Positions 1 through 48,297 of a DNA stretch of 48,297 nt are shown one piece after another; positions within the stretch are counted from its first letter, which is position 1, and every line of letters begins with the position of its first letter. Source of the DNA: a virus. A program made the translations under genes and the position numbers. Location: IMG/VR virus record IMGVR_UViG_3300005613_002601, positions 1-48,297 of that record; one strand, 5' to 3'. Under the pieces are notes generated by a model, which saw nothing but the letters and a program-made list of their open reading frames with translations, did no database searches and was not told the origin of the DNA.

Positions 1-149
1 GAAAAGGAGAAATTAAAGATTTTACAGGAATTTCTCAAAAATATGAAAAACCTTTAAATCCTGAAATAATTTTAGATACAGAAAAAGAAACTATAAAACA
101 AAGCACTCAAAAAGTCATAAATTATTTAAAAGAAAAGGATTTAATTTAA
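1..149 (+). CDS. cysC: Adenylylsulfate (APS) kinase, C-terminal end (partial)
   Basis: An open frame runs from base 3 to a TAA at 147-149 and encodes 48 residues containing GEIKDFTGIS, then YEKPLNPEIILDT, and ending YLKEKDLI. In the APS kinase (CysC) family the C-terminus has the same order: GEIK-FTGI, Y-x-P-x-NPE, a predicted strand, then a final helix. The family phosphorylates adenylylsulfate with ATP to make PAPS, the universal sulfate donor. The catalytic P-loop part lies upstream of the window and cannot be checked. Its TAA overlaps the ATG of the first sulfotransferase (TAATG), so donor synthesis and sulfate transfer look translationally coupled. Confidence 0.82.
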   Translation, partial: KGEIKDFTGISQKYEKPLNPEIILDTEKETIKQSTQKVINYLKEKDLI

Positions 150-718
150 TGTTCATATCTCCGAAATTTAAACTGTTATTTATACATATCCCTAAGACCG
201 CAGGATATAGTATAGAAGAAATGATTCAAGTTCAAGACCCCAACGCTTTTGAAACAAAATATACTCATGATTCTGTAGTTAATAATTGGAAAACTATTGA
301 AAAATATAAAGAATATTATAAATTTACTGTAGTTAGAAATTCTTGGCAATTATGTGCTTCATGTTATAGATTTGAATGTAAAGGAGTTAGATGGAAAGCT
401 AATAATAAAACTTTTAAAGAATGGTTTATATGGAAAGTTAATAATAAAGAACCTAATCATCATCCATTTCCTAATCAATTAGATTATATAACAAAAGATG
501 GAAAAATTATAGTAGATAAAATTATTAGATATGAAGAGTTAGAAAAAGGGCTTAGAGAATTATGTAAAGAAGTAGGTCTGGAGTTTAAATTAAATAAAAC
601 TGCTCATTATTATGGAGATTATGATTGGAGAAATTTTTATTCTGATATAAAAGATATAAATTTAATAGAAACTCAATGTAGAAATGATATAATATATTTT
701 GGATGGAATTTCGAATAA
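149..718 (+). CDS. PAPS-dependent sulfotransferase (Sulfotransfer_2-like)
   Basis: A 189-residue protein. Residues 13-21 (HIPKTAGYS) match the 5'-phosphosulfate-binding loop of the Sulfotransfer_2 family, usually HIPKTAGTS. VVRNSWQLCAS at 61-71 fits the 3'-phosphate-binding strand and helix. The C-terminal Y-x-DYDWRNFY segment followed by IIYFGWNF resembles the closing motif of this family. The protein is expected to move sulfate from PAPS to a sugar hydroxyl or amine. AAGGA lies about nine bases before the start. It directly follows the APS kinase and overlaps a second, different sulfotransferase. Family assignment is good; the acceptor is unknown. Confidence 0.82.
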   Translation: MFISPKFKLLFIHIPKTAGYSIEEMIQVQDPNAFETKYTHDSVVNNWKTIEKYKEYYKFTVVRNSWQLCASCYRFECKGVRWKANNKTFKEWFIWKVNNKEPNHHPFPNQLDYITKDGKIIVDKIIRYEELEKGLRELCKEVGLEFKLNKTAHYYGDYDWRNFYSDIKDINLIETQCRNDIIYFGWNFE

Positions 719-1473
719 TGAAATTAATATTACCAGATTTTATAATAATAGGAGCAATGAAAGCAGGGACTACAGGATTATTTTGGACTTTATGTGAAGA
801 ACATCCAAATATTGCTACTCCTAAAATAAAGGAATTAACTTTTTTTGATAATCATTGGAAGAAAAATTTAAATTGGTATGCTAAACATTTTGAACACGTT
901 AAAGAAGGACAAATTATAGGCGAAAGTAGTCCTAGTTACATGATACGTCCTTATGCTTTAGAAAGAATGAAAAGAATATTACCTGGAGCTAAAATTATAG
1001 TAATGTTAAGAAATCCAGTAGAAAGGTCTTTTTCTCAATTTAAACATTATATAAAAAATAGTAGAAGATTTAAACATTGTATAGGATTAACAGAAAACTT
1101 TGAAGAATTCCTTGAAAAATATGCTAAACCTCCTTATGATGAAAGGTTACATTGGATGGGATTAGGTATATTAGAACGTAGTAAATATTTACCTCAGCTT
1201 AAAGAATTATTTAAATATTATAATGAAAAACAAGTTTTAATTATTAAAAGCGAAGATTATTTTAAAAATCCTTTAGGTATATGCAATATGGTTTGTAGTT
1301 TTTTAGAAATACCTCCGTTAAGAAAGATTAAAAAAGTAAGAAATTATAATAAATCTATTTTAAATATAAAATTAAAATCAGAAACTAAAAATAAATTAAA
1401 AAAATATTTTGCTCCATTTAATAAACAACTTTATAAATATCTACATAGGAATTTCGGATGGGAAAAAGAATAA
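718..1473 (+). CDS. Sulfotransferase, heparan-type Sulfotransfer_1 family
   Basis: A 251-residue protein. FIIIGAMKAGTT (residues 8-19) is a clear 5'-phosphosulfate loop and IIVMLRNPVERSFSQ (93-107) a clear 3'-phosphate motif. GESSPSYM near 68-75 is the usual family element between them. The C-terminus holds the late YFKNPLG..CNMVCSFL block. This resembles glycan N- and O-sulfotransferases of the heparan sulfotransferase type. I start it at 718 rather than the in-frame ATG at 703, because 718 gives a TAATG overlap with the previous stop and places the PDFIIIG strand at the N-terminus as usual. It differs from the previous gene in family, so the two probably use different acceptors. Confidence 0.88.
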   Translation: MKLILPDFIIIGAMKAGTTGLFWTLCEEHPNIATPKIKELTFFDNHWKKNLNWYAKHFEHVKEGQIIGESSPSYMIRPYALERMKRILPGAKIIVMLRNPVERSFSQFKHYIKNSRRFKHCIGLTENFEEFLEKYAKPPYDERLHWMGLGILERSKYLPQLKELFKYYNEKQVLIIKSEDYFKNPLGICNMVCSFLEIPPLRKIKKVRNYNKSILNIKLKSETKNKLKKYFAPFNKQLYKYLHRNFGWEKE

Positions 1474-2195
1474 AACCTAATTTTATGATTATCGGAGGAA
1501 TGAGATGTGGTACTACTACATTGTATAAAATATTGGATAGGCATCCAGAAATTTTATTTTCAAGTACAAAAGAACCTCATTTTTTTGATATAACTACAAA
1601 TAGATATAATAAAGGACTCGATTTTTATTATTCTTATTTTAAAGGAGATAAAAAATATAAAGCAATAGGAGAAGCTACAGCTTCATATTTAAGAAAAGCT
1701 AAATTAGTAGCTCCGAGAATTAAAAAATATTTTCCTTACATGAGATTTATAGTAATGTTAAGAAATCCGATAGATAGAAGTTTTTCTCATTTTTATTTTC
1801 ATCAAATGTTTAAGAAAAAGATTAAACAATATAAATGTGTATATAAATCTATAGAAGATATGATTATGAAAACTAATTTAGATAGTACCGTTTTTCAAGA
1901 CAGTATTTATTATAATCAATTAAAAGAATGGTTTAAATATTTTCCTAAAAGTCAATTTTTAGTTGTCAATTCGGAAGAATATTTTAAATATCCTACAAGA
2001 ACGATAAAAAAAATTTGTAATTTTTTAAATATATCCTCTATTATACTAGATAGAAAAAACATTAAACAAAATACTTTAACGAAAAATAGAAAATTAAGAG
2101 AACAAACAAGAGAAAAATTAAAAAAATATTTTAAACCTTATAACGAAAAATTATTTAAATTATTAGGACTAACATTTGATTGGAGGACACAATGA
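1458..2195 (+). CDS. Second Sulfotransfer_1-family sulfotransferase
   Basis: A 245-residue paralogue of the preceding gene. FMIIGGMRCGTT (9-20) is the PAPS loop; KEPHFFD follows at about 38-44; IVMLRNPIDRSFSHF is the 3'-phosphate motif; YFKYPTRTIKKICNFL matches the C-terminal block. Like its neighbour it ends with a YFKPYNEKLFKLLG..FDW motif, so tandem duplication is likely. Its start overlaps the upstream gene by 16 bases, with AGGA about seven bases ahead. The two paralogues have diverged strongly, which suggests different sugar positions or acceptors, but the sequence does not show the substrate. Confidence 0.88.
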   Translation: MGKRIKPNFMIIGGMRCGTTTLYKILDRHPEILFSSTKEPHFFDITTNRYNKGLDFYYSYFKGDKKYKAIGEATASYLRKAKLVAPRIKKYFPYMRFIVMLRNPIDRSFSHFYFHQMFKKKIKQYKCVYKSIEDMIMKTNLDSTVFQDSIYYNQLKEWFKYFPKSQFLVVNSEEYFKYPTRTIKKICNFLNISSIILDRKNIKQNTLTKNRKLREQTREKLKKYFKPYNEKLFKLLGLTFDWRTQ

Positions 2196-2311
2196 GTAAA
2201 CAATTTATAGGTGGAACTATTTTAATAAATATTCAATCGGCATATATTATGTGTCTTTATCCAAACTATGTATTTTGCTCTATGGCACAATTTAATCAAG
2301 GAAAAGGATAA
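2192..2311 (+). CDS. Small unknown protein (39 aa)
   Basis: An ATG overlapping the previous stop (ATGA) follows GGAGG at an ideal distance and opens a 39-codon frame ending at a TAA at 2309-2311. The peptide is MSKQFIGGTILINIQ..., moderately hydrophobic with two cysteines, and has no family I recognise. The strong ribosome binding site and coupling argue that it is translated. It sits between the sulfotransferases and the large glycosyltransferase. Confidence 0.5.
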   Translation: MSKQFIGGTILINIQSAYIMCLYPNYVFCSMAQFNQGKG

Positions 2312-2334
2312 ACAATCGAAATAGGGATATTAAT

Positions 2335-4974
2335 ATGGACAGAAAACTTAATATAGTATATTTTTATAATCGTCCAGGATGGGCATTTGAATTTGAAGCT
2401 ATTAATTACAAAAAATTTAGTTCTCATAATGTCATCATTATGTTAGAAGACGATTTTGACAAAATGCCTTATAATACAGATATAGCGGTATTACCTAGCT
2501 GTTTACATTTTAATTTATTAATGAATAATGAACGTTTAGAAGCTTTAAAACAAAAAAATATAAAATTAGTAGTGCAATGTAATAGCCATAAAGAATTAAT
2601 GTATGATGTCCGAGAAGCTGATATGATAATGGCAAGTTCGTTTAAATTATATAAAGAATTACTCAAAAAATATTCTAAATCAAAAGTAATATATCAAAGA
2701 CATTTTGTAGATACTACTTTTTTTAAACCAGAATATAAATATAATAATTTTACTATAGGTTGGGTAGGAGATTTAAAAAATCCGTTTAAAAGGTCTCATT
2801 TAATAGATAAATTAAAATATCCTGTAAAACTTAAAAACGATTTTAAACAAAGTCAAGAAAAACGAATTCTTCAAAAAGACATGCCAGAATATTATAATAA
2901 TATAGATATATTAATTATTTTGAGTGAATCCGAAGGAACTCCTTATCCACTTTTAGAAGCTTTAAGTTGTGGTAAAATAGTAATATCTACTGATGTAGGT
3001 ATAGTTTCAGAAGTCTTAAATAATTTTTATATTATATCTCAAGGAACTGATGAACAAATCGTAAATTTAATAAATCAAAAATTAGATTTTCTTAAAAAAC
3101 ATAATCCCACTTATATTCAAAAATTGGGAAAAAGAGGTAGAAGATTGATGGAAGAAAAATTCGATTGGAAAAAGCAGGTTCATAAATTAGATAATTTATA
3201 TTTAAAGCTATATAATAAAAAAACTTATATACAAACTTTTTACAGTCCAGAACCCGACCATACTTATTTAAAAAAATTATCTAAACATATTCCTATTAAA
3301 TTTACAAAAAATTTATCTGAAATTAAAAATACTAGTTATCCTGTAATATTATGGAATCCATATGGATATTTAGTTGCTCCTAAGTTACATTGGAAATATG
3401 ACATTTATAATTATAGAAAACGACATACTAAACCTACGTATATATTAGAAAGAGGAGCTTTACCATCCTCTATATTCTTAGATAGATGGGGGTTTTTATC
3501 GGATAGTAAATCTTATGATGAAAAATTATGGAATAAAGAATTATCTAATACTGAAACCGAATTAGTTAAAAATTATATTAAAACTTTTATTTCTGACGAA
3601 TCCACATTAGAACCTCAAGTAAATGGAAGAATATCTCAAGAAGAATTTGATAATAAGTTAAATATAGATAGAAAGAAAAAAATAGTATTTGTACCAATGC
3701 AAGTATGTAAAGATACTGTTATTCAGCTTTATAGCGGATGGATAGGGAAATTAACTAATTTAAAACCTTTATTAGAGCAAATAGCTAATGAAAATAAAGA
3801 TATAACTTTTCTTGTAAAAAACCATCCAGTAGAAAGAGAATTTCAAATGACAGAATCTAAAAATATAAAAATAGTAGATAATTTTCACTATAAAGATTGT
3901 ATAACATATTCGGATACTATTTTAACAATAAATTCTAGTATAGGATTACAAGCATTAATGTGGAGTAAAAACGTAATTGTATTAGGAAATGCTTTTTATG
4001 ATTTTCCCTGTATTACAAAGAAAGCTAATTGCAAAGAAGATATTGTAAGATATATCAAAAATCCTAGAATTCCAGATATGAAAAAAGTTATGAGATTTAT
4101 ATATTATCTGAAATTTATATTTTACACTCATTGTAAAATGGAAAAAACTGGTAATAATTCTAGTAGACCTTTAAGTATGTGTAATATACGATATGAGAAT
4201 AAATATACAGGATATATGGATGGTCAATATAATCCTGAAAAAATATTAAAATTAGAAGAAAAAGAAGAAACTATAAGTGTATTAATTCCTGCTTTTAATA
4301 GAGAAAAATGGATAGTACAATCTTTAGAAAGTATTACTAATCAGACTTATCGTAATTTAGATATTGTTATTTATGATGACGGTAGTACAGATAATACCTT
4401 ACAAATATGTCGAGAATTAGCTGAACATGATGATAGAATTAGAATTATAGAAGGAAAAATAAATAAAGGAGTAGCTGAAGCTAGAAATCAATTATTAAAA
4501 GCTTGTAAGACGAAATATGCGGTATGGCATGATTCTGATGATTTCTCAAATATTAAACGTATAGAATTACAATATAATGAAATGAGAAAGAAAGAACGTC
4601 TTATCTTTGGTACATGGGATAATTTAGCTTATCATCCTGGAGAATGGGAAAAAGAACCTCAAATCCAGACTAGACCTAAACCACGTCCTAAAGGATTTGC
4701 TACTCTAATGTTTCCAGTTAGAAAAGATATAACTTTTGACCCTGATAAAAAGTTAGGAGGAGAAGATTGGGATTGGATAGAACGTATGAGAAGACATTAT
4801 GATGAAATATTAATTCCAGAAAGGGTCTATCTAATTAATTTTCATCTTGATAAAATAGGGCAGTGGAAAAAGGTATTACAACAAATGCCAGAAATAGATA
4901 TGGCTAAAATGAGTTATAAAGAAATGCAAGACTTATATCGGAAAAAAACAGGAAAGGATATAGTTGATGGGTAA
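2335..4974 (+). CDS. Three-domain glycosyltransferase (GT4-like, KpsC/S-like, GT2)
   Basis: An 879-residue protein with three recognisable parts. Residues 1 to about 300 look like a GT-B glycosyltransferase of group 1 (GT4): GWVGDLKNPFKR near 141 and SESEGTPYPLLEALSCG near 198, the usual nucleotide-sugar-binding block. Residues about 330-600 resemble capsule-synthesis (KpsC/KpsS-type) transferases: KIVFVPMQV near 449, KNHPVERE near 495, NSSIGLQALMW near 533 and VLGNAFYDFP near 548. Residues about 645-879 are a GT-A fold GT2 enzyme: ISVLIPAFNRE, DDGSTDNT, NKGVAEARN and HDSDD near 731. It probably assembles several linkages of one glycan. The KpsC-like call is the least certain. Confidence 0.8.
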   Translation: MDRKLNIVYFYNRPGWAFEFEAINYKKFSSHNVIIMLEDDFDKMPYNTDIAVLPSCLHFNLLMNNERLEALKQKNIKLVVQCNSHKELMYDVREADMIMASSFKLYKELLKKYSKSKVIYQRHFVDTTFFKPEYKYNNFTIGWVGDLKNPFKRSHLIDKLKYPVKLKNDFKQSQEKRILQKDMPEYYNNIDILIILSESEGTPYPLLEALSCGKIVISTDVGIVSEVLNNFYIISQGTDEQIVNLINQKLDFLKKHNPTYIQKLGKRGRRLMEEKFDWKKQVHKLDNLYLKLYNKKTYIQTFYSPEPDHTYLKKLSKHIPIKFTKNLSEIKNTSYPVILWNPYGYLVAPKLHWKYDIYNYRKRHTKPTYILERGALPSSIFLDRWGFLSDSKSYDEKLWNKELSNTETELVKNYIKTFISDESTLEPQVNGRISQEEFDNKLNIDRKKKIVFVPMQVCKDTVIQLYSGWIGKLTNLKPLLEQIANENKDITFLVKNHPVEREFQMTESKNIKIVDNFHYKDCITYSDTILTINSSIGLQALMWSKNVIVLGNAFYDFPCITKKANCKEDIVRYIKNPRIPDMKKVMRFIYYLKFIFYTHCKMEKTGNNSSRPLSMCNIRYENKYTGYMDGQYNPEKILKLEEKEETISVLIPAFNREKWIVQSLESITNQTYRNLDIVIYDDGSTDNTLQICRELAEHDDRIRIIEGKINKGVAEARNQLLKACKTKYAVWHDSDDFSNIKRIELQYNEMRKKERLIFGTWDNLAYHPGEWEKEPQIQTRPKPRPKGFATLMFPVRKDITFDPDKKLGGEDWDWIERMRRHYDEILIPERVYLINFHLDKIGQWKKVLQQMPEIDMAKMSYKEMQDLYRKKTGKDIVDG

Positions 4975-5593
4975 TCCTATTTATATTTCCTATGCAACTA
5001 AAGATACTCCCTACGTAGACGAAATGAAAACCCATTTACTTCCTACATTAAAACATTTTGGATTAGAATATAATATAGAATACCCCGAAGATAAAGGTAC
5101 TTGGCTACAAAATACAGGATATAAAATGGAATTTATATTAAAAATGTTAAAAAAACATAAGCGACCTATCATTTTTTTGGACGCAGATGCCGAAATATGG
5201 CAATATCCAGAATTATTTGATAATATTCCTTTGGTATTCGATATAGCGGTTCATTATTTATCTTGGGGATGGGTATGGCATAAAAATAGAGAACATAAAC
5301 GGAGAGACCTTTTATCAGGTACTATGTATATAAATTATAATGAAAAGACTGTAAAATTCGTAGAAGACTGTATTAAAGAAGTAAAATCTAATCCTCATCA
5401 ATGGGAACAGAAATCTATACAAAAAGTATTAGAACATCATCATGACATAATTACCTATTCTTTACCTTTTTCATATATTACGTTTCCTAATTATAAAGGA
5501 GAAATACCGACTCATGTTATAAAAGAAGAAGAGGTAGTAATATTTCATACACAGGCTAGTCGAAAACTAAAAAATAGGAGTAATTGGAAATGA
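4967..5593 (+). CDS. Nucleotide-sugar transferase-like protein with DXD motif
   Basis: A 208-residue protein. IIFLDADAEIWQYPELF near residue 66 carries a DXD-type metal and nucleotide-sugar site. LLSGTMYIN and the C-terminal HTQASR fit a GT-A fold of the Nucleotid_trans/GT77 type. The ATG at 4967 has AAGGA eight bases upstream and overlaps the previous stop, so I prefer it to a TTG one codon earlier. It probably adds a further sugar to the glycan built by the preceding enzyme. The exact family and sugar are unknown. Confidence 0.62.
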   Translation: MGNPIYISYATKDTPYVDEMKTHLLPTLKHFGLEYNIEYPEDKGTWLQNTGYKMEFILKMLKKHKRPIIFLDADAEIWQYPELFDNIPLVFDIAVHYLSWGWVWHKNREHKRRDLLSGTMYINYNEKTVKFVEDCIKEVKSNPHQWEQKSIQKVLEHHHDIITYSLPFSYITFPNYKGEIPTHVIKEEEVVIFHTQASRKLKNRSNWK

Positions 5594-6108
5594 AAAAATT
5601 TATATCATTTATATTAGGGATAGTAGGAGGATTATTAGGAGCGTATGGAGGAGCTTCAGGTACTAATAAAAATTGGAGACGATTGGGTATTCCTATATTA
5701 ATTACTATAATCGCTTTAATTGTAATTAAACATTGGTTAGTTTTAATTTTGATGGCTTTAATCGGAGTATTATGTTTAGGTTATGGAATTCCAGACGTTA
5801 CCGACTCAGGGTCTCCATTGGGTAGATTTTATTATAAACTAACTAAAGGAAATTATATTTTAACTAATATATTGACTAGAGGTACTATAGGATATTTAGC
5901 TTCTTTAGTATTATTAATAATTCCTATTTTAAAAGGAAATTGGTATTTATATGCTCTTTCTAGTTTTTCAATTATTTTTATTTATTGTTATTATAGTTGG
6001 AAAGATATTGGTTCTTTTAAATTTTTAGGTAAATGGCTTACAAAATCAGAATTTGTCACTTATTTTACTTTAACTTTAGGAACTATGCTTCTTATATTTA
6101 TAGGATAA
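5590..6108 (+). CDS. Multi-pass membrane protein
   Basis: A 172-residue hydrophobic protein with about five predicted membrane segments: FISFILGIVGGLLGAYGG at the N-terminus, a long double segment around residues 33-67, and two or three further ones to the end. The start at 5590 forms an ATGA overlap with the transferase stop, with AGGAG about ten bases upstream; an alternative ATG lies at 5584. I do not recognise a family. Its place among glycan enzymes suggests a membrane step such as anchoring the glycosylation complex, but that is inference from position only. Confidence 0.6.
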   Translation: MKKFISFILGIVGGLLGAYGGASGTNKNWRRLGIPILITIIALIVIKHWLVLILMALIGVLCLGYGIPDVTDSGSPLGRFYYKLTKGNYILTNILTRGTIGYLASLVLLIIPILKGNWYLYALSSFSIIFIYCYYSWKDIGSFKFLGKWLTKSEFVTYFTLTLGTMLLIFIG

Positions 6109-6110
6109 TT

Positions 6111-6872
6111 ATGAAAAGACAAATTATACTTTTAGGTGGAGGATATTCTATTAAAGAAGGTATAGATAAAGGATTATGGACTAAAATAAAAGATAAATTT
6201 GTTATAGGTACTAATTATAGTTATAATCATTTTAAAAATTCTACTATTCAATGTTTTGTGGATAACGATTTTTATAATAAAAATATAAAAGATTTAACAG
6301 AATTAGATTTGATAATAGGTAATAAAAAACCTTTAAAACAAAAATTAAATAATACTATTTTACTTCCGTCAGTTGCTAAATATTATAGAGATATTCAACA
6401 TGGGATTTATAAAAGTAGTTTAGTTGGACTTTTTTCTTTAAGTTTAGCTATTTATTTAAGTCAACCTGGAGATGAAATATTTATTTTAGGGCACGATTAT
6501 GGAGAATATCGTAATAGTAATTATGAAAAAATGGCTACAAATCGAAATGACTTAAAAAATTGGACAGTTAAAGATAAAAAGAATCGAGCCTTAACTCATT
6601 ATTACCAAGAAGAAAATAAAATAAAACATAGAGGTATTGCTAAAATATCTTATTATAATCAAAGAGGAAGAGCCGAGAAAGATTATAGTTGTTATAAAGA
6701 TATAAAAGATATAAAAATATATAATGTATCATTAGTAAGTAAAATACCAGAAAGTATTTTTCCTAAAATAAGCTATGATGAATTTTTTAAAAAATTAGAT
6801 AATAAATGTTATAGTCAAGATGAATTACGTAAAGAAATCAAAAATAAGTTAAAATGGGTTAAAAACGATTAA
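6111..6872 (+). CDS. DUF115/GT42-like protein, possible glycan-modifying enzyme
   Basis: A 253-residue protein. The N-terminus IILLGGGYSIKEGID and the segment LVGLFSLSLAIYLSQPGDEIFILGHDYGEYRNS have the layout of DUF115-type proteins and of GT42 sialyltransferase-like folds: a glycine-rich first strand with a GPSL-like turn, then a helix plus a strand ending in a G-x-D/H motif. I start it at 6111, where AGGA sits five bases upstream and the glycine-rich strand is N-terminal; an earlier in-frame ATG at 6033 lies inside the previous gene. It is the last enzyme-like gene of the glycan cassette. The function is tentative. Confidence 0.5.
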   Translation: MKRQIILLGGGYSIKEGIDKGLWTKIKDKFVIGTNYSYNHFKNSTIQCFVDNDFYNKNIKDLTELDLIIGNKKPLKQKLNNTILLPSVAKYYRDIQHGIYKSSLVGLFSLSLAIYLSQPGDEIFILGHDYGEYRNSNYEKMATNRNDLKNWTVKDKKNRALTHYYQEENKIKHRGIAKISYYNQRGRAEKDYSCYKDIKDIKIYNVSLVSKIPESIFPKISYDEFFKKLDNKCYSQDELRKEIKNKLKWVKND

Positions 6873-6926
6873 AATATCCCTTTAAAGCTTATTCTAGCTT
6901 GCTAGGATTGAATATGAGAGGACTTT

Positions 6927-7118
6927 ATGAGAAAGTGGAGATATTCCTTTATTAAATTTATTATAAAGCTTCCTATAGCTATATTATTAATAATTGTAGG
7001 GATTATAATGATAAGTATTAGAAGATTTATTATATATTTAGTTAAAATTATACAGGCATTAATAGATTGGATTAAAGATATATTATATTGGCTTATAGGG
7101 AAAAAATTACATGGGTAA
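6927..7118 (+). CDS. Small membrane protein (63 aa)
   Basis: A 63-residue protein with a basic N-terminus, a strong hydrophobic segment (PIAILLIIVGIIMISI) and a second amphipathic or hydrophobic stretch (FIIYLVKIIQALIDWI...LYWLIG). GAGAGGA lies about five bases before the start. It follows a 54-base gap with no clear terminator. Small size and one or two membrane helices would be compatible with a holin-like role, but nothing else supports that. Confidence 0.55.
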   Translation: MRKWRYSFIKFIIKLPIAILLIIVGIIMISIRRFIIYLVKIIQALIDWIKDILYWLIGKKLHG

Positions 7119-7230
7119 ATATAAAGAAATAACTCTATGTCCCCACTGTTATTGTATGACTAAAACGAAAAATGGCTATTGTAGTAAATGTTATAGGGAA
7201 AAAGATAAAGAGGAGGAAGATAATGAGTAA
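7111..7230 (+). CDS. Mini zinc-ribbon protein (39 aa)
   Basis: An ATG overlapping the end of the preceding gene opens a 39-codon frame: MGKYKEITLCPHCYCMTKT then NGYCSKCYREKDKEEEDNE. Two CxxC pairs separated by 11 residues form a rubredoxin-type zinc knuckle. GCTTATAGGGAAA upstream gives a weak GGGA ribosome site. Its stop overlaps the start of the intein-containing gene. Function unknown; zinc knuckles of this type recur across this genome. Confidence 0.55.
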   Translation: MGKYKEITLCPHCYCMTKTKNGYCSKCYREKDKEEEDNE

Positions 7231-8842
7231 AAATGTAAAAGAAATGTTTAAAGATATGAATGGGGAAATTAAAAAAGAACGTAATAAATATCCTATTAGA
7301 TATTTTATAACCAATTTTTATTATAGAATAATAAGATTTTTCGAAGATATTCCATTAAAAATAAAAACATTTTTTCAACGAGGAAAAAGAGGGTGGGCTA
7401 ATAGCGATACTTGGTGCTATTCAGCAGATACAGAAATATTGACGGAGGAGGGGTGGAAATATTTTAAAGATTTAAGCAAAACAGAAAAGGTATTAACTAT
7501 AAATCCATTTACTGATACTATCGAATATCAAGTAATTACTAATTTTATACGAAATAAATATAAAGGTAATATGATTTCGTTTAAAAATAAGACATTTGAT
7601 TTGGTAGTAACACCAAATCATAATTTATATTTAGGGAATAATGAATTTATTAGAGCTGATGAAGTAAAACCATATTCAAGCAAAAAAATTAAATGTACGG
7701 GATATAACTGGATAGGTCATGAAGAAGAATATTTTATTTTGCCTTCGGTTAGAGATGAAAAAGTTAAATTTACTTCTAATGAGATATTAGATTTATTTAA
7801 TTCTGGATTAAATAATGTAGAGGTTTCTAAAAAACTTAAATGTTCAATAAGCGTAGTTAAAAGTGTTAAGTATAACAGAAGAATATTAAATGGTTATTTA
7901 CCTGAAATTCAAATTAAAATGGATGATTGGTTAGCATTTTTAGGAATTTATATTGCCGAAGGTTGGACAAATGGTAATTGCGTAAATATTTCTCAGACAA
8001 ATTCATGCTATAGACAGGAAATCGAAAATTTGTTAAACAGATTACCTTTTAGATTCAGCAAAAATGATACTGGGTTTAATATATATAATAAAGTATTAGG
8101 TACTTATTTAAATTCTATAGGTAAAGCTAATGATAAGTTCATTCCTAGAATATTTTTAAATTTATCTAAGAGACAGTTAAAAATTTTATTAACATGGTAT
8201 TTAAAAGGAGACGGATATAAACAACAGAATGTTTGGAAAAGCAAGACAATATCAAAAAAATTAGCGAACGATTTACAAGAGATTTATTTTAAATTAGGAG
8301 TTGAAGCCTCAATTCATTTTTATACAAATGAACACGACGGATATTTTGAAATATCCGAACGTATTGCCAAATTTAGATGGTTTAATACCATGAAAAAAGA
8401 ATTAATAGACTATGATGATTATATTTATTGTGTATCAGTTCCAAATAGAGTGCTGTATGTGAGAAGGAACGGGCTCCCTACTGTTTGTGGAAATAGTTTT
8501 GATTATTATTTAGCAAAAAATATTGTAGAAGGATTAAAATATTTAAAAAAATCTCAAAGTGGACATCCTGGTTATTATTCTTTTGAAGAATGGAATTCTA
8601 TTTTAGACCATATTATTTGGACATTTAAAATTGCTATAAATATTACAGAAGGAAATGTACTATATATTCCGATTAAAGATTGGACAGAGGAAAAATATAA
8701 AGAAATACAAGAAACGTGTAACGATATTAATATTCAATTTTCAAATATACCCCCCATGAGAGTTTTAACAAAAGAAGAAACAAAAAAATTTGAAAAAGGA
8801 TTTGATTTATTTAAAGACAACTTTTTCTCATTTTGGGATTAA
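7223..8842 (+). CDS. Conserved phage protein interrupted by an in-frame intein
   Basis: The precursor is 539 residues. Residues 1-64 and 425-539 are the host protein (179 residues after splicing) and 65-424 are an intein. The joined host protein has RGWANSDTW-SFDYYLAKNIVEGLKYL then EEWNSILDHIIWTFK, matching a widespread but uncharacterised family of small phage proteins with the pattern G-W/Y-S-x-x-D-x-W-x-x-D-x-Y-x-A. The start at 7223 follows AGGAGGA at an ideal distance; an earlier ATG at 7172 would overlap the zinc-ribbon gene. The junction lies in the most conserved part of the family, as is usual for inteins. Its role in the phage is unknown. Confidence 0.8.
   Translation: MSKNVKEMFKDMNGEIKKERNKYPIRYFITNFYYRIIRFFEDIPLKIKTFFQRGKRGWANSDTWCYSADTEILTEEGWKYFKDLSKTEKVLTINPFTDTIEYQVITNFIRNKYKGNMISFKNKTFDLVVTPNHNLYLGNNEFIRADEVKPYSSKKIKCTGYNWIGHEEEYFILPSVRDEKVKFTSNEILDLFNSGLNNVEVSKKLKCSISVVKSVKYNRRILNGYLPEIQIKMDDWLAFLGIYIAEGWTNGNCVNISQTNSCYRQEIENLLNRLPFRFSKNDTGFNIYNKVLGTYLNSIGKANDKFIPRIFLNLSKRQLKILLTWYLKGDGYKQQNVWKSKTISKKLANDLQEIYFKLGVEASIHFYTNEHDGYFEISERIAKFRWFNTMKKELIDYDDYIYCVSVPNRVLYVRRNGLPTVCGNSFDYYLAKNIVEGLKYLKKSQSGHPGYYSFEEWNSILDHIIWTFKIAINITEGNVLYIPIKDWTEEKYKEIQETCNDINIQFSNIPPMRVLTKEETKKFEKGFDLFKDNFFSFWD
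7415..8494 (+). other. Intein with LAGLIDADG homing endonuclease and HTH region
   Basis: The first residue is Cys65 (CYSADTEILTEEGWK, block A). TPNH at 130-133 is block B with its catalytic His. A helix-turn-helix-like segment spans about 185-220 (NEILDLFNSG..EVSKKLKCSISVVKS). LAFLGIYIAEG at 237-247 and LLTWYLKGDG near 322-331 are the two LAGLIDADG motifs. YCVSVPNRVLYVRRNG and LPTVCGN (blocks F and G) end at Asn424, followed by Ser425 as the +1 nucleophile. The penultimate residue is Gly instead of the usual His; I recall CGN-S endings in other phage inteins, so splicing is still plausible. At 360 residues it is a full-size, apparently intact element. Confidence 0.88.
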
Positions 8843-8845
8843 ATT

Positions 8846-9340
8846 ATGAAAACTGGAGATATACTTTTAGTACATTCTAAATTTGACCCTATAGCGTGGT
8901 TGATTCGTAAATATACTAGTTCATATTGGAATCATGTAGCTTGGGCTATAGATAAAGATAATTTTATAGAGGCTAGAGGTACTGAAATAGGAAGAGTGTC
9001 TCGTACTAAATATTTAAATTGGTTATATAATGTCAAATTAATTAGATTAAAAAATATTTCTGAAACCGAATTAAAAGAAGCTCTTAACTATATATCGCAA
9101 TTTAAAAGAAAAAGAAGATATATAGATTATTTAAAACTTATATTTAAAATATTTATTTCTAATTGTGGTTCGTTTGTATGCGAATTAACTTGTAGTAATT
9201 TAATTGGAAGAGGACTTGAAAGTATTAATTATTGGGATAAAGGAAAGGAAATATATTCTATAACTCCGAGAGATATTTCAGAATTAAAAAGTAAAGATGT
9301 TAGCGATGAATTAAATTATTATATATTAGAAAAAGATTAA
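8846..9340 (+). CDS. Permuted papain-like (NlpC/P60 or YiiX-type) amidase
   Basis: A 164-residue protein. The N-terminal GDILLV (4-9) precedes H30 in SSYWNHVAWAID, then IEARG at 41-45. The candidate nucleophile region is NCGSFVCELTC at 106-116. Histidine before cysteine, with a leading GDI motif, is the permuted NlpC/P60 (YiiX/LRAT-like) arrangement. Members hydrolyse peptidoglycan peptides or other amide and acyl bonds. No signal peptide is seen. It is the last gene of the rightward block, three bases after the intein gene, and faces the late operon tail to tail. Which of Cys107, 112 or 116 is catalytic cannot be settled by eye. Confidence 0.65.
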   Translation: MKTGDILLVHSKFDPIAWLIRKYTSSYWNHVAWAIDKDNFIEARGTEIGRVSRTKYLNWLYNVKLIRLKNISETELKEALNYISQFKRKRRYIDYLKLIFKIFISNCGSFVCELTCSNLIGRGLESINYWDKGKEIYSITPRDISELKSKDVSDELNYYILEKD

Positions 9341-9367
9341 TAACCTACCTTAATAAACGTAAAATTA

Positions 9368-11323
9368 TTATTCAGAAGATTCTCTATAGGGAAATCCAAA
9401 TTCTTTAAATGTTAAAGTTACTGATGAATTGGCTTCTTTAACAGTATCAGTGTAAATCGCAGTAGCATCTGTCCAACTTTCAATAGTAACTTGAATATTA
9501 CCTGTAAAATAATATGTAGAATTATTAAATACGTTTTCTCCTTTATCATGAGTTACAACTATTTGAATATGGTTATATAAATCTAATTGTCTTCGTCCTG
9601 GTGTTAATTGTATATAGTAATAAGGAGAATTGAAATTTTTTTCTCCCCAATATAATTCACTTAAATCTGCATATATAAATCCTGTACTTAACCAATCGGA
9701 ATATTCCCATTCACTTTTATCAATACTATCTAAAAGATAATATAAATTAACGCTATAATCTTCTCCAGTTAAATTGTTAATTCCGTGTATTATTACTTTC
9801 ATTCGAATTCTATATGCTCCAAAAGTAGGTTTCCAACCTTCAATATCATTAAGATATGACCAGGGTATTCCTATATACTCGTTAATAGGTGCAGTATTGC
9901 TTCCTGTAGAAAAATAGTCTACATAAGCATCTTTATCGCTCGAAATACGTAAGTTTAAACGATGGTTATAGTTCAAAGTAACTATAGATTTTCTTCTGTT
10001 TCTTAATTTAGTAGTATTACTTGGTTTATTTATATAAGATTGAGTATTCACTTCTATTTTAGGAGGTTTTTTTGAATGTATTTTTACGTCTCTGAAATTA
10101 AAAGCATTTGCTCCATAATCAGGAGTAGCAGGTAAACCAGAAAGGTATACTTTATCTCCTTCTCCTCCAACTACATAATCCCAATAACTTGTTTGAATTA
10201 AATTAAAATCGGTAGTAACCATTTCAAAATAATTAGGATTTTTATTTGTTTGTATATCTATTATTTCAAGTTCATCAGCCTCATTTTGATAAGACCAATA
10301 ATAAGTTACATATTCATATGCTTGTCCTTCAATAACCCAATATTCTTTCCATTTTTTTTGACCTTCTTTAGGATGGCCTATAGGATATACATAACTAGAT
10401 TCTGGCTGGTTGGTAGTATCTGCAATATGATATTGTTTACAATAGTATTTAGTAGTTAAATAAATTACATGGTCTCTATTTACATAAGTTTCTCCCAATA
10501 CCCACGTTCCCCTATCAAAATCTTCTATACCATGTTTATTGCCTTCTTCATCTACAATCTCAGTTTCATCTGTCATATTTAAAATATGTTTATTATCTTC
10601 TAATTCTATAGGCTCAATACCTGTAAAATCTTCAAACCATCCCAATGAGATAGTATGTCTTAAATCTTCAATATGGATATTTTTAATATCAATTATACCT
10701 TCTGGAATTTTAGGAACATGCTCAAAACCTTCAATATCTCTATCAACATCAGTCCAATCTATTTTAGGAGATTGAATTATATCATATTTTTTTGTTGCTT
10801 TAAAATCGCCATTTTCATCGTAACTAAAATAATAGTTTAAATCGGCATACTCGATTCCATCAATATTTTTAGTATACCCTACTTCTTTTAAAATTTTTTC
10901 TGTTGAATTTCTAAGTTCTTCTATATGTGTTTTTGTAATTTGGATTTTTTTAGTTTCGTCAAATTCAGTAAATTCTGTTCTATTATTTTCTGCAAGACCT
11001 ATATTTATTTCTTGTTGTTTCCTTCTTTTTTGAATACTTTCTATATTTTCTTTTTTACAATAATCAAAACCTTTATAATTTTCTCCTGCATATCCTCTTA
11101 CTGTTAAAATAGGGTCGTCTTTCCAGGCTTCTTTATCTAATCTATGAAGAGATTCTATTGCTAAATCTTTTAAATTAGTATTTTCTTTTGAAATTTCTAC
11201 TGATTGAGGGAGAGCGTTTTGTTCTTTAAGGTAGGTAGCTACTCGTTCTAAATTAGAATAAGGTTCTATTAAAATACTAAAACAAATAGGACATCGTTTT
11301 AATTCAGATTCGGTAATAGCCAT
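9368..11323 (-). CDS. Large tail-tip or fibre-associated structural protein
   Basis: A 651-residue protein, last of the late operon. The N-terminus holds ELKRCPICFSIL. Two segments, TKTHIEELRNST near residue 134 and IHIEDLRHTISLGW near 216, share the HI-E/D-LR motif that recurs in phage tail and appendage proteins. The C-terminal half is rich in aromatic and polar beta-strand sequence. No enzymatic motif is apparent. Position downstream of the tail hub gene suggests a distal tail or receptor-contact protein. It overlaps the preceding stop by one base, so it is translated with it. Its precise structural role is not recognisable. Confidence 0.6.
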   Translation of the reverse strand: MAITESELKRCPICFSILIEPYSNLERVATYLKEQNALPQSVEISKENTNLKDLAIESLHRLDKEAWKDDPILTVRGYAGENYKGFDYCKKENIESIQKRRKQQEINIGLAENNRTEFTEFDETKKIQITKTHIEELRNSTEKILKEVGYTKNIDGIEYADLNYYFSYDENGDFKATKKYDIIQSPKIDWTDVDRDIEGFEHVPKIPEGIIDIKNIHIEDLRHTISLGWFEDFTGIEPIELEDNKHILNMTDETEIVDEEGNKHGIEDFDRGTWVLGETYVNRDHVIYLTTKYYCKQYHIADTTNQPESSYVYPIGHPKEGQKKWKEYWVIEGQAYEYVTYYWSYQNEADELEIIDIQTNKNPNYFEMVTTDFNLIQTSYWDYVVGGEGDKVYLSGLPATPDYGANAFNFRDVKIHSKKPPKIEVNTQSYINKPSNTTKLRNRRKSIVTLNYNHRLNLRISSDKDAYVDYFSTGSNTAPINEYIGIPWSYLNDIEGWKPTFGAYRIRMKVIIHGINNLTGEDYSVNLYYLLDSIDKSEWEYSDWLSTGFIYADLSELYWGEKNFNSPYYYIQLTPGRRQLDLYNHIQIVVTHDKGENVFNNSTYYFTGNIQVTIESWTDATAIYTDTVKEANSSVTLTFKEFGFPYRESSE

Positions 11324-11877
11324 TATTCTTCTTCCTCATCTTGTTCTTCTTCTTCAGCATATACAGCAGTTAATCTCCAAACTTGATTATCAGGGTCAAA
11401 TACAAATCCATCTAATTTACCTATTCTAGATACATTTTCTTCTGCTTCATTTTGAGAAATTACTATAGAAGGAGGATTATTCCAAAATTGTTGACAATGA
11501 CGATTTAATATATTTTCTTCGGCATCTATTATATTTCCATTTTCATCAGTTTGATATTCTACAAATTCTAAAGTATTAATATCAAAAGCTCCTCCAGCAT
11601 ATCTAGAATGACTATGTTTATTAAATCCTTTAGTAGGAAGACTTGGTTGTGCTCCATATGGAGGAGTTAATAATTCAGAATCATTCCAGGGAACTATTAA
11701 ACGATAACCAGTTCCTACATCTACAGGTTTTAATTCATTGAAATCTCTTAAATAACCCAATTTAGAATAAGGTTTTATAACTTTAGATTCTACGTTTTTA
11801 CTTATATCATTAATTTTCGATTCTAGAAATTTTATCTGTTTTTCTAATTCTTTTATTTTATCATTTAATTTTCCCAT
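11323..11877 (-). CDS. Tail-tip structural protein with N-terminal coiled coil
   Basis: A 184-residue protein. Residues 1-35 form a heptad-rich coiled coil (KIKELEKQIKFLESKINDI). The middle contains FNKHSHSRYAGGAFDINTLEFVEY, which resembles segments I associate with phage tail appendage proteins. The C-terminus ends in a very acidic tail (EEEEQDEEEE). It lies between the hub-like gene and the terminal 651-residue protein and overlaps both by single bases. A trimeric adaptor between tail tip and fibre would fit, but this is inferred from coiled coil and context. Confidence 0.55.
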   Translation of the reverse strand: MGKLNDKIKELEKQIKFLESKINDISKNVESKVIKPYSKLGYLRDFNELKPVDVGTGYRLIVPWNDSELLTPPYGAQPSLPTKGFNKHSHSRYAGGAFDINTLEFVEYQTDENGNIIDAEENILNRHCQQFWNNPPSIVISQNEAEENVSRIGKLDGFVFDPDNQVWRLTAVYAEEEEQDEEEE

Positions 11878-14402
11878 TATTGACCTCTCGAAGGTAAAGA
11901 AGTAACTCGTTTATAATATCTATGATTTTCTAAATCTATACTGACTAACCAACTTCCTATATTATAAGTCATAGATATAATATTTAAAGGATTCTCTATT
12001 ACGTTATTTATCATTACTCGTTTAGCTAAATCTATATTATAAAAAGTAACGGTATCTAAAGTTACCTTAATATTTCCAGATATTTTTTTATCGGCAGTTT
12101 TGCTCAATTGCCAATTAGCATAATCTAAAGCAAATAAACTATCATTCCAAGAAGGAATAGTAATTCTTTCCCCTTCTGCATTAGTATAAGAATAACCTAA
12201 TTGTATTCCTAAATTAGTTAATTCTAATATTCCCCATATAGTAGTGGGATAATCCCCCAATTTAGACGTAAAAAACATTAAATCGTTAGAAACTACAGAT
12301 TCGGGGTCTTCGCTTTCATTTCCAGTATAACTATAATAATATTTAGTAGGTAATATCACCCTAATTATAGGAGCTTTAATAGCAATAATTTCTCCATGAA
12401 TATTTAATTTTTTATAATAAACTGGTTCGTCAAAAGTAACAGTACCGTTTTCATAATCTATACTAAAACCTTCTTCTAAAATATTATTTTCATTTACTGT
12501 GACTGATAATTCCCAACCTTCAGAATAACTTGTACTTTTTATTTCTATTACAGGGTCTTCTTCATCACTCCATTCTGAAGCGTTGGAGTCTAATTCTGGT
12601 AAATACCATTTAGTAAATACATCTTTAAAATTATCTTTCTGATTAGACGGATGCCAAAATACTCCATATCCTGTAGACGAATCTTTAGCTAGAACTTCAT
12701 ATTGGTCATCCCAAGCAGGGATTCCATATACTTCTGACATTTGTATTTTATAACTAACTTGAGCTTGAGTTCCTCCAGTATTATTTACTCTACGTCTAAT
12801 AACTTTTTCTCCCATCTGGACTCGTAATCTATTAATTATATTCTCTGCACTTTCATCAAAAGAATGGTTAATAACTTGATGTAGTCTTAAATTTTTTCCT
12901 ATTTCTTGACGTTCTAAAGATATAACATCTCCTTTATTTGCTGTCCAAAGTTTATGATTTCCATTTACATCATAAAACCACCCATAATTACCACTATTCG
13001 TAATTAAATTGGTAGTAGCCTCTGATTTTCCTACTCCAAATAAATTCATTGTTTGAGGAATAAAATAACCTATTCCAGGATTCCACCCAATACTAAATGC
13101 TAAAGCATTTGCTATTGTACTATAATATAATTCATTTTCATCTTGAGGTTCGTGCCCTACGAAGAAATATTTATTAGTTCTATTTTGATACCAATATTCA
13201 TCTTGACAATTTATATTAATAGTATCAGGACTGTCCGTAGGAGTAATTCTAGTAATATAACCTTTATATAATGTCCAAACATAATATTTAATTTCTACGG
13301 AAGTTTCTAAGGAAGGTTTAGAGCTATCATAAGCTCTTCCTAATCGAAAAGAAGCGGTATGTGCACTATTTAAAGATTTAGTTATAGTAATACTATCTAT
13401 ATCTACATCCGTAACTTCTCCTCCATTAAAATAAACTTTTATATGTTCTTTTCCAAGAGATTGTATTCCTGGGTCTCCTGCTTCTGGAGTGGGAATAGTT
13501 TGAGCAAGGGTTCTCATTCGAAAATCATTACTAATATCTGTTAAAGACCTAGCTTTACTTCTAAAATCATTAACAATATGATATATTTTTTGAATAGATG
13601 ATTTAAAATTATTTCCTATATCTGATAATACTTGAATTACTGAATTAAATTTATTATTAATATTTTCGGTTACTTCTATTCTACTACGAAAATCATTCGA
13701 AATATCTTCTTGTTTAAAATATGAAATACTTATAATATCACCTATACCTGCACCTTCTCCTTGAGAAATACTTTGTTCAGATTGAAAATCGTCTGTTAAT
13801 ACTATAGAATCTTCTAATTCTAAAATTTCAGGAGCACCTGGGTTTAAATTAAAATTTTCAGACCATCCGCTACGTGCAGTAGACCCCCCTACTCCATAAG
13901 AAAATCCTACTTGTAAATATCTATAATTACTAGTATCTACATTATTAACTGTAAAATGTTTTACTTCATTAGTATCATTATCTCTATCGCTAGCAGTAGG
14001 GTATATTTTACATTCTAATTTATTTGAAGTTCTCCAAATTTTTACATAATACGTAGTTCCTGCACTTAAAAAAGCCGAAAAATCATTATCAGCAAAACCA
14101 GATACTTTATCTCCTAACATAGCTCCATCGGCATATAAAAGAAAATAATATCCAGTCATACTTATAAAAGTTCCAGGAGAATCTGTTAAACCCCATACTC
14201 CAACTACGTGCCCTGCATTAGAGCCACGTTGAAATTCAAACCAATGTTCAAAATCTCCAGAAAAATGACCAACTCCATAGTCTTTATAAATATAAGAGGT
14301 ATCTCCATTTGGTAGATTTGTAAAGGTATTTCTAGTAGAAGTTTGAGACCAATAACCGTTTGGGTCTTGTTCTGTAAATGTAGTAAGGTCTTCGTATGCC
14401 AT
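11877..14402 (-). CDS. Tail hub/baseplate protein with N-terminal lectin-like domain
   Basis: An 841-residue protein. Residues 1-190 are beta-rich (FSGDFEHWFEFQRGS, YYVKIWRTSNKLECKIY) and resemble a concanavalin/LamG-like carbohydrate-binding fold. Five 14-residue repeats follow. From about residue 320, VYFNGGEVTDVDIDSITITKSLN..ASFRLGR, YKGYITRI and NINCQDEYWY match the hub type of tail proteins (gp27/VgrG-like first domains). It is preceded by tape measure and distal tail genes, as hub genes usually are. The lectin-like front may contact the cell surface. Hub identity is moderately supported, the lectin call less so. Confidence 0.62.
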   Translation of the reverse strand: MAYEDLTTFTEQDPNGYWSQTSTRNTFTNLPNGDTSYIYKDYGVGHFSGDFEHWFEFQRGSNAGHVVGVWGLTDSPGTFISMTGYYFLLYADGAMLGDKVSGFADNDFSAFLSAGTTYYVKIWRTSNKLECKIYPTASDRDNDTNEVKHFTVNNVDTSNYRYLQVGFSYGVGGSTARSGWSENFNLNPGAPEILELEDSIVLTDDFQSEQSISQGEGAGIGDIISISYFKQEDISNDFRSRIEVTENINNKFNSVIQVLSDIGNNFKSSIQKIYHIVNDFRSKARSLTDISNDFRMRTLAQTIPTPEAGDPGIQSLGKEHIKVYFNGGEVTDVDIDSITITKSLNSAHTASFRLGRAYDSSKPSLETSVEIKYYVWTLYKGYITRITPTDSPDTININCQDEYWYQNRTNKYFFVGHEPQDENELYYSTIANALAFSIGWNPGIGYFIPQTMNLFGVGKSEATTNLITNSGNYGWFYDVNGNHKLWTANKGDVISLERQEIGKNLRLHQVINHSFDESAENIINRLRVQMGEKVIRRRVNNTGGTQAQVSYKIQMSEVYGIPAWDDQYEVLAKDSSTGYGVFWHPSNQKDNFKDVFTKWYLPELDSNASEWSDEEDPVIEIKSTSYSEGWELSVTVNENNILEEGFSIDYENGTVTFDEPVYYKKLNIHGEIIAIKAPIIRVILPTKYYYSYTGNESEDPESVVSNDLMFFTSKLGDYPTTIWGILELTNLGIQLGYSYTNAEGERITIPSWNDSLFALDYANWQLSKTADKKISGNIKVTLDTVTFYNIDLAKRVMINNVIENPLNIISMTYNIGSWLVSIDLENHRYYKRVTSLPSRGQ
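13495..13710 (-). repeat. Five tandem 14-residue (42-bp) repeats inside the hub gene
   Basis: Reading leftward, the repeats begin NDFRSRIEVTENIN, NKFNSVIQVLSDIG, NNFKSSIQKIYHIV, NDFRSKARSLTDIS and NDFRMRTLAQ. The N-x-F-R/K-S start recurs exactly every 14 residues, equal to two heptads. They separate the lectin-like domain from the hub domain and probably form a regular rod or spacer. Confidence 0.75.
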
Positions 14403-14416
14403 ACTTCAATCTCTCC

Positions 14417-14878
14417 TTACGATGCGGATACTGTTATAGTTATAGATATTTCTAAATCATTAGAGGAATCTAAAGTTTTCGCTGAAAAAGTAAATCTATC
14501 TAACATAGTAGAACCAGATTCTATTAAACTATCAAATACTCCAGCTTCTACTATAGAATAACTCTCTCCAGAACCTGCGGTAAATATTTTATAAAACTTA
14601 ACTTTATAACTTGCTTCATATGTTACTGTTACCGATTCCCTTTTAACTTCAGTACCTAATGATGTATCATTAGCGGTAACAGCAGTATTATCAGTTCCTA
14701 ATGCTATAGTAGAAAAAGCAGATAATCCGCTTTCTGTATCTCCTATCATTTTTGCTACTCTTTCTAATCCGCTATTTACTACTAAATTCTTGATAATTTC
14801 TTTATCTATAATTTTTCCAGTCTTTTTATCTCTTTGAATTATTGTAGCAATTCCAGATAACATAATTTTTTTTCTCAT
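14417..14878 (-). CDS. Phage tail fibre or tail-tip beta protein
   Basis: A 153-residue protein. The pattern KNLVVNSGLERVAKMIG, then FSTIALGTDNTAVTANDTSLG, then IVEAGVFDS and LDRFTFSAKTLDSSNDLEISITITVS is one I associate with small beta-rich phage tail proteins: no-gap start, ALGTG-like loop, EAGVF and a final I-x-I-T-V strand. AAGGAG lies seven bases before ATG 14878. It sits between the hub gene and a small orphan gene. Likely a tail-tip or fibre component; the family name is not certain. Confidence 0.6.
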   Translation of the reverse strand: MRKKIMLSGIATIIQRDKKTGKIIDKEIIKNLVVNSGLERVAKMIGDTESGLSAFSTIALGTDNTAVTANDTSLGTEVKRESVTVTYEASYKVKFYKIFTAGSGESYSIVEAGVFDSLIESGSTMLDRFTFSAKTLDSSNDLEISITITVSAS

Positions 14879-14879
14879 A

Positions 14880-15281
14880 TTATACTCCTTTTTTCCAACC
14901 GTTAGGATTCAAGCCTTTAATAAAGTTATGATTTTCTTTTAATATTGTTTGAGTCATATCTCCGACTTTAATATTTTCATTATTAAATAAAGAAATCTTA
15001 TATATTCTTATTTTATCTCCATAACATCCCATTATATAATAATATCGTAATATATCTTGACTCCTACCCATAATATTTCTAGTAGCTTCTACCATATAAA
15101 AATATTTATTATAACCTTCTAATTTAAGATAACGTCCGTTTGGCAATAAAAAATGAATTTTACTAATATTTTTAAATGGAATTTCTAGCCATTTTGTTTC
15201 TCTAAAATTAAATCCTCCATCAAAAATAGTATTATCATTAAAAAACACTTTAAATAAAGGTTTCGTAGTTCTAATATTCAT
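14880..15281 (-). CDS. Hypothetical tail-region protein (133 aa)
   Basis: A 133-residue basic, aromatic-rich protein (FKVFFNDNTIFDGGFNFRETKWLEIPF) with no motif I recognise. AAGGAAAAGT precedes the start. It lies in the tail-tip gene cluster, two bases from the next gene. N-terminal strands suggest a beta-rich fold, but structural, chaperone and regulatory roles are all possible. Confidence 0.5.
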   Translation of the reverse strand: MNIRTTKPLFKVFFNDNTIFDGGFNFRETKWLEIPFKNISKIHFLLPNGRYLKLEGYNKYFYMVEATRNIMGRSQDILRYYYIMGCYGDKIRIYKISLFNNENIKVGDMTQTILKENHNFIKGLNPNGWKKGV

Positions 15282-15289
15282 ACTTTTCC

Positions 15290-15484
15290 TTATTTATTAA
15301 TAGAATCAAATACTGTCTTATCAAAATGACCTTCTTTTAATCTAGTAAAATAATCACATTTAGAACTATCACATAACATATATCTTCGACCACTATTCAT
15401 AAGTCTAAATTTAGTAGCTGGTTTTTTACAGATAGAACAATATTTATTTCGGAAAAAGTTTTTATGTTTTTTTCTTTTTTTCAT
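15290..15484 (-). CDS. Small zinc-finger protein (64 aa)
   Basis: A 64-residue protein with CSICKKPATKF then MLCDSSKCDYF: two CxxC-like pairs (the second C-x4-C) in a very basic context (MKKRKKHKNFFRNK). The GGGAATATT upstream gives a weak ribosome site. It resembles a zinc-binding nucleic-acid adaptor, but no family is recognised. It is embedded among tail genes, where it has no obvious structural job. Confidence 0.5.
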   Translation of the reverse strand: MKKRKKHKNFFRNKYCSICKKPATKFRLMNSGRRYMLCDSSKCDYFTRLKEGHFDKTVFDSINK

Positions 15485-15495
15485 AATATTCCCAA

Positions 15496-16164
15496 TTAAT
15501 TATAAGTATATCTCACTACTAATACAAATTCTTCTACGCTAGGTGTCGAATAATCTTGAGGTATAACTAACTTAATATTAGCATATAATTCTTGAGTAGA
15601 TTGTCCGCTAGGAACATCTCCTAAAGCTCCATTTCCATTATTAAGTTGTAATACTCTAGAAGCTCCATCTCCTGCAATAGCTTGACCAGCCCAACTAGCT
15701 CCTGGTAAAGAATCAGTGGTACATACCACTTTAACAAAAGAATCGGCAGGAGTACCATTACCTAATACATGTTTATCATAACTATTATGATTCGAATCAT
15801 CCCAAGCCTCTAATTGAGGTTCTGAAGCAGTTGCTCCATCAAACGAAAAAGCGAATACATAACGTTTATTTTCTCCCATACCTTTAACTAAATGAGTATA
15901 ATAAGAACCTCCTACATCATGACTATAGTCCATAAGAAGGCATTTATCTACTGTTTTATCTGCATCTTCGTCTATAATGGTAGAAGCTTCATTTAGTTCT
16001 TCTTCAGTGGGTTCGTGTTCGGCTAAATCTTTAACTGTATCATCTCCATCAGTCCATATTAAATAATCTTGAGATAATTGCATCTGAATATAATTAGCAG
16101 GTGTGGTCTGATAAGACACTGTAGAATCTACATAATTAATTAATACATTCATATTGGTTGCCAT
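15496..16164 (-). CDS. Tail structural protein (222 aa)
   Basis: A 222-residue acidic protein with beta-rich C-terminus (ANIKLVIPQDYSTPSVEEFVLVVRYTYN). Its ribosome site, AAGGAGTTAATAT, lies inside the 3' end of the upstream HNH gene, so the homing gene was inserted flush against this gene. It begins MATNMNVLINYVDSTVSY. A phage tail or tail-tip structural role is inferred from position between distal tail protein and hub genes; no family is recognised. Confidence 0.55.
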   Translation of the reverse strand: MATNMNVLINYVDSTVSYQTTPANYIQMQLSQDYLIWTDGDDTVKDLAEHEPTEEELNEASTIIDEDADKTVDKCLLMDYSHDVGGSYYTHLVKGMGENKRYVFAFSFDGATASEPQLEAWDDSNHNSYDKHVLGNGTPADSFVKVVCTTDSLPGASWAGQAIAGDGASRVLQLNNGNGALGDVPSGQSTQELYANIKLVIPQDYSTPSVEEFVLVVRYTYN

Positions 16165-16873
16165 ATATTAACTCCTTTATTCTTTTTTGAAAATAATTTT
16201 TCCAATATTTCTTATTTCTATTTACCTTATTATTACAATTATTACATAGAGTAATTAAATTATCTTCTTTGCAATTTTGTTTATCATAATTTATATGATG
16301 AACGTCTAAAGCTTTATTTTTTAATTTTAAATGCTCTTCTTCTATGATTCCGCACTTTTGACATTCGAAATTATCTCGTTTACGAATTTTAAATTTCAAT
16401 TTATTATTAAATTCAAGAGGATATGGAAAATAACTACGCCCATCTATAAAATTATGATTTAATTTTCCTAATTGTTTACAAGAAGAGCATCTTTCGGCAT
16501 CTGGATGAATTTTTTTACCACAATTTATACATATTTTCTTTTTTAGATATTTTCCGTCTTTAAATCTTGGATGATTCTTACCTTTCATATTTAAAGGATT
16601 TCCGAAATTAGGATTATTCTTTCCTCTCATTTTTTCACTATGTTTTTTACTTGAGCATTTCTTGCATCTAGTTCCTTTACAATAAACTTGGTTATTACAT
16701 TCTTTTTCTATACAATATCTTTTTCCAGAATATTTTCCATATTTATAATTAGGATTATTTTTAGGGTCTTTATAACGTTCTTTACATGAACAACTTTTAC
16801 ATAACCCATTACCATATTTAACAGAATTATATGTTACTTTTTTACCACATATTTTACAATAATATTTTTTCAT
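16136..16873 (-). CDS. HNH homing endonuclease with zinc-finger/NUMOD3-like array
   Basis: A 245-residue protein. The N-terminal 150 residues carry repeated CxxC knuckles (CKICGKK, GNGLCKSCSCK, CIEKEC, CKGTRCKKC, CINCGKKIHPDAERCSSC) and GKNNPNF / GKNHPRF segments of the NUMOD3 DNA-binding type. The catalytic region has RDNFECQKCG, then LDVHHINYDKQNCKEDNLITLCNNCNNKVN, a complete HNH site with two CxxC pairs. It lies between two tail genes and overlaps the downstream start by 29 bases, as expected for a free-standing homing endonuclease. It looks intact. Confidence 0.85.
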   Translation of the reverse strand: MKKYYCKICGKKVTYNSVKYGNGLCKSCSCKERYKDPKNNPNYKYGKYSGKRYCIEKECNNQVYCKGTRCKKCSSKKHSEKMRGKNNPNFGNPLNMKGKNHPRFKDGKYLKKKICINCGKKIHPDAERCSSCKQLGKLNHNFIDGRSYFPYPLEFNNKLKFKIRKRDNFECQKCGIIEEEHLKLKNKALDVHHINYDKQNCKEDNLITLCNNCNNKVNRNKKYWKNYFQKRIKELIYGNQYECIN

Positions 16874-16875
16874 AA

Positions 16876-17292
16876 TTAATAACTCAATACTAAAAATTCT
16901 ACTTCAAATTCTTGAGTTCCAACTCGTAAAGACTTCGGAAAACGGATTTCTCCTATTCTTCGTACTGTATATTGCCAATCATTTACGTAAGAAACTCCTT
17001 CTTTATGTTTCATTGTTAAAGTAGCTACATCTGTAGTAACTTTAGTTCGCATTTCGTTTATTTTTGTAGTTAAGTCTTTATATCCATCAGTATCAAATAA
17101 TTTTCCTCGTATACGAATAGTTTGACTCTTTTTTCCTCCTGGCACTGAAATACTGCCATCTCCTCTATTACCCTCAATAATAACAGCTTTCATACCAGGT
17201 TGAGGGTCTGATACATGAAAAACATAAGGAAGGTCGTAAATATAAACTCCGTCATCGAATGTTATTTTAACAGTATAATTTTGATAAGACAT
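16876..17292 (-). CDS. Distal tail/baseplate-type structural protein
   Basis: A 138-residue beta-rich protein: DDGVYIYDLPYVFHVSD, VIIEGNRGDGSISVPGGKKSQTIRIRGKLFDTDGYKDLT, then VEFLVLSY. The segment IEG-RGDGS-PGGKKSQ-I-IRGKLFD is a pattern I associate with phage tail proteins placed after the tape measure, of distal tail (Dit-like) type. It is flanked on both sides by homing endonuclease genes. The role is inferred from position and strand pattern. Confidence 0.6.
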   Translation of the reverse strand: MSYQNYTVKITFDDGVYIYDLPYVFHVSDPQPGMKAVIIEGNRGDGSISVPGGKKSQTIRIRGKLFDTDGYKDLTTKINEMRTKVTTDVATLTMKHKEGVSYVNDWQYTVRRIGEIRFPKSLRVGTQEFEVEFLVLSY

Positions 17293-17293
17293 A

Positions 17294-17890
17294 TTAAATA
17301 ACCTCCATAGTCTTTAATTCTTTTTTAGTTAAAACTAAAATGTTAATATTAGAAAATAACTTTTTAAATTTTTTTAATTTATTTTTAAATAATGGACTAA
17401 AATAACCTTTAATTTCAATATATTTATCTTCTACTGGTAAATAAAAATCAGGGGTGTAAGTAGTATTTTTTAAATCAAATCTTCTTGATTCATATAACCA
17501 TTTAATATTATTTTTATCCAAATATTTAGCAAATTTTATTTCCCAAGATGACCTCATTGTTATATTTTTATATTTTCCAAACTTAGGTTTAGGAATTCTT
17601 CCATAAAAATAATTTTTCTTACCTCTCATTATTTTTGCGTGATATTTATATCTACAAATTTTACATCTTTTTGTTCTAGAATTTATCTTTATATTACAAT
17701 CAATACATCTATAAATAAAAGCTTTACTTCTTTTTCCGTGTTTAAAATTAGGGTTATTTTTACCTAACATTCTTTTACTATGTTTTGGACGAATTTTATT
17801 AATATGAGAACAATGACCACACAATCCACTGCCATATATAAAAGTTACCTTACATATTTTATTAAAACATTTCTTACATTTATAACTCAT
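17294..17890 (-). CDS. Homing endonuclease, PD-(D/E)XK nuclease with zinc-finger/NUMOD3 front
   Basis: A 198-residue protein. Its front has CKKCFNKICK, GSGLCGHC, GKNNPNFKHG and CIDCNIKINSRTKRCKICR, the same zinc-knuckle and NUMOD3-like module as the nearby HNH enzyme. The C-terminal half has MRSSWEIKFAKYLDKNNIKW, then YTPDFYLPVEDKYIEIKGY: a Glu helix, a PD motif and E-x-K, the PD-(D/E)XK nuclease core. It sits between the tape measure and distal tail genes, with short junctions on both sides. Likely a free-standing homing endonuclease. Confidence 0.78.
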   Translation of the reverse strand: MSYKCKKCFNKICKVTFIYGSGLCGHCSHINKIRPKHSKRMLGKNNPNFKHGKRSKAFIYRCIDCNIKINSRTKRCKICRYKYHAKIMRGKKNYFYGRIPKPKFGKYKNITMRSSWEIKFAKYLDKNNIKWLYESRRFDLKNTTYTPDFYLPVEDKYIEIKGYFSPLFKNKLKKFKKLFSNINILVLTKKELKTMEVI

Positions 17891-17900
17891 ACATTTCTCC

Positions 17901-20402
17901 TTATATCAAATTCCTAATACGTTCTATGAATTTACGTTGAAAATCTTCATTACTTAATAAAGCTTCTTTTAAAGTTTCTCCAGCTTTAGTGGCTACTTCA
18001 TCTAAAGCATTTTCTGGCAAATTAATTTCTATATTTTCTATTTGAGTTTTAAGGTCGAAATTTTGAGTATTTTTTACGAAAGGAGCATTTATATCTCTAG
18101 TTCCCATTCTAGCTCCTGCTGTACCAAATATATTTTCCCATTCTTTTCTAAAATTATCTAAAGCTAGTCTAGCTCTACCTTCCCAAGTATCCCAAAATGG
18201 ATTTACTTTAGTAGGATTAAGTAATTCTTCTATTTGTTCTTTAGGAGTATTTGCAACTCCTGGAATAGCCAAAGCAGGTAAATCGAACATATCTCTTATA
18301 ACTTTTCCAACTGCTCTTTGACCTTCTTCTGAAAAATGTTGAAAATATTCGTCTATTATTCTTTGGTCAAACATATCTCTCTCATAAGCCACCGCCAAAG
18401 CTTCTGGAGATAATCTTCTTAATTCCATTAATCTACGCAGTCTAGTTCTTTCATTTTCATCCGATTCTTTATATTTCATCGCCAAATCAGTAGCAATGTC
18501 TAGTTCTTTTTGTTTTTCCTTAATTAATGCTATTTGTTGTTGTCTTCTTAAATCTGATAATTGAAGTAAATATTGAGCATCTCCGATTTGGTCTTTATCC
18601 ACTTTAAGTTGATGAATTTTTATTTCTAATATTTGAGATTCCGAAGCTCCCATTGTTTTTAATAAATCCATCATATTGTTACGTAAATTATCTGTCATTT
18701 CTTTTCTATATTTAGCTTCTGCTTTTATTAAATCCAACCCTAATTTTAATCTTTCTAAACGAGCTTCTTCTTCAGTCATAAATCCTTCTAATATATCTAA
18801 TTGTTGTAGTCGGAATTTAACTATATCTTTTTCATGAACTCCAGATATTTTTAATAATTCAACTTGATTTTTTAATTCTACTTCTCGTTCTTTATAACTG
18901 TCTGTATTCTTTCCTATAGATTTACTCATATCTTTTTCTGTTTTTTCTATTTCTTTTCTTAATTCCGCTTCTTTTTTAGTAGATTTTTCTGTTTCTAACT
19001 GCATCATCATATAATCGTCTAAAGAAGTTAATTTTATATTTATATCGGGAGCTTCAAAAGCGTTTAATGGGTCTATTAATGCTTTTCCTGCCTGAGACGC
19101 CATTTTTTCATACATTACACTTACTTCTCCTAATCTCCATGATAAAAAACCAAATATATCTCCTACTGCTCTAACTTTTTTTCTTATACTTATTAACCAA
19201 TCATTTATATCTTCCAATACATGAGCAAAAGATTGTCCCGAAGTAGCTCCTGTAATAAAGTCATTGCCTAATACTGCAAGTACATTTTTCATTCTTTCAG
19301 CTTGTGCAGTAACAGTTCTCATTCGAATTTTTTGCATTTTATCTGCAAATCCTTCTGCATTATTTCCAGCATTTTTTAAAGAATCATTCCATTCATCAAA
19401 ACTATCAATTAATAATCTAACAGCTACTGCTCCTCTAGTAGCAAATACTTCTTGAATTTGTCTACTTTGTTTTTCTGTAAGTCCGACAGATTTATCTAGA
19501 GTATTATTTATTTGTCTAATTACATTTATAAAACTAATAGGTTTATTAGGGTCAAAAGTTATTCCGAATATTTGAGCTAATTTACTTGAATTTTTACTTA
19601 ATTGTAATATAGTTCTTCCTGTTAAACGACCTGCTCTTCCTGCTCGTAATAATCTAGTATTTAAAAAACCTAATGTAGTAATAACTTCTATAAAACTATC
19701 TCCCAAACCAGATACATAAGGGGCAAATTTTTCATAAGAAGCTGTTAATTCTTGAAGCTGAACGTCTTGCGTAGCGTAGGTATAAGCAAGTCCATCTGCT
19801 ATTTCTTGAAATACTTCAGCATCGCTTGTTCCTTCTTTAAATTGATTTCTCATAGTATTAAAGATACCAGCAACTGCTCTAGCAGTATCTTGAGCATTAT
19901 TCATAGTACCTACCATGAGAGCAACTGTAGGAGTAAAAGCGGATAATGCTTGTTCTGTACTTAAATTAGAAGTTCTTAAAAAGTAAAAAGCTTCTGCTAA
20001 TTCTTTTATACTTTTTCGTGAATTTACTGCGGTATCTAAGATTACAGATTTTATTCTTACCATATCTCTATCAATCTCAGAAGAAGTTCCAGCCATAACT
20101 GTCTGTATTCTTGTCATTCCTTCTTCCAAATCTAAATTAGCTCTAAATACATCTCCTATAGTACGTATTAATCCCATAAAAATAGTTCTAAGTAATAACC
20201 AAGCAGGAATAGTTAATAAAGCTCTTTTTCCTATATCAGTTAAAGCTTGTCCGAAGGTTTTAGTTCCTTTAATTAATTCAGGATGAAGCTTTTTTTGTTT
20301 ATTTAAAGCACTTTGCATCCGAGTTAAACCTGTAATAACAGCTTTATCTCCTTGCAATGTCGCTAAAAATGATAATAAGTATTGTTCTGCATTAACAGCC
20401 AT
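17901..20402 (-). CDS. Tail tape measure protein
   Basis: An 833-residue protein. Residues 61-80 form a hydrophobic segment (ALLTIPAWLLLRTIFMGLIR). The block MTRIQTVMAGTSSEIDRD...LDTAVNSRKSIKELAEAFYFLRTSNLSTEQALSAF...NNAQDTARAVAGIFNTM is typical of phage tape measure proteins (TMP core). Long helical, charged sequence follows (ELRKEIEKTEKDMSKSIGKN). It lies directly after the overlapping chaperone pair, the canonical position. At about 1.5 angstroms per residue it would set a tail near 125 nm, a rule-of-thumb estimate. Helical tape measures of this size fit a siphovirus. Confidence 0.88.
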   Translation of the reverse strand: MAVNAEQYLLSFLATLQGDKAVITGLTRMQSALNKQKKLHPELIKGTKTFGQALTDIGKRALLTIPAWLLLRTIFMGLIRTIGDVFRANLDLEEGMTRIQTVMAGTSSEIDRDMVRIKSVILDTAVNSRKSIKELAEAFYFLRTSNLSTEQALSAFTPTVALMVGTMNNAQDTARAVAGIFNTMRNQFKEGTSDAEVFQEIADGLAYTYATQDVQLQELTASYEKFAPYVSGLGDSFIEVITTLGFLNTRLLRAGRAGRLTGRTILQLSKNSSKLAQIFGITFDPNKPISFINVIRQINNTLDKSVGLTEKQSRQIQEVFATRGAVAVRLLIDSFDEWNDSLKNAGNNAEGFADKMQKIRMRTVTAQAERMKNVLAVLGNDFITGATSGQSFAHVLEDINDWLISIRKKVRAVGDIFGFLSWRLGEVSVMYEKMASQAGKALIDPLNAFEAPDINIKLTSLDDYMMMQLETEKSTKKEAELRKEIEKTEKDMSKSIGKNTDSYKEREVELKNQVELLKISGVHEKDIVKFRLQQLDILEGFMTEEEARLERLKLGLDLIKAEAKYRKEMTDNLRNNMMDLLKTMGASESQILEIKIHQLKVDKDQIGDAQYLLQLSDLRRQQQIALIKEKQKELDIATDLAMKYKESDENERTRLRRLMELRRLSPEALAVAYERDMFDQRIIDEYFQHFSEEGQRAVGKVIRDMFDLPALAIPGVANTPKEQIEELLNPTKVNPFWDTWEGRARLALDNFRKEWENIFGTAGARMGTRDINAPFVKNTQNFDLKTQIENIEINLPENALDEVATKAGETLKEALLSNEDFQRKFIERIRNLI

Positions 20403-20419
20403 TTAATTCACGTTCCTTC

Positions 20420-20791
20420 TTAATGAAATACCATTCCAGGTACGTCTGAGTCATAGTCTATCTCTTTATGTCTTTGTCCTCTTTTTTTTGATTTTTCTTT
20501 TTGTTTTTCTTCTTTTTTCTTATATTTATTTTTCCAAATTAAATATGCTTCTGTAAGAAAATCATCATCAATAACTTCTTCACTTATATAAAGTTCTTCA
20601 TCATGTAAATCTTGATAAAGCATAGAATATAATTCTAAATAATATAAAAAAGTTATTTGAGCTTCTGTAAAATCTAATTCATTTTTAAATAACCGAATAT
20701 AATTTAAATCTTTAGCTCTATGATATAACATTTGATATTTATTAGATTTAGCTAGTCTTTTTAGTATCTTCAGATTCATCATAGTCTCCAT
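20420..20791 (-). CDS. Tail assembly chaperone, second (GT-like) reading frame
   Basis: A 123-residue frame with helical, charged sequence (DFTEAQITFLYYLELYSMLYQDL) and a strongly basic low-complexity tract (KKKEEKQKEKSKKRGQRHK). It overlaps the upstream chaperone by 44 bases in a different frame and is followed by the tape measure, the layout of lambda gpG/gpGT-type chaperones. It could be made by frameshifting from the upstream gene or by initiation at ATG 20782 or 20779, which follow GGAG. The frame is +1 (equivalently -2) relative to its partner. Confidence 0.6.
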   Translation of the reverse strand: METMMNLKILKRLAKSNKYQMLYHRAKDLNYIRLFKNELDFTEAQITFLYYLELYSMLYQDLHDEELYISEEVIDDDFLTEAYLIWKNKYKKKEEKQKEKSKKRGQRHKEIDYDSDVPGMVFH

Positions 20792-21404
20792 ACTCTATAT
20801 AACTCATATACTTATAAGCTTTACCAAGTAACTCTAAATCCTCACATTTTTGAAATTTCTCATACATCTCAAAAGCTTTTGTCCATTTACCTCCATCATT
20901 TTTCTCTAACATTAAATAAGTCATATAACTATTAAAAGATATAGATAACTGGTCTTCTATTGAATCAGATAGTAATTCTGTTTTCTCAGTATGAATTTCT
21001 TGTAATTTTCTTTTCTTTTCTGACCAAGTTTTTTTAACAGTTTCTAAAGATTGCGGATTTTTTGCTACTTTAAGACCTTTAATATATAATTGTTCCATTT
21101 CTTTAACTAAATTTTTTATCTGTTTATCCATTTCTTCAGTATCTATACCTTTTTTCTTATATAATTTGACCCATTGTTTTTTAGGAAGCATAGAATCATC
21201 TTTCATAAATTCTATCTTCTTTTTTCTCTTAAAACTAATAGCCTCTCTACGTTCATCGTTATTGGGCTTTCGAACTCTAAATAACTTACCTTTTACTTCA
21301 AATTCTATTTTATTATCTTTAATTAAACTTTCTACATCATCTTTTTCAAGCATAATATCAATAGCTTTATCTCGTTCTTCTGTAATTTTTTTCTTAGTAT
21401 CCAT
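20748..21404 (-). CDS. Tail assembly chaperone, first (gpG-like) frame
   Basis: A 218-residue charged helical protein (IEFEVKGKLFRVRKPNNDERREAI...KKWSEKKRK-like stretches) immediately before the tape measure pair. KFQKCEDLELLGKAYKYMSYIEYGDYDES forms the C-terminus. The GGTAAGG-type site precedes ATG 21404. No catalytic motif is seen. Its size, helical character, overlapping partner and position support a tail assembly chaperone that binds the tape measure during tail assembly. Confidence 0.6.
   Translation of the reverse strand: MDTKKKITEERDKAIDIMLEKDDVESLIKDNKIEFEVKGKLFRVRKPNNDERREAISFKRKKKIEFMKDDSMLPKKQWVKLYKKKGIDTEEMDKQIKNLVKEMEQLYIKGLKVAKNPQSLETVKKTWSEKKRKLQEIHTEKTELLSDSIEDQLSISFNSYMTYLMLEKNDGGKWTKAFEMYEKFQKCEDLELLGKAYKYMSYIEYGDYDESEDTKKTS
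20757..20762 (-). other. Possible frameshift site (A5G) in the chaperone overlap
   Basis: Read leftward, the first frame ends GAT ACT AAA AAG ACT AGC TAA. The AAA AAG run lets lysyl-tRNA re-pair on AAA after a +1 slip and continue in the downstream frame (AAA AGA CTA). Frameshifting is common in this gene pair across phages, usually -1 but +1 and -2 are known. Here the canonical X XXY YYZ heptamer for -1 is absent and -1 would not reach the second frame. Confidence 0.35.
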
Positions 21405-21427
21405 TCCTTACCTCCTAGAAATAAAAT

Positions 21428-21457
21428 ACCAGAGAATAGATATACTATTTCTCTGGT
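21428..21457 (-). terminator. Hairpin overlapping the end of the 75-residue gene
   Basis: ACCAGAGAA pairs with TTCTCTGGT, extended by TAG/CTA with one bulge. It covers the last codons and stop of the gene ending at 21445 and precedes the chaperone gene. On the minus strand it is followed by ATTTTATTT; on the plus strand by TTATTTTT. It could attenuate transcription between the abundant tail tube and scarce chaperones. Confidence 0.5.
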
Positions 21458-21672
21458 TTATTTTTAGACACAAATTCCATACCACAACTATAGGCTTCTA
21501 TAGTATTTTTAAAATTTCTAAATTCTTCATATATAAGTTCTTTTACTGCGTTCTTAACATCATCTGTATTTTTTAGTATTTCAAAGCGTCTCATACTTTG
21601 ACCTACTAATTTTCTTGAATGTTTATCTACAGCATCTTCTAAATATTGTTTAGAAATCATTATTTTTTCCAT
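21445..21672 (-). CDS. Small unknown protein (75 aa) between tail tube and chaperones
   Basis: A 75-residue protein, MEKIMISKQYLEDAVDKHSRKLVG..., largely helical, with no recognised family. I start it at 21672, where GTGAGGAATTAAGT gives a good ribosome site; the longer frame to 21720 would run through the hairpin at 21695-21722. Position between tail tube and chaperones suggests a tail assembly factor. Confidence 0.55.
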   Translation of the reverse strand: MEKIMISKQYLEDAVDKHSRKLVGQSMRRFEILKNTDDVKNAVKELIYEEFRNFKNTIEAYSCGMEFVSKNKPEK

Positions 21673-21694
21673 ACTTAATTCCTCACTTAGAGTA

Positions 21695-21722
21695 GATTGC
21701 CCCAGGAATCCCCAGGGCAATC
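21695..21722 (-). terminator. Hairpin directly after the tail tube gene
   Basis: A perfect 8-bp stem, GATTGCCC with GGGCAATC, closes a 12-base loop. It lies 12 bases after the tail tube stop and has no T-run on either strand. It looks like a partial terminator or a 3' mRNA stabiliser for the tube transcript. Confidence 0.55.
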
Positions 21723-21733
21723 CCCTATATTAA

Positions 21734-22975
21734 TTAAATACCTATTTTAGAAGTATCTGCACTTATAATAAGCGTATTTCCTTCTAAGGTAGTATCAGCT
21801 CCTAAATACTCATTCACAGAAACTCCTAATCCAACATCTGTAGGAGTTAATCCAGTAGCTTTGAAACCATATTTAAATGTACCTTTATCATTATCACTAT
21901 AAATTTTAATTATCAAAGCAATCTCGTCAGAAAAATCATTTACATCTAATATACCAAAATCTTCGGCTTTATCATTTAGAATCTCTTCTATTGTAAAGTC
22001 TTCAACCATTCTTCCAAGAGTTACTGTAACTGTCTTGTCCGTAATACCTCTTTGCACCACATTTTTATTACCTATTTCTCTTAAATCTTCCCTGTCAAAA
22101 CTAACATCTATAGATACACTCTGTAATCTATAAACATAATCAGTAGAACCTGGTTTACCACTTGCAGGAACATAAAGATAAATAGATACCGAATCTCCAA
22201 GAATAGTAGCAGGGTCGGTATCGTTCTTAGTAAACGTAGTCGCAGGTGCTGTAGCTGAACTATAATAAACTTTTATAACATCGCCTGACTGAATACTATT
22301 AATAGTTAGTATTTCAGTACCGTCATTATAACTATAATCTGTAGACTCTAGTTCTGTAGTCTCTCCGCTTCTAACTCTTACAACTCTTAACATATAAACT
22401 CCACTATTATTAGGGTCTTCAGCAGGAGTTCTAGCACTAAGGTCTATTTCATCATCTGAAGCAGAACCAGCAGTATGTTTGACATAAATATAATATTTAT
22501 TGTCTCCCTGTAATATTTTCGCTCTTTCACCAACTAAATCAAAAGTTCTCTCAATTCTTGCCTGTGGCTCAGAAATATTAAGAGAAAATCCATTAGTTCT
22601 AAGAGATTGATAAAGAGCAGTTCCAACCACTGTCTCATTATCATCTTCTAGATAACCACAAATATCAAAATAACTATTTTTGAAATCATTAAGGTCTATT
22701 TCATCTTGACCTATGTTACCTTTAACAGAAGTATTAGCTAACTTCTGCCAAAATTCTAACGAACCATGCTCTAAAGCAGTTAAACTATAGCTAACCTCTG
22801 GAGAAGTTTTACTATAACCTACAGGCTCGTCTCTACCAACTTCATTAACTTCCTCTCGATTGGTAGTAACGGTAGGGTCAATACTTTGTACCCTATCAAT
22901 TTCTGCATCGTCAACATCTCCCTGAATAGGGAAAATTCTAGGCTTATAGCCTGAACTATGAATTAAATTTGCCAT
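21734..22975 (-). CDS. Major tail tube protein
   Basis: A 413-residue beta-rich protein: SPEVSYSLTALEHGSLEFWQKLAN near the N-terminus, an inserted domain (YYIYVKHTAG...YMLRVVRVRSGETTELES), then RLQSVSIDVSFDREDLREIGNKNVVQRGITDKTVTVTLGRMVEDFTIEEIL. The E-x-N...REIGN..V-RG..D.TVTV block is a typical tail tube strand arrangement. An excellent AGGAGG site precedes ATG 22975. Codon choice is more GC-balanced than in neighbouring genes, which, with the flanking hairpins, suggests high expression. No sheath gene accompanies it, so a non-contractile tail is likely. Its length exceeds common tube proteins, probably because of the inserted domain. Confidence 0.72.
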   Translation of the reverse strand: MANLIHSSGYKPRIFPIQGDVDDAEIDRVQSIDPTVTTNREEVNEVGRDEPVGYSKTSPEVSYSLTALEHGSLEFWQKLANTSVKGNIGQDEIDLNDFKNSYFDICGYLEDDNETVVGTALYQSLRTNGFSLNISEPQARIERTFDLVGERAKILQGDNKYYIYVKHTAGSASDDEIDLSARTPAEDPNNSGVYMLRVVRVRSGETTELESTDYSYNDGTEILTINSIQSGDVIKVYYSSATAPATTFTKNDTDPATILGDSVSIYLYVPASGKPGSTDYVYRLQSVSIDVSFDREDLREIGNKNVVQRGITDKTVTVTLGRMVEDFTIEEILNDKAEDFGILDVNDFSDEIALIIKIYSDNDKGTFKYGFKATGLTPTDVGLGVSVNEYLGADTTLEGNTLIISADTSKIGI

Positions 22976-23010
22976 TCTATTGTCCTCCTATGACATTTAA
23001 ATTAATATAT

Positions 23011-23037
23011 ATTAGATTCTCTCCTATAGAATCTAAT
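23011..23037 (-). terminator. Perfect 10-bp hairpin upstream of the tail tube gene
   Basis: ATTAGATTCT pairs with AGAATCTAAT around a 7-base loop (CTCCTAT). It sits 36 bases before the tube start and after the membrane-protein gene. It lacks a T-run on the minus strand, so it may be a processing or 5' stabilising stem for the tube message rather than a terminator. Confidence 0.5.
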
Positions 23038-23069
23038 AAAATTCTTACTTATCTTTTATAAATAAGTCC

Positions 23070-23357
23070 TTACTTTTTATCTTTTTTTATTAAGTCGTAA
23101 ACAGTTTCTAATTTTATCTGTTTACGTTCAATTCGTTGTACTGTATTAGCAATTCGTCTAAGGTCTTTTCTTAATTCTTTTTTAAATTCCTTATCTTCTT
23201 GCTTAATATTTTTAATATCTGCGTTGATATGAACAATATCATTATTCATTATTTTAAAAGTAGCTAGTTTATTTACAATAAATGATAATATACTAATAAA
23301 AAAGGAACATATTGCTATTACTACCGTCCATAATTTCCAATTAGTAAATAATTCCAT
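23070..23357 (-). CDS. Membrane-anchored coiled-coil protein (95 aa)
   Basis: A 95-residue protein with one strong N-terminal membrane segment (LWTVVIAICSFFISILSFIV) followed by a charged coiled coil (IKNIKQEDKEFKKELRKDLRRIANTVQRIERKQIKLETVYDLI). A single helix plus coiled coil occurs in some holin or haemolysin-XhlA-like and in spanin-like phage proteins, but it also fits a tail factor. Position between tail terminator and tail tube is unusual for a lysis gene. Role undecided. Confidence 0.45.
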   Translation of the reverse strand: MELFTNWKLWTVVIAICSFFISILSFIVNKLATFKIMNNDIVHINADIKNIKQEDKEFKKELRKDLRRIANTVQRIERKQIKLETVYDLIKKDKK

Positions 23358-23854
23358 TATATTTCTACCTTTCCTGTACGAACTGTTAAAGTTATAAGAT
23401 GACGATACCTATCTTTTATATCTAATTCTTCTTTTGGCGTATTAAAATCTATAGGTTCGTCTCCTATATTTAAAATTGTTAATCTTCCATCTGCCACTTT
23501 ACTATCTACTGCTCCATTTACTATTGTATAATTGTAATAAGGAATTCCACCTTTAACTTTTTCAATTATAAAATCTTTAATATCTAATCTTAATCCATCA
23601 TGAGGAGCAAATATATCAATTAATATGGTAGCTTCTCTTCTAGTAGAATATCCTCCTAATTCAACTCTTTCGTGTTCAGTAATACTATTTCGTACAACTA
23701 CACAAGCTTTATTAGTTTTAATATCAAGTTGAAAATTATCTACTTGTTTAAATGTTTTAAATACAGAAATATTACTCCATTCACTTTGTAATTGAGTTTC
23801 TAAAAAGTCTATAATACTTCGTTCAATATTCCTAGAAGTTCTATAAGTCCCCAT
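23357..23854 (-). CDS. Tail terminator / tail completion protein
   Basis: A 165-residue protein. IERSIIDFLETQLQSEW, VVVRNSITEHERVELGGYSTRREATILIDIFAPHDGLRLDIKDFI and RYRHLITLTVRT follow the strand-helix layout of phage tail terminator (gpU-like) proteins: an N-terminal helix, a central ILIDIFA strand and a C-terminal strand. It sits immediately before the tail tube region, the usual place. Overlaps its neighbours by one base at each end. Confidence 0.6.
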   Translation of the reverse strand: MGTYRTSRNIERSIIDFLETQLQSEWSNISVFKTFKQVDNFQLDIKTNKACVVVRNSITEHERVELGGYSTRREATILIDIFAPHDGLRLDIKDFIIEKVKGGIPYYNYTIVNGAVDSKVADGRLTILNIGDEPIDFNTPKEELDIKDRYRHLITLTVRTGKVEI

Positions 23855-24396
23855 TACTTACCCTTCTTTAAATTTAAAAGTAAAGTTCTAAATTGTCTAT
23901 TCATTATTACTTTAGTAGCAGAAATATAATTCATAGGTCTTATCGGATTCTTAGGTCTCATTCCATATCCAGTACCATCATCAAAATTAAATTTTTGGAC
24001 TCCTTCTTGTAACGCAGGATTTGGAGAAGTACCTTCAAATGAACCAGGTACAAAATTTCCTTTATTTGGAACGAAAGGTACATTATTTACCATTTTTCCA
24101 TAATTAACAACATACCAATAAGGAGCAGATTTTTGTAAACTAGGAATATAGCCTATTCCCCAAAAAATTCTTCCCATACCTGCACCTGCTTGAACGTGAA
24201 AATCTATACTATTCGCTAAATTACCAGTGCTTCCTCTACGTTTACGTCTAGCATTTATATAATTTTGTATATAAGCATGAAGATATTTTCCCAAATCAAA
24301 AGCTCTAGCTTGAAATGTAAACCATCTTGTTCTAAGAACTTGGTCTATAATTCTTTTACTATTAAATTTTGGTGTTATAGTTACTCTACTTATCAT
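23854..24396 (-). CDS. Head-tail joining protein, HK97 gp10-like
   Basis: A 180-residue basic protein. The middle has RRKRRGSTGNLANSIDFHVQAGAGMGRIFWGIGYIPSLQKSAPYWYVVNYG: a GxTGNLxxSI element followed by PYWYVVNYGK, the pattern of HK97 gp10-like tail completion proteins. RPMNYISATKVIM at the end fits the terminal helix. It lies between stopper and terminator genes as in HK97-type gene order. Confidence 0.58.
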   Translation of the reverse strand: MISRVTITPKFNSKRIIDQVLRTRWFTFQARAFDLGKYLHAYIQNYINARRKRRGSTGNLANSIDFHVQAGAGMGRIFWGIGYIPSLQKSAPYWYVVNYGKMVNNVPFVPNKGNFVPGSFEGTSPNPALQEGVQKFNFDDGTGYGMRPKNPIRPMNYISATKVIMNRQFRTLLLNLKKGK

Positions 24397-24397
24397 A

Positions 24398-24751
24398 TTA
24401 TACTTTCTTTGCGTAAATTTTTACTTCTAAATAATTTTTTCCTATTTTTCTAAACTGTAGTTTTCCATTTAATCTCCAACCTTCATAATATTCTCCGTCA
24501 TATTTAATTTTATAAGAAGCTTTAATAAGTCCTTTATATTTCTCTTTTATTATTAATGATTTAGCTCTATCAGTAGCTACTCCTGGCATAGACCATTGAA
24601 TTTTTTCTGGAGCAATATCAGATACTATAGCTTTTATTGGCAAAGGATTATTTAAAGTATATTCTATTATATTCTCAGTCGGGTCTGTAATAGACTCTTT
24701 AGCAGTATATACATATACTATTTCGGAATGTTCACGAAATATAATATCCAT
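24398..24751 (-). CDS. Head-tail connector (stopper-like) protein
   Basis: A 117-residue beta-rich protein, EHSEIVYVYTAKESITDPTENIIEYTLNNPLPIKAIVSDI, with YEGWRLNGKLQFRKIGKNYLEVKIYAKKV at the end. Compact size, strand-rich sequence and place directly before the gp10-like gene suggest a head-tail stopper. No firm family motif is seen. Confidence 0.5.
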   Translation of the reverse strand: MDIIFREHSEIVYVYTAKESITDPTENIIEYTLNNPLPIKAIVSDIAPEKIQWSMPGVATDRAKSLIIKEKYKGLIKASYKIKYDGEYYEGWRLNGKLQFRKIGKNYLEVKIYAKKV

Positions 24752-24752
24752 T

Positions 24753-24911
24753 TTATTCCTTTATTATTTTAAGAGCTTTAGCAATTTCTATAACTAATAA
24801 TTTTAAATCATCATAATTTAAAGTATCTGGTTTAATTAATTTATCTTTAAATTTATTTTTAATCTTAACTAAATCTTTATTCTGTTTATTAGAAATTCTT
24901 TTAATAGACAT
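24753..24911 (-). CDS. Small basic protein (52 aa)
   Basis: A 52-codon frame starting at ATG 24911 with an ideal GGAGGTAATAA site and ending one base before the next gene's start. The peptide MSIKRISNKQNKDLVKIKNKF...LKLLVIEIAKALKIIKE is basic and helical. Strong ribosome site and tight packing argue that it is real. Function unknown. Confidence 0.6.
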   Translation of the reverse strand: MSIKRISNKQNKDLVKIKNKFKDKLIKPDTLNYDDLKLLVIEIAKALKIIKE

Positions 24912-24914
24912 TTA

Positions 24915-26585
24915 TTACCTCCATGCTACCGAAGTACCATGTATTTTCATATTTTTACTATTATGAGTAGTTAATTTATATTTAATACTAGTACCTCCTC
25001 CAACTGCTGACTCCGTAAAATCTATATCTCCCTTTAAAATTTTAGTATTATTATCATAATCTCCTTCGTCCGTTAAAGTAGCTAAAGCCCAAGTAGAACC
25101 TCCATCTTTTGATAACCATGCTTTTAAATCTGTATTTAAAGTGACACTATTTATTTCTTCCATTAAAATTACAAATTTAGCTTCATCAGGTTCTTCTTCA
25201 GCAGTTTGAGCTTCGGATAATAAAGTCATTCCTGTTGTTGGAGAACCTGCATATATTTCATCTATATAAATAGTATTAGCAGAATCTGCATTTACAATTT
25301 CAAATTCTATTTTATCTATAGCATCTTTATCATTATTAGAAATTCCAGAAATATCTAATTCTTTAGATTCCCAAGTATTAGCAGAATTTATAGTAATATT
25401 TTCCTCTATTATCGGAGGATTATAAGATGATGTAGGTACTGATATAGTATCTGTTTTTCCTACATTTGGAGAAGCAGAAAATACATTAGAATGACATATT
25501 CTAATTTCATCCATATGACCATCAAAATATTGACTTCCTGCACCATTAGTTCCTATATATAAAGTTCCAGCAATAGTCCCTGTACTACTATCTTGTAAAT
25601 AACTATATTGAGTTCCATCAACGTATATAGCATATTCATCTCCTACTTTACACATAGCCACATGATGCCAATTAGTATCTGTTATTTCTCCTCCGAAACT
25701 AACATCAATTATAGTTGAACCGCTATAAGTAAATTTTATATCTATTCCATTTCCATCTGAATGTCGTATATACCATTGATTACTACCATCTTGTCTCTGT
25801 TGAATATAAGGTTCGCTTTCCGAATGATTAGTATGTTTAACCCAAAAATCTATAGTCCAATCATCAGAATTTGAACCAAATATATCCCAATCATTTGAAT
25901 CCGCTAAAGAAAGATAATCGCTATCTCCATCAAATTCAACAGCACCTGTTCCCCATTTATAAGAAGAAGTATCTACTTGAACAGTTCCATTAGCAGTTAC
26001 TGTATGATTACTTTGAGAAGAATCTCGAAAAACAGTAGAACCATCTACTCCATCACAATGTAATAATAATTTTACATCTGAATTTGGCTGTTCAGAAAAT
26101 ATAATTTTAAAATTACTTCCTGTTCTCGTAGCTCTAGCTTTCAATTTAATAGTATTCTTATTAGATAAATCAATAGAACTACCTAAAATATTAATTAATT
26201 TGTCATATAATGAATTTGTTTGAGTAGCTGTCATTTTTAAAGAATAAGAACCTTGTTCTTTAATAGTATCCTCTGAATAAGATTGGAAATTTCCACTATC
26301 ACTAGCTACATATGCAGTTTGAGCCTCTCCGTCTGTAGCATATTCCATATTATCTATAGTAGTAGTATCTCCTTCTCCTAAACTATAATAATCGTCAGTA
26401 GAATTATAGAGTTCATTTATACTATTATCGGTGTCTATACCTGTTTCATCTTCATATTCATCTACAAGTAAATCTGCCATATTTTGAACAGATATATTAT
26501 CTCCTACTGCTATTCTAAAAGCATTAATAGCATCGTTCATTATTAAATTGTCGTAATCGTGTCCTTCTATTTTTCCTATTCTCAT
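24915..26585 (-). CDS. LamG/concanavalin-like lectin virion protein
   Basis: A 556-residue protein. Residues about 170-380 form a LamG-type jelly roll: LLLHCDGVDGSTVFRDSS, WGTGAVEFDGDSDYLSL, WTIDFWVKH, NWHHVAMCKVGDEYAIYVDGTQ, LYIGTNGAG and HMDEIRI are its classical blocks. Such domains bind glycans and are frequent in phage virion appendages. The N-terminus (MRIGKIEGHDYDNLIMNDAINAFRIAVGDNISVQNM) may attach to the particle. It lies next to the long fibre gene, so the two may form one appendage. It may decorate head, neck or tail. Confidence 0.75.
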   Translation of the reverse strand: MRIGKIEGHDYDNLIMNDAINAFRIAVGDNISVQNMADLLVDEYEDETGIDTDNSINELYNSTDDYYSLGEGDTTTIDNMEYATDGEAQTAYVASDSGNFQSYSEDTIKEQGSYSLKMTATQTNSLYDKLINILGSSIDLSNKNTIKLKARATRTGSNFKIIFSEQPNSDVKLLLHCDGVDGSTVFRDSSQSNHTVTANGTVQVDTSSYKWGTGAVEFDGDSDYLSLADSNDWDIFGSNSDDWTIDFWVKHTNHSESEPYIQQRQDGSNQWYIRHSDGNGIDIKFTYSGSTIIDVSFGGEITDTNWHHVAMCKVGDEYAIYVDGTQYSYLQDSSTGTIAGTLYIGTNGAGSQYFDGHMDEIRICHSNVFSASPNVGKTDTISVPTSSYNPPIIEENITINSANTWESKELDISGISNNDKDAIDKIEFEIVNADSANTIYIDEIYAGSPTTGMTLLSEAQTAEEEPDEAKFVILMEEINSVTLNTDLKAWLSKDGGSTWALATLTDEGDYDNNTKILKGDIDFTESAVGGGTSIKYKLTTHNSKNMKIHGTSVAWR

Positions 26586-26597
26586 ATTACTCCTATA

Positions 26598-29066
26598 TTA
26601 AGCTAAAATTACTAAATTCCACGTTCCAGTAACTGTCATATTTGAAAAGTCTATATTTAAATTATTAGAATCTACTAAAGTAACATCAGGTAAAACTCTC
26701 TCATCATTATTATCATATACATTTACCACTACATATTTTTGATTTAAAGCATGATTAACCGCTAAAACATCAGCAGATGATAAACTTGCACTTGTGAAAC
26801 TAGTTCTATAAGAATTAAGACTTCCAGAAACTGCTATTGTTATTTTCTTAGGACTAGAACCAGAATTTGTGGTTAATTCTATTCCACTTCCAGCTTCGAA
26901 TTCTAAACTTTCTACTGTACTTGGTGTTAAAGTATCTTCACCATCTACTTGAATACTTTTCCAATGACCTCCCATTGAAATTTTAACAACATTACTTCCT
27001 AAATCTGTTAATGATAACCCTGAATCTTGGTCTATTTGAATTTCAGATACATTGGCAATACTAGGGTTACTATCTGCTTCTTTTACAGTTAAAGAACCTC
27101 CAGAACCTATATCCTGATAATTAGAACCATCATTACTATATCTCCATTTATCTAAAGTTACGTCATATTTTATAGTTGGTTGAGCACCAGATTGTCCTAT
27201 CTCAGCAGTTATAGTTTTATCCGTATCAGCACTATCTCCAATTCCAAATGAATTTTGATTAGTTCCAGTATCGGTATTTTGACTATGTTTTTTACTTACA
27301 GCATCTGAAACATCGGAAACAGCAAGACCAGAATCATCTGGCAATCCGTTTGCATCTGCATCTATTAAATTATTCTCAGTTATCGTAGAAGTATGGTCGC
27401 TAGAACTATCAATAGCATGTTGTCTTGTATGTTTTTTTGATACCGCATCTGAAATATCAACATTTGTTTGGTCGTAACTATCTAAGGTAGCTTTATTTGC
27501 ATGTGTATGACTATCGTCAACTGCTCCTTTAATTTCGGAAGCTGTTGCAGAATTCCCTTCTCCATCATCTATTGTTTCCGCTTTATCAACTATACCATCT
27601 TCATCAGTGTCATATGTAGTTTTTAACATATCTCCTGAACCAGTACCAGCTTCTATATCTTCCCAAGTATCTCCATCATTAGATAATTGCCAAGTATCAG
27701 TATCTTTATTATATCTTATAGCTGGCTGATTACCAGACTGCCCTACATTTGCTTCTATTTTTTTATGAGAACCTTCAGTACCATCTCCTATTGAAAAAGT
27801 ATTCTGATTAGTTCCTGTATCAGTATTTTGTGTATGTTTTTTACTTACAGCATCGCTTAAATCTACATTACTTTGGTCATAAGTATCTAAAGTTGCTTTA
27901 TTTGCATGTGTATGTTCTTTAGAAATAGCATCTGCAATATCTACTTCAGTTTGAGTATATGTTTCTAATAAAACTAAATTACTATGTTCATGTTTTTTAC
28001 TTACTGCATCACTAATATCTACATTACTTTGGTCATAAGTATCAAGTAATTCTTTATTGGAATGTTCATGAGCTTTATCTACAGCATCTCTAACTTCTGA
28101 AGCAGTTGATTTATTTACGTCTCCGCTAGTACCGTCATTAAGAGCTTCTGCTTCATCAACTATCCCATCTTCATCATTATCATAAATAGTTTTAAGCATA
28201 TCCCCAAAACCGCCTCCAGAAAGAGCATCATCAACATATTTTTTAGTAGCTGGTTCATAATCAGCATCTGGTGTAAATGGAGTAATATTATCTAGAGCTA
28301 GATATTCAGTATCATGATTATGCCCTGCTAAAGCATAATCAGAATGTTTATGTCCTGAATCTTTAGGATGTCCTTCATCATCTATAGCCATAAAATTATC
28401 TTCGACACCACCTATAATTTTATTAGCTTTACTTGGTATAGTAGTATCTAAAGCTGTTCGTAGTTCTGAAGCTGAAGTTTCGTTAGCTCCACCTTCATCT
28501 AATATAGTATCAGTATTTTGAGTATGTTTTTTATCTACTGCATCTTTTGCATCTCCAGCAGAAACTTGGTCAACTGTTCCAAAAGCTAAATAAGTATCTT
28601 TATCTTTTTCATGTATATTTGTATGGTTATAATCATTTAAATGTTGTTCTGTTAATAGATATTCGTCCGATGACCCATCATAATAATATAACTTATTATC
28701 ATCGTTATCAATCCAAATGCCTTCTTCTCCTGAATCAAAAGGATTATCTGCAATTGGGTCTAACACTAATTTATTACCATTTCCTACAGTTCCAGAAGGG
28801 TCTTCGGCTTTCCATTTTCCAGAACCAATATCGTATGTTAATACTTGACCATCAGTAGGAGTACCACTATCAAAATCTATGTCTCCTAAATCTACTAAAT
28901 TAGAAGCTCCTCCTGCATTAGAAATCCAGGTAAATTTTCCAGTTGCATAATTATAAGAAGCAACATAACCATCAAAACCAGCTTCTAATATGTTAGTAGA
29001 ATCTATATCATTTGGTCTTACCGATGCTATTTGATTATAACGAATACGAGTATTTCTTTCAGCCAT
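26598..29066 (-). CDS. Repetitive fibre protein with HxH repeats
   Basis: An 822-residue protein. Its N-terminus MAERNTRIRYNQIASV resembles that of another fibre-like protein in this window. A module GDIDFDSGTPTDGQVLTYD follows. The middle is built from repeats of the form DAVSKKHEHSN-x3-LDTYDQSNVDIS, with H-x-H or H-T-Q variants. The HxH pattern recalls metal-binding trimeric phage fibres such as T4 gp12/gp37, a comparison by pattern only. The C-terminus has beta sequence (ITIAVSGSLNSYR...MTVTGTWNLVILA). It is likely a receptor-binding or head fibre. Confidence 0.72.
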   Translation of the reverse strand: MAERNTRIRYNQIASVRPNDIDSTNILEAGFDGYVASYNYATGKFTWISNAGGASNLVDLGDIDFDSGTPTDGQVLTYDIGSGKWKAEDPSGTVGNGNKLVLDPIADNPFDSGEEGIWIDNDDNKLYYYDGSSDEYLLTEQHLNDYNHTNIHEKDKDTYLAFGTVDQVSAGDAKDAVDKKHTQNTDTILDEGGANETSASELRTALDTTIPSKANKIIGGVEDNFMAIDDEGHPKDSGHKHSDYALAGHNHDTEYLALDNITPFTPDADYEPATKKYVDDALSGGGFGDMLKTIYDNDEDGIVDEAEALNDGTSGDVNKSTASEVRDAVDKAHEHSNKELLDTYDQSNVDISDAVSKKHEHSNLVLLETYTQTEVDIADAISKEHTHANKATLDTYDQSNVDLSDAVSKKHTQNTDTGTNQNTFSIGDGTEGSHKKIEANVGQSGNQPAIRYNKDTDTWQLSNDGDTWEDIEAGTGSGDMLKTTYDTDEDGIVDKAETIDDGEGNSATASEIKGAVDDSHTHANKATLDSYDQTNVDISDAVSKKHTRQHAIDSSSDHTSTITENNLIDADANGLPDDSGLAVSDVSDAVSKKHSQNTDTGTNQNSFGIGDSADTDKTITAEIGQSGAQPTIKYDVTLDKWRYSNDGSNYQDIGSGGSLTVKEADSNPSIANVSEIQIDQDSGLSLTDLGSNVVKISMGGHWKSIQVDGEDTLTPSTVESLEFEAGSGIELTTNSGSSPKKITIAVSGSLNSYRTSFTSASLSSADVLAVNHALNQKYVVVNVYDNNDERVLPDVTLVDSNNLNIDFSNMTVTGTWNLVILA
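27230..28120 (-). repeat. Intragenic repeats coding the H-x-H fibre modules
   Basis: Plus-strand copies of TATGTTTTTTACTTAC followed by AGCATC or TGCATC recur near 27280, 27830 and 27990, with related divergent copies between. They encode DAVSKKH(T/E)(Q/H). Such near-identical copies could recombine and change fibre length. Confidence 0.6.
28795..28880. repeat. Module shared with the gene at 36349-39024 (copy 1)
   Basis: This stretch is highly similar to 38105-38190; both begin GAAGGGTCTTCGGCTTTCC and share ACTTGACCATCAGTAGGAG. Both encode DSGTPTDGQVLTYD..SGKWKAEDPS. The match between two fibre-like genes suggests intragenomic copying. Confidence 0.8.
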
Positions 29067-29764
29067 TATATTAGTCCTAACTTGATTAATTTATTTTTAC
29101 CTATTATTTCAAAATTAATTTTAGGAAATAGTTTTTTAAATTTGTTAATTTTATCTTTAGCTTTTTTAGTTAACCAACCTTTAATTTCTATATATTTTTT
29201 TACTTTTACTAAATAAAAATCAGGTCTATAAGTAGTATTTCCTAAATCAAACGCTTTTGGTTCATATAACCATTCGATATTATATTTATCTAGATATTTG
29301 GCATATACTAATTCATAAGTAGAACGCATCCATATTTTTTTATAATATCCCCCTTTACCTCTCCAACCGCTATATTTCCATATTTTTCCTTTATTTGGAT
29401 GACCATTTATTTTTAAATTATTTTTTTGGGCACAACTCTGACATCTATTTTTTCCATAAAAAGCAGTAGACAATAAAGGTCTATTACAATCAATACAATA
29501 ATATTTTTTTAACATTCTACCATCTATATAACGACCGTTTCTAATACCTTTTCTAGAACATGACATACATAACCTAGAACCAGACCTCCAATTTTGATAA
29601 CTTATTTTATTATTACAATTTAATTCTATACAATAATGTTGAATATGTTTATTCCGATTATATCTCGGATGTTTAATACCTATATTTTTACCTCTGATAG
29701 CACAAGAAGGGCAACTTTTTACATATTTATAACCGCAAATATTACAAATATTCCTATCTCCCAC
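29066..29764 (-). CDS. Homing endonuclease, PD-(D/E)XK type with zinc knuckles
   Basis: A 232-residue protein. The front holds CNICGYKYVKSCPSC, CIELNCNNKI, SRLCMSC, CIDCNRPLL and KNRCQSC knuckles with short basic linkers. The C-terminal half, MRSTYELVYAKYLDKYNIEWLYEPKAFDLGNTTYRPDFYL..YIEIKGW, closely follows the PD-(D/E)XK core of the enzyme at 17294-17890. It starts at GTG 29764 after AAAGGCGG and lies between a small zinc-ribbon gene and the fibre gene. Likely free-standing and intact. Confidence 0.78.
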   Translation of the reverse strand: MGDRNICNICGYKYVKSCPSCAIRGKNIGIKHPRYNRNKHIQHYCIELNCNNKISYQNWRSGSRLCMSCSRKGIRNGRYIDGRMLKKYYCIDCNRPLLSTAFYGKNRCQSCAQKNNLKINGHPNKGKIWKYSGWRGKGGYYKKIWMRSTYELVYAKYLDKYNIEWLYEPKAFDLGNTTYRPDFYLVKVKKYIEIKGWLTKKAKDKINKFKKLFPKINFEIIGKNKLIKLGLI

Positions 29765-29765
29765 A

Positions 29766-29945
29766 CTATACCGCCTTTATATTAATAATAAGTTCATACT
29801 CTTTTTTACAATTTTTACATACTAATTTAAATGCTTTTACACTTCTTATATAATCTCCAGATATAGTTTTTATCTTATCTGGCATACTATAAAAATCATC
29901 CGAATTACATAATTTACATTTAAATTTAACACTCGCTGTTATCAC
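29766..29945 (-). CDS. Zinc-ribbon protein (59 aa)
   Basis: A 59-codon frame from GTG 29945 to TAG at 29766-29768. VKFKCKLCNSDDFYSM...VCKNCKKEYELIINIKAV has two CxxC pairs about 33 residues apart, a complete ribbon. It overlaps the end of the coiled-coil gene (stop at 29926) and is followed directly by the homing endonuclease. Start is uncertain: GTG with a weak AGAGAAT site. Function unknown. Confidence 0.5.
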   Translation of the reverse strand: MITASVKFKCKLCNSDDFYSMPDKIKTISGDYIRSVKAFKLVCKNCKKEYELIINIKAV

Positions 29946-30237
29946 TATTATTCTCTTTTTCTGGTTTTAAAATTTCCATTAATGTAACTTCAGCACCTTG
30001 TAATTTATATATTTTAATTTTTAAAAGTTCAATTTCTTTCTTATATTTTTCAATAAATTCAAGACCTTTAGTTTTTTGTTCATTTATCCATTTTAATCTT
30101 TGAGTTATAGAATCTCTAATATTAATATTATCAACTTCTCTAACCTTATCCATTCGTTCTAAAGTTTTTTCCATTTTTTCTTTCTTATCAGATTTTAAAT
30201 TTTTAGAATTATTACCTTTTAATTTTCGTCTAGCCAT
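29926..30237 (-). CDS. Small coiled-coil protein (103 aa)
   Basis: A 103-residue, basic, almost wholly helical protein (KKEKMEKTLERMDKVREVDN, TKGLEFIEKYKKEIELLKIKIYKLQGAEVTLMEIL). A coiled coil spans about 60-90. AAGGAG precedes the start. It lies in the head or neck region, between the fibre-like gene and a homing endonuclease. Family not recognised. Confidence 0.55.
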   Translation of the reverse strand: MARRKLKGNNSKNLKSDKKEKMEKTLERMDKVREVDNINIRDSITQRLKWINEQKTKGLEFIEKYKKEIELLKIKIYKLQGAEVTLMEILKPEKENNSDNSEC

Positions 30238-30294
30238 ACTTTAAATTCTCCTTAAAAGTTGTAATTTACATGCTTATGGGTTTACATTAGCTTA

Positions 30295-30315
30295 TCTTAA
30301 TTTATTAAATTAAGA
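30295..30315 (-). terminator. AT-rich perfect hairpin after the 259-residue gene
   Basis: TCTTAATTTA and TAAATTAAGA form a perfect 10-bp inverted repeat with a single central base, starting one base after the stop. No T-run follows on the minus strand. It is one of several stems placed at the ends of the highly biased genes, probably for 3' protection or partial termination. Confidence 0.45.
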
Positions 30316-31095
30316 TTATGTAGCAATATAATATATAATCAGAATATCGTTAGTCTCAGGAGCTTCAGCAAAAGAGACTGTAGTTCCACTAAGAGTATAA
30401 TCTTTACCAGAACCTTCTTCCTGTAGTAATCCATTCAAGTAAACCTGAACAGAATTTGCCACAGGTGAATTAGACAGAGTAAAATCTGTCTCTATACCAT
30501 CACAATTAGCAGATTCGTTCTCTTTATTAATCTCTGATTCGGTAACTACATCTTCACCAACCGCTGTTTTAGCAGTCCACTCCATATAACCAGAATCGTT
30601 CCACGTAAGTACGTAGCCATCTTGTTCGGCATTATTGATAGCTATTTTAGCTACAGTAATACCTTCATCTTTTACTCTAAGAGCATCTGCATTTATTTCT
30701 ATGGTAGTATCATCAACTTCTACGTCAAGAACTCCATCAGAGTCCTCTGATAGACCGTCTCCAGCTATAGCACTAATAAAATCAACGATAGACTCTTTCT
30801 TAGACTCACTATCAGTAGCGTCATCAAAAGCTAAAAAGTCATTAGCAACATCTATAGCAGTATCAGAAAGACCGTTAATATCGAGTTTTAGATTGTCAGA
30901 ACCATCATCTGCAAGACCGTTTCCTGCAAAATCATTAGGTTCAACTGCTATCTCCGCAGTATCTATTTTCAATCCACCACTAGATTTTAACGCTACTTCC
31001 GCTATATCTCCATCTGCACCGTTTCGTTTAATACCATCACCGAAAAAAGCATCTCTAATTTGCAATCCTCTGATTGCTGTGTTTCTATTCGCCAT
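30316..31095 (-). CDS. Fibre- or decoration-type virion protein
   Basis: A 259-residue acidic beta-rich protein. The N-terminus MANRNTAIRGLQIRDAFF resembles MAERNTRIRYNQI of the long fibre. Two internal modules, AGNGLADDGSDNLKLDI and AGDGLSEDSDGVLDVEV, repeat a phage fibre pattern. The C-terminal domain FTLSNSPVANSVQVYLNGLLQ..DYTLSGTTVSF is a beta domain that also occurs in the gene at 31495. Codons are more GC-balanced than in neighbours (GTT/GAC/ATC-rich), and hairpins lie on both sides, suggesting abundant expression. It is probably a surface decoration or head fibre. Confidence 0.6.
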   Translation of the reverse strand: MANRNTAIRGLQIRDAFFGDGIKRNGADGDIAEVALKSSGGLKIDTAEIAVEPNDFAGNGLADDGSDNLKLDINGLSDTAIDVANDFLAFDDATDSESKKESIVDFISAIAGDGLSEDSDGVLDVEVDDTTIEINADALRVKDEGITVAKIAINNAEQDGYVLTWNDSGYMEWTAKTAVGEDVVTESEINKENESANCDGIETDFTLSNSPVANSVQVYLNGLLQEEGSGKDYTLSGTTVSFAEAPETNDILIIYYIAT

Positions 31096-31215
31096 TAATT
31101 TTTTCCTCCCTTTAATGAATTTTCATTTTCAGGGTTTAAAGTTCAAGTTTCAGGTCTTTCGACTAATTTTCGCATTTAACCCTGCGAAAGCATGTAAACT
31201 ACACAAATTTCAATT
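31096..31215 (-). promoter_or_regulatory. Leader region before the 259-residue gene, with hairpin at 31168-31189
   Basis: A 120-base gap, long for this genome. TTTCGCA pairs with TGCGAAA around TTTAACCC. AAAGGGAGG gives a strong ribosome site next to ATG 31095. A weak -35-like TTGAAC is present on the minus strand but I see no convincing -10, so a promoter is not claimed. Confidence 0.4.
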
Positions 31216-31491
31216 TTAAGATTCGTAATTTTTATATCCAGAACCTTGACATTTAGGGCACTTAGAATATCCTTTTCTCATATGTGCTCCACAGTCGCAG
31301 TTTTCTAATATCTTTTGCGACACAAGTTTATCAAATTCTTTTTTCATAGATTCATAAAAATAATCCATGACTTGACTTTTTAAGTATCTGAATTCGTTTG
31401 TACGTCGGTCAAATTTAAAACTGACCAAATCAAGAATTTTTTTCATTATAGATAAATTTATTAAAAATATAGTTTTTGCAAATTGTATCAT
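31216..31491 (-). CDS. Small protein with DnaJ-like zinc knuckle (91 aa)
   Basis: A 91-residue protein ending NCDCGAHMRKGYSKCPKCQGSGYKNYES. CxC, then CxxCxGxG resembles one half of a DnaJ-type zinc centre. The N-terminus is hydrophobic and helical. A shorter start at 31446 is possible but lacks a ribosome site, while AAGG precedes 31491. Its place in the head/connector cluster is unexplained. Confidence 0.5.
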   Translation of the reverse strand: MIQFAKTIFLINLSIMKKILDLVSFKFDRRTNEFRYLKSQVMDYFYESMKKEFDKLVSQKILENCDCGAHMRKGYSKCPKCQGSGYKNYES

Positions 31492-31494
31492 TTA

Positions 31495-31842
31495 TTATGC
31501 CTTTATGTATGAACATTCTACAATATCAGAAGCTTTTATAGCTTCATCAAAAGTAAAGTCAGTTTCGGAAACTTCTGTAATTCCTTTTTCTTTTAATCCA
31601 TTTAAATATACTACTAAACTTCCACTTACATAATCGTTTTCTAATCTAAATCTGGTAGCATTTATTTTAGTTGGAAGTTCATTATCTATTAAATTTTCTT
31701 TTATAGTAGTTATAACCCAACTTTTATCTTTTATTATATCAACGGTTTTTAATTCAACATTATAAATTTCTTTAGTTAATAAATCTACTTCTAAAAGCTC
31801 TTTTTCTATTATCCTAGCTTCTACATATTGTTTAATTGCCAT
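31495..31842 (-). CDS. Small virion-type protein with shared beta domain (115 aa)
   Basis: A 115-residue protein. The C-terminus RLENDYVSGSLVVYLNGLKEKGITEVSETDFTFDEAIKASDIVECSYIKA matches in layout the last domain of the 259-residue gene (VQVYLNGL..F..A...DI..YI). It probably forms a small beta-sandwich used in virion appendages. It overlaps the upstream gene by one base. Confidence 0.5.
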   Translation of the reverse strand: MAIKQYVEARIIEKELLEVDLLTKEIYNVELKTVDIIKDKSWVITTIKENLIDNELPTKINATRFRLENDYVSGSLVVYLNGLKEKGITEVSETDFTFDEAIKASDIVECSYIKA

Positions 31843-32210
31843 TAGTCTCTTAATTTCCTTATACTTTGTTCAAATTGAATTTTACCCCATTTAAGAGTAC
31901 CTTCGTTATCTTCCTCATCTTTATAATCAAGAGAATACCAGTAATCTCCTACTAAATCAGTATCGCTAGCTATTAATTCAATTAAACTTTCTCCATTAGT
32001 AGGGTCGCTATGACTTGTAACTTTTTTATTAATTACTGCTTCTGAATCGTCATCGCTAATATTTTCTTTTACGGTAAAATATAAAGTCCAATCGGTAATA
32101 TTTTGTAAAACTCCATTTTTTCTTACTTTAATGTAATAATTTTTAGTATCCCTACTATGAAGTTTTAAATTTTCATATTTATCTTCTCTCTTATCATTTC
32201 TAATCCTCAT
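31842..32210 (-). CDS. BppU-like or Ig-like virion protein (122 aa)
   Basis: A 122-residue protein. DWTLYFTVKENISDDDSEAVINKKVTSHSDPTNGESLIELIASDTDLVGDYWYSLDYKDEEDNEGTLKWGKIQF follows the pattern of N-terminal domains of phage baseplate upper (BppU-like) proteins. I start it at 32210, where AGGAG lies eight bases upstream; the longer frame from 32231 has no such site. The role is inferred from this pattern and position. Confidence 0.5.
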   Translation of the reverse strand: MRIRNDKREDKYENLKLHSRDTKNYYIKVRKNGVLQNITDWTLYFTVKENISDDDSEAVINKKVTSHSDPTNGESLIELIASDTDLVGDYWYSLDYKDEEDNEGTLKWGKIQFEQSIRKLRD

Positions 32211-32811
32211 AGGTACTTCTCCTATAGTCATAAGTTATTATATCATTTATTCCCAACCCTAGTTGGAAATCCCTTACAAGTTTCTCTATTCTATCTTCTT
32301 TGCTCATAGTTTTAGGATAACGAACCGATAAATTAGGTAATCTATAAGAACTATAATTGGGATTAATTATTATACTTGATATAATAGCAATTAAGTCCAT
32401 AGTAGGATTATCTGGTATCGGATGAATTCCATCATCTTCTAATTCATAATCGTCATGTCCAGTAGAATATATACTAAGCCATGTCAAAGAAGCTTCTATA
32501 TATTTATTAAGTTCTGTATTTGAATATTTATTAAATTTATATTTTACAGTTGTTGTATCATTAACCGACCAAGACATTCCAGAAGGTAAAATAATTGTAA
32601 GTTCATTTGTATCAGTATCTAATGAATAATCTCCAGAAGATAATATAGTTTCGTTAATTTTAACTGAAGAAATTTCATTAATATTAGATTCTGCTAAAGT
32701 AAATACTGCCGAATTTTCATATGTAAATACTTCAAAATCTGTTTTTTCTAAATCTTCTGTTAAAGCTCTTATTTTACTTCTTAAAGTTTCTAAACTATTG
32801 AGAGTTGACAT
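32200..32811 (-). CDS. Head-tail adaptor-like protein (203 aa)
   Basis: A 203-residue protein, LNSLETLRSKIRALTEDLEKTDFEVFTYENSAVFTLAESNINEIS..., with C-terminal helix KEDRIEKLVRDFQLGLGINDI. The order after capsid and the helix-rich C-terminus are compatible with a head-tail adaptor. The LR-KIRAL-EDL start is a pattern I associate with such phage proteins, without a definite family. Confidence 0.5.
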   Translation of the reverse strand: MSTLNSLETLRSKIRALTEDLEKTDFEVFTYENSAVFTLAESNINEISSVKINETILSSGDYSLDTDTNELTIILPSGMSWSVNDTTTVKYKFNKYSNTELNKYIEASLTWLSIYSTGHDDYELEDDGIHPIPDNPTMDLIAIISSIIINPNYSSYRLPNLSVRYPKTMSKEDRIEKLVRDFQLGLGINDIITYDYRRSTYED

Positions 32812-32813
32812 TC

Positions 32814-33245
32814 TTATTCTCCTCTATATTTTCTAACATACAAAACTTCCTTACCTCTAGGTTTTAAAAATACAAAATTATGGGCTTCTAAAGCAGGAAG
32901 TAATTTATTATTACGTTTTATTTTAATATATAAGTCCGTTTTTACATGCCAATCTATAACTTTTAATAATTTATCGGCAGAATTAATATCTTCTGCTAAA
33001 ATTTTTAAATATTTTCTATTAAAATTATCCGACCAACCAGTAATAAAAGCTATACCTTCATCTCCAAAAGCAATTTTATCTCCATTTTTAAGACAATCAA
33101 ATAACAATTCAATATTTACATCTATAAATAATCTTAAATTATCCTTCGTAATATAAAAATCCCTATATTCATCAGATATTTCTTGAATAATCGAAGTTAC
33201 TTTTTCTATGTCTTTTTTCGATAACTGACTTTTAAATTTTATCAT
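32814..33245 (-). CDS. Possible GNAT-fold acetyltransferase-like protein
   Basis: A 143-residue protein between the capsid and connector genes. KIAFGDEGIAFITGW, then LLKVIDWHV...LYIKIKRNNKLLPALEAHNFVFLKPRGKEVLYVRKYRGE resembles the second half of a GNAT fold: a helix after the cofactor loop, a strand, and a GF-x-F-like end. The pyrophosphate loop (Q/RxxGxG/A) is not obvious, so it may be inactive or a different fold. Confidence 0.4.
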   Translation of the reverse strand: MIKFKSQLSKKDIEKVTSIIQEISDEYRDFYITKDNLRLFIDVNIELLFDCLKNGDKIAFGDEGIAFITGWSDNFNRKYLKILAEDINSADKLLKVIDWHVKTDLYIKIKRNNKLLPALEAHNFVFLKPRGKEVLYVRKYRGE

Positions 33246-33266
33246 ATCTTTCCTTACTTTTGAGAT

Positions 33267-33302
33267 AAGAAGGAGCTATCAACATAGTTGACGCTCCTTC
33301 TT
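33267..33302 (-). terminator. Strong hairpin after the major capsid gene
   Basis: AAGAAGGAGC pairs perfectly with GCTCCTTCTT; TCAAC and GTTGA inside form a second stem. It starts 21 bases after the capsid stop. The minus-strand downstream sequence (TATCTCAAAAG) lacks a T-run beyond the stem, so it is likely a partial terminator or 3' stabiliser of the capsid mRNA. Confidence 0.65.
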
Positions 33303-33322
33303 AAATTTATGTTAATCTAAGA

Positions 33323-34288
33323 TTAAACAACAGGTGTAGCATCACACGTTACTATCGCTTTCGGATTAGGAATAGCGAATACAACGCTCTCATAACCATA
33401 TATCGAAAATCCAAGCACAGGATAAGTTGTTCCAGCAAAATCAACCTGCTCAGGAGTCTTACCAACGATAAGGGCTCTCTGTGCACCATCAACATCTGCA
33501 CCCATAAGTTCTGCTATCTCAGGAGATATTCTCCTGCGAACAAACCATATCGGCTTACCTTCTGCAATCCTAGAATTTCTAGCTATCAGAATCATATGCT
33601 TTTTATTCAAAAGCACGACTTCTCCACCGCCATCAGTAACTTCTACTTTACCATAAACCTTCATCACATTGATACCCAACTCTTTCAGCTTAGATGTTAG
33701 AGTTACATTATAATTAAACGTAGCAACATTGTCTTTATCAAAAGTATCAATTTTTTCCTTAACAGTTGAACCAACTAACAATAGATAATCGCTACCATAA
33801 TCTTCAACGAGATGCTTCATAGCCATAATAACGTCATAAAGGTCTTCGCTTGAAGAAGCAGTATAACTCTGTATCGCAGAATTATTAGGTACGTTAGTAC
33901 CAGCCTCTATACCGTCTATCAGAAGCTTTAACTCTCTCTTATCCATAGCTCTCGTAATCGCTCTTTTCTTTCTACCAAAAATCTTCAAATCAGGACTCTT
34001 CAAAACCGCATCAGCAAGAATATATTCTTTTTTCGAGTTCAAACTCGTAAAAGTAATTTCAGTCTCGCCTATCGGATTTCTCTTAACCTGAACTAATTTC
34101 CCATCAGTTGTATCAACTGCTAGAATAGTGTCATTATCTCCATCTACATTGGTGTATCTCCATACTCTATCACCTGGCTCAACCGTATCAAGATTACACA
34201 TCTCGCCTAGTTCCATTGGAACTGGAAGATTTTCATCTATAGGCTGACCTATTCGTTTGGATATTTCCAAATCTGGTCTTCGAATCAT
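33323..34288 (-). CDS. Major capsid protein, HK97-fold candidate
   Basis: A 321-residue protein following the protease/scaffold gene. It has an N-terminal arm (RRPDLEISKRIGQPIDENLP), a long central helix region (RKKRAITRAMDKRELKLLIDGIEA), SEDLYDVIMAMKHLVEDYGSDYLLLVGSTVKEKI, and a C-terminal beta part (GFSIYGYESVVFAIPNPKAIVTCDA). The helix then G-x-S..Y.LLVG strand then terminal beta sheet fits the HK97-like fold. AGGAGG precedes ATG 34288. Codons are more GC-balanced than neighbours and hairpins follow. Function assignment rests on position, size and expression marks more than on unique motifs. Confidence 0.75.
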   Translation of the reverse strand: MIRRPDLEISKRIGQPIDENLPVPMELGEMCNLDTVEPGDRVWRYTNVDGDNDTILAVDTTDGKLVQVKRNPIGETEITFTSLNSKKEYILADAVLKSPDLKIFGRKKRAITRAMDKRELKLLIDGIEAGTNVPNNSAIQSYTASSSEDLYDVIMAMKHLVEDYGSDYLLLVGSTVKEKIDTFDKDNVATFNYNVTLTSKLKELGINVMKVYGKVEVTDGGGEVVLLNKKHMILIARNSRIAEGKPIWFVRRRISPEIAELMGADVDGAQRALIVGKTPEQVDFAGTTYPVLGFSIYGYESVVFAIPNPKAIVTCDATPVV

Positions 34289-34361
34289 TACAATTTCCTC
34301 CTATTAATTCATTAGTGCTATCTTTTTCATTATATCTTTTTTTATATTAAAGTATATCTTT

Positions 34362-36332
34362 TTACTCTTTTTCTTCGTAGCCAAAAGCTACTTTATTTAC
34401 TGTTTCTCTATCTCTAGCAAATTTATCTCTATAATTTTTACTACCAACTAAATCATTAGATTTATATTTAGAAGTTTTATCTGTAGCTCTTTCTAACTGT
34501 AATTTAGCTTTTTCAAATTTATCATCGTTCAGTATATCTTCATCATTAAGAATATCACCTATAATTTGATTACGTTCATAAATTTTCTTAGCGTTTTCTT
34601 TGTAAAATTCAATTTGTTTTTCTGATTTCTTTTTCGATTCAATTAGATTTTTAACTACTTTTTTGATACCTTTTTTATAAATCTCTGTTTTATCTAATTT
34701 TTCATTCTCTTCTAATTTTTTAACCAAATCTTTAATTTTTTTAATAGCTTTACGTAAAGATTTAGTTTTAGAATATTTTTCTTTTTTCTTCTTTAGTTTT
34801 TTACCTTGTTTTTTAGCATTTGGGGATTTATCGGGTCTACCTGTACCTGGTCGGTCTTTTCGTCTCATAGATTGACCACACTTAGGACATTTTACCTGAT
34901 TACAATGTTCCTTAGTAGTCTGTTTATATCCACATTTAGGACATTCGCATTCAAAAGTAGAATTTTCTATTTTTTTCTTAGCTTCCTCTTTACTCATAAC
35001 TTTTTCTCCTATAGGTTCTTGAGAGAACTCTGTAACTTTAGAAATTCTCCTTTTACGATTCTTAGAAATATTACATACAAATTCTAATCCGCAATTATGA
35101 CATTTTACATTCTTTTCTTTAACAGAAGAAGAAGTATTTATAGAAATATTTCTTCCACATTGAGGACATCTAGTAGTTCCTGTATAAAGAAAAGTGATTA
35201 ATTTATTTGTAACAGCTTTATTTGATTTCATAAAATCTAATTCATATTCTTTTTTACAAGCAGTACATTGAACATGAGCTTTAGCATTTTCGAGGTCTTC
35301 TGATTTCATCAACCAATCAGTTCTACTACAATTTGGACATAGTAAACTAAAATCTATATTTTGTGGAGGATACAACATATTTCCTTTTTTATCCACTATA
35401 GCTTTACATTTAGGACATTTTTCGTAGTTAGTCTGATTTCCTATTTGAGAAATAATTTCCCATTCATGTTCACAATTGGAACATTTAATTTTAAATTTGT
35501 TTGGGTCTTGATTATTAGAATTATCTCCAAGCCTATTCATCTTTTCGCCACATTTGGGACATTTAAAATCATCTGATTTTCTTTCTGAAAATAATTCAGC
35601 TCCACATTTAGAACATTTATAAGTTTCAGATTTATTTAATTTCATCTTAGCTTTAGGTGTTTCTTTCTTTATTTTAAATTTAGAGGTAATAATATCTTTT
35701 TCTTTATATTTTTTAGCATATACTAAATCCTCAGGTTGAAAAGTTTTATTTGCTAATTTTTGAGCTAGTTCTAAAAATTTAGCATCTTTAAATGCAGGTA
35801 CATTATCTTTATCTTCATATACTATCGCAGACCCTGCTAATTCCATTTTACGAAGGATATAAGTACCATCATTATTTTGAGTTCTTTCCTCTTCTGGAGA
35901 CCATATTTCGAAAGACATTGAAAGTTTCTTTTTAGCAAATAATTTTTTAGCTTCATCATACAAATCATCAAAATAAGATTTATATATTACTCCATATACT
36001 ATAGCTTTATGTTCTTTCATTACATATTTATAATCTATTAAATGACCAATTACTCTATCTCTTTCATGATTCATATTAATAGGCTTTCCAACTATAGTAG
36101 GAAAAATTTTTACAAATTCTTTTTCGGGAACTATAGCTCCATTACTATTGGGTTTATCAGTGAATAACATTATAGATTTAAAAAAAGCTAAATCTCTTGA
36201 ATTTATATCCATACCTCTCGCTTTAGCAATTTTAGCTAATTCTGTTTTTTTAGCACTTTGCTCTAAAAATTCTATATCATTTTCGTTATCTAAAAAAGCT
36301 TCTACTTCTAAATTATTTAACCTCGTTTTCAT
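34362..36332 (-). CDS. Prohead protease fused to zinc-ribbon array and scaffold-like tail
   Basis: A 656-residue protein in three parts. Residues about 45-185 look like a prohead serine protease: GKPINMNHERDRVIG (His89) and KKLSMSFEIWSPE (Ser138 or Ser140), the His and Ser motifs of the T4 gp21/S78-like group. Residues 240-490 carry five CxxC...CxxC zinc ribbons (CSKC/CPKC, CSNC/CPKC, CPNC/CTAC, CPQC/CHNC, CPKC/CPKC). Residues about 500-656 are a basic, helical scaffold-like tail (KKIKDLVKKLEENEKLDKTEIYKKGIKKVVKNLI). It sits directly before the capsid gene. The zinc array inside a protease-scaffold fusion is unusual. Confidence 0.7.
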   Translation of the reverse strand: MKTRLNNLEVEAFLDNENDIEFLEQSAKKTELAKIAKARGMDINSRDLAFFKSIMLFTDKPNSNGAIVPEKEFVKIFPTIVGKPINMNHERDRVIGHLIDYKYVMKEHKAIVYGVIYKSYFDDLYDEAKKLFAKKKLSMSFEIWSPEEERTQNNDGTYILRKMELAGSAIVYEDKDNVPAFKDAKFLELAQKLANKTFQPEDLVYAKKYKEKDIITSKFKIKKETPKAKMKLNKSETYKCSKCGAELFSERKSDDFKCPKCGEKMNRLGDNSNNQDPNKFKIKCSNCEHEWEIISQIGNQTNYEKCPKCKAIVDKKGNMLYPPQNIDFSLLCPNCSRTDWLMKSEDLENAKAHVQCTACKKEYELDFMKSNKAVTNKLITFLYTGTTRCPQCGRNISINTSSSVKEKNVKCHNCGLEFVCNISKNRKRRISKVTEFSQEPIGEKVMSKEEAKKKIENSTFECECPKCGYKQTTKEHCNQVKCPKCGQSMRRKDRPGTGRPDKSPNAKKQGKKLKKKKEKYSKTKSLRKAIKKIKDLVKKLEENEKLDKTEIYKKGIKKVVKNLIESKKKSEKQIEFYKENAKKIYERNQIIGDILNDEDILNDDKFEKAKLQLERATDKTSKYKSNDLVGSKNYRDKFARDRETVNKVAFGYEEKE

Positions 36333-36348
36333 TAATCTTCCTCCAATA

Positions 36349-39024
36349 TTATTTAGTTGTTATTTCTCTACTTCCTATAGTATCTACTTGATAATGTACT
36401 CCAAGAGTTGCTACTAAAGCGTCTCCTGAATAAGTATCTCCATCGGCTGTTATTCTTTTTATTTTAAAAAATAACTGGTCTCCAATTTTTATATTAGTTC
36501 CATCTATTACTGGAAAATCTGACCTTATCCATTCATATTGAGTATCATAAGAAGATTCTATAGTTTTTATTGTAACAGCATCAAAAACATTAAAATCTCT
36601 TACTAAAGTATATGTTAATTCCCATTTAACATAGTCCGTTCCAGTAGGAGCATCATTTCCTCCCCAATGAATATGAAAACTTAAATCAGTTCCTTCTTTA
36701 TAATCATGTTGTATTTCAAAAATTCCAGATACAGATTCATCAATATCAAAACCCCAAGTATACATCCCTGTATTAGCCCCATTTTTATCAATTATCTGTA
36801 CTTCATCTGGTTGTGTAGCTACAGGTAAATTCAACATAGAAGAAGCTAAATTAATATCCTTATATACTGGCTTGTCCAATTTTAATGTTTTATTTGTTCC
36901 GCAATTTATTAATAAATCTTCGCTAGTTTGTATTTCATTAATGTCAATAATATTTATGCTTTTCGGAGTTATAACTCCTCCAGAAATATTTTCCCATAAA
37001 ATATTAGAATCTAATTCGTCTAAAGCATCTTTAACTGTAGAACCAGATACTGAAGAATCGTTTCTAATATCAGTAGCCCTATTCCCATAATTTTTAAAAG
37101 GTTCAGCTACTACATTTGTAGTAATTTTATCTCCTGTACCATTTATAACTCCATCATCATCATCACAACCAGAAGAATCCCCAAACCAATTCCATTTGGC
37201 ATTTAAATTTCCGCCAGATTGGGCTAAATTTTGAATACCATAATTAGCAGAATTAATAAATTCATTATAATTAACCAAAACATCGGAATTTGTAGTTCCT
37301 ACTTTATCTCTAACAGAAAAACCATTATAATTACTATCAAAGATATTGTATCTTATTTTTAAATCATCTGTATTAGGATAAATTGCAATTCCACCTTTAT
37401 CACTTGAAGAAGCTGTATTATTATTATAGAAATAATTATTTTCTACTATAGTATTTGAACTTGGAGAATTTGCTATTTGAATTCCCGACTGTCCACAAGA
37501 CCTAAAATCATTTCCTGAAATAATTACATTTTGAATTCCATCTGCAATTATTCCATTATATCCTATAGTCCAAATAATATTATTTTTAATTTCTCCACCA
37601 GTTACATGATAAAACCATATACCAGAATCAGAAGCCCCATCTACTTTTTCAATATAATTATCATTAATATAAATATTGGTGTGGGCTACTGTAGGAGTAC
37701 TATTAAAAAGAATAGGGTCGTTCCCTGCATTATAAATTCTATTTTTAAGAATATGAAGATTATCTATACTAGTATTTAATACTTGCACTGCATGACTAGT
37801 TGGAGATTGAAAATCAAATCCGATTATATATACATCGTCTACTGCTATTCCAAACGTTCCTGTCATAATTACTTTAGAAGTATTATAATGACCAGTATGA
37901 GCATAATAAATTACTCCTTGAACAGTAGTGATATTTGCACTATATGTCCCTGCCAATACATAAATTATATCTCCTGCACTTGCAACCGCATTTGCACTAG
38001 TAATTGTTTTATATGGTTTATTTAAACTACCATCTTCAGTATAAGCATCTATTCTTTCACTATCAACATATAATATTTTAGTTACAGGAATATCTCCTCC
38101 TGAAGAAGGGTCTTCGGCTTTCCATTTACCAGAAACGGTATCATAAGTTAAAACTTGACCATCAGTAGGAGTACCTGAATCGAATTGTATATCTGTTAAG
38201 TCTTCTAAATTTTTAGAATCTAATGTTTCTAAAGCATCCTTTACAGTATCTCCAGTAACGGAAGAATCATTATCTATTAAACTTGCTTTTTCTACATAAT
38301 CAATAGTTCCTAAATTATTAATTCTACTATAATAAAAACGACAACCAGAACTTAACCAAACATAACCACCAGATACTATATTTAAATCCCAATTAGGGTC
38401 ATCTCCACTTGTTGCTTCAAAATCTCTCAAAAATACGTAAGCTCCATTTTGAACTTGTATTGCATCAGTTCCAGATAATATTCCACTTTCTTTAGCTAAA
38501 AAATACCCCCCTTCACAAATAATTCCAGTTTTTGTAGCATATAAATTTACTTTAGATATTCCTACACTTCCTGCATTTTGAACTCGTAAAGCACATTTAG
38601 AAATATCTATAGAAGAACATTCTACTGATAAATTGAAAAGAGACGAACCATACCATCCCATTGAAGTGGGAGCAATAACAACATCGTCGTTATATTTTAT
38701 TCTTGTAGCATCTTCTCCATGTCCTTCTAAATATATAAAAGATTTTAATGTTATTTGTTCGTTATATATATAAGGAGCAACATCAATTACATATTGTTTT
38801 TCATAAGCATTATCTGTAATCGAATTAAGAGCATTTGTTATAGTTTTATAAGGTTTTGTTATTGAACCATTCGGAGTATAAGAATCTGTTCGTGCTCCGT
38901 CTACATATATTTTTTGAGTGACTTGAGTTGTTAAGTAGGCATCTGTATCTAAAATAGATTCTGCATCCAATACTTTAGTCAACCGTCCTGTATGGGGATT
39001 CAAAATATTTTTGTAGTCTGCCAT
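36349..39024 (-). CDS. Beta-helix fibre/spike protein with two pectate-lyase-like modules
   Basis: An 891-residue protein. Two copies of KIYVDG.R.D.YT.NGS..KPYKTIT (near residues 38 and 322) open right-handed beta-helix modules. The second has typical helix rungs (NNIIWTIGYNGIIADGIQNVIISGNDFRSCGQSGIQIANSPSSNTIVENNYF). DNDSSVTGDTVKDALETLDS and RNDSSVSGSTVKDALDELDS form another internal repeat. The C-terminal domain (FEIQHDYKEGTDLSFHIHW) is beta-rich. Pectate-lyase folds in phage spikes bind or cut polysaccharide. Placement between portal and protease genes suggests a head-attached fibre, not a tail spike. Confidence 0.75.
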   Translation of the reverse strand: MADYKNILNPHTGRLTKVLDAESILDTDAYLTTQVTQKIYVDGARTDSYTPNGSITKPYKTITNALNSITDNAYEKQYVIDVAPYIYNEQITLKSFIYLEGHGEDATRIKYNDDVVIAPTSMGWYGSSLFNLSVECSSIDISKCALRVQNAGSVGISKVNLYATKTGIICEGGYFLAKESGILSGTDAIQVQNGAYVFLRDFEATSGDDPNWDLNIVSGGYVWLSSGCRFYYSRINNLGTIDYVEKASLIDNDSSVTGDTVKDALETLDSKNLEDLTDIQFDSGTPTDGQVLTYDTVSGKWKAEDPSSGGDIPVTKILYVDSERIDAYTEDGSLNKPYKTITSANAVASAGDIIYVLAGTYSANITTVQGVIYYAHTGHYNTSKVIMTGTFGIAVDDVYIIGFDFQSPTSHAVQVLNTSIDNLHILKNRIYNAGNDPILFNSTPTVAHTNIYINDNYIEKVDGASDSGIWFYHVTGGEIKNNIIWTIGYNGIIADGIQNVIISGNDFRSCGQSGIQIANSPSSNTIVENNYFYNNNTASSSDKGGIAIYPNTDDLKIRYNIFDSNYNGFSVRDKVGTTNSDVLVNYNEFINSANYGIQNLAQSGGNLNAKWNWFGDSSGCDDDDGVINGTGDKITTNVVAEPFKNYGNRATDIRNDSSVSGSTVKDALDELDSNILWENISGGVITPKSINIIDINEIQTSEDLLINCGTNKTLKLDKPVYKDINLASSMLNLPVATQPDEVQIIDKNGANTGMYTWGFDIDESVSGIFEIQHDYKEGTDLSFHIHWGGNDAPTGTDYVKWELTYTLVRDFNVFDAVTIKTIESSYDTQYEWIRSDFPVIDGTNIKIGDQLFFKIKRITADGDTYSGDALVATLGVHYQVDTIGSREITTK
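38105..38190. repeat. Module shared with the gene at 26598-29066 (copy 2)
   Basis: Second copy of the module at 28795-28880. It encodes LTDIQFDSGTPTDGQVLTYD..SGKWKAEDPS and joins the two beta-helix parts of this protein. Confidence 0.8.
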
Positions 39025-39037
39025 TTATATTCTCCTT

Positions 39038-39268
39038 TTATGCTAATTTGTCATAAGTTACATAACTAAGCGTAGCTCTATTTACCCATTGATTATCTGC
39101 TATACCAGCAACTGCATAACGATATTCAGTTTCGTCAGTTTTTTCTCTCATAACGATAGCAAATCCTTTAGGGTGTATATATAAATAATAATTATAACCG
39201 CCTTCTGCTTTAGCTATGTCATGAATCATATATTCTGATAATTCTGCGTCTCGATATTTTGTTCCCAT
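39038..39268 (-). CDS. Small structural-region protein (76 aa)
   Basis: A 76-residue protein: AEGGYNYYLYIHPKGFAIVMREKTDETEYRYAVAGIADNQWVNRATLSYVTYDKLA. Strand-rich, with no family I can name. Between portal and beta-helix gene; AAAACATTCATGGG-type spacing gives only a weak site (AACGGAGTAATTC upstream, GGAG about eight bases ahead). Possibly a decoration or portal-associated protein. Confidence 0.55.
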   Translation of the reverse strand: MGTKYRDAELSEYMIHDIAKAEGGYNYYLYIHPKGFAIVMREKTDETEYRYAVAGIADNQWVNRATLSYVTYDKLA

Positions 39269-39271
39269 GAA

Positions 39272-40963
39272 TTACTCCGTTTCTTTTTTAGCTTTTTCTA
39301 TAATTTCTTCACTAGCTTTTATTCTACTAGATTTTCTTACCCATTTACCTGCTTTGTTCTTTTTGGAAATGCGTTTTATTACCGACCAGGCTATCCTAAA
39401 AGCTTTGTCCTCTGAATCGTATTGGTCAAGAGCCTTATTTACTACTCTCATAAACGTTCTCTGAAGACTCTTGGTCATATTATCACGTACACTCTTTGGC
39501 AATTCCGAAATATTAGTATAAGGAGCCGTTTCTAAATCTGTAATACTCACTTCATACTTTTCTTTTTCATTAATTTTATCATCGTCTATAGGATTACCAT
39601 TAACATCTTCATCTTCATTATCAGTATTTCTACGTTGTTCCTCTTCTGGAGTAATATCGCTTTCTCTATTGTCTGTTACGTGAGGATACATTAATACTTC
39701 ATCTCCATCTTTTAATTCTTTATCTCTTCTCATTTTTTCAACTTTATAATCGGTTTCTCCAACTAATTCGCAATAAGTCCTATTCGATAACTGACCACCT
39801 TTCCAAAGTAGTCTGAGTTCTTGTTTAAATTTATCGGTCATAAAACCTTTAACTGGTGAAGCTACTATATGAAAATCTTTTTCCATATATTTACGATTGT
39901 TACTATTTACATCTTTTATCATGAGAAGAAGTTGGAATAATATACTTTTAAAATCTTCAACAGCACTATGTACTTCTTTTATAAATACTTTGGGATTTAA
40001 TACACTTTCTCGTCGAGAATCCGAAACTCCTTCTATTATATCTACGAAACCAAGACCAGATAATATATTTCTTTCTGCTTGTTCAAATAATTTTGGAGTA
40101 AATACTGTAGCTAAATCTGGAATAAGATGTTTAATTTCTTCATCATAATTAGTTACTCTAGTTCTAGTCTGTGAATCTCTACTGGCTCTTTTATTTTTAT
40201 ATTCTCTAAGCATATCTTGTATATCTTGAAAAACTTGTGTTAATTCTGTATCTGTATATTTCTTACCTTGATTTGCTAAAGCAGAATCTCCTTTTCTTAC
40301 CAATAATAAATAAGGAATTACTTCTTGAAGAACGTTTTGTCCCATTTTCTTTAATTTTTCAATTATTTTTGCATTATGATATATACCTCTTTTTATAATA
40401 TAAGGAACTGGATATTTATCATACCATCTACCATAAGGACGTGAAAATATAACTCCATCTTCTAATTTATTTTTTGCGTCCTTTGTCTCACCTAAATAAT
40501 AATCATAACCTGATATATTTAACTCATTTCCTTTTTTCTTATCTTGAGCTACAATATCTCCACCTTTAACAAAAAACATTTTAGTTGGAAGTTGTAATCC
40601 TCCCTCGTAAGTATCCCACTCTATTATTTTTAATACTGGAAATGAACTTCCTTTCCATCTTTCTTTAAAATATTCTCTAGCTAAAGCTTTTATTCCAGGA
40701 GGAATAAGCCCTCTATAATCTTTATTTAATTCTTTAAGCCATTTATCTAAAATCTTATTTAAATTATCGTTATCAGTTTCAATAGAAAAATCTACGTTAG
40801 CACTATCTACAGCAAAATCTGTTAAACTATCCACTAAACCAGTAACATCATCTTTTTGTAATTCTTCTACTGCTTGAGCCTGTTCTGTAAATTCCATAGG
40901 CACAACTATAGTATCCATATATACGGACATTAATTGGTCTAAAAATATGGCTGTAGCATCCAT
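39272..40963 (-). CDS. Portal protein with C-terminal ChaB-like domain
   Basis: A 563-residue protein between the large terminase and head genes. ALAREYFKERWKGSSFPVLKII, then IPYLLLVRKGD, RVTNYDEEIKHLIPDL, LSGLGFVDIIEGVSDSRRES, VEDFKSILFQLLLMIKDV and LLWKGGQLSNRTYCELVGET follow portal protein organisation (wing, stem, crown). Residues about 480-550, TNISELPKSVRDNMTKSLQRTFMRVVNKAL..YDSEDKAFRIAWSVIKR..KKNKAGKWVRK, match a ChaB-like domain. The start overlaps the terminase stop by one base. Portal assignment is by order and pattern. Confidence 0.8.
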   Translation of the reverse strand: MDATAIFLDQLMSVYMDTIVVPMEFTEQAQAVEELQKDDVTGLVDSLTDFAVDSANVDFSIETDNDNLNKILDKWLKELNKDYRGLIPPGIKALAREYFKERWKGSSFPVLKIIEWDTYEGGLQLPTKMFFVKGGDIVAQDKKKGNELNISGYDYYLGETKDAKNKLEDGVIFSRPYGRWYDKYPVPYIIKRGIYHNAKIIEKLKKMGQNVLQEVIPYLLLVRKGDSALANQGKKYTDTELTQVFQDIQDMLREYKNKRASRDSQTRTRVTNYDEEIKHLIPDLATVFTPKLFEQAERNILSGLGFVDIIEGVSDSRRESVLNPKVFIKEVHSAVEDFKSILFQLLLMIKDVNSNNRKYMEKDFHIVASPVKGFMTDKFKQELRLLWKGGQLSNRTYCELVGETDYKVEKMRRDKELKDGDEVLMYPHVTDNRESDITPEEEQRRNTDNEDEDVNGNPIDDDKINEKEKYEVSITDLETAPYTNISELPKSVRDNMTKSLQRTFMRVVNKALDQYDSEDKAFRIAWSVIKRISKKNKAGKWVRKSSRIKASEEIIEKAKKETE

Positions 40964-42813
40964 TAAATCTCCTCGTTATATTTATTTTCTAATTTTTTGA
41001 ATTCGGTCATTATTTTTTTAGCTTCTTTAGGATTACCGTTAAATACCATTTTATTAGCTAAATTTAATAAATAATCTTTAACAAAATTTTTATATTCTTG
41101 TTTTGTGCACGTTATATTTTTATTACTTTCTAATGTTCTAATAATCCTTTGTTTTAAAATATCTTCTAAAAGAGTATCTGATTTATTAGTTTTTCCAGAA
41201 TTAACCCCTAAACCTCCAGTTTCTCCTATTTCAGGAGTAGCATTAAAATCTTTCTTTAGCCATTGAGAATTAGCAAATACTAAAAAACTATCGAATAGAT
41301 GGTCTCCTGTCTCCGAAATACACTCATAAAGCACTCTAGTACCTGATTTAATCGAAACTACCGAAGTTAATTGAGTATCTAATTTATAATCTTTTGGAAG
41401 ATATAATCTAGTATTATATAATAAGTTTTTTAATCGTTTAACTCCCCATTCCCTCATAAATTCTTCTTTTGGAATAGGAATACCTTTTCTATCTATTTTT
41501 ATTTTACCCTGTTCATCTTTCTGAAAACCTGAAATTACCTTATTATTTCCTCTATACCAAACTAAATTTTCTCCAAAACCTAATTTTTCAAATCTGTCAA
41601 ATAACCCTCTCCCACATGCTTCTCCACAATCAAATCCTAATACATTAGCTTTTAATTCTTCAACAATATATTTTAAAATATGAAATTGTTCATCTTCAGT
41701 CATACTATATAAAATTATATTATAAAGCCAATAATAACTTTCTCCAACTTCTGAAAAAATATTTATATCAGAACCACCAGCACCATCGCCAATATCACTT
41801 GCTATAAAAATTCTATTTGCATTTTTTGGACGTTCAACTATAATTAATTTCTTAAAATCTTTATATTGTTTTTTCTTTAATTCGAATCGTTTTATTTTTT
41901 TAGTTTTTAAATAACATTCTTCAATTCTGTCATTTTGAAATTCTGCATGAGCATCTGGCATTGGTTCGCCATCTACATATATTTTATAATTAAGGGCTTC
42001 AATACCTCCGTATTGCTCTTTTCTTTCTTCTTTGTCCTTTTCGTTCCAATAAGGACTTACATATCTTGGTAAATTAACTATATGTTTTTTATTTGATTTA
42101 TTATGAAATATTTTACCAGTAGGAGAATATTTAGGAAAATCTGTCATTCCTGCTAATCTATAAATAGCTCCTAAATCATGTTCAGTTTCTTTTTTCTTAT
42201 TAGCTACTTTATCTATTTCCATCGAAACTTCATCACCCCAAAACTTATTAACGTGCATCTGATAAAAACCATGTCCAGGATTCTTATGATTAAGATTCAT
42301 AAGAACTCCTTTCATTTCCCAACCATTAGATAAATTAGCGAAAACTATTTTAGGTCTTAAAAGACAGTTATAATTATATATTTTAAAGATAGGATGATAA
42401 TCAAACGCTTTTTTAACATCGTCTACTATTCCTCGAACTCTAGATTCGTCAATAGAATAAAAACAAGATTTTAATTTTTTATCATGGATAGATGAAATAG
42501 GTATATCTAAACGTAGTGTAGTAACTGATTTTCCATATCCTCTAGCTCCAAGATTATATAAATCTGCTACATTCTTTCTAAGTTGAAAAGTTTCTTTCTC
42601 ATCTAATTTATGATGTTTTGCAGTTGTATCAAAATCTATAAGAGCTTCTTGAGAAACCATACCTCTTTGATATAAACGAACATGTCCTAATTTAGTTTTA
42701 TCAAATTCTCCTAGATTATCAAAGTCCGAAAACAGACATTCTGTCATGCAAAAGGAATTATACCATCCTTCTAAAAATTCGAGTTCTTCTTCTTTAATTT
42801 TTTGTAAAAGCAT
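40963..42813 (-). CDS. terL: Terminase large subunit
   Basis: A 616-residue protein. GARGYGKSVT (89-98) is the Walker A variant and FWGDEVS (191-197) the Walker B with catalytic Glu. The nuclease half has IASDIGDGAGGSD with Asp339, GFDCGEACGRG with Asp393, and DHLFDSFLVFA near the C-terminus, giving the three acidic residues of the RNase H-like nuclease. It packages DNA into the prohead as an ATP-driven motor and cuts concatemers. It follows terS and precedes portal, as expected. Confidence 0.92.
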   Translation of the reverse strand: MLLQKIKEEELEFLEGWYNSFCMTECLFSDFDNLGEFDKTKLGHVRLYQRGMVSQEALIDFDTTAKHHKLDEKETFQLRKNVADLYNLGARGYGKSVTTLRLDIPISSIHDKKLKSCFYSIDESRVRGIVDDVKKAFDYHPIFKIYNYNCLLRPKIVFANLSNGWEMKGVLMNLNHKNPGHGFYQMHVNKFWGDEVSMEIDKVANKKKETEHDLGAIYRLAGMTDFPKYSPTGKIFHNKSNKKHIVNLPRYVSPYWNEKDKEERKEQYGGIEALNYKIYVDGEPMPDAHAEFQNDRIEECYLKTKKIKRFELKKKQYKDFKKLIIVERPKNANRIFIASDIGDGAGGSDINIFSEVGESYYWLYNIILYSMTEDEQFHILKYIVEELKANVLGFDCGEACGRGLFDRFEKLGFGENLVWYRGNNKVISGFQKDEQGKIKIDRKGIPIPKEEFMREWGVKRLKNLLYNTRLYLPKDYKLDTQLTSVVSIKSGTRVLYECISETGDHLFDSFLVFANSQWLKKDFNATPEIGETGGLGVNSGKTNKSDTLLEDILKQRIIRTLESNKNITCTKQEYKNFVKDYLLNLANKMVFNGNPKEAKKIMTEFKKLENKYNEEI

Positions 42814-42816
42814 TTA

Positions 42817-43458
42817 TTAGTTTTTTGTGGAAGGATTTATATCTGGATGTTCTTTTATGTATTTTTCCATCCAATCAACATAATCAGGAGAGACTCCTAA
42901 AACATTAGCTACGTCCTTCTTAGTTATTTTTTTCTCTTTGTAAAGCTTCCATAAAGGAACATTAACTAATATTTTATCATGAAAATAAGCGGTTTTGGAA
43001 GGTTTGTATTTATCCGTTCTTATATTCAGAAAGAATAACTTAGAACAGAATGGGCAAGTAACCTGTCTAGAAAGTTGGTTAGCATCACGCCAAATCTTAA
43101 ATTTCTTCTCTAAAGTTTTTATATATTCTAAAGGGTCGTTTTTTTGTTTTTCTTCGAATAACCCTAATTTATCTCTAAGTGTTAAAGCTCTATTTTCTAA
43201 AGTTTCTAATTGTTCAAGATGCTTTTTAGGAATAATATCTGCAACTTTTTTATTATCAGTTTGTCCTAAATTTTCTATAGCATCTTTAGTACGTTCAATT
43301 AAAATCTCTGTAAATATTAAAGATTCAAGAAGTTCTAAATCATTTAACTTTTCATAATTATGTAACTTTTTATAATCATTAAATAGTTTTTTAGCTCTTC
43401 TTCGTTCTTTAGTTGTTAGCCCTATTCCACTAAATTTATATCTTTTTGATTTTGTCAT
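42817..43458 (-). CDS. terS: Terminase small subunit, zinc-binding
   Basis: A 213-residue protein directly before the large terminase. The first half is helical (KKLFNDYKKLHNYEKLNDLELLESLIFTEILIERTKDAIEN). CPFCSKLFFLNIRTDKY near 138 is a zinc-knuckle half. KITKKDVANVLGVSPDYVDWMEKYIKEHP is a helix-turn-helix. DNA binding at pac or cos would be its role. AAGGA lies eight bases before ATG 43458, only four bases after an intrinsic terminator's T-run. Assignment rests on location and HTH. Confidence 0.7.
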   Translation of the reverse strand: MTKSKRYKFSGIGLTTKERRRAKKLFNDYKKLHNYEKLNDLELLESLIFTEILIERTKDAIENLGQTDNKKVADIIPKKHLEQLETLENRALTLRDKLGLFEEKQKNDPLEYIKTLEKKFKIWRDANQLSRQVTCPFCSKLFFLNIRTDKYKPSKTAYFHDKILVNVPLWKLYKEKKITKKDVANVLGVSPDYVDWMEKYIKEHPDINPSTKN

Positions 43459-43469
43459 AAGTCCTTACA

Positions 43470-43497
43470 TAAAATAAAAAACCGCCCAAAGGCGGTT
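43470..43497 (-). terminator. Intrinsic terminator 12 bases before terS
   Basis: Leftward, AACCGCC-TTTG-GGCGGTT is followed by TTTTTATTTT. It is a textbook rho-independent terminator, GC-rich in an AT-rich genome. It lies between the only visible late promoter and the terS start, so it can act only as a conditional barrier. Confidence 0.88.
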
Positions 43498-43515
43498 ATG
43501 TATATATGAGTCCTA

Positions 43516-43548
43516 TTAGCTATATCTATATAAATAATATATAGACAT
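43516..43548 (-). CDS. 10-codon leader ORF between promoter and terminator
   Basis: ATG TCT ATA TAT TAT TTA TAT AGA TAT AGC TAA reads MSIYYLYRYS, with GAGGTAGAATT just ahead as ribosome site. It begins about 12 bases after the predicted transcription start and ends before the terminator. Four of ten codons are Tyr (TAT). Its translation could influence the terminator. AT-richness alone could also produce TAT runs. Confidence 0.35.
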   Translation of the reverse strand: MSIYYLYRYS

Positions 43549-43566
43549 AATTCTACCTCTATATAT

Positions 43567-43595
43567 ATTATATCATATAAAACGCTCGGTGTCAA
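43567..43595 (-). promoter_or_regulatory. Consensus sigma70-type promoter for the late operon
   Basis: Leftward TTGACA (43590-43595), a 17-base spacer, and TATAAT (43567-43572) are both exact consensus hexamers. Upstream are GGGCTTTAGCCC and A/T tracts that may act as an UP element. It is almost identical to the promoter at 46769-46797. Confidence 0.85.
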
Positions 43596-43644
43596 GGGCT
43601 AAAGCCCATATTTTTTAAAAAAGTTAGTTATTTTTGACGATTTA

Positions 43645-43839
43645 TCAACTTTTAGTGGTATTTTCGTGCTGTAATTGCAATAATTTACGTTTTATATATC
43701 TATTTAAAGTTCGATTTTGATAATATTCACAATTTTCGCAATTATAATAATTACAACATTTCTTAGGAGTTTCTGATATTATCCATCGTTTAGCATAGGA
43801 ACAATATGGTAATTGTTTGGGCAAAGGTTGGATATTCAT
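43645..43839 (-). CDS. Small cysteine-rich protein (64 aa)
   Basis: A 64-residue protein: PYCSYAKRWIISETPKKCCNYYNCENCEYYQNRTLNRYIKRKLLQL. Five cysteines, including CxxxxCxxC, suggest metal binding. It is coupled to the upstream gene by an ATGA overlap and is the last gene before the late promoter. Function unknown. Confidence 0.55.
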   Translation of the reverse strand: MNIQPLPKQLPYCSYAKRWIISETPKKCCNYYNCENCEYYQNRTLNRYIKRKLLQLQHENTTKS

Positions 43840-43973
43840 TTTTTATCATCCTCTTTTAACATTTTCTCTTTTATTTTGCGAAAGAAACTAATAACTTGTT
43901 TAGTCTCTTTATCTAATTTAAGATTACGATAAAATTTATTAAGATTTCTTCTGACATTTATTTTACTTGCCAT
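43836..43973 (-). CDS. Small basic protein (45 aa)
   Basis: A 45-codon frame from ATG 43973, with AAGGAAAC upstream, to a TGA overlapping the next ATG. MASKINVRRNLNKFYRNLKLDKETKQVISFFRKIKEKMLKEDDKK is highly basic and helical. It overlaps the end of the phosphoesterase gene by 11 bases. The coupling at both ends supports it. Function unknown. Confidence 0.55.
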   Translation of the reverse strand: MASKINVRRNLNKFYRNLKLDKETKQVISFFRKIKEKMLKEDDKK

Positions 43974-44601
43974 GTTCTTGTTTCCTTTTCCATTTATAAT
44001 AACGTTTCATAATTTCTTCAAAATTAACAGGATAATAATTCCACACATCAGTACCCACGTTGATAGCATCAGTAAAACCAAAATGAGTTTTGATTCTTTT
44101 AATTTGCCAAAGTTGATGAATATGACCCACAAAATTTATCTTATAGTTAGGGTCGACATGAGCAGGATTATGTACTATGTTTATTCGTTTACCTCCATGT
44201 CTTATAACTAATCTTTCGATAATCGTTTTAACTCCATTATTTCCATCATGATTACCTTTACAAAAAATAATTTTTCCATTTAATTTAGACTCATATTCTT
44301 TAGCTCTAGTCTGAACTCCTTCTCCTTTTTTTCCTCCTGGACTATTTCGAAAACAAAAATCACCCACAAAAAATACAGTATCCTCTGGTTTAACTCTTTC
44401 ATTCCAACGTCTAACCAATTCTTTATTCATCTTATCTAACGATTCTTGACTAATAATAAATTTTCGTTGTTCTTCTTGGGGCTTATCTTTATAGAGTTCA
44501 TATAATTCTTTATCTTCTTTAGTCATAAATTCAGTACGACCTGCATATTTTAAAATGTTACTGTGCCCAAAATGGGTATCGGCAGTCCACCAATATTTCA
44601 T
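43963..44601 (-). CDS. Calcineurin-like metallophosphoesterase
   Basis: A 212-residue protein with all family motifs in order: D8-x-H10 (TADTHFGH), GDF at 80-82, GNHD at 116-119, H144 (NIVHNP) and GHIH at 159-162. These bind two metals and hydrolyse phosphoesters. Phage members are often nucleotide phosphatases or phosphodiesterases, but the substrate here is unknown. It overlaps the previous gene by four bases. The insertion between DxH and GDF is long, rich in charged residues (KEDKELYELYKDKPQEEQ). Confidence 0.88.
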   Translation of the reverse strand: MKYWWTADTHFGHSNILKYAGRTEFMTKEDKELYELYKDKPQEEQRKFIISQESLDKMNKELVRRWNERVKPEDTVFFVGDFCFRNSPGGKKGEGVQTRAKEYESKLNGKIIFCKGNHDGNNGVKTIIERLVIRHGGKRINIVHNPAHVDPNYKINFVGHIHQLWQIKRIKTHFGFTDAINVGTDVWNYYPVNFEEIMKRYYKWKRKQEHGK

Positions 44602-44762
44602 TTATCGTCCTTCTTTTCAAGTAATTCATCCACTTCTTCTTGATTGCTACATTCCTGAAATACATGAGGATAAAATTCGTGAATTCTTGTTAAAATAGTG
44701 AAAGCAATTGTGAATTTTTTTAAGGTATCGCAGTAATCTTTTAAAATTTTATCGAATGTCAT
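44598..44762 (-). CDS. Small helical protein (54 aa)
   Basis: A 54-codon frame from ATG 44762 to a TGA overlapping the phosphoesterase start. MTFDKILKDYCDTLKKFTIAFTILTRIHEFYPHVFQECSNQEEVDELLEKKDDK is acidic-ended and helical. It is coupled to its upstream neighbour by ATGA. Function unknown. Confidence 0.55.
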   Translation of the reverse strand: MTFDKILKDYCDTLKKFTIAFTILTRIHEFYPHVFQECSNQEEVDELLEKKDDK

Positions 44763-44998
44763 TTTTCATGTCCTTCAAAATTAGGATAATAAAAATCTCT
44801 AACTTCTGTCACCGCCTTAATTTTTCCACAAACCTCACATTTAGCTTTATGATAACAAGAAACTTTAAAAGACCTTCCACCAGAGGCTTTTAATCCGCAA
44901 GTATTACATACCCAATGAGGATATGGTTTTAGTTTTCCATTTTTAAGACGAGTATAACAATAAAAACCTTTAGGAATTAATGATTTATCCTTTTTCAT
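44759..44998 (-). CDS. Conserved phage zinc-ribbon protein (79 aa)
   Basis: A 79-residue protein: WVCNTCGLKASGGRSFKVSCYHKAKCEVCGKIKAVTEVRDFYYPNF. The CxxCG-KASGGR..VS.YH..KC.VCG..K.VTE.RDF pattern is one I have seen repeatedly in phage hypothetical proteins. I start it at 44998 (ATGA overlap); an in-frame ATG at 45022 has its ribosome site too close. Likely a small nucleic-acid-binding or regulatory protein. Confidence 0.65.
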   Translation of the reverse strand: MKKDKSLIPKGFYCYTRLKNGKLKPYPHWVCNTCGLKASGGRSFKVSCYHKAKCEVCGKIKAVTEVRDFYYPNFEGHEK

Positions 44999-45390
44999 AT
45001 TTGTCTTGGGTCTCTTCCCCATCTCCTCTCTGTCATTATTTTAGAATTCTCTGTTGTTAGGTTTCCTAATTTCTCATCGGTTTTTTCTATGATTGGTCTC
45101 CCATCAGCAGTATGTCCTATAATTTTATATGTTTTTTCAACTATAGGAAGAGGAGCAACTATATCTGGATTAAACCTTGCAATATTAAAATCTGGCATTT
45201 TATATATTCTTCCCTCTTGCTGATTACGTCCTAAAACTCTAATATTAATTATAGTACCTTCGTCTAATTCTCTATAATGTTGATGTCCGCAATTAGGACA
45301 TATAATTACTTGTCTTTGAGTAATATCTTCGAATTCATAAATTACATGCTGTCTGCAATTATGACAATATTCTCTTTGTCTTAATTTCAT
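44995..45390 (-). CDS. Zinc-ribbon protein (131 aa)
   Basis: A 131-residue protein. EYCHNCRQHVIYEFEDITQRQVIICPNCGHQHYRELDEG is a complete ribbon at residues 8-46. The C-terminal half has no recognised motif (KTYKIIGHTADGRPIIEKTDEK). It is coupled at both ends by ATGA overlaps. It may act in transcription or DNA metabolism; no direct evidence. Confidence 0.6.
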   Translation of the reverse strand: MKLRQREYCHNCRQHVIYEFEDITQRQVIICPNCGHQHYRELDEGTIINIRVLGRNQQEGRIYKMPDFNIARFNPDIVAPLPIVEKTYKIIGHTADGRPIIEKTDEKLGNLTTENSKIMTERRWGRDPRQI

Positions 45391-45593
45391 ATCTGCCTTA
45401 CGTTCTTTAATCTTATTTCCATAATCTTAATCGGGTCAGGACAAAATATAAAAACATCGAAAATAGCTTCTTTAGTTTTTTCATCCCAATTTCTAAATAT
45501 TACATTATCTCCAAATACTTTCTTATTTAAAAAGTCAATAGGAGATAAATCACTTGCTATTAAATTATCGAATTCTGCATTACATTTTAACAT
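45387..45593 (-). CDS. Small unknown protein (68 aa)
   Basis: A 68-residue protein (MLKCNAEFDNLIASDLSPIDFLNKKVFGDNVIFRNWDEKTKEAIFDVFIFC) with AAAGGAATTTT upstream. No family recognised. Coupled to the previous gene by an overlap of seven bases. Confidence 0.55.
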   Translation of the reverse strand: MLKCNAEFDNLIASDLSPIDFLNKKVFGDNVIFRNWDEKTKEAIFDVFIFCPDPIKIMEIRLKNVRQI

Positions 45594-45760
45594 AAAATTC
45601 CTTTACTTTTCAATTCTTCTCCTGTATATTCTCCCAAGAATTCTTTATCTATAAATATTTTTATTTTAAAATTATTAGGATTTTTACATATTTTTATTTT
45701 TTTTCTAGCTTCCATTATTTTATTATATAATTTAATTACATCTTTATTAACTAGTGTCAT
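45587..45760 (-). CDS. Small unknown protein (57 aa)
   Basis: I start it at ATG 45760 because CAGGAGAAATAAT lies just upstream; the longer frame to 45883 runs through the neighbouring gene. MTLVNKDVIKLYNKIMEARKKIKICKNPNNFKIKIFIDKEFLGEYTGEELKSKGILC is small and alpha/beta in character. Function unknown. Confidence 0.55.
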   Translation of the reverse strand: MTLVNKDVIKLYNKIMEARKKIKICKNPNNFKIKIFIDKEFLGEYTGEELKSKGILC

Positions 45761-45761
45761 A

Positions 45762-45956
45762 TTATTTCTCCTGTAATACTTTTCCAGTAAAATCTTGCCA
45801 CCATACTTTACAAGTTCTACATAAATATTTTCTTGGCTCTTTTTTATCAGCCCACCAAGGCATATGGGAATGATAAACATCATGAAACCAATGAGACCAA
45901 AAATATTTAGGTCTTTCGTATTTCCATGTATATTTTATTTTATTCCATTTCGGCAT
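45762..45956 (-). CDS. Tryptophan- and histidine-rich small protein (64 aa)
   Basis: A 64-residue protein, MPKWNKIKYTWKYERPKYFWSHWFHDVYHSHMPWWADKKEPRKYLCRTCKVWWQDFTGK, with eight tryptophans and one CxxC. GGAGGGATA is its strong ribosome site. It may bind nucleic acid or metal; the composition is striking. Function unknown. Confidence 0.6.
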   Translation of the reverse strand: MPKWNKIKYTWKYERPKYFWSHWFHDVYHSHMPWWADKKEPRKYLCRTCKVWWQDFTGKVLQEK

Positions 45957-46081
45957 TATCCCTCCAAATTTCCTTCATTCATATCTTTTAATTTTTTATT
46001 ATAATATCTAGTAGCTAAGAGGCTTAGTATCTCTATAATTGTTAAAATTATTATTATAAATACTAAAATTTTTATTATCAT
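45956..46081 (-). CDS. Small single-pass membrane protein (41 aa)
   Basis: A 41-codon frame from ATG 46081 with AAGGAAGTA upstream. MIIKILVFIIIILTIIEILSLLATRYYNKKLKDMNEGNLEG has one membrane segment and a charged tail. Its stop overlaps the next start by one base. Role unknown. Confidence 0.6.
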   Translation of the reverse strand: MIIKILVFIIIILTIIEILSLLATRYYNKKLKDMNEGNLEG

Positions 46082-46088
46082 TACTTCC

Positions 46089-46247
46089 TTATCTTCTACG
46101 CTTAGATATTGCGAGTCTTATACGTCTTAATTCATCTTTGTAAATCTTAATATCCAATTCTCGCACTTTTATCATTTCTGTAAACATACGTTCACGTTTT
46201 TGGAGTTCCCTTTTAGTATAGGATAACGTATCAAAATATTCACTCAT
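46089..46247 (-). CDS. Small basic helical protein (52 aa)
   Basis: A 52-codon frame from ATG 46247. SYTKRELQKRERMFTEMIKVRELDIKIYKDELRRIRLAISKRRR is a continuous charged helix or coiled coil, ending in an arginine cluster. GGGAG lies very near the start. Function unknown. Confidence 0.55.
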   Translation of the reverse strand: MSEYFDTLSYTKRELQKRERMFTEMIKVRELDIKIYKDELRRIRLAISKRRR

Positions 46248-46263
46248 TCTCCCATCCCTCCTT

Positions 46264-46281
46264 CTCCGTCACTTGACGGAG
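46264..46281 (-). other. GC-rich hairpin between small genes
   Basis: CTCCGTC pairs with GACGGAG around ACTT. No T-run follows, so it is not a clear terminator. It stands just downstream of the gene ending at 46283 and 17 bases before the next start. CTCCGTCACTT recurs at 46815-46825 beyond the leftward promoter. Confidence 0.5.
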
Positions 46282-46282
46282 G

Positions 46283-46501
46283 TTAAAATTCATTTAGAAG
46301 ATTGGCTTCTTCAATGCCTTTTTTAAAAGATTTTAATAATGCTATTGCTTCAAGCACTTCTTTTAATTGTTTTTTATCTGCAAGCAAATCAGCAGGATTA
46401 ATATAACCACCATTCGTGAGGTCATACCAAAATCCGTCACTACTCCCTTGTGGTTCAACATCTTTTTTAAATTTCCAGTAACCTCTCTTATGTGTTTTCA
46501 T
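46283..46501 (-). CDS. Small unknown protein (72 aa)
   Basis: A 72-residue protein, MKTHKRGYWKFKKDVEPQGSSDGFWYDLTNGGYINPADLLADKKQLKEVLEAIALLKSFKKGIEEANLLNEF, with a folded-looking N-terminal aromatic part and a C-terminal helix. AGGAGAGAGAG is the ribosome site. It lies third from the leftward promoter. No family recognised. Confidence 0.6.
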   Translation of the reverse strand: MKTHKRGYWKFKKDVEPQGSSDGFWYDLTNGGYINPADLLADKKQLKEVLEAIALLKSFKKGIEEANLLNEF

Positions 46502-46510
46502 CTCTCTCTC

Positions 46511-46549
46511 CTCTAGATATTAAGCTAGAGGGAGAATTTAATCTCCCTC
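46511..46549 (-). promoter_or_regulatory. Two overlapping alternative hairpins before the 72-aa gene
   Basis: GAGGGAGA (46528-46535) pairs with TCTCCCTC (46542-46549). CTCTAG (46511-46516) pairs with CTAGAG (46525-46530). The two stems share three bases, so only one can form fully. The second abuts the GGAGAGAGAG ribosome site. This could tune translation. Confidence 0.4.
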
Positions 46550-46592
46550 AGCCTATAATAATGTTATTTTTTATGAATGAATTAACTAAACA

Positions 46593-46748
46593 CTAACCTT
46601 TTATAAAATGACCAACTATAAAAGTAACTAATCCTGCTCCTGCTAAAAGAGCTAGTAAAGGATTCATTTTAGAAACAAAAATTGCAGTAACAATAACAGC
46701 TATAATACCTGCTCCTTGAACAATCATTCCTATTTCTCTTCTATTCAT
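46593..46748 (-). CDS. Small two-helix membrane protein (51 aa)
   Basis: A 51-codon frame from ATG 46748, first gene after the leftward promoter. GMIVQGAGIIAVIVTAIFVSKMNPLLALLAGAGLVTFIVGHFIKG holds two membrane segments with a short KMNP turn. TAGGAGATAAT is a strong ribosome site. Holin-like in shape, but its early position is unusual for lysis, so a host-membrane or exclusion role is equally possible. Confidence 0.65.
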   Translation of the reverse strand: MNRREIGMIVQGAGIIAVIVTAIFVSKMNPLLALLAGAGLVTFIVGHFIKG

Positions 46749-46768
46749 ATTATCTCCTATTTACCTAT

Positions 46769-46797
46769 ATTATATCATATAAATAGCTTGGTGTCAA
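46769..46797 (-). promoter_or_regulatory. Consensus sigma70-type leftward promoter
   Basis: TTGACA (46792-46797), 17-base spacer, TATAAT (46769-46774), all on the minus strand, with AAAAAAGTAAAAAAGGG directly upstream as a possible UP element. The 29-base core differs from 43567-43595 at only a few spacer positions. It drives the small-gene region. Confidence 0.85.
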
Positions 46798-46855
46798 CCC
46801 TTTTTTACTTTTTTCTCCGTCACTTCGTTCCTTCGTTCCGTTCCTTTGCTAATTC

Positions 46856-46871
46856 CGACCCTATCGGGTCG
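46856..46871. other. Short GC dyad in the control region
   Basis: CGACCC pairs with GGGTCG around TATC; TTTTC follows on the plus strand. Two tandem CTTCGTTC copies lie just before (46823-46838). Possibly a weak rightward terminator; no rightward gene precedes it. Confidence 0.35.
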
Positions 46872-46896
46872 TTTTCAAAACTTACATTTATATCAC

Positions 46897-46980
46897 AATG
46901 TTCAGTTACTACGTAATGTTCACCTATTAGTGAACTATAATAGTCCAGTGAACATTAATGTCTCATATATAGTGAACATT
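46897..46980. promoter_or_regulatory. Operator-like cluster: five AATGTTCA / AGTGAACATT sites
   Basis: AATGTTCA lies at 46897 and 46915, then the reverse orientation AGTGAAC at 46929, 46947 and 46971. Copies in one orientation are 18 bases apart (46897/46915 and 46929/46947). AATGTTCACC and TAGTGAACT at 46915-46936 form a dyad. It resembles repressor operators or initiator iterons, beside the leftward promoter. Confidence 0.65.
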
Positions 46981-47072
46981 TCTAAATAGGGTACTGTTTA
47001 CCCGATATTACCCCATTTAAGTTACCATACAAAATACTAAATACGACCCATTGTTAGGTAACTTTTAGTACT

Positions 47073-47205
47073 ATTTAGTCCAATGACTAAATTTAGTGTT
47101 TGTTCTAAATAAGTCTAATTATTTCGTTATAACGAAATTTACGTACTTTTACGTAAATTTATATGTATATACAAGTATATACTTTTTTATAGTACAGTTG
47201 TACTA
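47073..47205. other. Run of four different perfect palindromes
   Basis: ATTTAGTC-CAAT-GACTAAAT (47073-47092), ATTTCGTTATAACGAAAT (47121-47138, 18 bp perfect), AAATTTACGTA-CTTT-TACGTAAATTT (47135-47160), and TAGTACA-GT-TGTACTA (47190-47205). GTATATAC occurs twice at 47165 and 47175. Arms differ between palindromes, so these are not copies of one site. Confidence 0.7.
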
Positions 47206-47259
47206 CTATATAGTACAGATAATAATTACACAATATGCGTAAAGAGCTATTTAAACGTA

Positions 47260-47600
47260 CCGCTAGGGGGCGAGCGTAGCTCTAGGAGCATTATTTAGGT
47301 CTTTTATAGGTAGGACTAGGGTATTATTTTTAGGAGCGTATAAAGCGAATATGGAGCGTAATTGTGTCGAGGAGGCGATATGAGCCGATGAGGGGGCGAT
47401 AGCCCCCGAAAAGGAAGGCGTGGGGGAATAGCGTTGTTTATCGGTATATGTGGCTATTTTTTAGGAAAATAGCTATTATGACGTTATTTTTCGTTAAAAA
47501 TGGTCGTTATTTGGGCGTATTTGTCGTGGAATTTGGGTATAGTAGTGGTTATTTTAACGGAATAAGGGCTATTTGCTAAAAGCAACCCTATAGGTATATA
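47260..47600. other. G-rich, GT-skewed patch with hairpins
   Basis: The plus strand is rich in G and poor in C, unlike the rest of the window: AGGGGGCGAGCG, GGAGCGTA (twice), GGAGGCGATA, GTGGGGG. Stems include GGGGGC-GATA-GCCCCC (47392-47407), GCTATTTT-TTAGG-AAAATAGC (47453-47473) and TTGCT-AAA-AGCAA near 47573-47585. No ORF with a ribosome site covers it. Confidence 0.6.
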
Positions 47601-47604
47601 GTCA

Positions 47605-47772
47605 TAAGTCTTTATGTATCAACAGGTATGACTTATTTATAATACTGATTAAAATTTAAAATGACGGTAAACTCCCTTAAATATTGTTGTAAGTCCTTTA
47701 GTATCAACTATTTACATACATTTATTTATTTATTATTTATACATATTTATTTATAACTCCTTATGTATCAAT
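47605..47772 (+). repeat. Three direct repeats TAAGTCYTTATGTATCAAC
   Basis: Copies at 47605-47623, 47690-47708 and 47754-47772 share TAA(G/C)TC..T..GTATCAA(C/T). Spacings are 85 and 64 bases. AT-rich DNA (TTTATTTATTTATTATTTAT) lies between copies two and three. The layout is like iterons with an unwinding element. Confidence 0.6.
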
Positions 47773-47837
47773 ACTTTATACATATTTACCGTAAATTATA
47801 CCTACTTATACATTATACGGTAGTAAATAAAGGTATA

Positions 47838-48015
47838 GTTAAGGTATGTACTAGCATTTTTTTATTGTGTAGTTAAGAGATATTATAGGTATTTTTTAAT
47901 TATAGCATTATGTTAAGATTTATTATAGATAGAATTGGTATAGCTTTTTTAATACTTTTAATAAGTTAAGCATTATCTAGCTTTTTATTTTTTTAATTAT
48001 AGATGTATAATTAAG
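47838..48015 (+). repeat. GTTAAG/T-tract repeats upstream of the rightward promoter
   Basis: GTTAAG at 47838, 47872, 47912 and 47965, and ATTAAG at 48010, spaced 34-53 bases and separated by T tracts. CATTTTTTTATT at 47855 recurs at 48045 in the promoter spacer, and TTTTTTAATTATAG recurs near 47893 and 47990. Bent DNA or activator binding are possible. Confidence 0.5.
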
Positions 48016-48040
48016 ATATTCAATAGGTAGTTATGAAGTA

Positions 48041-48068
48041 TTGACATTTTTTTATTACATGGTATACT
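48041..48068 (+). promoter_or_regulatory. Rightward sigma70-type promoter
   Basis: TTGACA (48041-48046), 16-base spacer, TATACT (48063-48068). It lies 54 bases before the ATG at 48122. No other good promoter is visible for that gene. Confidence 0.7.
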
Positions 48069-48121
48069 TAGGGTATCGTTTATTGAGAGTATAAAGTCAA
48101 TTTTAACAAAGGGAGGTAAAA

Positions 48122-48297
48122 ATGATTATAAAATTTACCGAATTAAGAATTGACAGAAAGTATGCCAGAGTATTATTGAGACACAAGAGAGAAATTGAGA
48201 GAGAGTATAGAGATTTATTGACACCTATTGAGATAACATCAGAGAGAGAAGTATTAAGCGGTTATGAAGCTATTATCAGAGCTAAAGCTTTCGGATT
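48122..48297 (+). CDS. Rightward gene, N-terminal part only (window ends)
   Basis: GGGAGGTAAAA precedes ATG 48122. The visible 58 residues, MIIKFTELRIDRKYARVLLRHKREIEREYRDLLTPIE...SGYEAIIRAKAF, are charged and helical. No family is recognised. The frame is still open at the window edge. It is the first rightward gene after the control region, so an early function is likely. Confidence 0.65.
   Translation, partial: MIIKFTELRIDRKYARVLLRHKREIEREYRDLLTPIEITSEREVLSGYEAIIRAKAFG

Follow-up and report, generated by a model that had tools for sequence, protein, structure and literature searches.

The window analysed here is a stretch of 48,297 nucleotides of viral DNA (IMG/VR record IMGVR_UViG_3300005613_002601), and its first 6,872 positions hold a run of + strand genes. 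Neighbouring genes overlap or abut, with a 139-bp gap at 2196-2334 as the sole exception, so that the tightly packed rightward run described in an earlier note on this DNA is real. The features of the run, and one further gene that accompanies it, are:

3-146, + strand: APS kinase (CysC), C-terminal 48 aa (PF01583, lid motif, full-length orthologue in the relative G001)
149-718, + strand: sulfotransferase of Sulfotransfer_2 type (PF03567, 6.4e-6, over cut-off; phrog_3347, 2.5e-9)
703-1473, + strand: sulfotransferase, Sulfotransfer_1 / HS3ST-like (PF00685, 1.1e-16)
1458-2195, + strand: sulfotransferase, Sulfotransfer_1 / HS3ST-like (PF00685, 2.4e-21; PDB HS3ST1, 3.2e-25)
2335-4974, + strand: three-domain glycosyltransferase, a single 879-aa protein (PF00534, 9e-15; PF05159, 7e-20; PF00535, 1e-33)
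4964-5593, + strand: probable GT-A-type glycosyltransferase, Nucleotid_trans-like (PF03407, 20 bits, under the cut-off of 22)
5584-6108, + strand: small multi-span membrane protein, without a family match and missing from the G001 cassette
6111-6872, + strand: conserved cassette protein, MKRQIILLGGGYS..., conserved in G001 and G005
8846-9340, + strand: Peptidase_C92/NlpC-like protein accompanying the cassette (weak PF05708)

The frame at the left edge is the genuine end of an APS kinase, as had been claimed: it matches positions 128-152 of PF01583 (26.8 bits against a cut-off of 21.1, E 3.9e-7) and reads KGEIKDFTGISQKYEKPLNPE, the CysC lid, with the lid motif GEIKDFTG..YEKPLNPE legible. Only this C-terminus is found in the window because the gene is cut by the contig edge, its N-terminal part lying beyond the contig end, and an exact search for contigs extending the left end found none. 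Two relatives of the window were informative for this gene and its surroundings: G001, a close and syntenic IMG/VR relative, and G005, a more distant one. The full-length CysC orthologue of G001 (L002:945-1655; TIGR00455, 202 bits against a cut-off of 138.7) has the P-loop GLPCSGKST as well as LDGDVVR and FVSPYR, in the region that for the window is beyond the contig end. Just upstream of this complete APS kinase, at the left end of G001, is a nucleotidyltransferase of about 125 aa with an HxGH motif (NT; L002:563-952), which is known only from relatives because the window ends before that gene; it would be expected upstream in the window's own genome as well.

The three predicted sulfotransferases belong to two families (PF03567 once, PF00685 twice), as the earlier note had it; each scores over its Pfam cut-off, and both PAPS-binding motifs (5'-PSB and 3'-PB) are intact and readable in all of them. 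In 149-718 these are FIHIPKTAG (5'-PSB) and VVRNSWQLCAS (3'-PB); its match phrog_3347 is annotated 'galactose-3-O-sulfotransferase', and its homologue in G005 (37% identity) adjoins CysC. The protein encoded by 703-1473 carries IIGAMKAGTT, LRNPVERSFSQF and a candidate catalytic Glu within KELTFFD; its G001 orthologue is 78% identical (dN/dS 0.16), and no close relatives were found among isolated phages. The corresponding motifs of 1458-2195 (60% identity with its G001 orthologue, dN/dS 0.27) are IIGGMRCGTT, LRNPIDRSFSHF and KEPHFFD. HS 3-O-sulfotransferase-1 (3uan, 1vkj) is the best PDB relative of this last protein and shares with it the PAPS-binding motifs and an aligned Glu of EVHFFD, but the protein of the window is viral.

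The "several sugar-transferring enzymes" of the earlier note amount to one three-domain protein and one probable enzyme, while a third candidate, the frame 6033-6872, is unproven. The three-domain protein (71% identity with its G001 orthologue, dN/dS 0.24) combines a GT1/GT4-type domain (aa 180-250), Capsule_synth (428-569) and GT2 (648-781); the probable enzyme at 4964-5593 is kept in both G001 (63%) and G005 (45%). The frame 6033-6872 probably starts at 6111, and searches of Pfam, NCBIfam and the PDB assigned it to no family. In G001 and G005 the homologues of the 8846-9340 gene are part of the cassette itself. Cassette genes are under purifying selection between the window and G001 (dN/dS about 0.16-0.34), and this, together with the same gene order in G001 and the retention of most genes in G005, indicates conservation beyond chance; presence in related phages had been set as a test beforehand. 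The observation in the earlier note is confirmed and its interpretation partly supported, and none of the outcomes that it named as refuting came about. The gene run at the start of the window is best read as the rightward portion of a proposed sulfation cassette of a virus, in which genes for donor making, sulfate transfer and sugar transfer adjoin a virion operon, and related viruses also have the set. Phage O-antigen conversion cassettes (gtrABC) are likewise phage-borne systems of glycan modification, and the GT2 domain of the window matches a GtrB-like PHROG; the present cassette differs in the absence of a GtrA flippase match and in the addition of sulfate-donor synthesis and sulfotransferases.

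The neighbouring glycosyltransferases suggest that the sulfotransferases act on a glycan. Sulfation of viral DNA bases, yielding sulfated hypermodified bases, was proposed earlier for phages on computational grounds (Iyer et al. 2013, as cited in PMC10829341), and in isolated phages the kinase-NT gene does occur near a DNA methyltransferase and NADAR (Bhz60) or close to genes for an Fe(II) oxygenase and a DNA ligase (DLP_6). For the locus studied here we nevertheless regard base sulfation as unlikely: the window and G001 cassettes carry capsule-type glycosyltransferases, no base-hydroxylating gene was seen in either cassette (the genome being incomplete), the two Sulfotransfer_1 enzymes are similar to those that sulfate heparan-sulfate glycans, and the G005 island resembles surface-polysaccharide genes.

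An ATP sulfurylase upstream of CysC, sought through the relatives, was found in no known form: PF01747 (canonical ATP sulfurylase) is present in 0 of 14 viral records, which may be incomplete, and PF01507 (the CysD/PAPS-reductase family) was not found in G000 or G001. What the relatives do have is NT, a nucleotidyltransferase of another lineage that probably makes APS. By sequence and by fold NT was rejected as a canonical ATP sulfurylase, its profile and fold being closest to archaeal NMN adenylyltransferases (NMNATs). The NT model (pLDDT 92) has an NMNAT-like fold and shares with the archaeal-type enzyme NadM (4yp7, 1m8j) the adenylyl-transfer motifs HxGH and ISGT..R; H21, H24, S109 and R114 are present in 59 of 59 sequences. 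It differs from NadM in the loss of the nicotinamide-binding segment (NxxxLW..HV) and of the C-terminal helices, both of which are retained by the NMNATs of Patescibacteria, and in new invariant residues, Arg43 and G89-R90-x-x-G93 (GRxxG). NT is a descendant of NMN adenylyltransferases from which the nicotinamide-binding segment has been lost.

This ancestry raises the question of NAD salvage, with NT as an NMN adenylyltransferase, its partner as a ribosylnicotinamide-type kinase, and the sulfotransferases as incidental neighbours; NMNATs do occur in phages, and NadR is a fusion of the same two fold types. Such a role appears very improbable, since the deletion in NT removes about 26 residues holding the NxxxLW conserved in NMNATs, the NT clade is separate from co-occurring NMNATs in the tree (with moderate support of 0.73), curated models identify the partner as an APS kinase, in several cases over the cut-off, rather than as a ribosylnicotinamide kinase, and NT adjoins sulfotransferases and is distributed in complement to canonical ATP sulfurylases.

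The seed alignment of NT came mostly from CysC neighbours, so that the linkage figures refer to the closest 80 viral matches out of 532. Within these best 80, which represent 61 non-redundant loci, 58 have a CysC-like kinase no more than 5 kb from NT (17 of them fused), and at least 20 have a sulfotransferase; of the neighbours that were recognised, PAPS-dependent sulfotransferases are the most frequent. In L010 and G005, NT and CysC are 2-13 kb apart. Other sulfur-related genes at NT/CysC loci include a PHO4-family permease preceding CysC (L010), TauE/SafE, PAPS reductase and sulfatase. Fusions of NT to CysC are found in both domain orders, across viruses (L045, for example, is a CysC-NT fusion), Patescibacteria and haloarchaea, among them Haloprofundus WP_224270946.1 (the AlphaFold model of the fusion is of moderate quality, pLDDT 75), and the haloarchaeal plasmids examined all have a sulfotransferase immediately upstream of the CysC-NT fusion (8/8). 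Relatives of the module are also present in isolated Stenotrophomonas (Bhz60) and Xanthomonas (AhaSv) phages and in cultured haloarchaea. For four CysC matches in INPHARED (LR756500, Pseudomonas phage Y4, MT839805 and MT838634), the ORFs listed include no adjacent NT; these matches seem to come from different contexts or from host fragments.

Cellular matches of NT in GTDB are all from Patescibacteria, where NT is either fused to CysC or next to it, 12 of 13 being NT-CysC fusions, and a canonical ATP sulfurylase accompanies NT in only one of these 13 genomes (G026, a MAG). Across 333 Patescibacteria genomes, NT occurs in 8 of the 17 with an APS kinase and in 0 of the 316 others (p 7e-12). By what accompanies the kinase, those 17 divide into six with a canonical ATP sulfurylase, two with CysD+CysNC, eight with NT and one orphan, with zero overlap between types (p 4e-4). 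Sulfotransfer_3 is found in 4 of 8 NT-bearing Patescibacteria genomes against 17 of 325 (p 7e-4). The host of the virus studied here probably belongs to tiny groundwater bacteria. Single pathway steps are common among viral auxiliary genes and no APS-forming gene is seen in the window, as would be expected if APS came from the host and CysC and the sulfotransferases were a partial auxiliary set to which NT is unrelated in role; the fusions in both orders across three groups, and the absence of canonical ATP sulfurylase from most sampled Patescibacteria, make this improbable.

The kinase itself deserves scrutiny. In the phosphoramidate pathway of the Campylobacter capsule, a kinase acting outside sulfate activation is also annotated CysC (Cj1415), and NT with a CysC-like kinase could by analogy make another activated group, such as a CDP-glutamine/phosphoramidate donor. 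Some partner kinases do match NCBIfam PRK05541, and some are short-lid and score under the APS-kinase cut-off, L087 looking nearer to adenylate/CMP kinases. Most of those tested, however, prefer TIGR00455 (G001 CysC: 202 against 93 bits), PRK05541 being preferred slightly by L098 and weakly by L087 only, and with PAPS-dependent sulfotransferases as the most frequent neighbours recognised a different activated group seems scarcely credible.

Because the homology of NT to ATP sulfurylase is limited to the superfamily fold, its acceptor has to be read from context, and fusion, linkage, partition and neighbours together point to sulfate. The protein families, their motifs and conservation, the linkage and fusion of the genes and their complementary distribution are shown by sequence, predicted structure and genomic context. 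Beyond this, we hypothesize that NT would move AMP from ATP onto sulfate to give APS, as a minimal NMNAT-derived ATP sulfurylase; that CysC would phosphorylate APS to PAPS; and that the three sulfotransferases would place the sulfuryl group on hydroxyls of a glycan built or extended by the cassette's own glycosyltransferases, most likely on the virion or on the surface of the infected host. We assign this full reading a probability of about 0.75.

The two predicted steps, from ATP and sulfate to APS and from there to PAPS, frequently within a single polypeptide, are those of bifunctional PAPS synthases (PAPSS1/2, and the Aquifex SAT/APS kinase 2gks), whose kinase half is homologous to the CysC of NT systems. 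The APS-forming half differs: NT has about 115-125 aa and is of NMNAT lineage, versus a PF01747 catalytic domain of 212 positions in PAPS-synthase enzymes of 540-630 aa. CysDN/CysNC is likewise an alternative APS-forming enzyme with CysC, but it consists of a PAPS-reductase-like protein (CysD) and a GTPase (CysN), to neither of which NT is related; judged by its gene context, NT needs no GTPase partner. It is likely that ATP sulfurylases have a third class, of minimal size, represented by NT: an NMNAT-derived domain of about 120 aa, alone or fused to CysC in either order, that feeds dedicated sulfotransferases with PAPS in hundreds of viruses, Patescibacteria and haloarchaea, and would render the viral cassettes independent of host sulfate assimilation. 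If so, a previously unrecognised enzyme class for sulfate activation would be small enough for viruses and for genome-reduced Patescibacteria without known ATP sulfurylases, viruses would be able to supply a sulfation system complete with donor synthesis and transfer, and the module would be a marker for finding sulfated glycans among uncultured bacteria and the viruses that infect them.

The novelty suggested in the earlier note lies in the donor module and not in the transferases, since single viral sulfotransferases have been reported, as a common auxiliary gene class in Patescibacteria-infecting viruses (PMC12285232) and in glacier-ice phages (PMC8290583), in the relevant passages without a donor-synthesis module or cassette. 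In the open literature, as distinct from subscription papers and preprints, neither an NT-CysC PAPS synthase nor a viral donor-plus-transfer sulfation cassette was found described.

An HAD phosphohydrolase was considered as an obligate partner of NT and rejected, being near NT in just 8 of the 61 viral loci (best 80 of 532 matches). The same domain is fused to NT in L005 and L033 and to CysC in L098; that it might be a pyrophosphatase or PAP-phosphatase is only an idea.

The window is a linear fragment of 48,297 bp, the entire IMG/VR record, in which a plus-strand gene run over the first 9.3 kb is convergent with a minus-strand virion operon. The features concerned are:

3-146, plus strand: APS kinase (CysC), C-terminal 48 residues, matching PF01583 positions 128-152 above the curated cut-off
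149-718, plus strand: Sulfotransfer_2 sulfotransferase
703-1473, plus strand: Sulfotransfer_1 sulfotransferase
1458-2195, plus strand: Sulfotransfer_1 sulfotransferase
3' of the sulfotransferases, plus strand: 879-aa protein with three glycosyltransferase domains
following it, plus strand: weak GT-A-like protein
following that, plus strand: membrane protein
after the membrane protein, plus strand: conserved protein, no family assigned
last in the run, behind an intein-containing gene, plus strand: C92-like protein
17901-20402, minus strand: tape measure, in the virion operon

The earlier note had read this left end as the C-terminus of CysC, three sulfate-transferring enzymes of two families, and several sugar-transferring enzymes. 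The first two readings are borne out: the kinase fragment contains a readable substrate lid (KGEIKDFTG..YEKPLNPE), and the sulfotransferase genes, whose ends overlap, comprise one Sulfotransfer_2 and two Sulfotransfer_1 members. The third stands for the 879-aa protein; a further candidate is weakly GT-A-like. Motifs for binding 5'-phosphosulfate and 3'-phosphate are present in all three sulfotransferases, so the PAPS-binding residues appear, as judged by sequence, to be retained. Heparan-sulfate 3-O-sulfotransferase 1 aligns with the product of 1458-2195 (3e-25), including the Glu of EVHFFD, the catalytic base of the heparan-sulfate enzyme. The cassette's sole sizeable gap is occupied by a candidate 39-codon ORF (2193-2311) with a GGAGG-like site ahead of it. 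The gene at 7172-8842, flanked by the cassette on one side and the C92-like gene on the other, encodes a phage protein split by an intein that bears a LAGLIDADG domain (...WCYSADTEI...VCGNSFDYYLAK); it is absent from the viral relative G001.

G001 (3300018080_002664, 49 kb) is syntenic with the window over almost its full length and reaches about 950 bp beyond the window's left end. The earlier note had proposed looking leftward for the rest of CysC and any ATP sulfurylase; the complete kinase is there in G001 (L002:945-1655; TIGR00455, 202 bits against a cut-off of 138.7), with a 129-aa nucleotidyltransferase (NT) encoded before it. None of 14 viral records with CysC contains a canonical ATP sulfurylase (PF01747), and the CysD family, PF01507, is missing from the window and from G001; NT was therefore examined as a candidate for the missing step. 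The G001 kinase begins with two membrane-type segments, and N-terminal hydrophobic pairs also occur in the viral APS kinases of loci L005, L006, L008 and L009; such pairs suggest that PAPS synthesis may be membrane-anchored.

The structure model of NT is confident (pLDDT 92). Among solved folds it lies nearest to archaeal NMNATs rather than to ATP sulfurylases, and a reading of NT as a canonical ATP sulfurylase by sequence or fold was rejected. Profile comparison with Patescibacteria NMNATs (99.8% probability) revealed a 26-residue deletion in NT spanning the segment with NxxxLW..HV, which carries nicotinamide contacts in solved NMNATs. NT shares with archaeal NMNATs the fold and the adenylyl-transfer residues HxGH and ISGT..R and has lost this segment; a diverse set of 59 NT members keeps Arg43 and the G-R-x-x-G at 89-93 without exception. 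We infer that the shrunken acceptor pocket and new arginines fit an oxyanion acceptor. A small-domain tree, in which two haloarchaeal rows were wrongly cut and are to be disregarded, sets NT apart from NMNATs as a monophyletic group at moderate support (0.73); within the NT group, sequences from viruses and from Patescibacteria are intermingled.

Searching viral contigs with a ten-member NT profile gave 532 relatives; among the best 80 of these, reduced to 61 loci by removing near-duplicates, a CysC-like kinase lies within 5 kb of NT in 58, and 17 of the 61 are NT-kinase fusions. Both orders, NT-CysC and CysC-NT, occur, and a HAD domain is fused to NT and, separately, to CysC, each in single lineages. 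A short kinase-NT gene or NT match is also found in the isolated phages DLP_6, Suzuki, Bhz60, Clavibacter phage 33 and AhaSv, adjoined by a Sulfotransfer_4 gene in Bhz60 (8e-6) and by a weaker match, under the cut-off, in AhaSv (9e-4). Among 126 sampled genes neighbouring viral NT loci, sulfotransferases are the commonest recognised family, and two TauE/SafE transporters also occur; in the viral locus L010 a permease of the PHO4 family, whose members include sulfate permeases, lies 5' of CysC.

Among 84,980 species genomes, scanned with one strict peptide pattern and hence undercounted, NT was found at 13 loci, all in Patescibacteria and 12 of them NT-CysC fusions; one of these 13 genomes (a MAG) also has a canonical ATP sulfurylase. 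In a separate sample of 333 Patescibacteria genomes, 17 have a strong APS kinase: six with a canonical ATP sulfurylase fused to it, two with CysD and a CysN-CysC fusion, eight with NT fused or adjacent, and one with none of these. No genome of the 17 has two of these arrangements (chance that eight canonical and eight NT genomes among 17 share no member, 4e-4), and NT occurs in 8 of the 17 against none of the remaining 316 (p 7e-12). Sulfotransfer_3 genes are present in 4 of 8 NT genomes vs 17 of 325 others (p 7e-4). Neighbours in Patescibacteria include sulfotransferases, a sulfatase and a PAPS reductase. In a Daviesbacteria genome, a 677-aa PAPS-reductase-domain protein (L116:610-2640) precedes an NT-CysC fusion by about 2 kb, and PAPS from this fusion may also feed reduction. 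Judging from the NT relatives, the window virus likely infects Patescibacteria.

The NT/CysC fusion has matches over most of its length in nine haloarchaeal plasmids. In all eight inspected (Haloprofundus, Haladaptatus, Natrinema, Natronococcus, Halostagnicola, Halocatena), a gene called cysC has an annotated sulfotransferase immediately 5' of it, with at most one small ORF between; this gene is a CysC-NT fusion in 5 of 5 aligned copies, and its 3' neighbour is a YqcI/YcgG gene in seven of the eight. The operon order (sulfotransferase, small ORF where present, CysC-NT, YqcI/YcgG; L189-L196) is kept across six genera.

The gene set of the earlier note recurs in related viruses. The G001 cassette is 53-78% identical in amino acids to that of the window, and this conservation, with dN/dS of 0.16-0.34 across cassette genes, argues that they are maintained. 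The third sulfotransferase of G001 (L002:3125-3694) is of another type than the window's, and the transferase set is therefore exchangeable. A more distant relative, the 104-kb contig G005 (3300033153_010326), has a cassette version of about 16 kb at the same position, with replication genes on one side and the virion operon on the other, holding CysC, NT, Sulfotransfer_2 and Sulfotransfer_3-like enzymes, and GT-A-like, family-less and C92 genes; further genes read like surface-polysaccharide enzymes, as judged by sequence and not by profile match. Two genes in this island (79375-82255) resemble B12-binding radical SAM enzymes.

Viral sulfotransferases were known as accessory genes, as the earlier note had it, from PMC8290583 and PMC12285232; the latter describes them as a leading auxiliary class in viruses infecting Patescibacteria, which also fits the likely host. 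Neither an NT-type ATP sulfurylase nor an NT-CysC fusion turned up in full-text searches of the open literature, and a paper on the sulfotransferases of Halobacterium salinarum is silent on where the PAPS comes from. Within the sulfation cassette, NT probably represents a new enzyme class.

The most likely reading is that NT produces APS, a step unfavourable without pyrophosphate removal, for which the occasional HAD partner is a putative candidate; that CysC converts APS to PAPS; and that the sulfotransferases move sulfate from PAPS to an acceptor built or extended by the glycosyltransferases. The capsule-type glycosyltransferases and the likeness to glycan sulfotransferases make a glycan the most likely acceptor, whether on the host surface or on the virion. 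Sulfation of viral DNA bases, which Iyer et al. 2013 predicted in some phages (cited in PMC10829341), is a much less probable alternative, for which the incompleteness of the window genome leaves room. Two virion-operon proteins (24915-26585 and 36349-39024), featuring a Laminin_G_3 lectin-like domain and a right-handed beta-helix, are candidate receptor-binding or glycan-degrading proteins.

Elsewhere in the virion operon, three HNH/endonuclease-like genes (16136-16873, 17294-17890 and 29066-29764) look like homing endonucleases; they have a relative in the G005 cassette and none at the matching places of G001. The head module is strongly divergent in this virus group, and a 563-aa protein (39272-40963) ends in a ChaB domain and matches no PHROG. 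A 656-aa protein of the operon (34362-36332) carries several zinc-ribbon-like segments.
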